Of a stretch of DNA of 24,123 nucleotides, positions 1 through 24,123 are shown piece by piece. This DNA is from a virus. The stretch spans positions 1 to 24,123 of the IMG/VR virus record IMGVR_UViG_3300009430_000108, one strand, 5' to 3'. Numbering within the stretch: position 1 is the first letter of the stretch; each line of letters starts with the position of its first letter. A program made the position numbers and the translations under genes. Under the pieces are notes generated by a model, which ran no database searches, was not told where the DNA came from, and was given only the letters and a program-made list of their open reading frames with translations.

Positions 1-3000
1 TTCGTCAGATACAGCGGATTCAGAGGACTCATTTTGGGTAAGATAGCATTGAGTTCAATACCATTCTCATTAGCAAATTCACGCTTCAAAGAAACAGTGA
101 TATACCGTTTAGCTTCCTCCTCATTCAAATTCTCTTCCTCTATCAGTTGAGCAGCTTCCATTTTCTGTATACCCTGCGCATATTCGAAGAACGAATCAAT
201 CAGATCCGCTTTATCAAGGATAGTATTCAGATCCGTCTCGTTGATAAAGTCGACCATCAAGTTCTCTTTCGCCCTATAGCCAATGCTTGCACGAATCACC
301 CTACGCGCTTCCTCAATCAACGCAGCCTTGTCTTTTCTCGTTTTGTTGTATTCAAAGATTAGTTCAAGAATATAATCAAGGTTTATCTCCTGAGATTTCA
401 ACAGATCGATCTCGAAGACAACATCATCCCAATCGATGGTCGACTCCTCCCGTTCCTTACCCTGTCTCTGCACTCTCAGCCAGTCGCGTATATCGTTGTA
501 AGTAGAACGATAATCCTGGTTGGCCCGATCAGTCAGCACCTCCACCTCTTGCATCGAAGCTATCTGTTCATCCGTCAGGAAATGAGCCTCTTTGAAAGCC
601 TCAACCGCCGCACTATCGTTCCGATCGATCTTTTGAAACGCTTTCAGATAAGTAAACTCATCATAGTTCTGCAACACATTCTCTATACGCAAGTACTCAC
701 CAAAGAGTTTAGAAAAAGCCTTCTTATCTTTCTCCGTAACAATGGCATCCGGATCAGGGAACTTCTCATTGAGTTCTTTCACCACCTCGATATAGCCCCT
801 ATGAGCTACTCCGGTAACAATATCTTTAAAGCCCTCCAAATACTCCTTATAACTCTTTTCGAGTACAAAATTCTTCGTATTGTCATTGCCAAACGTCCTG
901 ATAGCCTCAATCGTAGCACCTTCCAGATCTCTGAAAGTAACGATGTTACCAAAAGTTTTCGTCGTATCATAAATACGGTTTGTGCGTGAATAAGCCTGTA
1001 TCAGACCATGAAAACGCAGGTTCTTGTCGACAAATAGCGTATTGAGTGTAGGAGCATCAAAGCCCGTCAGAAACATACCCACCACAATAAGCAGATCCAC
1101 CTCCTTGTTCTTCACCCGTTTGGCCAGATCACGGTAGTAGTTCTGAAACTCATTACCATCGACACTAAAGCTCGTTCGGAACATAGCGTTATAGTCGGCA
1201 ATCGCCTTTGAAAGAAACTCTTTCGAACTAATATCCATAGCCGAAAGTTCGAGCGACTCATCCGCAATATCCCCTGCAACATGCTGTTCCTCATTAGCAG
1301 CGAAGGAGAAGATAGTCGCAATCTTCAGCGGTTTATCGCTCCCAGCCTGCAAGGCGTTCAGTTCCTCGTAATAACATTTAGCAGCATCCACGCTCGACAC
1401 AGCAAACATCGCATTAAAACCGCTGCTGCCCCCTCCTTGATTTCTATGAGTTTTTATTTTATAATTCTGTAAGATGTATTGAGAGATCTCTTTAATACGA
1501 GCCGGATGGAGGAGAGCCGTGTTATTTTCAGCAGCACTCAACTTCAGTTCATCTTGTTCCGATTCAATCCCTTTAAACATCGGACGCACATTATTGTAAT
1601 CCACCTTAAACTTCAGTACCTTCTCATCCCTAATAGCATCCGTAATGATGTACTCATGTAGTTCACGACCAAACACACTCTGCGTTGTTTCTACACCTGA
1701 CGCATTTTCAGGGAAGATCGGTGTACCGGTAAAGCCAAACTGATAGAACCTTTTAAACTTTTTCTTCAGATTCTTCTGCGCCTCACCAAACTGAGATCGG
1801 TGAGCCTCATCAAAGATGAACACAACCTGTTTCTTATAGATCGCCAGATCGTTCTCACTCTTCATGAGATTGTTCAGTTTTTGGATCGTTGTGACAATAA
1901 TCTTATTATCATCCTTCTCGATATTTCTTTTCAAGCCCGCCGTACTATTCGATCCGTTCACACTATCGGGAGAGAAACGCTGATACTCTTTCATCGTCTG
2001 ATAGTCGAGATCCTTACGATCGACCACAAAGAACACCTTATCGATAAAGTCGAGTTCCGTAGCCAACCGTGCAGTCTTAAAACTAGTCAGAGTCTTACCC
2101 GATCCGGTGGTATGCCAAATGTATCCCCCAGCATCAGGTTTCGACCAGATCTTCGATTCAAACGAACTTTTGATCTTCCACAAGATCCTTTCCGTTGCAG
2201 CAATCTGATAAGGTCTCATCACAAGCAACGTATTATTTGTGTCGAACACCGAATAAGTGAGCAACACATTCAGCAAAGTCTGTTTCTGGAAGAAAGTAGC
2301 CGTGAAGTCCTTCAGATCTCTGATCAGTGAATTATCAGCCTTCGCCCAGTTCATGGTAAAGTCGAAGCTGTTCTTATTCCGTTCAACGGTATTCGCAAAA
2401 TAGCGACTATCCGTGCCGTTGGAGATCACAAAAATCTGTAGATATTTATAGAGAGAGTTGTCACAGTTGAAGCTCTCTTTCGAATAGCGATGTACCTGAT
2501 AGAATGCTTCACGGATAGCAACACCCCGTTTTTTGAGTTCCACTTGCACCAAAGGTAACCCGTTGACCAATATGGTAACATCGTACCGATTCGCATGCGT
2601 TCCCGTCTGAGCGAACTGCGAGATCACCTGCACTTTGTTGCGGGAAATATGTTTCTTATCCACTAAGTAGATATTCTGAATATGTCCATCATCAAAAACA
2701 AAGTCATAGATATAATCATCATGAATTTTCCTTGTTTTCTCAACCAGATTATCACCCGGTTTATCCAAGTACTCGTCCACATAACGGCTCCATTCACTAT
2801 CGGTAAACGTCACATCATTCAGATCCTGAATCAGAACACGTGCATTCGCAAGCATTTGTCCCGCAGAAGAAATGTTCGTTGGATTCTCATAACCTTGGCA
2901 AACCAGATCGTGGATAAACTCACGTTCCAAAGCAGCCTCCGTCTGATAACCAATAAGAGCATCATGTGCCAAAGGGCATTTGGTGTATTTGTCGAGAACA

Positions 3001-3041
3001 ATATAGTTGTTCGTTTCCGCAATAGTGTTATACTGTGTCAT
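1..3041 (-). CDS. hsdR: Type I restriction enzyme subunit R (HsdR), 3' end cut by window
   Basis: This is the ATP-dependent translocase and endonuclease subunit of a type I restriction-modification system; with HsdM and HsdS it pumps DNA and cuts unmethylated DNA away from the recognition site. I translated it from the ATG at 3041; the frame stays open for 1013 codons to the window edge, so the C-terminus is missing. The N-terminal PD-(D/E)XK nuclease shows D154, E168 and K170 ([10 protein letters not shown] then QVELKK). This D-14-E-2-K spacing equals that known for EcoR124I HsdR (D151, E165, K167). The SF2 motor shows Walker A TTGSGKT (311-317), DEAH (411-414) and motif III FTGTP (437-441). 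EcoR124I HsdR has about 1038 residues, so probably little is lost. It is the last visible gene of the operon, 61 bases after the albA2 gene. Nothing suggests inactivation in the visible part. Confidence 0.95.
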
Positions 3042-3102
3042 TCTGTTTTTAGATATAATTGAGACAATCAGAAGGTGATCTGAAATAATATGTTACACCT
3101 TT

Positions 3103-4278
3103 TTAGTTCGCCATAGTCATTCGTGGAATCTTCACAATAAACTGTTCGCCTTCCACATCATTAATCAATTCAATATTCGGTTGTTCGGCAATTGCCCGTC
3201 TGATACCCGACCCCAAGCCACTAAAAGGCATTGTTTTCGAAGCAAAAGCAACCAGTTGGTTATTTCTGATAACCGGGTTCCCATATTTGATATCCTCAAC
3301 AGTCAAGCTATTGGGTAATTTCCCCGGACTTATTATTTCAACTCGATCGTCGAAGAGGAGGATACGGATCGGTGAATTTTTAAAATAATCCCTGTGAACA
3401 ATAGCGTTTTGCACCAGTTCGATTAGAGCAATTTCCGAGATTTCGAGTTTGCCGATAGAGTTGAAACCTTGTCCAGATTGTAAGTATTGCAAATTAGATT
3501 TCAAAAAGTTCATAGACTTCTCAAACAGTTGAGGGATGGTACCATTCAAATCAGCAGGCTTATTTCTATATTGCGTTCCATTGATATCGTTGCCTACAAA
3601 AGAGACCACTTTGATTGTAAATGCAGGTTTAAAACATTGAGGATCATTACCAAAAAACAGCAACCCGGCTAAAGACAATCTACCATCCGGCAATATTCTC
3701 TTCGCCTTCAATGCCTCCTGGTAAGATAAACCCTTCTCCTCGAAAGTCTGTCCAAACTCCTTTTTAAAATACTCAGAGAAAGCCACTCTATTGATATCAT
3801 CGATAGACGTACCATAAACCCCCATTTCATCAGCAAGCAGGTTTCCACTGTGTTGGAATAATCGCATGATTTCAGCATTATCAGTCACCAAACGTTTGTT
3901 TGAACCCTGCTTAACATATATTTCTCCTTTAGCCGTTTTATAAGGTTTGTTGATGCCCTCTTGAACATGAACAACGAGGATGTTTTTCGTCGCACCCTCC
4001 GCATCCACTCTGATCACCTCAGTAGAGACGTATACGATCGGTTTAATATTATCCGCAATTTGAGAAATCACTCTATCGTACTCCTCAATCTGTTCGGCGG
4101 ACAAACCGATCAATTCGCCGGTAACATCTTTCACTCCGAACAAGATCACCCCACCCATCGAATTCGACATTGCAACGATTTCCTGAGCAACACCATCTTT
4201 ATGAGGAAAATCCTCTTTAAATTGTACTTTACTCGTTTCTCCGGTACTAACAATATCTAATAAATCAACGGTTTTCAT
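3103..4278 (-). CDS. AlbA_2 (Schlafen-type) domain protein with C-terminal GHKL-ATPase-like domain
   Basis: Putative nucleic-acid-binding protein of the COG2865 type. The AlbA_2 domain covers roughly the first third: the ETSKVQFKEDF segment, then EIVAMSNSMGGVILFGVKD, then a stretch ending near KPYKTAKGEIYVKQGSNK. The C-terminal third resembles an HATPase_c_4 fold: ELVQNAIVHRDY (N-box-like), ISPGKLPNSL and GLGSGIRRA. I prefer the ATG at 4278, giving 391 residues, because it forms an ATGA overlap with the trlF stop and has GGAGGT nine bases upstream; an in-frame ATG at 4296 would add six residues. It is co-transcribed with trlF and followed by hsdR. Genes of this family are common beside type I systems, but their role is unsettled, as regulator, effector or nucleic-acid sensor. 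The second acid of the Schlafen nuclease motif (ExxxxE) is Gln here, so nuclease activity is doubtful. Confidence 0.85.
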   Translation of the reverse strand: MKTVDLLDIVSTGETSKVQFKEDFPHKDGVAQEIVAMSNSMGGVILFGVKDVTGELIGLSAEQIEEYDRVISQIADNIKPIVYVSTEVIRVDAEGATKNILVVHVQEGINKPYKTAKGEIYVKQGSNKRLVTDNAEIMRLFQHSGNLLADEMGVYGTSIDDINRVAFSEYFKKEFGQTFEEKGLSYQEALKAKRILPDGRLSLAGLLFFGNDPQCFKPAFTIKVVSFVGNDINGTQYRNKPADLNGTIPQLFEKSMNFLKSNLQYLQSGQGFNSIGKLEISEIALIELVQNAIVHRDYFKNSPIRILLFDDRVEIISPGKLPNSLTVEDIKYGNPVIRNNQLVAFASKTMPFSGLGSGIRRAIAEQPNIELINDVEGEQFIVKIPRMTMAN

Positions 4279-6866
4279 AAGTTTGCCACCTCCCATATTT
4301 TATAAATATTACGTCTGAAATCAAACGCCTCTTTTCCGCCCTCCATAATATTAATAATTTTTTGTTGAATAGATTGACAGTCGATACTTCCATTATCCAA
4401 TTTGATCTCCTTTCCATCCATATATTCGCAAGCAACTAAAACTTCACTATCGCCCAATACCGGTATATTGGCATTATGCGTTGCAAAGATAAATTGCATT
4501 TCCCCCTTCAGTTTTTTTATTTCCCGAATAACATCCTTGTAGATTGTTTGATTATCCAAGTCATCTTCAGGTTGATCAATGATCAATATATCATTTTCTT
4601 TCTGAGTTAAAAGAAAAAGAATCAGAGCCGAAGCCCTCTGCCCCAAAGAATGATCTTTCAGAGGTTTACCTTCAAATTTGATAGTCAACCGATTGTCGAC
4701 CTTAAAAGTCAGTAAGTCGACAAGATGTTCCTTAAATCTCCTCTTAAAATCAACCAACTGGCTCTCGTTGAGTATCTCTGTCAATCGTGAGAACCGATCC
4801 TTCCAGATATCCATAAAGTCAGCATAAACATGAACGATATTCTCATAAGCCGTCGATCGAATACCGGATCCTCGACAAAGATCTTGCAATCTAGCCAGGA
4901 ACTTATCCTTCCGATCCTTATACCCGATCTCGATAGATAATTTGGTACTACCGCTATTGATCTTCTCTACCTCCAGTTGTAAGGTAGTAAATTCCTCATG
5001 CCATAAAGAGTCCAATTTCACACAAGCCTCCGACAAAGAGTGTAGCAGTTCCACCCTTTTACTTTCCGACTTTTCTATTTCAATCAGTTTCAATTTAGAA
5101 GTCTCCAGCTCCCGATTGATTTTAATGAAATCATCCGGATTCAATTCCGGAATATTTATTTCTCGTTTAATTTGAGCAAACTCCTCCTTCAGTGTCTCCC
5201 TTTTATCCTTCAGTTGCGTGAGTATCTTCACAAATGCCTCCTTGGTAAGCAGCAAATTTCTCACGATGGCATCCAATTTATCCATTTCAAGTTTTAAGTT
5301 TCCCTGTTCCCGAAGGATCTGCTCATTCACCTCCTGATTAGTTGGCGAAAGAGTGATTAGTTTCAACAAAGAAGCATTATTTTGAATCAGCGAAGAGACC
5401 TCACCCATATAACTATCGAAACCCGAGATATAATCATTTAGTCTATTGATATCCGAATCAAAGTTAGTCTGTTTCTGTAATTTGTCGGACACCCCTTTCT
5501 CAGCGAACAACTTCAGCCGATGTTCAGCATTATTTTTGAGAGCTTCCGTCTCATTTTTCAGCAAAGAGAGATTCTCATACTCCTTCAGTGAAAAGACGAT
5601 TCCATTGATCATCCGCTTTTGATCGTCGATTTTCTTGTTCACCACATCCAATCTGGCACCGACCAGTTTATTCACCAAATCGCTTTCAAAATCAGCATCT
5701 TTATTCGATAAATCTTTTTGTCCAAAATAGATCGGACGTTGAAGAATGGCATCCAAGGTAATACCTGGTTGGAGAACTCCCTCTTTATAGATATCCTCCT
5801 TCTGACCATAAATTTTCTCTACTCGATACAAAGCCCCTTGGCGATTGATCAGTTCAACAATGACCTTACCGCCACTCTTCAATATATGTTGAATTAAGTC
5901 CTTTTTATACCCCGCATCAATAGCCTGAGATCCAAGTTGAATATTCAGTGCATCCCGTAGAATCTCTAAAATAGAAGATTTTCCACTACCACGAATACCG
6001 ATCAAATTATTCAATTCAGGAGAAAAAAAGACCGATTTACCATTCAACAATCCCCCTTGAAAAGAGATTGATTTGATCCAGGAATTACGTATCAGAGTTT
6101 TTTCCTTCCGGACACGGTTTTTATGATCGAGCAAAGCATATTGTAAAGCTTCAAAATTGAAATCCCCGATTTTGATATAACTCACCCTTCCGTTTCCGAT
6201 ACCATCCAGACCTTGTTGAGCATTATCCGAACCTTCCACACAAGCGACCTCTCTACCGGCTAATTCGCATAACGTTTTATAATTATCCCAATTACCGCTT
6301 TTTTGTATAGCCAGCACTTTCTGAAAAGCTTCTTGTTGAACAAAAGCTTCGCGGGTACGTCCCTTTAAGACCGCATTCAATCCGTTAGTTGTATCCACAT
6401 GAGCCAGAACGATAAAATAGTTATATCCTATTTTATCCAACATCTCCACGGTTGTAGCCAAATCGAAAGAAGAGTTAGGGTAAGGAGGAATATCAAAGTT
6501 CGGAATACCATAAAAAGCAGTACGTAGGAAATCATTAATCGAATCACTCTCCCCTTTATACCAAGCCTCATCAAAGACGATTAGGATATGAAGACCATTG
6601 TTTAAAGAGAACTCCACTCCCGGGAATAAACCAATCCCTTGATTATAGGCATCCCTTTTCAGTGCAACGAATTCACCTTTATTAAATTTATTATGATTGG
6701 TTATTACTCCAACACGAATGTCTTTTTCCACAAGTTTATCAACATACGCTCTTGTAAAATCATTTTCATCGCTACTATACGGAAACTCCTTATCAGCCTT
6801 CGTGTGCAAATGAAAATCAGCACGAAGCCAAGTCGTGCCATTCTGGAATAATGTACTTCTATCCAT
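4275..6866 (-). CDS. TrlF-family protein: PHP phosphoesterase fused to SMC-like ATPase
   Basis: An 863-residue two-part protein. The N-terminal PHP (polymerase and histidinol phosphatase) domain has likely metal-ligand motifs at DFHLHT (17-22), TNHN (56-59), GVEF (E85), AHVD (H156) and EGSD (211-214), so a metal-dependent phosphoesterase is plausible. Then comes an ABC/SMC-type ATPase split by a long coiled coil: Walker A GIRGSGKS (290-297), a Lys/Glu/Leu-rich helical stretch of about 300 residues, a signature-like SLGQRAS near 735, Walker B LIIDQPEDDLD near 762-771, and an H-loop ATHN near 796. This layout matches proteins annotated as TrlF-family AAA-like ATPases, often found in defence islands. 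Known SMC-like relatives sense or process DNA; the substrate here is unknown. It begins 156 bases after prrC, perhaps from its own promoter, and its stop overlaps the albA2 start. Confidence 0.85.
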   Translation of the reverse strand: MDRSTLFQNGTTWLRADFHLHTKADKEFPYSSDENDFTRAYVDKLVEKDIRVGVITNHNKFNKGEFVALKRDAYNQGIGLFPGVEFSLNNGLHILIVFDEAWYKGESDSINDFLRTAFYGIPNFDIPPYPNSSFDLATTVEMLDKIGYNYFIVLAHVDTTNGLNAVLKGRTREAFVQQEAFQKVLAIQKSGNWDNYKTLCELAGREVACVEGSDNAQQGLDGIGNGRVSYIKIGDFNFEALQYALLDHKNRVRKEKTLIRNSWIKSISFQGGLLNGKSVFFSPELNNLIGIRGSGKSSILEILRDALNIQLGSQAIDAGYKKDLIQHILKSGGKVIVELINRQGALYRVEKIYGQKEDIYKEGVLQPGITLDAILQRPIYFGQKDLSNKDADFESDLVNKLVGARLDVVNKKIDDQKRMINGIVFSLKEYENLSLLKNETEALKNNAEHRLKLFAEKGVSDKLQKQTNFDSDINRLNDYISGFDSYMGEVSSLIQNNASLLKLITLSPTNQEVNEQILREQGNLKLEMDKLDAIVRNLLLTKEAFVKILTQLKDKRETLKEEFAQIKREINIPELNPDDFIKINRELETSKLKLIEIEKSESKRVELLHSLSEACVKLDSLWHEEFTTLQLEVEKINSGSTKLSIEIGYKDRKDKFLARLQDLCRGSGIRSTAYENIVHVYADFMDIWKDRFSRLTEILNESQLVDFKRRFKEHLVDLLTFKVDNRLTIKFEGKPLKDHSLGQRASALILFLLTQKENDILIIDQPEDDLDNQTIYKDVIREIKKLKGEMQFIFATHNANIPVLGDSEVLVACEYMDGKEIKLDNGSIDCQSIQQKIINIMEGGKEAFDFRRNIYKIWEVANL

Positions 6867-6926
6867 AATCTTACTAATCTACTTTTCGGTTATCTCACTG
6901 AAATTCCCTCCCAGAAGGAGGATTTA

Positions 6927-6934
6927 CAAAAATA
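6927..6934 (-). promoter_or_regulatory. Possible internal promoter -7 box upstream of trlF-like gene
   Basis: On the minus strand this reads TATTTTTG, an exact match to the Bacteroides -7 consensus TAnnTTTG, about 60 bases before the trlF ATG. The -33 element is poor: the nearest upstream TTG copies lie 12 and 23 bases away. The 156-base gap is the longest inside the operon, which makes a separate start of transcription plausible. Weak evidence. Confidence 0.35.
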
Positions 6935-7022
6935 TAAATTAAAATTCAATTTCAGCGCAATTTCCTCGTGTTTAGTCAACAACTTTCCAGTATCTGCCAC
7001 AGTATAAGTAAGAAGTCGGCGA

Positions 7023-8123
7023 TTACTTTCCTTTCCAATAATTATTATCGACAAGATGGTTGAGTAGAAATTTCACTATTTTTTTCTCTGGCTCAGTAGG
7101 CTCTGGTATTGCTTCATAAGACAACGTAGAATGACTTGTAAACTGAATTATCCTATTGTAATAAGTTAGTTTATCATCTGGAAGCAGATCCGACCACTGG
7201 GGATACCCTAAGAAATTTGCTGTTTTTTCATATAGATTCCTTAAAAGCATAAAATGATACTTTTCAATACTATTCGTTTCAATAGCTTCTTCAATTACTT
7301 GTTTAATATGTAGGTGGTAAGAAAAACTTTTATTTGAATCACCTTTCTTTTCTTGGATATTAAAAGTACCATCATCCTCCTTATTCAGCATATAACAAAC
7401 TTTATTCTGGAGCTCATTAAATAAAACATTATAAAATAAAGGATTGTGTGTTGTAATAATGAATTTCAGCTTAGAGTCACATGATTTTATTAATTCCGCA
7501 ATATTTACTGCTAACTCAATTAAATGATTTTCATCTAATGAACTTACTGGATCATCAATAAAAACATACTCTAAATTATCGAACTGATGTGTTCCGCGTT
7601 CATTAGGTTCATCAATATTTAAGACTCCAACCACTTCTTTTAATAGACTGTAAAACACACACCAAATTAAGCAGCTTTCTTCACCCTTCGATATCTTTAT
7701 ATTTTCAATGCTTTCATCATCACCACCTTTAATAGAAAAGGTTATTTCATTGAATTGTTCATTAAGGTTTGGCGTTAGTTTATTATTTGTGTAATTTTGA
7801 AAATACGTAACAATGTTTTCAAACTCACCTTGATCTTCAAGAACCCACTTTGTAAAACTGTTTGGCTGTATTTTCAGAACTCGATCAGAGTCTGTATCTA
7901 AGTCATTATCCCAATAAAACAGGTCTTCAGTAAAAGCGTTATAATAAATTATTTTTCCTGATGATTCTTGCTGCTCATCAGAATCATCCTCTTTCGGTGT
8001 TACCAGTTTTTTAAATTCACGAGATAATCTTGTCTTACCTATGCCATTAAACGCATAAATTAATTGCACTTTTTTATTCGTGTTTTTTAATGTTTGTGCA
8101 ATTTCTGTTAATGTCTGTCCCAT
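7023..8123 (-). CDS. prrC: PrrC-like anticodon nuclease (latent tRNA endoribonuclease guarded by a type I R-M system)
   Basis: In E. coli, PrrC is held silent by its type IC restriction enzyme EcoprrI. When the phage T4 Stp peptide disturbs that complex, PrrC cuts tRNA-Lys in the anticodon loop and shuts down translation. This 366-residue protein has the same plan and close to the same length (396 in E. coli). The ABC-type NTPase part (about 1-250) has a Walker A variant YAFNGIGKT (23-31, with Ala in place of the first Gly), a signature-like ISKGEES (144-150), Walker B VFIDDPVSSLD (187-197) and an H-loop TTHN. The C-terminal part holds R295, E299 and H331, spaced 4 and 32, identical to the E. 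coli triad Arg320-Glu324-His356. It starts 14 bases after hsdS, so it is co-expressed with its likely guard. The tRNA target cannot be read from sequence. Confidence 0.9.
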   Translation of the reverse strand: MGQTLTEIAQTLKNTNKKVQLIYAFNGIGKTRLSREFKKLVTPKEDDSDEQQESSGKIIYYNAFTEDLFYWDNDLDTDSDRVLKIQPNSFTKWVLEDQGEFENIVTYFQNYTNNKLTPNLNEQFNEITFSIKGGDDESIENIKISKGEESCLIWCVFYSLLKEVVGVLNIDEPNERGTHQFDNLEYVFIDDPVSSLDENHLIELAVNIAELIKSCDSKLKFIITTHNPLFYNVLFNELQNKVCYMLNKEDDGTFNIQEKKGDSNKSFSYHLHIKQVIEEAIETNSIEKYHFMLLRNLYEKTANFLGYPQWSDLLPDDKLTYYNRIIQFTSHSTLSYEAIPEPTEPEKKIVKFLLNHLVDNNYWKGK

Positions 8124-8137
8124 AATATAGATTTTAA

Positions 8138-9298
8138 TTATTCCTTGGGAAATGTGAGTAACATATCCCGATAATATTCATATTGCTTTTTACGTAATTC
8201 AATTTCTTTAGGAAGACCTTCACTGATAGAAGTAGTGAGGGTATCGAATTTATCAAGTATTGAAACTATGCGTTCCTGCTCGGCAAGAGGAGGAACAGGA
8301 ATAAGGATCTTTTCAAAAGCAGTCTTTGATAAACGAGGGACACTTGCACGACGAACTTGACCAACTATTTTGGTTTGCTGAGTTAACAGATAATAATACA
8401 AAAATTTACTTATAAGATTTTTGAAAGGTACGAAATAGTAAACATCATCAGCAGCCCAAAAATCAACATCACTATACCCAATTTCACCTGCAGAACCCGC
8501 GCTTATAATAAAAACACTATTAGCTTGCACATTACTTTCGTGATAATAACCAAGAGGAATCATGCTATTTTGATAAACTGCATATTTACCCAATTTCTCT
8601 AATTCACTTTTAACAAGTCTTTTACCCCGCTGAATTTTAGTAACTTCTCCTAACACCTTCCACTCCACTTCGTTCTCTTCAAAGCTAAGCAACTGGTCAC
8701 GATAGTAGTTATACTGCTTTTTACGAGCTGTAAGCTCTGCTGTAAGCTCTGCTGTAAGCTCTGTGAACGTGTCTAGAATACGGACAATCTCTTTTTGAAC
8801 GGAGAGTGACTTTTCTGGGTTATCTGGACACGGAATAGGAACAAGCAGCCTTTTGACAATCTGCGCATTAATATTTGTTTGTGAACCAGCACCAAGTGAT
8901 TTAATATATTCATATTGGCTCAATAAAAAATGATACACGTAACGATAATTTGCAATATTTTCATTAAGCTGAATATTTGCGCATGCTTGATTAGTACATA
9001 ATGGAATTTTGTTAATTCCAACTTTACCAACTGTCGCTCCATACATTGCAATGATTATGCAATTAACAGGAATCATTTTAGCACTAGAGTTTTTCAGCCC
9101 CACTTCCGTAATATTAACACCCGTACTCCAAATATCGCCGCTTCCAACTTCTTGGGTTCGAAGCCAAGGAATATTGCCATTATAATATGCTGAAACATTG
9201 GTTTTAGGAGTACCTCCAGAAGATATTTTTACGGCTAATTCTTCCAGCGTCTTCCACTCAACCTTTGCACCATGCAATAATTTATCTAAATAACTCAT
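8138..9298 (-). CDS. hsdS: Type I restriction enzyme specificity subunit (HsdS)
   Basis: DNA-recognition subunit of the type I enzyme; it binds two HsdM for methylation and additional HsdR for cleavage. The 386 residues form the usual two halves: target-recognition domain 1 (about 1-160), a central conserved helix, target-recognition domain 2 (about 207-345) and a C-terminal helix. The two helices carry near-identical segments RKKQYNYYRDQLLSF (192-206) and RKKQYEYYRDMLLTF near the C-terminus, the pseudo-twofold repeat expected of HsdS. The central helix is preceded by TELTAELTAELTA (179-191), matching the variable TAEL repeat of EcoR124. The ATG at 9298 has AAGGAG eight bases upstream and overlaps the ancestral hsdM stop as ATGA. 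Base composition is more AT-rich than hsdM and hsdR. Only one hsdS is visible and it looks full length. Confidence 0.95.
   Translation of the reverse strand: MSYLDKLLHGAKVEWKTLEELAVKISSGGTPKTNVSAYYNGNIPWLRTQEVGSGDIWSTGVNITEVGLKNSSAKMIPVNCIIIAMYGATVGKVGINKIPLCTNQACANIQLNENIANYRYVYHFLLSQYEYIKSLGAGSQTNINAQIVKRLLVPIPCPDNPEKSLSVQKEIVRILDTFTELTAELTAELTARKKQYNYYRDQLLSFEENEVEWKVLGEVTKIQRGKRLVKSELEKLGKYAVYQNSMIPLGYYHESNVQANSVFIISAGSAGEIGYSDVDFWAADDVYYFVPFKNLISKFLYYYLLTQQTKIVGQVRRASVPRLSKTAFEKILIPVPPLAEQERIVSILDKFDTLTTSISEGLPKEIELRKKQYEYYRDMLLTFPKE
8727..8763 (-). repeat. 12-bp tandem repeat, three copies, in the hsdS central linker
   Basis: The plus strand reads GCTGTAAGCTCT three times without mismatch, with one further matching base. 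On the coding strand each unit encodes Glu-Leu-Thr-Ala, giving ELTA x3. In EcoR124 the equivalent repeat (TAEL) occurs two or three times, and this changes the spacer of the recognition site from 6 to 7 bases. Being in-frame and exact, it can gain or lose units by slippage without breaking the gene. Confidence 0.9.
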
Positions 9299-9339
9299 GC
9301 CTCAATCTCCTTTAAAATAGCATCAATATCAGCACGTAG

Positions 9340-10845
9340 TTAGTCGATCTTAGTCACCGTTTCCGAAATCTCAGTGTTCAGCTTTGTAATATCAATCACC
9401 TCACGATTATCCTTTGCTTCCACATAAGAACTAACAGAGAGATTATAATCATTCTCAGCAATTAACTTATTATCGACAGATTTAGCAACATACTGCACAT
9501 CCTCCTTGCGGTCGAAGATTGTCATTATCTTCTCAATGTGTTCGTCTTCAAGGATATTGTTATTCGTTACCTTCTTGAAAAAGCCTTCACCACTTGCATC
9601 AATAAACTGAGTTTTTTTATTTTCCTTCTTGTTTTTGGCAAGAACCAGAATATTAACCGCTATAGAAGTTCCATAGAACAAGTTTGGAGCTAAAGAAATC
9701 ACCGTCTCAACAAAGTTATTGTCCACCAAGTATTTTCTAATCTTCTGTTCAGCACCACCCCGATAAAAGATACCAGGGAAGCAAACAATAGCAGCTCTTC
9801 CGCTACTCGACAGATAGTTTAATGCATGTAGTACGAAGGCAAAATCAGCTTTCGATTTAGGAGCAAGCACACCAGCAGGAGCAAAACGATCATCGTTGAT
9901 CAGAGTAGGATCATCGGAACCGATCCAGTTGACTGAATAAGGAGGGTTAGAAACAATGGCATCGAAAGGTTTCTCATCACCAAAATGCGGATCCAAAAGC
10001 GTATTACCAAGCGCAATATTGAACTTGTCGTAGTTGACATTATGCAAAAACATATTCATACGAGCAAGGTTATAGGTGGTGTGGTTTATCTCTTGACCAA
10101 AGAATCCCTCTTCAATGATGTGATTATCAAAATGCTTTTTAGCCTGCAAAAGTAAGGAACCAGAACCGGCCGCAGGGTCATAAATCTTATTAACTGTGAT
10201 CTGCTTATGCATAGCAAGCTGTGCAATAAGTTTAGAGACGTGCTGCGGAGTGAAGAACTCACCGCCCGACTTTCCCGCATTTGCTGCATAATTAGAGATC
10301 AAGAATTCATAAGCATCGCCAAACAGATCTATTTGGTTATCTTCGAAGTTTCCAAAATTCAACTCCTCCACCCCTTTCAATATGGCAGCCAAACGAGTGT
10401 TCTTATTTTCAACCGTATTTCCCAATCGGGTACTCGTTGTATCAAAGTCAGCAAACAACCCTTTGATATCATCTTCAGATGGATAGCCATTTGCCGAGCC
10501 TTCGATGGAGTCGAATATCGCTTTTAACTCTGTATTTAAGTTAGGATTAGTATTAGCGTTTTTCGCCATGTTCACAAAAAGCTGACTAGGATAGATAAAA
10601 TACCCTTTTGTCCTAATAACATCATCCTTGATCTCCGGAGTGATCATCCCGTCCGGTAAACCGGCATAGTTAATACTAGCATCGCCCGCTTCAATGTAAT
10701 TCGTAAAGTTCTCACTAATAAAACGATAAAAAAGCGTTCCCAGAACAAATTGTTTAAAATCCCAGCCATCTACTGACCCACGCACCTCATTGGCTATCTT
10801 CCAAATCTTATTTTGCAATTCATCTCGTTGATTTATACTTGTCAT
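9340..10845 (-). CDS. hsdM: Type I restriction enzyme DNA methyltransferase subunit (HsdM), C-terminus probably clipped
   Basis: Adenine-N6 DNA methyltransferase subunit that modifies the host copy of the recognition site and forms the core of the complex with HsdS. The 501 residues begin with the helical N-terminal domain typical of type IC HsdM. The SAM-binding motif I is DPAAGSGS (223-230) and the catalytic motif IV is NPPY (300-303). It is the first gene of the operon, with a likely promoter about 45 bases upstream. The annotated stop is TAA at 9342-9340, but the same frame stays open for 14 further codons (LRADIDAILKEIEA) up to a TGA at 9297-9295 that overlaps the hsdS ATG. That arrangement strongly suggests the TAA is a recent nonsense change, for example from a Gln codon, removing part of a C-terminal helix. 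The core enzyme should be intact. Confidence 0.95.
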
Positions 10846-10885
10846 TTTTTACCTTTTTATTTTTTCTTGAACTTAATTGAAGCCG

Positions 10886-10893
10886 CAAATGTA
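10886..10893 (-). promoter_or_regulatory. Likely promoter -7 box of the hsdM operon
   Basis: The minus strand reads TACATTTG, an exact TAnnTTTG match, 41 bases before the hsdM ATG. No clear TTTG lies at the expected -33 distance. It is the best candidate start of the defence operon. Confidence 0.5.
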
Positions 10894-11000
10894 ATAAAAT
10901 TCATCTCAATATTACCTATCATGCACTATCAAACTAAACGGCAGTAAAGAATGTACGAGTAACAGCGATAGTCACGCATATCAGAATAATCTGTAAAATG

Positions 11001-11044
11001 AAAAACGCCCCTCAAGTATGCTGTCAAAGACGCGCCTGAGAGGC
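11001..11044 (-). terminator. Intrinsic terminator downstream of the small peptide gene
   Basis: On the minus strand GCCTCTCA (from 11044) pairs with TGAGGGGC (ending at 11007) through eight base pairs including one G-U, around a 22-base loop, followed by GTTTTT. This is a standard Rho-independent layout. It would end transcripts from the small promoter at 11153-11184 and any read-through from parA, insulating the hsdM promoter. Confidence 0.6.
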
Positions 11045-11066
11045 CTATTATTATTTAGTTAAATAA

Positions 11067-11123
11067 CTAAGTAAAGCCGCATATTACAAATAACATAAGA
11101 AATGGGCAAAAGAACTTTTTCAT
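11067..11123 (-). CDS. Candidate 18-residue hydrophobic peptide gene
   Basis: I do not recognise a family. The frame reads ATG to TAG and encodes MKKFFCPFLMLFVICGFT: a positively charged start followed by a continuous hydrophobic stretch, the shape of a membrane-inserting peptide. Size and character recall the Ibs-type toxins of type I toxin-antitoxin pairs (18-19 residues), but there is no sequence match I can claim. Support comes from context: a Bacteroides-type promoter starts about 25 bases upstream and an intrinsic terminator follows 23 bases after the stop, giving a transcript near 150 bases. There is no clear Shine-Dalgarno sequence, which is usual in Bacteroides. I found no matching promoter for an antisense RNA on the plus strand. 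Alternatives are a small non-coding RNA with a chance ORF, or a remnant. Confidence 0.4.
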   Translation of the reverse strand: MKKFFCPFLMLFVICGFT

Positions 11124-11152
11124 AATCGCATACTTACAAGTTTAACAATACA

Positions 11153-11184
11153 CAAAAGTATTAAGGATATTTACAAAAACCAAA
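11153..11184 (-). promoter_or_regulatory. Bacteroides-type promoter of the small peptide/sRNA unit
   Basis: On the minus strand TTTG (11184-11181), a 20-base spacer and TACTTTTG (11160-11153) match the Bacteroides -33/-7 consensus with the expected spacing. The start of transcription should be near 11147. It lies in the gap between parA and hsdM and leads directly to the short unit that ends at the terminator 11044-11001. Confidence 0.6.
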
Positions 11185-11298
11185 TTAATTGAAAAATTAT
11201 TGACTTTTCCACATAATAGCTCCTACTCTGTGATTTATAAAGTAAATAACGGATAACTTATAATTAGAAACCATAATTTCTGCTCTTTCAACATTAAT

Positions 11299-12282
11299 TC
11301 ATGACGTCTCTAATTGATTTATAATTGTTATTATTTGATCAAATAAGGATCGACTTTCTCTAGCTTTCGTGATGTGTTCTCCATTTAAACCATCAGCAGA
11401 AGTACACTTAAATACAGGTTTTCTTGCCCTTAATGAATAAGGTATTAAACTATGCAGATTAGGTATTTCACCTAAATTATAGTTATCTTTTATTTCAACT
11501 TGATCTAAAGGAGTCAAGGGTGCGACTAAATTGTTCATCACAGCAAGATCTATTCTACTTGCAAAAATCTGCCAGCCCCTAGTCATTCTTGCTGCATTAT
11601 TTCTAACATTATGCTGTTGGATAACATATCCTAAATATTTGGGTTTACCAGATGGTAAACTAAACTCGTCACCTTTATATGCTGTTCTAATTTGACTCCA
11701 TTCTTCTGCCCAATGCACTAGTTTATTCCCTAAATTTTGCGTTCCTTGAATTGAAAATAAATCGGCGGCTAATGGAGTTATAAAATAATCAGTTCCACCT
11801 AATATAGCCCTATTCAAGGAACCTAAATTAGGTCCTAGATCAATCATAACCACATCAATATTCAACTCCTCAGCACACCATTGCAAATATCTATAGATAG
11901 CAACCTGTGAACGTAAATCCGGAACGCTACCGCCCTTAGCACTATTCCAAGTATCACCTAGTCTATCTTCAAATGTACTGAGTCTTAAATCTCCAGGCGT
12001 TAAATATAAATTTTCTTGCAACGCTATTGGTTCACGTTTAAGAAAATCTCCAATACCTTGATAAATTGGATCAATTACTTGATAAATACTGTTTCCTTGA
12101 AGACTCCAGCTATGAGTGATTTGCTCATCAGTCAAACAATAAGCCGTTAAATTACATTGGCTATCACAATCTACTAGCAAAGTTTTTTTACCATTTTCTG
12201 CTAGTATATGACCAATATGATACATATAGGTAGTCTTACCTACTCCACCTTTATTATTGAAAATACTTAAAAATATAGCCAT
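11299..12282 (-). CDS. ParA/MinD-superfamily ATPase without a ParB neighbour
   Basis: A 327-residue deviant-Walker ATPase of the ParA type, which dimerises on ATP, binds DNA non-specifically and usually moves plasmids, chromosome origins or protein cargo. The Walker A' motif is NKGGVGKTT (10-18) with the signature lysine at 11; Walker A' is followed by VDCDSQCNLT (37-46) and the switch II MIDLGPNLGSLN (146-157). Its own promoter lies just upstream and the next gene downstream on this strand is the tiny unit at 11123, so it appears monocistronic. No ParB-like gene lies beside it in this window, which is unusual for a partition locus. It may act alone, serve a mobile element, or pair with a distant partner. 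AT content is higher than that of hsdM and hsdR. Confidence 0.85.
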   Translation of the reverse strand: MAIFLSIFNNKGGVGKTTYMYHIGHILAENGKKTLLVDCDSQCNLTAYCLTDEQITHSWSLQGNSIYQVIDPIYQGIGDFLKREPIALQENLYLTPGDLRLSTFEDRLGDTWNSAKGGSVPDLRSQVAIYRYLQWCAEELNIDVVMIDLGPNLGSLNRAILGGTDYFITPLAADLFSIQGTQNLGNKLVHWAEEWSQIRTAYKGDEFSLPSGKPKYLGYVIQQHNVRNNAARMTRGWQIFASRIDLAVMNNLVAPLTPLDQVEIKDNYNLGEIPNLHSLIPYSLRARKPVFKCTSADGLNGEHITKARESRSLFDQIITIINQLETS

Positions 12283-12322
12283 AATTTCATATTTTAATTA
12301 GTGAATATTCTTTATACTTTAG

Positions 12323-12352
12323 CAAAGGTATATTTTTTTATAATTATACAAC
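12323..12352 (-). promoter_or_regulatory. Likely promoter of the parA-like gene
   Basis: The minus strand reads GTTG (12352-12349), an 18-base spacer and TACCTTTG (12330-12323), an exact TAnnTTTG -7 box. Transcription should begin near 12317, leaving a 5' leader of about 35 bases before the ATG at 12282. Confidence 0.55.
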
Positions 12353-12512
12353 ACCATTACCCTATCTTTATTCCGTTCAACAACTGAACCAAATCAATAC
12401 ACTACAAATATCACTTTAGAAACATTTATATTGCTCTAGTCATGCCCCGCAGTAACAAAATTACACAACACCTTAATTACTAATCCTTTATCAACTATCA
12501 GAACTGTTAAGC
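12353..12512. other. Non-coding gap, part 1
   Basis: This stretch belongs to a gene-free region running from the parA promoter to 13046. I see no ORF above about 20 codons with support, no tRNA and no clear terminator here. The rest of the gap holds the palindrome at 12513-12610 and AT-rich sequence to 13046, including an isolated TATCTTTG (minus strand, 12898-12891) that resembles a -7 box but has a TTTG only 15 bases upstream. Confidence 0.5.
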
Positions 12513-12610
12513 CTTTATTTAGTCGTCCCTTAAAAAATATAATTCAGCGAAATATGCCTTTCCACAATTGTTTCACTGAATTATACATTTTAAGGAACGT
12601 CTTTATAAAG
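12513..12610. repeat. 98-bp imperfect palindrome (40-bp arms, 18-bp centre)
   Basis: Arm 12513-12552 and the reverse complement of arm 12571-12610 agree at 33 of 40 positions by my alignment, without gaps; the inner segment TATAATTCAG is identical in both. The 18-base centre is 12553-12570. It encodes no gene and lacks a following T-run, so it is not an ordinary terminator. A MITE-like element, a structured RNA or a protein-binding site (for example for the nearby ParA system) are possibilities I cannot separate. Confidence 0.75.
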
Positions 12611-13046
12611 AAAAGATACTTGCTAAGTTCCCAACTTTACGGTGTAACCCCAAAAACTTGCAGATTAACCAAAGAAACTAAATGATTACACATCTGCATA
12701 TCAGTCAATAAAATAGTTCTAAAAAACAACTAACTGAATAGAATGTAAAGAATGTTCAAGTTTTAGACATTACTAAATACTGACTAAAGCTTTTGATCTA
12801 GTAATAAAAACAATACTTTTTAATGCCATGTTATATTAACATCTCACGAATGTTAAAACCCAATAAACACCGAATAAGAATTATAGATTGCAAAGATAAC
12901 AAAATGCAATTTACAAATATTGTCAATTCATAGACATCCTTCACATGGAGAAATTAAATTCAAAAGACAAAGTTTAGCAAAAATCAACCATCATCTAGAG
13001 TATCTTCTGGAAAGGAGTTAAATTAAGATCTGAGTCGTTAGGTTTT

Positions 13047-13430
13047 CTAACCAGAAACAGTATTTAAGTGAGGACCAATGTATCCTATATAAATTTTCTT
13101 TTCTGCATTATCTGGAAAAAAATGAAATCGTAAAATTCCAGTCTTAATATGCAAACTAAATTCTTCACTTTTCCCATTTGGTAACCTAAAAGTCCTCTCA
13201 CTTCCATAATTTGACATAGTCGATCTAGTTTCAGGTGATATTCTCAAAGAATAGTTAGCATTTACTTTTGAATAGCTAAAATCACCTTCATTCCATCTAG
13301 CTGCTGCACAGTCAAATGTTTTGAGTCTTTTTATTATTTGATTTAAAATAGGCGAGCTTCCAATTCTCTGCAGTTGAGCCTCTACAATCGCAAAAACAGA
13401 AAGTGAACTTAATAAAAACAAAATGTGCAA
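13047..13430 (-). CDS. Unrecognised small protein, probably 5'-truncated
   Basis: I do not recognise the family. The 127-residue frame opens with TTG at 13430; there is no ATG until about residue 71, and an in-frame TAA lies only five codons upstream (13445-13443). The body (LNQIIKRLKTFDCAAARWNEGDF..., then SLHIKTG, RFHFFPDNAEK and KIYIGYIGPHL) has the dense, regular look of a conserved globular domain rich in beta strands. The first dozen residues are hydrophobic and may be chance sequence rather than a signal peptide. It is separated from the phage late operon by a strong terminator and has no convincing promoter. I infer a gene whose start was lost at the phage junction; a genuine TTG-started protein is the alternative. 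Confidence 0.5.
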   Translation of the reverse strand: MHILFLLSSLSVFAIVEAQLQRIGSSPILNQIIKRLKTFDCAAARWNEGDFSYSKVNANYSLRISPETRSTMSNYGSERTFRLPNGKSEEFSLHIKTGILRFHFFPDNAEKKIYIGYIGPHLNTVSG

Positions 13431-13462
13431 AATAACGATATTTTAACACAAAACAAAATGTG
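13415..13462. repeat. 13-bp direct repeat at the phage-side junction
   Basis: AAAACAAAATGTG occurs exactly at 13415-13427 and again at 13450-13462, offset by 35 bases. One copy lies in the start region of the truncated gene and the other lies next to the phage terminator. It may be an attachment-site relic, operator pair or chance in AT-rich DNA. Confidence 0.55.
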
Positions 13463-13466
13463 ATTT

Positions 13467-13505
13467 AAAACGAATAAAGCATAAGTAATATGCTTTATTC
13501 GTTTT
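13467..13505 (-). terminator. Strong hairpin ending the phage late operon
   Basis: AAAACGAATAAAGCATA (13467-13483) and its perfect reverse complement (13489-13505) flank a five-base loop, giving a 17-bp stem that begins with A's and ends with T's on either strand. It starts seven bases after the stop of the spanin-like gene and could work in both directions. Confidence 0.85.
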
Positions 13506-13511
13506 AATATA

Positions 13512-14123
13512 CTAGTTATTTGGTGGCTTGATACACATATATAGAAACCATATAACAATACATAATACAACTAACACAGCTAATGCCCAAAACATATTAC
13601 CAATTTGCTGAGGAACAGTCGTTTCTTGCCTTTGAATATCCTCTTCTTTTGCCTCTTTGATCTTCGTACTATCATTTAACTGCTCTGCGCTAGACTTATT
13701 AAGTGTTGTGTTGCTTATTTCTCCCTTTTTCTTATTGGTTTCCCTTTTGGTGTTCCTTTTCGTTTCAGAGAAAACAGGTTGCTTACCGGTTGATGGATCA
13801 GCTGGCTTACTTGTATCGTAGACAGTAGTAACCTCTTCCACTTCCTCAGTCATATCTTCCGACTCTAACTTGTTTATGTTTTGATTGAGCGAAGATGTAT
13901 CTTTCCGATTGGCTTGACTACCGGATTCTATCGATAAATCTTGCTTAGATAAAGACTTGCTGCTTCCACATGAACAGCATACTAACATTATGATCGTATA
14001 TACTACAAACAGTGCCACACTGAATGGCTTACGGAAGTCTGGAACATGCACGATCGTTTTTGCTTTAAAGGAGTATAGCACTACAACGAGTGCTATAACT
14101 ACATAGATTATCCACGCTATCAT
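13512..14123 (-). CDS. Spanin-like membrane/lipoprotein of the lysis cassette
   Basis: A 203-residue protein following the amidase by an ATGA overlap. It has a hydrophobic N-terminal helix (about 3-18), a second one (about 34-48) ending in LVCCSCGSS with a possible lipobox Cys52, a long hydrophilic charged middle rich in Ser, Thr, Lys and Glu (about 55-170), and a C-terminal membrane helix (about 175-197). A lipid anchor at one end and a membrane helix at the other is the plan of unimolecular spanins such as T1 gp11, which fuse inner and outer membranes at the end of lysis. Position after holin and endolysin fits. The extra first helix is not typical, and if Cys52 is not lipidated the protein would be a plain inner-membrane protein. 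The assignment is by topology and context only. Confidence 0.6.
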   Translation of the reverse strand: MIAWIIYVVIALVVVLYSFKAKTIVHVPDFRKPFSVALFVVYTIIMLVCCSCGSSKSLSKQDLSIESGSQANRKDTSSLNQNINKLESEDMTEEVEEVTTVYDTSKPADPSTGKQPVFSETKRNTKRETNKKKGEISNTTLNKSSAEQLNDSTKIKEAKEEDIQRQETTVPQQIGNMFWALAVLVVLCIVIWFLYMCIKPPNN

Positions 14124-14695
14124 AAGCTCAAATATTCAGTTATTCCCCTAACATGTAAATCTACAATAGCTTTCTTTCCTGATTCTGAAAGCAAAAAATC
14201 AACATCCTCTTTGTTGTCTTGAAATAAATTTTCCGTTAATACGGCTGGACATCTCGTATTTTTAAGGATGTAAAACTGAGATTCTTTATCTACATCTCCA
14301 TCAGAATTATCTTTTCTAATTTGCATACCATTAAGATACCATTCAGCAGCAGAATATAAGCAGGTAGCTAACTTATCAGACTTAGTTTGGCCTACACTGG
14401 TCCACGCCTCCCATCCGCGAGCATTCATCCATGTACCTGCACCCGCTGCATTACAGTGTATAGATATAAGTATAGTTTCAGAGTCCTTATATTGATTAAC
14501 ACGCCTACAGCGTTCATCCAATGGTACGTCTATTTCTTCTTTTACGATGCATTCAGTATTGATTCCTTGTTTTTTCAACTCTAGCTCTAATCTCATTGCT
14601 ATTTCACGCGCGTAAGCATATTCCAGCAAGCGACCATCTGGTGATCGCTTGCCTTTAGTATTACTTCCATGACCGTTATCGATCAATACTATCAT
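14120..14695 (-). CDS. Phage endolysin, N-acetylmuramoyl-L-alanine amidase (Amidase_3)
   Basis: A zinc amidase that cleaves the bond between muramic acid and the stem peptide in peptidoglycan. The 191 residues are a bare catalytic domain with the family motifs in order: DNGHG (H9), LLEYAYAREI (E25), SIHCNA (H80) and TENLF with the catalytic E155. There is no signal peptide or cell-wall-binding domain, so release to the periplasm would depend on the upstream holin. Its ATG overlaps the holin stop and its stop overlaps the spanin-like start (both ATGA), a tightly coupled lysis cassette. Length and motifs match phage-borne Amidase_3 enzymes of Bacteroidales. Confidence 0.92.
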   Translation of the reverse strand: MIVLIDNGHGSNTKGKRSPDGRLLEYAYAREIAMRLELELKKQGINTECIVKEEIDVPLDERCRRVNQYKDSETILISIHCNAAGAGTWMNARGWEAWTSVGQTKSDKLATCLYSAAEWYLNGMQIRKDNSDGDVDKESQFYILKNTRCPAVLTENLFQDNKEDVDFLLSESGKKAIVDLHVRGITEYLSL

Positions 14696-15132
14696 TTTAT
14701 ACCTCCTCTCATCCTGAAAAAATCTTTAATGTATCCAAAAGCCTCTGTAGTGAGAAACGAATATATAAAACCTATTAATTTATTATTTGGCCACAACATA
14801 GATGCATTTCTAAAAATATTAGTTGTATACAAATAGCTAATCACCCATGTCGCCCATTTCGCAATTGTGTATGCTAACTCACTTTCATCATATCCGGTAG
14901 TAGCTAATGACACAATAAAAAGTATACAAAAAATCAACCCTAACTGTCTAGCGGCATCTAAAGCTTTTTTAAGATCAAAAGGTTTTCCATCATTCCTGTC
15001 GGTAGCAATACCGATAAGTATATTAATACTCCACACTGATAGCAAAACTATTATAGCCACATTAAGAGGCTGTAATGCGGCTAATATCAATGCAATAAGC
15101 CACGCTGTAAATTGTTTTAAAATATCTTCCAT
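14692..15132 (-). CDS. Phage holin
   Basis: A 146-residue membrane protein with four likely helices at about 8-22, 25-43, 64-79 and 87-105, and a basic C-terminal end (FFRMRGGIK). Such proteins are annotated as phage holin family in Bacteroidales phages; they open the inner membrane so that the endolysin reaches the peptidoglycan. The assignment rests on topology plus immediate coupling to the amidase gene through an ATGA overlap. The preceding gene ends five bases upstream. I see no dual-start motif that would suggest an antiholin. Confidence 0.8.
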   Translation of the reverse strand: MEDILKQFTAWLIALILAALQPLNVAIIVLLSVWSINILIGIATDRNDGKPFDLKKALDAARQLGLIFCILFIVSLATTGYDESELAYTIAKWATWVISYLYTTNIFRNASMLWPNNKLIGFIYSFLTTEAFGYIKDFFRMRGGIK

Positions 15133-15136
15133 TACT

Positions 15137-15409
15137 TTATTTATCTAAGATTACAACTTCATCATCAAACATATATTGCTTAATACTAACATTTTCACCT
15201 CCAAGCATTGCTGTTTTAGTTGCAATAGCCTCTTCTTGAGTGATAAGATTATTCTCGGAGATGTATTTCTCCAATTCTTCCACAGTGTCAAACTCGGCAA
15301 ATTCAAACCCATTTCCAGGTGTGCATCTGTCGGAAAAATTAGTTTCCTTAATTTGTATTATTCCATTCTCATGAACAATAATACATTTTTTTGTTAACTC
15401 TTTCATCAT
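15137..15409 (-). CDS. Small hypothetical phage protein between tail fibre and holin
   Basis: I do not recognise this 90-residue acidic protein. It has no membrane helix or signal peptide. The segment EFAEFDTVEELEKYISENNLITQEE looks helical, and the ends (KCIIVHENGIIQIKETNF and IKQYMFDDEVVILDK) look like beta strands. Lying directly after the fibre gene, it might be a fibre-assembly chaperone, a fibre-tip partner or an unrelated small protein; position is the only argument. The ATG at 15409 lies 12 bases after the fibre stop. MM at the start leaves a second possible ATG three bases later. Confidence 0.75.
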   Translation of the reverse strand: MMKELTKKCIIVHENGIIQIKETNFSDRCTPGNGFEFAEFDTVEELEKYISENNLITQEEAIATKTAMLGGENVSIKQYMFDDEVVILDK

Positions 15410-15421
15410 ATTAGTTATTTT

Positions 15422-17872
15422 TTAATTTGTCGTTATTGTAAAACCGATTAAAGACAATTTTGCTCTAGCATCTGCTGAAGCAGCTGTAGGCGCTCCACAG
15501 TTACCAGTTAGGCTTATCACTTTTGACCCGACTGCTGTAGTTACTTGTGCTGCTAAATCTATGAATATTTGATCAGTCATTGCGGATGTAAAAATGTTTG
15601 ATGTTGGAGATATTATAATAGTATCTACACTTGCGTTAAATTTCAAATTTCCACTATATGTGACATTTATGCCATATAATGTCATTAATTCTATTGTTCC
15701 TTTAAGGTCTGATAAATTCCCGCTAACTGTATTTGTTCCGGACAATGTAAGCCTAACACAGCTATCAGGTATGTCTTTTATAAGTCCACTTATTCCCGTT
15801 GAATTACCTATATATAAAACTTTCACTTTTCTAGGTATCCCGGATAGGTTTCCGGATATTTTAGTACTATTGAGGAATAAGTATTCTAGTCCACGTGGGA
15901 GTTCCTTGTAGTCACCTGTTGTTAATCCGTCTATATTTGTTGGAGTTGCCAATCTTAGATCTATAACATTCCTTGGTATTAATGATACATTACCGTATAA
16001 TTTATTTACGACAGTTGTAGCAGTTCCGTACATACTAGATTTAATAGGCAATTCAGAGGTTAAAGGTGCTAATACTGGATCATTATTACCTTTAGCAAAA
16101 TCCGATATATATATTAAGTTATCTATTTCTAACTCTGCGTATTGGCTTAATAATTTAACATATACATTTGTCTGAATATCTTTGTATAATGTTAACTCTT
16201 TACCAATCTCATTAACTCCAGTGCCATCAACAAATATACCACCATACATAGTAGCTTTACCAGTTTTATTGGTTATTACGGAAAATCTCGCCAATCCAGA
16301 ACCATTGCCATTTTGCTCAAGTCCGATATACTTCTTGAACGGATAGGTATATGGTTCAGGAACTACGTTCCCATAGTTAACAGTAGGGTTGCCAGTAGTT
16401 GTTCCGTCAAGACTATTTTGTGTATCTAACCATTTACTTGGTGTTGCGTTTTCAGGTAATAATTCAAGAACACAACCAGTAGAGGTTTTATTTATTTTAT
16501 CTGCATAATTTAAACGGCTTAAATCTGGTCTACCAGCGTTATAGTAGTAGTCTACGTCTGATTGGTCAAAGCCTCGCTTATAAATTCTTATAAGAGAGAT
16601 TGAACCATTAAACCAATGGCTTGCATATTCACCTATTTTAAGACCGCTTGCTGTGTTAAAATTCAGTGTAGAATCAAAGGCTTTATTTCCAACAAGTTCT
16701 CCATTTAAATATATATATGCAACATTATCCTTAATTGTAAATATCGCATGGTTATTATTTTTAGCACTTGGCGCAACAGAATCAAAACTTACCTCTGTTT
16801 CATCTTGCTTTAAAAACCAAGATAATCTTCCGGTGTTTAGTCTACATCCCCATCCGCTAATTACAGAACCATACGTTCTCTTAATTAGCAAATTTTTCAA
16901 CCCAATGTCATCTGTTTTTCTAAATATTATTTCTGCTGTGAATCCAGAGTTTGCAAAATCGAGAAGATTATTATTATTTACAGTTATTACATCATCAACA
17001 CCATCAAATCTATATCCAAACGCTTTCCTTGCCAAGCCGCCAACAGCAAATTTCTCTTCCGCTGTCATGTGCTGAATATTGGGATCACCGTTAGGATCCC
17101 GCAATTGCGAATGTCTAGGAGCAAGTGGCGTATTGAAATAAGATGGATTTGATCCGCCAATAATAACTGATAATGTTTTAGCAGTATTGCTATTAGTTAC
17201 CGCATATAATTTAACGATCAATTTATCCGATTCCAACACGGAGAATTGAGGTTCTATTGTTTCAAAAACAATTCTATCTTCTACTGTATTATCTATCTCA
17301 ACGGAGTCTGTTACAAATAATTGAGTTTCAGAACCAGCATTTGAACGTGTGTATATTTTCAACCTAGCAAACGTCTGTCCAGTAGCACTAGATACTTTAC
17401 CAAATATTGAAAATTTCCAAGATCCTGAGTCGATTATAGAAGTACCTAATGAAAGAGGAAACGCAAATTCTTCTATGAGCGTTTCAACATTGTTTGTTGA
17501 TGTTCCAGTAATTGTTGTCGGAGTAGTATCATTTACATAAGATAACGTTTTATATCCGCTAATTACAGATGTCACATTAGACATGTATAAATTAGCTGCA
17601 AATCCTCCGGATCCTACAGCAATTTCGGCAAAAGTGCCATCACCACGTAAATATTTAGATGAATTTTCACCATTTTGTATGCCAATAACCGGGTATTCAT
17701 CTAACTTTCTTATTTCAGAATCAGCAATTAAAGATTTTCCTAATTCCTTGGGAACTAAATCTGCAATATCTTGTTCCAAGCTTTGACCTGTATCTTCGTT
17801 ATATACAGCTCTAGCTACAGTAGCAGGGAATATGGTTGCATTCCCTTTTTTAAGTTTGTGTATTTCTGCCAT
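15422..17872 (-). CDS. Tail fibre / receptor-binding protein with LamG-like domain
   Basis: An 816-residue fibre protein. Residues 1-90 (MAEIHKLKKGNATIFP..., SSKYLRGDGTFAEI) are the adaptor seen at the start of many Bacteroidales phage fibres. Residues about 95-245 look like a beta sandwich. Residues about 285-455 form a LamG/concanavalin-like domain: YRFDGVDDVITVNN, FTAEIIFRK, AYIYLNGELVG, LKIGEYASHWFNGSISLIRIYKR. A short beta region follows, and the last 170 or so residues carry short leucine-containing repeats (LRLATPTNIDG, LEYLFLNSTKISGNL, VKVLYIGNSTGISGLI, VRLTLSGTNTVSGNL), like a small leucine-rich-repeat array. LamG and the repeats both suit binding of surface polysaccharide or protein. 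No reverse transcriptase or template repeat is nearby, so there is no sign of targeted diversification. Confidence 0.85.
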   Translation of the reverse strand: MAEIHKLKKGNATIFPATVARAVYNEDTGQSLEQDIADLVPKELGKSLIADSEIRKLDEYPVIGIQNGENSSKYLRGDGTFAEIAVGSGGFAANLYMSNVTSVISGYKTLSYVNDTTPTTITGTSTNNVETLIEEFAFPLSLGTSIIDSGSWKFSIFGKVSSATGQTFARLKIYTRSNAGSETQLFVTDSVEIDNTVEDRIVFETIEPQFSVLESDKLIVKLYAVTNSNTAKTLSVIIGGSNPSYFNTPLAPRHSQLRDPNGDPNIQHMTAEEKFAVGGLARKAFGYRFDGVDDVITVNNNNLLDFANSGFTAEIIFRKTDDIGLKNLLIKRTYGSVISGWGCRLNTGRLSWFLKQDETEVSFDSVAPSAKNNNHAIFTIKDNVAYIYLNGELVGNKAFDSTLNFNTASGLKIGEYASHWFNGSISLIRIYKRGFDQSDVDYYYNAGRPDLSRLNYADKINKTSTGCVLELLPENATPSKWLDTQNSLDGTTTGNPTVNYGNVVPEPYTYPFKKYIGLEQNGNGSGLARFSVITNKTGKATMYGGIFVDGTGVNEIGKELTLYKDIQTNVYVKLLSQYAELEIDNLIYISDFAKGNNDPVLAPLTSELPIKSSMYGTATTVVNKLYGNVSLIPRNVIDLRLATPTNIDGLTTGDYKELPRGLEYLFLNSTKISGNLSGIPRKVKVLYIGNSTGISGLIKDIPDSCVRLTLSGTNTVSGNLSDLKGTIELMTLYGINVTYSGNLKFNASVDTIIISPTSNIFTSAMTDQIFIDLAAQVTTAVGSKVISLTGNCGAPTAASADARAKLSLIGFTITTN

Positions 17873-17891
17873 AACTATATCAATTTAAAAT

Positions 17892-18401
17892 TTATAATTC
17901 ATAACTACTATCCGAAATAAACTCAGATGTTACCATGTCCGCCTGAATGGCTAATATCACTTCCTGTTTAAAGGCATTCTTTTGATCTGAAGTCATCTTA
18001 TCCCATGACATAGGTTCTCCAGGATCTCCTTTCTGATAATTGGGAGGAATATTAAGATTAACATCAGAGGTATCTGTTTTACCTCTTACCAGTTCAATAC
18101 CGGTATATTCGGTTGATCTGAGATTGCATATAGAATCTCTATAGTCATTATCTGTTAGATAATATTCACGATCAACCTGCAAAGAACCAATAGGTAACCC
18201 TGAAAGATTGTTGTTAAATGGTATCATAATAGATCCTTCAGACAATCTACTACAATTTTTGTATACCTGACCATCAAAAGATACTTCAAGTATAACAGAT
18301 CCAGGATTAACGTAGTATTGATATCTAAAAGGAGTTTTATCATCATATTGTACTGATGACTCAACAATCTTAAAATCTGATTTATAATTAATTCTACTCA
18401 T
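17892..18401 (-). CDS. Phage tail/fibre-associated protein
   Basis: I do not recognise a named family. The 169 residues are mostly beta-strand in character (FRYQYYVNPGSVILEVSFDGQVYKN, MIPFNNNLSGLPIGSLQVDREYYL) and end with a linker typical of phage fibre adaptors (NYQKGDPGEPMSWDKMTSDQKNAFK). The collagen-like GDPGEP and the MTSDQK phrase are common where fibre subunits connect. The gene overlaps its upstream neighbour by four bases and ends 19 bases before the large fibre gene. It is likely a fibre-connector or upper-fibre protein; the role is inferred from place and linker style. Confidence 0.75.
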   Translation of the reverse strand: MSRINYKSDFKIVESSVQYDDKTPFRYQYYVNPGSVILEVSFDGQVYKNCSRLSEGSIMIPFNNNLSGLPIGSLQVDREYYLTDNDYRDSICNLRSTEYTGIELVRGKTDTSDVNLNIPPNYQKGDPGEPMSWDKMTSDQKNAFKQEVILAIQADMVTSEFISDSSYEL

Positions 18402-18796
18402 GATATTATATCTGCTAAGTTTGTAATAAGTTCACTGGTTAACAGTTGATTGGTATTACCTATGTTCCCAACAATTTCCCATCCTGGATTTCGAAAAGCA
18501 TACATCTTACCGTTATCAACACTATTCAAATCTAGTGGATTATATATGGAAACTACTTGGGAAAACTTAAGAGGTATTCCATCTGCCCCTACTGGAGCCG
18601 TGCTATCAGTATTCATCGCTGATATAGTAGTATACACCTTCCTTACTCCTATATTTCCAGATACTTTTTGAAATTCGGATAGTAACTCAAGAGTTCCATC
18701 CATTATGCCACCCACATTTTGAGGGCTAATAGATTCGCTTTCCGTTTTATTGGATAGTTCTTGAGCTTCTCTTCTTAAATCTGTTATTGTTTTCAT
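18398..18796 (-). CDS. Small phage tail fibre-region protein
   Basis: A 132-residue protein of the fibre cluster. It begins with a helical segment (MKTITDLRREAQELSNKTESESISPQNVGGIMDGTLELLSEFQK) of the kind found at the start of fibre proteins of Bacteroidales phages, followed by a beta-rich stretch (VRKVYTTISAMNTDSTAPVG, SIYNPLDLNSVDNGKMYAFRNPGWEIVG). No enzyme motif is visible. It starts seven bases after the preceding gene and overlaps the next by four, so it is expressed with them. The likely role is a structural link between baseplate and fibre, by context only. Confidence 0.75.
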   Translation of the reverse strand: MKTITDLRREAQELSNKTESESISPQNVGGIMDGTLELLSEFQKVSGNIGVRKVYTTISAMNTDSTAPVGADGIPLKFSQVVSIYNPLDLNSVDNGKMYAFRNPGWEIVGNIGNTNQLLTSELITNLADIIS

Positions 18797-18803
18797 AATA
18801 GAG

Positions 18804-19577
18804 TTACATTAGCAATTGTGTATGATTAATTACGCATGCAGGTAATGATGTCATAGCTGATCCATTACTTTCATATAAATACATGCTTCCGTATTCCAGT
18901 CTTATCATTACTTGTTTTACATTCCCATTTTGAAACATCATACCTGCCGATATAATTGCACTAATCATTTTGTTTTGAACTGTATAGTCACATATTTTAC
19001 CGTTAGATAATGATACACCCGATGTTACTATCTTCACATTAATTTTATCCGTATTTGAATCAATTGAACTATAAGATATCCCAGCGGATGTATTACTTAC
19101 GATATTATCAACTGACACTGGATAATCAATATTAGTTACTGATATGTATGCATCCCGTAATGATAAAGCGTTTTTCACATTTATATTAATTGCCCCTGAA
19201 CCACCAACTCCAAGTTTAACAACTGATATTTGATAAACATTATGAGATGTACCATCTTGAAAAACAGTCTCTTCAGATGTTGTTGTATAAACTTGATAAT
19301 AAACATTATCCTGTATATTAGCCACAGTTATAGAGCTTGCTTCAACCTTATATATATTACCCATCAAGTAAATTGCACCTTCAGCACAAGTGACATTTGC
19401 ACCTCCTGATGGATTTGGAGTTGTTACTACTTTAGCACCCCATAATATAACTGCATTATTGCTATTTGCAAATGTTTTTCCTATATGTGATAATATATCT
19501 TCTATGTTTTGTTGCATAAAATTTATATGTTCAAGATATAGGGGTTGACCTCCTGTGTAAGTAAGTATTTTATTCAT
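18804..19577 (-). CDS. Phage baseplate/tail-fibre structural protein
   Basis: A 257-residue protein in the position where P2-like phages place the first fibre gene, directly after the gpI-position gene and overlapping it by eight bases. The N-terminus (ILTYTGGQPLYLEHINFMQQNIEDILSHIGK) is helical and looks like a baseplate-attachment segment. The rest is Gly-, Ser-, Val- and Asn-rich beta structure (VTCAEGAIYLMGNIYKVEASSITV, YYQVYTTTSEETVFQDGTSHNVYQISVVKLG). There is no catalytic motif. I would call it a proximal tail-fibre protein; no family name is certain. Confidence 0.75.
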   Translation of the reverse strand: MNKILTYTGGQPLYLEHINFMQQNIEDILSHIGKTFANSNNAVILWGAKVVTTPNPSGGANVTCAEGAIYLMGNIYKVEASSITVANIQDNVYYQVYTTTSEETVFQDGTSHNVYQISVVKLGVGGSGAININVKNALSLRDAYISVTNIDYPVSVDNIVSNTSAGISYSSIDSNTDKINVKIVTSGVSLSNGKICDYTVQNKMISAIISAGMMFQNGNVKQVMIRLEYGSMYLYESNGSAMTSLPACVINHTQLLM

Positions 19578-20049
19578 AATTATATATATTTATAATGAAG
19601 CCTCTACCGGCTGGTTTATAATAATTAGTTAACGATCTTATATCTGATACTTTATCTGCTAGAAAAGAGGGTACATTAACACTGAAATCTCCTGAGTATT
19701 TTCCTTCTCCTTTATTTTTAAAATATCTATTGACACCTTCATCTTTAGTGTTTATATATAATGGTTCTCCACCTTTTGGATAGATGTAATTATATTTTTC
19801 AGTAATATCTGTTATATATATTTCATTGTTGATTAAGAAATTCTTGTCATTAAGTATTTTTTCGATGTATATAACTTGACCATTGATCCCAAGTTTATCA
19901 TTGCAACTTATTCTATATGCTGATAACATAGTGTATATGTATATCAATGGGCTTACTAATATTTTAGCAATCTCAAAAAGCACTGTTTTACGCAAAATAG
20001 GTGGTAAAACCTGCTTAACATATTTAATGATATCGAAACTATACCACAT
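19570..20049 (-). CDS. Tail protein in the gpI position
   Basis: A 159-residue protein following baseplate J with an 11-base overlap, the place taken by gpI (tail protein I) in P2-like phages, where it connects the baseplate wedge to the fibre. A helical, hydrophobic N-terminal part (IIKYVKQVLPPILRKTVLFEIAKILVSPLIYIYTMLSAYR) is followed by beta-rich sequence ending FKNKGEGKYSGDFSVNVPSFLADKVSDIRSLTNYYKPAGRGF. The phrase LTNYYKPAGRGF recalls the ends of Bacteroidales proteins of this role. Direct similarity to gpI is not clear, so the label is by position. Confidence 0.65.
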   Translation of the reverse strand: MWYSFDIIKYVKQVLPPILRKTVLFEIAKILVSPLIYIYTMLSAYRISCNDKLGINGQVIYIEKILNDKNFLINNEIYITDITEKYNYIYPKGGEPLYINTKDEGVNRYFKNKGEGKYSGDFSVNVPSFLADKVSDIRSLTNYYKPAGRGFIINIYNYE

Positions 20050-20887
20050 ATTGTATTGAATTTTCCAAGCCTGTCGAAATCAAACATCCGGCAAAGGCTT
20101 GATAGTTATTACCCGTAATTACCTTATAACTGGTCTCAGCTGCTTTCTTTGCTGTACATTCACCAATCTCTACATCTATCACACCGGATACGGATTGTAT
20201 GGCATCTACTAACTTTGTCTTATTGAATACTCCTCCGTATACTATATTAGACAGATAACTGTTTATAGCATCAACTACAGGTTTACTTCCATTAGATATT
20301 AAACTCCCGTCCGACTTATACATGAGTGTGTCAAGTGTAACGATTGCATTAATTCTAATAATATCAGCCGGTAATGACTGTATGCGCAATATTACACCTG
20401 CTATTTTGATATCTTGCATGTAGGATGCGAATGCTTGTAACTCATCAGATGTTAGTGGAACCGGCTTACCCGCGTTATCACTTGATACCAGGATAGAAAT
20501 ACTACCTCCTAGATCTTTGACAGCAGCATATTTTACTACCATTGCTTTTTCATCTATGACTGAGTATTCATACTTCCCTTTATCCGTATTATATATCAAT
20601 TGATATCCATACTGAAAAGCCAATGATTGAGTATGATACCATCGTGTAGTAGGTACAATATTTGCATCTATTCTTGCATCAACATCGATTCGTAAATCAT
20701 CAAATAGCAATTCAATGATATGAGCTGCTGCTGCAAACAAATAAATCAATAGATTTTCAATTGATACTGAAGAAAAGAAATCTTCAAAACTCACATCTCC
20801 TTCAATCTCATAGAGTGATCGCAATGTTGAATTTGACATAAAATCATCTGTCATTGCTTTCTTAATATCTTTAGTGCTTCTTGCCAT
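20039..20887 (-). CDS. Baseplate J-like protein
   Basis: A 282-residue baseplate wedge protein of the gpJ/gp6 type, which forms the ring that holds the tail hub and opens at infection. The region after residue 160 (VILRIQSLPADIIRINAIVTLD..., VVDAINSYLSNIVYGGVFNKTKLVDAIQSVSGVIDVEIGE) is characteristic: an outward domain followed by a helix and the closing strand of baseplate J proteins. The N-terminal part (IENLLIYLFAAAAHIIELLFDDLRIDVDARIDANIVPTTRWYHTQSLAFQYG) is typical of the Bacteroidales version. It is preceded by LysM and gp25-like genes and followed by the gpI-position gene, the usual order. Confidence 0.85.
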   Translation of the reverse strand: MARSTKDIKKAMTDDFMSNSTLRSLYEIEGDVSFEDFFSSVSIENLLIYLFAAAAHIIELLFDDLRIDVDARIDANIVPTTRWYHTQSLAFQYGYQLIYNTDKGKYEYSVIDEKAMVVKYAAVKDLGGSISILVSSDNAGKPVPLTSDELQAFASYMQDIKIAGVILRIQSLPADIIRINAIVTLDTLMYKSDGSLISNGSKPVVDAINSYLSNIVYGGVFNKTKLVDAIQSVSGVIDVEIGECTAKKAAETSYKVITGNNYQAFAGCLISTGLENSIQYVV

Positions 20888-20894
20888 ATTACTA

Positions 20895-21167
20895 TTACAT
20901 AAATTGTTGACTAAATTGCTTAGTAAATATTTTGAGTCTCAATTCTCCATTATCAGTACCCGTTGCCGGACGTATATTATTTCTGCAATATTCAGCAAGC
21001 TCTTTGTTGTATACTGCTTCAGGAGCAATAATTTCCGATCCCGGCATCAGATCGGAGGTAATGCTTATGTTATTTGATTTAGCGAGCATATAAACGGCCG
21101 AAAGATCTCCGTAAATCTGAACTGCTATATCTGATAATGTTTGGTTAGGCTGTATGATTACTGTCAT
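20895..21167 (-). CDS. LysM-domain tail protein (gpX-like)
   Basis: A 90-residue protein whose first 50 residues form a LysM-like fold: VIIQPNQTLSDIAVQIYGDLSAVYMLAKSNNI, then LMPGSEIIAPE. In contractile phages a small LysM protein (P2 gpX) binds at the tube-hub interface. The C-terminal 35 residues (basic, YCRNNIRPATGTDNGELRLKIFTKQFSQQFM) are specific to this version. It sits between the gp25-like and baseplate J genes with gaps of 13 and 7 bases. Confidence 0.85.
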   Translation of the reverse strand: MTVIIQPNQTLSDIAVQIYGDLSAVYMLAKSNNISITSDLMPGSEIIAPEAVYNKELAEYCRNNIRPATGTDNGELRLKIFTKQFSQQFM

Positions 21168-21180
21168 TTTTAAATGTTTT

Positions 21181-21483
21181 TTAAATGGTTTTTAAAGTTA
21201 ATCCTATTGACTCGTTGATACTGTCATAGTCAACTCTAGCTCTAATAAGGTTAACTCTAATTCTTTTTTGTACGGCAGACTTATTAACTCGACTTCTTAT
21301 CAGCTGATATAAATTAGGTCCAAGTACCGGATCTTCCTTTAGCTCGCCTTGATTAAGAGATAGCACAATAGCAGCATTCTGTATTTCAGTGTTTGATAGT
21401 ACAAAACCCGTCATTTTTCCATCCTGGTTGCGATGTGGGGTAATTGTGATATCCCCTGTATCATTGAGTGTAATTCCTTTCAT
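21181..21483 (-). CDS. GPW/gp25-like baseplate wedge protein
   Basis: A 100-residue protein of the gp25 family, which joins the baseplate wedge to the sheath and starts contraction. Visible parts are an initial segment DTGDITITPHRNQDGKMTGFVLSN, a helix-rich middle with GELKEDPVLGPNLYQLIRSRVNKS, and a closing RIRVNLIRARVDYDSI. The EDPVLGPNL region corresponds to the conserved Glu-Pro-containing core of gp25. Its start overlaps the spike stop by four bases. Confidence 0.8.
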   Translation of the reverse strand: MKGITLNDTGDITITPHRNQDGKMTGFVLSNTEIQNAAIVLSLNQGELKEDPVLGPNLYQLIRSRVNKSAVQKRIRVNLIRARVDYDSINESIGLTLKTI

Positions 21484-22001
21484 TGCTTTATCTTTTTGTT
21501 CTCTATATCATCAACTTGGGTTATCTGCAATATGTTAGTATAAAAAGGAAATAATAGAGTCTTGAGAGATGTACCACTATCATTCAATACTGGTACCCAC
21601 GTTTTGAATACATTCTTTAGACTATTGATATCTTTTTCGATCTTATTTATACGTTCTGTCAACTCTTTTACTTTAACCAATCCGCCCAGCGATCCACTAT
21701 TAATGATAATGTCAGTATGAGCATTTATCTCAATGCGATCTACCTCATCAGCAGAAAGCAAGTAAGCATCTGTTTTGTTCTCTGTTATTCCGATCAGGAT
21801 CATGCTTCCTAGTCGTGGTATTAAGATCATAGTCCCAAGGCCCAGTGATACATCATAATACTCCAAGTCATCATCACATATACAATCAACTGTTCGATCT
21901 TCATCATTAACAGATATGACTTTAGCATATCTGATTATTGCCAGGTCTTCACCCTTTGCAAATCCCTGGAATACATTTCTTAGTTGTTCGTCATCAGTCA
22001 T
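21480..22001 (-). CDS. gpV-like baseplate spike protein
   Basis: A 173-residue protein between the hub and gp25 genes, the place of the P2 gpV spike. Residues about 20-100 form an OB-like beta domain (AKVISVNDEDRTVDCICDDD..., LGTMILIPRLGSMILIGITENKTDAYLLSADEVDRIEI), followed by a short beta-helical stretch (NAHTDIIINSGSLGGLVKV) and a coiled coil (ELTERINKIEKDINSLKNVFKTW). There is no HxH iron-binding apex motif, and the C-terminus is a coiled coil plus tail, so the sharp tip may come from another protein. It overlaps the hub gene by eight bases. Confidence 0.75.
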   Translation of the reverse strand: MTDDEQLRNVFQGFAKGEDLAIIRYAKVISVNDEDRTVDCICDDDLEYYDVSLGLGTMILIPRLGSMILIGITENKTDAYLLSADEVDRIEINAHTDIIINSGSLGGLVKVKELTERINKIEKDINSLKNVFKTWVPVLNDSGTSLKTLLFPFYTNILQITQVDDIENKKIKQ

Positions 22002-22968
22002 TAGCCTTACCTCCCAGTTCTATTTTTTGTCGATATGTAGCGTTATCACTAAATTCCTTTGTAACTTTTTCAATGAAGTATTTGCCATTCATTTCAGGAG
22101 TGATTTCGCTCGTTAAATCGATAACCATTCCATGTGATACGCGTGGTATTCCAAATAGCTCTATGCCACCTTTGTACTTTTGCTTTTTAAGAGATTTATA
22201 AAATCTATTTGCAAAGTCCTGTAGCAACTTAAAAGTTATCTTCATGTCTTTATCATTGTATCTGATCCGTACCGTTTCAGCACCTTCAACACCCGCTTTA
22301 GCCTCTAGTTTCTTTCCACGACCAAGCGATGCAATGGCTTGAACTTCATACTCACCTGTTGTTTCATTTAAGTCCTGTGACACAGCATTTCTCTCAAGTT
22401 CAATACGTATTTCATCTTGCTGTATATTGTCAGTGTATACATCACCACAATATAAAGTCTTGCCAACAAAGTATGTATACAGTCCCATTTTTCGTAGATC
22501 ATCAAATACTTCAGTTACACGTTTCTTGGAGTATCTTACACTGCCTAGTTCTGTATCACCAAAAGAAGATACTATTTTATATCCTGGAGCAATATCAGAT
22601 AGTAATGTATGCAGCTTTACGGACCTTCTTGAGTAATTGATTGTTTTGCGTTTTAAGACGTACATCTCATCTTCACATTTGATCTCAAGTGGTATACCAC
22701 GTGATACCGATAAAATGTAACCTTCAAATTCTGTATACATATTACCATCATATCCAAGTTCTATCCTTACCGGATCACCGGCACGCAAAATATCTTTGAG
22801 TTCCTCACCTTGAAACTTACGGATCCTTCGAGGTAATATGATGTTAGCTGTATCTGTCAGCATCTTCCAAGAGGATTCTATCGAAACAGATGACACCAGA
22901 CTAATTGATACTTCTTTACGTACCTTTGTATCTGGAAACACTATTTTTGCACACATCATATAACTCAT
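21994..22968 (-). CDS. Late control D / gp27-like tail hub protein
   Basis: A 324-residue baseplate hub of the gpD/gp27 type, forming the trimer that joins tail tube and spike. The N-terminal part (SIESSWKMLTDTANIILPRRI, then AGDPVRIELGYDGNMYTEFEGYILSVSRGIPLEIKCEDEMYVLKRK) is the standard first tube-like domain; the rest contains DVYTDNIQQDEIRIELERNAVSQDL and the end GIPRVSHGMVIDLTSEITPEMNGKYFIEKVTKEFSDNATYRQKIELG, typical of hubs. It overlaps the upstream DUF6046-like gene by four bases and the spike gene by eight. Confidence 0.85.
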   Translation of the reverse strand: MSYMMCAKIVFPDTKVRKEVSISLVSSVSIESSWKMLTDTANIILPRRIRKFQGEELKDILRAGDPVRIELGYDGNMYTEFEGYILSVSRGIPLEIKCEDEMYVLKRKTINYSRRSVKLHTLLSDIAPGYKIVSSFGDTELGSVRYSKKRVTEVFDDLRKMGLYTYFVGKTLYCGDVYTDNIQQDEIRIELERNAVSQDLNETTGEYEVQAIASLGRGKKLEAKAGVEGAETVRIRYNDKDMKITFKLLQDFANRFYKSLKKQKYKGGIELFGIPRVSHGMVIDLTSEITPEMNGKYFIEKVTKEFSDNATYRQKIELGGKAND

Positions 22969-23597
22969 AGTTGTAGCTCTTTAGGTGTATCACTGCATGC
23001 ACGTATTGTAAATGGGATTATTGAGCTGTTTCCCTGGATGGGGTTAAAACTCAATTCCTCAATCACAATCGAATAAATCTCCTTATCATTAAAAATTGAT
23101 CCCGTTACTCCAATAGCATCCATCACTTTTCCATACGTTATAAGTGCAGACATTTGCTCTTCAGGTGTTTTGTATCCGGATCGTGATTTGTCATTTATGC
23201 AAAATCCACGTATCTGTATGTTCCAATCATCATTACCATAGATCTCTTTAACGGTTCCCCTGGTACCAAGAACCTTTGTCTTACTCACGTTTTTAGCTTG
23301 AGTAAAATCTACAATAGTAGCATACGGCATCCTGAAAGATGATATATTAATAGTAGTTCGGTTCCCATTTACATCGTACGTAGCATAGTCTTTACGCCCA
23401 TCAAGTTCAAAAGAACCGATAACAGGTGTTCCCATCCAACTATTATATTCAGATTTAGTTGGTTCTGTGAAAGCTAACCCTGAATATTTGCCCGGATCGT
23501 AATCATTAAGCTTACGACCCCATGGCAAATATATCGGAGAACTAATACCAAAAACCTCCGTAAATAATGCACCTATATTTAATGCTGTATTATCCAT
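22965..23597 (-). CDS. Phage tail protein, DUF6046-like
   Basis: A 210-residue protein between the tape measure and the hub, where P2-like phages carry gpU-type or DNA-circularisation-type tail proteins. Visible parts are ISSPIYLPWGRKLNDYDPGKYSGLAF, a beta-rich core (STFRMPYATIVDF-like segment, then VSKTKVLGTRGTVKEIYGNDDWNIQIRGFC) and the end EELSFNPIQGNSSIIPFTIRACSDTP. This resembles proteins labelled DUF6046 in Bacteroidales phages; the label is from memory of the family style. It probably caps the tube or links it to the hub. It begins 10 bases after the tape-measure stop. Confidence 0.7.
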   Translation of the reverse strand: MDNTALNIGALFTEVFGISSPIYLPWGRKLNDYDPGKYSGLAFTEPTKSEYNSWMGTPVIGSFELDGRKDYATYDVNGNRTTINISSFRMPYATIVDFTQAKNVSKTKVLGTRGTVKEIYGNDDWNIQIRGFCINDKSRSGYKTPEEQMSALITYGKVMDAIGVTGSIFNDKEIYSIVIEELSFNPIQGNSSIIPFTIRACSDTPKELQL

Positions 23598-23607
23598 GTG
23601 TATCTAA

Positions 23608-24123
23608 TTATATAGCCGGTACCACATCAGTAATGATGGCAAGGAGCTCTTGCTTTACCTTATCAGTTATTTTCTTGATATCTCCATTAGAAGATACATT
23701 GAAAGTATTACTCATATTTACAGTCATTGTTATATTCTTCGTTGTTGGTGATGATCCGGATCGTGATGAAGAACCTGATTCGGATGAATAACTACTATTC
23801 TTTTTCAGAAATTGTGTGTCTTGATTAAGTGCAGGAATAACGACTTCAGATTTCTTATTAGAAGAATCTAAACTTTGTGTTTTATGCGATTCTTTCCAAT
23901 TATCCATTCCGGAATTCCATCCTTCATTAAATGCACCTGCAACCTTTTTCCCTCCTTCAGTAGCTTGCGTTGAAAGTTTATCCCATACATCTGAAAAATT
24001 AAAATCTGAATCAAACCAATTTGCCGGGTTAATAACTTCACCAATTGCCTTTACGATGTTAAATATAAACTTATAGTACTCTGTAAATATCACTTTTATA
24101 AAGTTCCATAATCCATAAAAGAA
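23608..24123 (-). CDS. C-terminal end of phage tape-measure protein (cut by window)
   Basis: The frame is open to the window edge: ten codons (FFYGLWNFIK) precede a GTG at 24093, so that codon is internal and the gene continues outside. The visible 171 residues start with hydrophobic helices (FYGLWNFIK, FIFNIVKAIGEVINPANWF), then SDVWDKLSTQATEGGKKVAGAFNEGWNSGMDNW, a Ser-rich linker (KKNSSYSSESGSSSRSGSS) and a final strand-helix unit (ITMTVNMSNTFNV, DIKKITDKVKQELLAIITDVVP). This end is typical of tape-measure proteins of contractile tails, which set tail length and help DNA entry. Its place upstream of the tail-protein and hub genes agrees. Confidence 0.8.
   Translation of the reverse strand, partial: FFYGLWNFIKVIFTEYYKFIFNIVKAIGEVINPANWFDSDFNFSDVWDKLSTQATEGGKKVAGAFNEGWNSGMDNWKESHKTQSLDSSNKKSEVVIPALNQDTQFLKKNSSYSSESGSSSRSGSSPTTKNITMTVNMSNTFNVSSNGDIKKITDKVKQELLAIITDVVPAI

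Follow-up and report, generated by a model that had tools for sequence, protein, structure and literature searches.

The stretch of DNA analysed here (the window; 24,123 bases of an IMG/VR virus record) harbours a type I restriction-modification (R-M) operon with an embedded homologue of the anticodon nuclease PrrC and, between prrC and hsdR, two further genes, trlF and trlG. The trlF-trlG pair (trlFG) is a mobile module, and the probability that it represents an accessory module embedded in R-M operons is estimated at about 0.9. By sequence comparison, trlF and the adjoining AlbA_2 gene are homologues of the already published Photorhabdus temperature-restriction genes trlF-trlG. We propose that a mobile, PrrC-guarded type I R-M operon (hsdM-hsdS-prrC-hsdR) acquired this second, separately evolving pair, which on balance appears to provide a putative backup growth-arrest layer alongside PrrC.

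Organization of the six-gene operon

All six genes are located on the minus strand in the order hsdM, hsdS, prrC, trlF, trlG and hsdR, as a preceding sequence-only reading had proposed, and each could be matched to its family. The type I DNA methyltransferase subunit is encoded by hsdM (9340..10845; 501 aa; TIGR00497, 653 bits; N6_Mtase) and the specificity subunit by hsdS (8138..9298; 386 aa; Methylase_S in two stretches; PADLOC Specificity_I, 410 bits), followed by prrC (7023..8123; 366 aa) embedded in the hsd operon. The PrrC family model spans the whole protein (PADLOC PrrC, 477 bits, residues 3-363). Cleavage of tRNA(Lys) upon inhibition of the R-M enzyme is a defining activity of PrrC anticodon nucleases. 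The motif R-x3-E-x31-H, which we take to be the PrrC nuclease motif, is present as RNLYE-x31-H; of 33 PrrC frames examined, 12, the window's included, share this exact spacing. The restriction/translocase subunit encoded by hsdR (3..3041; TIGR00348, 653 bits; EcoR124_C) is visible over 1013 aa, its 3' end being cut by the window edge without a stop, while complete genes of close relatives encode about 1032-1064 aa. With hsdM, hsdS and this truncated hsdR in one operon, the locus represents a type I R-M system.

The two genes between prrC and hsdR had been predicted to code for a PHP-SMC ATPase and an AlbA_2/HATPase protein, which is confirmed by family matches. TrlF (4275..6866; 863 aa) comprises a PHP domain (about 12-256) and an SMC/Rad50-like ATPase with coiled coil, and scores 473 bits against the curated TrlF model NF045780 (cut-off, 350 bits). 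TrlG (3103..4278; 391 aa from its conserved start) combines a Schlafen-like AlbA_2 domain with a GHKL-type ATPase domain (Pfam SLFN_AlbA_2 and HATPase_c_4). The longest trlG ORF begins at 4296, and the methionine at its seventh codon (4278) is conserved in 78 of 79 TrlG proteins; given this start, the anticipated ATGA coupling of the trlF stop and the trlG start is present at 4275..4278. Upstream and downstream, the pair is bordered by gaps of 156 nt to prrC (6867..7022) and 61 nt to hsdR (3042..3102). Since prrC and hsdR are spaced by -101 to +12 nt in 11 related operons (first possible start codons), the 156-nt gap is regarded as one edge of the extra module, with the 61-nt gap as the other. 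HsdM and HsdR of the window are up to 84 and 79 % identical, respectively, to those of hsdM-hsdS-prrC-hsdR operons devoid of trlFG.

Conservation of the trlF-trlG pair

The prediction that trlF and the AlbA_2 gene constitute one unit is well borne out: trlF is directly followed by trlG in 76 of 81 loci (four of the five exceptions stop at a contig end), and the two genes overlap or are separated by ≤30 nt in 85 of 88 pairs. Distances among TrlF and among TrlG proteins are correlated (Mantel r 0.845), a value reached in none of 2000 permutations. TrlF was also found without TrlG, on plasmids of Listeria and E. coli/Shigella and at 15 of 28 places in a draw of Bacteroidales genomes (several being distant TrlF or cut contigs), and is therefore more than a TrlG partner. 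The TrlF nearest to that of the window (L008; 74 % identity, sister with SH-aLRT 100 in a quick-method LG+G4 tree with midpoint root and several rows of odd composition) is located in a type III operon.

Association with R-M operons

The genomic context of the pair was surveyed in the best 80 of 348 loci by likeness to the window, which are related to one another. Labels indicated linkage in 37 of the 80; four type III rows with a sole short or weak label (L016, L039, L045 and L050) were set aside, and 33 pairs remained as strictly R-M/BREX-linked: 17 to type III, seven to type I, five to BREX and four to helicase/IIG/Hma systems. Linkage is ambiguous for L065 and for L013, in which the pair precedes a mod gene by 545 nt. 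The RES3 labels in L016, L039, L045 and L049 cover 109-117 aa and may represent remnants. The pair usually sits between the modification and restriction genes, flanked by mod and res in 12 type III loci and arranged as pglX-trlF-trlG-pglZ in a BREX type I locus, and the ORFs of embedded copies often overlap.

Among 40 loci with long flanks, 21 carry an R-M label, compared to none of 14 random stretches and none of five GajA loci (a small control, one locus being 3.3 kb long) searched with identical labels. The Fisher p value for linkage versus random stretches (3e-4; 7e-4 minus two stretches under 1.5 kb) serves as a guide only, because the loci are related and represent the best 80 of 348 rather than a random draw. 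The underlying label HMMs were built from neighbours of these very loci; they detected hsd genes at 42 of 42 PrrC loci and, in random sequence totalling 217 kb, no such gene. One GajA locus (L154) contains a 518-aa AlbA_2 gene with trlG label and no R-M label. In the Bacteroidales draw, linkage at 11 of 28 places is a lower bound, with only chosen neighbours named by PADLOC or Pfam; this draw overlaps the 80 loci (L008, L015 and L021 in both; L128 and L042 near-identical).

The association of the pair with hsd and prrC genes suggested by the sequence alone is, hence, retained as a link to R-M operons beyond chance, but not as one specific for hsd or prrC. Among the best 80 loci, pairs in type III operons outnumber those in type I operons, others belong to BREX or helicase/IIG systems or stand alone, and trlFG is absent from all 42 further PrrC loci (see below); an affiliation of trlFG with hsd operons as such was, accordingly, rejected. 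Scattering at random positions with no R-M link, the outcome that would have spoken against any association, was not found, yet 17 of the 40 long-flank loci are without a labelled R-M neighbour. From these and from the Photorhabdus locus standing alone it follows that R-M is not required for trlFG to exist. In a literature search of open-access main texts, the only one among the matches listed to join trlF to an R-M gene is PMC7554251, according to which trlR and trlF of Yersinia plasmid pYR3 are separated by two small hsdM genes.

The same loci bear on the strongest alternative, which we consider unlikely: trlFG would act on its own in defence or stress and merely hitch-hike in R-M operons, which are mobile and already regulated, neither sensing nor serving R-M. 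It would account for the label-free loci, for the lack of R-M genes listed beside the pair in Photorhabdus and on a Pseudomonas plasmid (PLSDB gene tables being incomplete), and for the uptake of the pair by type I, type III, BREX and helicase/IIG operons alike, a variety of hosts that speaks against any single specific protein contact. Against mere hitch-hiking stand the position of embedded copies, mostly between modification and restriction genes and often with overlapping ORFs, and the small GajA control, likewise a defence gene, which was free of R-M labels throughout.

Recurrence of the operon components

The function of PrrC as a guard of R-M has been published (PMC3710099, PMC12707154). 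All 42 other PrrC loci from Bacteroidia genomes and virus contigs contain hsd genes, in the full order hsdM-hsdS-prrC-hsdR (15 loci), as hsdR-hsdS-prrC-hsdM (13 loci) or in partial, fused or differently ordered arrangements, and trlFG was detected in none of them. One PrrC region (L143) has an AlbA_2 gene of 477 aa about 8 kb off, which does not adjoin a trlF.

All six components were encountered again, differently ordered, in an E. coli Tn7-like element as well as on IncC plasmids (L296, L309), which excludes a composite unique to the window. In L309, hsdR-trlF-trlG-hsdS-prrC-hsdM is cargo of the Tn7-like element that separates E. coli yhiN from yhiM; HsdR, TrlG, TrlF, PrrC and HsdM share 31-42 % identity with those of the window, and TrlF is of a different lineage. 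Due to its different gene order and the other lineage of its TrlFG, the E. coli set is an independent assembly. The composite, occurring also in Enterobacteriaceae, is no Bacteroidales peculiarity, and its presence together with PrrC in the E. coli element makes it addressable with ordinary laboratory strains and coliphages carrying known anti-restriction proteins. The operon of the window and this separate assembly represent an unusually testable case of putative layered phage defence.

With respect to the viral origin of the record, Megablast of the phage half of the window against 50,697 phage records yielded no match, and neither TrlG (1e-20) nor PrrC (1e-30) had a match in the phage collection. 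A single-protein scan of viral contigs for TrlF found none, and an alignment scan of viral contigs revealed one distant relative (L088). At 102 loci with relatives of the window's phage genes, no R-M label was detected except the helicase label HEL5 in two.

Predicted functions of TrlF and TrlG

In the AlphaFold model of TrlF (pLDDT 83.9), the ATPase part aligns with Rad50/SMC/RecF heads (Z about 18-21) and the PHP part with the PHP domain of EndoQ (Z about 18, 219-222 residues) as well as with that of RNase AM, structure alignments being confined to chains that Foldseek ranked. Of nine positions which we take as reference for PHP metal ligands, seven are invariant in 35 TrlF proteins and an eighth is nearly so.

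The TrlG model (pLDDT 88.7) contains a Schlafen core fold with Z of about 10 to SLFN5, 11, 13, 14 and the SAMD9 tRNase domain over 111-142 residues. Names such as transcription factor or RecG helicase in some records do not agree with this fold of Schlafen plus GHKL and were discarded. E206 and D249 of SLFN14 are presumably members of the Schlafen E-E-D catalytic triad. The triad residue E211 is named in PDB titles. E-E-D was not found in TrlG of the window, which has E-Q-D instead; the catalytic Glu position is occupied by Gln in 73 and by Glu in six of 79 TrlG proteins. Because of this replacement, a simple tRNase role for TrlG is doubtful.

To our knowledge, temperature restriction is the sole known phenotype of trlFG; no phage assay of the pair was found among the matches listed in the literature search of open-access main texts. 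The Photorhabdus temperature restriction locus consists of trlR-trlF-trlG, and mutations relieving growth restriction are reported in the accessible text for trlG and none for the larger trlF (PMC7554251), a distribution with a chance of 6e-9 if targets are equal per base and hits independent. A growth-stopping activity, hence, runs through TrlG, and loss of TrlF seemingly brings no relief. Each published mutated residue is identical in TrlG of P. bodei; two are invariant in 79 TrlG proteins and others nearly so.

In the mechanism that we propose, TrlF, whose PHP domain of phosphoesterase type is joined to a Rad50/SMC-like ATPase, would act as sensor/processor, the ATPase reading either the ends of DNA or R-M complexes that have stalled, and would restrain or license TrlG. 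The latter, with its Schlafen-fold domain and GHKL ATPase, would be the growth-arrest effector, released upon restriction failure or a disturbed balance of modification and restriction and forming a second abortive layer beside PrrC. As an exact assignment of roles this is tentative and somewhat doubtful. A bolder version, decidedly speculative, views trlF-trlG as a putative general plug-in alarm taken up many times over by mechanistically unrelated, modification-based defences (type I, type III, BREX and helicase/IIG): TrlF, as one-chain Rad50-plus-nuclease sensor, might read a common signal (e.g., unfinished or inhibited restriction on DNA), and a Schlafen protein with rebuilt site (Glu to Gln) might arrest growth by binding or new chemistry rather than by ordinary RNA cleavage.

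Quite improbable is an assignment of TrlF as auxiliary DNA nuclease, a one-chain Mre11-Rad50 analogue degrading DNA cut or stalled by HsdR, Res or PglZ, with TrlG as its regulator and no cell suicide. The EndoQ, RNase AM and Rad50/SMC/RecF similarities, the conserved PHP ligands and the mostly missing canonical Glu of TrlG would suit such an enzyme, but the concentration of growth-restriction suppressors in trlG disagrees with it. That trlFG mainly serves maintenance or addiction (toxin-antitoxin-like) of the mobile operon is highly improbable: plasmids as well as a Tn7-like element carry the pair, and TrlG restricts growth in Photorhabdus with no trlF loss selected, but, according to the available part of PMC7554251, the mutant deleted for the whole trl operon grew, so no post-segregational killing is evident, and the R-M association holds on chromosomes too.

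If trlFG is indeed a backup growth-arrest layer, several restriction systems unrelated to one another would rely on a single small module as their second line of defence, and this module would have to be triggered by some mark of restriction failure which they all share. The Photorhabdus temperature-restriction genes would then likely have had defence as their first purpose, the module misfiring at 36 °C and stopping growth.

Comparison with known systems

Ppl, a single-gene phage defence with PHP and SMC-like parts, is matched only partially by TrlF (NF042955, 167 bits), far under the NCBIfam cut-off of 1000 bits, and an identity of the two was rejected. The Photorhabdus trlR-trlF-trlG locus has the same two proteins encoded by adjacent, overlapping genes (L077), and trlF is directly followed by trlG in the window, too; however, the small HTH gene trlR precedes trlF there, where the window has prrC and the 156-nt gap, and growth at 36 °C is the subject of the accessible text (PMC7554251), whereas the pair of the window is embedded in an R-M operon.

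For BREX, proteins of Schlafen-histidine-kinase fold have been put forward as backup effectors (PMC12839542). Their description (Schlafen, minimal histidine kinase and wHTH) fits TrlG and the embedding logic is the same, but coverage in the available text is of BREX/BR rather than type I or III R-M, and the term PHP is absent from its main text. Owing to the Gln at the Schlafen site, the RNase activity proposed for effectors of this kind becomes testable and, in the case of TrlG, doubtful. Operons uniting PrrC or RloC with RhuM or DOC (PMC3710099, as far as accessible) share the idea of restriction, tRNase and a further toxin in one operon, with an extra module that differs from trlFG.

The prrC-type R-M operons, i.e. 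the E. coli prr locus and its relatives, resemble the window in being type I R-M operons with embedded PrrC. Devoid of trlFG, the window would read hsdM-hsdS-prrC-hsdR, the order complete in 15 of the 42 other PrrC loci; it differs from all 42 by trlF-trlG between prrC and hsdR. All six components are shared with the cargo of the Tn7-like element at E. coli yhiN/yhiM (L309; Tn6230 by site, from the accessible part of PMC10121019), the gene order and TrlF lineage of which are unlike those of the window.

Composite operon and its surroundings

The window is an IMG/VR virus record of 24,123 bases. Six genes on its minus strand run from 10,845 down to 3 in the order hsdM, hsdS, prrC, trlF, an AlbA_2/HATPase gene (trlG) and hsdR, the last of which extends past the window edge. 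Family models back each gene, and the order is the one given in the sequence-only reading. The ATGA proposed there to couple trlF and trlG is likewise confirmed (4278–4275), being common to the trlF stop and the trlG start if trlG begins at the Met kept in 78 of 79 relatives. The prrC-trlF gap (6867–7022) contains a short inverted repeat (cctcc-n5-ggagg) and an AT-rich stretch, which might represent an own promoter of trlFG. A ParA-like gene (11,299–12,282) is located between the operon and the phage lysis/late region; the rest of the window is a phage late region with endolysin and baseplate-hub matches (PHROGs).

trlF and trlG as a conserved pair

One genome from each of 84,980 species was scanned by alignment for relatives, and the best 80 of 348 were examined. 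In 76 of 81 loci (window included) trlG directly follows trlF, and at four of the five exceptions the contig ends within 5 bases of trlF. Overall, 85 of 88 trlF-trlG pairs overlap or are at most 30 nt apart, and distances among TrlF match those among TrlG (Mantel r 0.845, a value reached by 0 of 2000 permutations), supporting the earlier suggestion that both genes form one unit.

According to the excerpted text of PMC7554251, the Photorhabdus temperature restriction locus is trlR-trlF-trlG, its TrlG has the same AlbA_2 plus HATPase_c_4 layout as that of the window, mutants growing at 36 °C are altered in trlG and not in trlF, and growth is also released when the entire trl operon is deleted. 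All 13 published mutated positions looked up from these excerpts (11 substitution and 2 stop sites) show the stated residue in TrlG of P. bodei (L077). Among 79 TrlG, the mutated sites P328 and N345 (window) are invariant, G364, A42 and S22 are kept in 78, 76 and 73, and the variable ones include R80 (window K85) and A193 (window L202). Since the 16 distinct lesions counted in the excerpts are all in trlG (chance 6e-9, assuming trlF and trlG to be equal targets per base with independent hits and gene lengths from L077), the growth-stopping activity resides in TrlG, loss of TrlF seemingly giving no relief.

Predicted structures of TrlF and TrlG

Residues 12–256 of the TrlF model (pLDDT 83.9) resemble the PHP nuclease EndoQ (Z about 18, 219–222 aligned, rmsd 3.1–3.3), with the RNase AM PHP domain also listed by Foldseek, and the remainder resembles the heads of Rad50, SMC and RecF (Z about 18–21). 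Walker A and Walker B are invariant in 35 TrlF, as are seven of the nine PHP ligand positions.

The N-terminal domain of the TrlG model (pLDDT 88.7) resembles Schlafens and the SAMD9 tRNase domain (Z about 10), and the C-terminal domain SpoIIAB and other GHKL ATPases (Z about 10). The whole chain resembles DIP2311 (3lmm; Z 22.4) with an rmsd of 14.6, i.e. the match holds domain by domain only. In a profile alignment, SLFN14 E206, E211 and D249 correspond to TrlG E20, Q25 and D57 (longest-ORF numbering). PDB titles naming E211A point to a catalytic role of SLFN14 E211. E20 is invariant (79/79), whereas position 25 is occupied by Gln in 73 of 79 and by Glu in the other 6 (L038, L101, L123, L130, L135, L136), three of which branch deepest in the TrlF tree (midpoint root). 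Because of this Gln, and because the growth-restricting Photorhabdus TrlG reads E-Q-N, the label “Schlafen RNase”, used for such proteins in the excerpts of PMC12839542, should not pass to TrlG without test.

Association with restriction-modification operons

Representative neighbouring genes were identified with PADLOC and Pfam. By strict count, 33 of the best 80 of 348 relatives are located in modification-based defence operons (type III 17, type I 7, BREX 5, helicase/IIG/Hma 4), and 6 further loci are ambiguous. Among 40 loci with long flanks (no less than 2.5 kb on the upstream and 3.5 kb on the downstream side), 21 are R-M-linked, 2 ambiguous and 17 without linkage, compared to 0 of 14 random stretches from genomes of the same order (177 genes, 217 kb; Fisher p = 3e-4, or 7e-4 minus two tiny stretches) and 0 of 5 GajA (Gabija) control loci. 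The supposed tie to hsd operons therefore holds for R-M linkage as such, not for type I specifically.

In 393 genomes drawn from the order of the Paludibacter locus L008, TrlF-family genes occur at 28 places in 25 genomes, 26 of the places above the family cut-off. At least 11 adjoin R-M genes. Where a trlG-like gene is present, these are of type I (L118, distant), type III or a related methyltransferase (L008, L123, L126, L136) or type IIG (L128, L135); where it is missing, they are of type IIG (L117, L127), type II (L124) or type I (L137). A trlG-like gene is downstream of TrlF at 13 of 28 places. trlFG is a module, not an integral part of hsd operons.

Within host operons, trlFG is positioned between mod and res in 12 type III loci, four of which contain one extra ORF (a second AlbA_2 gene in the Paludibacter operon L008, a smaller ORF in L024, L027 and L043), in the order S-trlF-trlG-R in six type I operons (one on V. 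cidicii plasmid L006, the others from genomes), and as pglX-trlF-trlG-pglZ in a BREX type I locus (L083). Exceptions are L013 (ahead of mod-res), L084 and L137 (downstream of hsdS), L118 (with hsdS between the two genes) and L128 (ahead of helicase-IIG); in many loci one flank is truncated and placement is not judgeable.

Further arrangements were observed. Locus L118 (2333–13456) reads hsdM, distant TrlF (1023 aa), hsdS, a 546-aa AlbA_2 protein with the Schlafen E-x4-E motif, and hsdR, and represents a second, distant TrlF/AlbA_2 combination in a type I operon. In L124 (991–7533), type II R-M genes (D12-class methyltransferase, AlwI-like endonuclease) are directly followed by a distant TrlF without trlG. 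A second AlbA_2 protein (Glu-x4-Glu motif) is encoded in trlFG operons of type III, BREX and Hma-like context (L008, 7421–9076; L072, 5310–6551; L057, 11632–12891; L076, 8366–10003). TrlF without TrlG is found on E. coli/Shigella plasmids (two IncF, one IncI-gamma/K1) and a Listeria plasmid (L294, L295, L005, L003). A tblastn search with TrlF hit 1102 plasmid records; in 229 the alignment spans 80 % of the protein or more, and the shorter hits may come from other SMC-like ATPases.

Origin and probable repeated assembly of the six-part set

The nearest relatives of window TrlF and TrlG are those of the Paludibacter type III operon (74 and 77 % identity), whereas for window HsdM, HsdR and PrrC, identity to their counterparts in hsdM-hsdS-prrC-hsdR operons without trlFG reaches 84, 79 and 67.5 %. 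In 11 such operons prrC and hsdR are spaced by −101 to +12 nt; in the window, trlFG occupies this junction. PrrC was detected in 12 of 393 genomes surveyed in the order and in 13 of 395 in the class, 3 being common to both, which gives 22 distinct loci, complemented by 20 virus contigs. All 42 loci carry hsd labels, and trlF is absent from all 42 (Bacteroidia genomes and virus contigs); in L143 an unrelated AlbA_2 gene lies at a distance of 8 kb. The IMG/VR virus-contig relatives (L172–L191) are in hsd operons in 20 of 20 cases; this operon type is often on or beside proviruses. In L184, whose operon is close to that of the window, an 860-aa AAA-type gene (7250–9832; AAA_13/RloC-like by eye) is inserted between hsdS and prrC, indicating that the prrC-hsd operon family takes up modules.

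A TrlG search of plasmids retrieved 51 records. IncC plasmid pNDM-KN (L296, 2411–13181) carries hsdR-trlF-trlG-hsdS-prrC-hsdM, its “AAA family ATPase” being PrrC (471 bits; 33 % identity to window PrrC), and at least 80 % of this operon is covered in 24 of 50 matching plasmid records. Among 5426 complete E. coli genomes, 38 contain trlFG DNA and 37 prrC DNA. The one chromosomal copy read (L309, 9035–19805) has the same order as pNDM-KN, with ATGA at the trlG/hsdS, hsdS/prrC and prrC/hsdM junctions, and is carried by a Tn7-like element that sits between yhiN and yhiM, the published site of Tn6230 (PMC10121019, in excerpt). A small HTH gene precedes the composite in L309 and L296, and in an Aeromonas caviae copy a 483-aa ORF interrupts hsdS (L310, 12763–15552).

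HsdR, TrlG, TrlF, PrrC and HsdM of L309 are 31–42 % identical to those of the window. L309 TrlF is far from window TrlF and, by path in a quick tree, nearest to the pair of Pseudomonas plasmid L297, which has no R-M gene listed beside trlFG. Given this low identity, the distant TrlF and the other gene order, the six-part set was most likely put together at least twice, drawing on different trlFG lineages and prr operon orders and placing the pair at another junction. Of all the observations, such repeated assembly speaks most strongly for a useful combination and against an accident of one contig.

Proposed function and comparison with known systems

By anatomy, trlFG is a second guard, an ATPase-nuclease sensor and an ATP-binding effector placed between modification and restriction. 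A failing or unbalanced R-M enzyme may be its trigger, and trlFG may affect phage. Among the literature matches listed, none treats trlFG as a single module shared by type I, type III, BREX and helicase/IIG operons, reports it joined with PrrC or mentions the Glu-to-Gln change in TrlG. The constituents are already known, i.e. type I R-M with PrrC, trlF-trlG, Schlafen-kinase-fold proteins in BREX and type I R-M as Tn7-like cargo (the last in excerpts of PMC12671221). As far as the excerpted sources go, PrrC is established as guard of type I R-M (PMC3710099, PMC12707154), and multi-layer operons combining PrrC or RloC with other toxins have already been proposed (PMC3710099).

Follow-up and report, generated by a model that had tools for sequence, protein, structure and literature searches.

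PrrC has been described as the guardian of a restriction-modification (R-M) system that is activated by Stp together with dTTP (PMC12707154), and its catalytic triad and regulation have been reported (PMC2610378). The triad was assigned, and changing any of the matching residues in the related nuclease RloC kills activity; similar nuclease activity of PrrC from Haemophilus and Streptococcus is cited in the same paper as unpublished results (PMC2610378). The nuclease domain has been classed as HEPN, and an association of RhuM with prrC has been published (both PMC3710099). Two further lines of work bear on the locus described here. In Photorhabdus, mutation of trlG or deletion of the whole operon of the "temperature restriction locus" lifts a growth arrest at 36 C (PMC7554251), and Schlafen-GHKL proteins have been described as backup RNases in BREX (PMC12839542).

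The stretch of DNA analysed in this study (the window) is a 24,123-base IMG/VR virus record whose right half contains phage tail genes. It carries a prrC gene on the minus strand, a point not stated in the earlier note on this DNA, and the identification of the product as PrrC made there was borne out. The PADLOC PrrC profile (PDLC02360) matched residues 3-363, that is, the full length, with E = 8.4e-144, and the family profile PHROG 23661 matched with E = 5.5e-153. The 396-aa PrrC of E. coli plasmid pRHB17-C14_2 (CP057689; L022) was used as the reference in place of the CTr5x prototype itself; its residues 320, 324, 356 and 287 are R, E, H and D, the same as in the published prototype. It aligned end to end with the window protein at 62% identity (E = 2e-174). 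These E-values rule out a chance origin of the ORF or its motifs, and judged by its sequence the window PrrC is an ordinary, intact-looking member of a well-known family. We consider it, with a probability of about 0.88, to be the guardian anticodon nuclease of a type IC-like R-M enzyme, which would cleave tRNALys when the restriction enzyme is inhibited; the figure covers the PrrC part only and not the guard role considered below for TrlF and TrlG. Positions of the features are listed in Table 1.

Table 1. Features of the 24,123-base window, in order of position
Feature	Position	Strand	Description and basis
hsdR, restriction subunit	1..3041	(-)	cut by window edge near 3' end; 71-80% identity to HsdR of prrC loci
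trlG-like, 391 aa	3103..4278	(-)	Schlafen (AlbA_2) + GHKL ATPase; PF04326, PF13749; start set by alignment
trlF, 863 aa	4275..6866	(-)	PHP domain + SMC-like ATPase; NF045780 TrlF, E = 2.7e-141
TrlF ATPase motif GIRGSGKS	5976-5999	(-)	
TrlF PHP motif DFHLH	6804-6818	(-)	
prrC, 366 aa	7023..8123	(-)	ATG start, without internal stop; ABC NTPase ~1-260, C-terminal helical domain ~264-359
PrrC H331 (= His356), catalytic	7131..7133	(-)	alignment to plasmid PrrC; 112/112 homologues
PrrC E299 (= Glu324), catalytic	7227..7229	(-)	alignment to plasmid PrrC; 112/112 homologues
PrrC R295 (= Arg320), catalytic	7239..7241	(-)	alignment to plasmid PrrC; kept in 111/112 homologues
PrrC KKGDSNKSFSY	7317..7349	(-)	E. 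coli PrrC 284-294 region; D262 = Asp287
PrrC linchpin H226	7446..7448	(-)	112/112 homologues
PrrC Walker B/D-loop YVFIDDPVSSLD, residues 186-197	7533..7568	(-)	D190, D191 invariant
PrrC ABC signature KISKGEE, residues 143-149	7677..7697	(-)	motif reading
PrrC Walker A AFNGIGKT, residues 24-31	8031..8054	(-)	G29, K30, T31 invariant in 112 homologues
hsdS, specificity subunit, 386 aa	8138..9298	(-)	PF01420, two stretches = two target-recognition domains
hsdS TAEL tetrapeptide repeats	8729..8764	(-)	perfect 12-bp DNA repeats; sequence reading
hsdM, modification subunit, 501 aa	9340..10845	(-)	TIGR00497, E = 3.9e-196
ParA-like ATPase	11299..12282	(-)	upstream of hsdM; PF13614, phrog_164
Phage lysis (endolysin), tail and baseplate genes	13512..24093	(-)	adjoin R-M operon

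The operon has the order hsdM-hsdS-prrC-trlF-trlG-hsdR, and the proposed linkage to a type I enzyme was confirmed by the presence of hsdM, hsdS and hsdR around prrC on the same strand. HsdM and HsdR were 79% and 71% identical, respectively, to the subunits of the prrC-linked enzyme of E. coli, and HsdS carries TAEL repeats, which are typical of type IC specificity subunits. This homology and the repeats together assign the enzyme to a type IC-like group. The copy number of the 12-bp repeats in hsdS could change, with altered recognition spacing as the outcome. Compared with Phocaeicola faecalis, identity was 91% for HsdM (locus L026) and 73% for PrrC, in agreement with the likely Bacteroidales host named in the earlier note.

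A set of 103 other prrC loci, taken from genomes, plasmids and viral contigs, served for comparison. Wherever the contig shows the relevant part, their order was hsdM-hsdS-prrC-hsdR, which holds for essentially every complete relative. In 100 of 101 loci hsdR is downstream of prrC, the exception being a distant relative with 31% identity, and in 16 of the 101 an extra 0.85-1.55 kb separates the two genes; the extra genes examined in this slot encode RhuM, DUF1016/YhcG or Bro-N. Individual loci differ in other respects. One (L014, 7250-9829) has a gene for an 860-aa AAA_13-type ATPase between hsdS and prrC. The reference locus (L022) is on a P1-like E. coli plasmid with hsdM-hsdS-prrC-hsdR, and a gene annotated as a 3'-phosphatase (11570-12076) adjoins this operon, which possibly places tRNA repair beside the nuclease.

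Whether the R-M/PrrC operon is part of the phage, or of a bacterial chromosome lying beside a prophage, is a question that we regard as evenly balanced. In favour of a chromosomal operon, the search for phage relatives gave colinear ones solely for the tail-gene part of the window, to the right of ~18.4 kb; lysis-type genes end at ~13.5 kb, and in the 10.8-13.0 kb region, which is AT-rich and contains ParA, none of the genes was recognised as a phage structural one. On the other side, IMG/VR classes the whole record as viral, and PrrC is carried by 20 other IMG/VR records, by the P1-like plasmid mentioned above and by known phage-plasmids (PMC11652158). At a threshold of E 1e-5, PrrC had no counterpart in a phage collection, even though copies exist in IMG/VR and in phage-plasmids. 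The ParA-like ATPase stands alone, with the phage genes on one side, the R-M operon on the other and no ParB seen, and a search of viral contigs with it found no relatives. When the prophage part was compared at the DNA level with 393 Bacteroidales genomes, short chance-level matches only were obtained. PrrC itself is widely distributed: in one genome collection, 489 matching stretches encode a relative, and relatives occur in 12 of the 393 sampled Bacteroidales genomes, five of them close. The window copy adds an example from gut Bacteroidales with a clear tRNALys prediction.

The two genes between prrC and hsdR, which were absent from the earlier note, are trlF and trlG. TrlF scored 473 bits against NF045780, for which the curated cut-off is 350, and the start of trlG overlaps trlF by 4 bp (ATGA). 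Many trlF homologues seemed to have an in-frame TAG; in the five checked, this proved to be the codon that ends trlF, where it overlaps trlG. GrwAB of Vibrio, considered as a relative of TrlF, was dropped as it is of the GmrSD type, and viral contigs searched with TrlF yielded no relatives. The Schlafen core fold of TrlG was matched to the human Schlafens SLFN14, SLFN11 and SLFN13 by profile search and by Foldseek on the predicted fold, both of which also matched the tRNase domain of SAMD9. The acidic active site was assessed against E206, E211 and the downstream Asp of SLFN14 and was incomplete: E14 and D51 are kept, and Q19 (4222-4224) occupies the position of E211, which is Ala in the mutant forms of known structure. 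Gln is found at this position in the window TrlG and most of its relatives. Because the second Schlafen carboxylate is thus a Gln, RNase activity of this TrlG clade is uncertain. Elsewhere, on a viral contig (L199, 7001-8401), a Schlafen-GHKL gene lies amid BREX-like genes, as reported for BREX.

In Bacteroidota genomes, 18 further trlF loci were surveyed, and trlG follows in all 17 whose contig extends far enough. In 7 of the 18, a DNA-methyltransferase or R-M gene lies alongside on the same strand. These are type I hsdM-hsdS-trlF (L170, in which trlF is interrupted and runs off the end of the contig, and in whose genome a search for PrrC gave none), type III Mod-trlF-trlG-Res (L167 and L192), a helicase with an Eco57I-type methylase (L169), an N6_N4 methylase with a DEAD helicase (L173), and Eco57I/TaqI-type methylases (L174 and L195). 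Type I genes are close to the pair in L191 and L196, on the opposite strand, and no R-M neighbour was recognised in L168, L171, L172, L190, L193 and L194.

These data bear on whether PrrC is the sole guard of the enzyme, with trlF-trlG an unrelated hitch-hiker that landed in the operon. We take this explanation seriously and place it only somewhat below an even chance. It agrees with the loci in which the pair has no recognised R-M neighbour, and with the comparison set, since trlF occurs in none of the 103 other prrC loci and the combination was seen in the window only. It is less easily reconciled with the recurrence of the pair beside unrelated methyltransferases, which are of type I in the window and L170 and of type III, Eco57I-like or N6_N4 types elsewhere, or with its arrangement in the window, where all genes of the operon are on the same strand and no intergenic gap exceeds ~160 bp.

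The reading that we put forward, tentatively and at rather less than even odds, is that one type I R-M operon carries two independent suicide effectors, PrrC and TrlF-TrlG, that TrlFG is a general restriction-guardian picked up by several R-M types, and that the growth arrest in Photorhabdus is a misfiring phage defence. A guard role of TrlFG would follow from its repeated genomic context and the growth-arrest phenotype: a growth-stopping pair that repeatedly adjoins methyltransferases or restriction enzymes of differing types suggests a restriction-sensing defence. Such a double-guard R-M operon would be new, the window being the only case so far among the 103 prrC loci compared, and might represent a layering of guards, directed at phages which, like T4, repair tRNA or which block one of the guards.

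Turning to the nuclease itself, R295, E299 and H331 of PrrC had been placed in the active site in the earlier note, and they align column for column with R320, E324 and H356 of the plasmid PrrC. The NTPase motifs named there are likewise all present, comprising Walker A, the ABC signature, Walker B with the D-loop, and H226. The spacing of the triad, which had been stressed as exact, does match that of E. coli PrrC, but it is nothing special: E and H are 32 apart in 91 of the 112 homologues and 33-37 apart in the rest, and since so many relatives share it, the exact spacing adds little and was discarded as a distinguishing mark. The triad as such is a strong sequence mark of the PrrC family.

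The target tRNA had been considered not evident, but it is less obscure than that. Asp287 of E. coli PrrC, which takes part in tRNALys recognition, is aligned with D262, and the surrounding GDSNKSFS is identical in the window and plasmid proteins; Asp is found at this position in 102 of the 112 homologues. Conservation of this recognition stretch, and the reported similar behaviour of PrrC from distant bacteria, make tRNALys the target to be predicted by default.

It might still be that the window gene is a PrrC homologue by descent and yet inactive, or retuned to cut a different tRNA or another RNA in Bacteroidales. Decay may occur, as one of the 112 homologues (L096, 10001-11113) has Cys in place of the catalytic Arg and may be inactive. 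Nevertheless, the triad, the NTPase motifs and the 284-294 region of the window PrrC are intact and conserved, and the Haemophilus and Streptococcus enzymes are reported to have similar nuclease activity, and we find loss or retuning improbable. Membership in RloC, a zinc-hook, DNA-break-triggered, wobble-excising nuclease with the same HEPN triad and ABC motifs, is refuted by size and by the missing insert, as 366 aa leave no room for a zinc-hook coiled coil (RloC has 658-897 aa; PMC2610378), the protein has E-X31-H where RloC has E-X36-52-H (PMC2610378), and both the best match, to the PrrC profile, and the linkage to type I R-M genes also contradict it.

Structure prediction, like the alignment with E. 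coli PrrC, had been suggested as a check in the earlier note. The AlphaFold2 model, built from 35 sequences with a mean pLDDT of 77.7, consists of an ABC head and, after it, a helical C-domain, whose helices are predicted at residues 264-282, 288-305, 318-329 and 344-359. R295 and E299, which stand at the R320 and E324 columns, would lie together on helix 288-305, and H331, at the H356 column, just past helix 318-329. The head resembles those of Rad50/SMC proteins (best Z 12.1, rmsd 3.7, 220 residues aligned). Fold searches of the PDB with PrrC returned only Rad50/SMC-type and other ABC heads; the absence of a HEPN entry is uninformative either way, and sequence searches of the PDB found no PrrC entry. 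HEPN RNases are four-helix bundles with a conserved R and H. The C-domain, modelled as a helical bundle, is predicted to be of the HEPN type on the basis of its topology and the published classification, not of a structural match.

By analogy to the E. coli system, the preferred reading of PrrC as guardian would operate as follows. PrrC would be made together with HsdM, HsdS and HsdR, and the complex would hold it inactive. An incoming phage that inhibits the restriction enzyme, as with Stp of T4, together with a shift in the dTTP pool, would provide the trigger; no Stp or other trigger was identifiable. The Rad50-like NTPase head would then free the C-terminal HEPN-type nuclease, which would cut tRNALys 5' to the wobble base by means of R295, E299 and H331, and the cleavage would stop translation and with it phage growth. 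The analysis itself established the sequence, the motifs, the gene order and the predicted domains; silencing, trigger and tRNALys cleavage are here inferred for the window PrrC from its family. The TrlF-TrlG pair, too, may guard this restriction enzyme, acting independently of PrrC by growth arrest or as an RNase.

Among known systems, PrrC/EcoprrI of E. coli is similar to the window locus in full-length homology of the nuclease, in the triad, NTPase motifs and Asp287 equivalent, and in the position of prrC after hsdS with an enzyme of the type IC family. The window PrrC lacks 30 aa relative to the E. coli protein, most of them ahead of Walker A and in a linker, and its locus is Bacteroidales-like and differs from EcoprrI in having trlF-trlG between prrC and hsdR. 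RloC has in common with the window PrrC an ABC NTPase and a HEPN-type triad; the window protein lacks a zinc hook or coiled coil, is half the size and is R-M-linked. The TRL locus (trlR-trlF-trlG) of Photorhabdus laumondii likewise has trlF with trlG directly after it, and AlbA_2 and HATPase_c_4 are ordered and placed as in the window protein, whereas in the window no trlR was seen and the pair is within a type I R-M operon that also contains prrC. The prrC loci with RhuM, DUF1016/YhcG or Bro-N also have an extra gene in the prrC-hsdR slot, which in the window is filled by an ATPase-Schlafen pair. PARIS (AriAB) follows the same logic, in that this guardian, which responds to anti-restriction proteins, senses restriction inhibition, cuts tRNA and halts translation (PMC12707154). 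This is different from the window locus in its effector, an unrelated Toprim protein, and in its operon.
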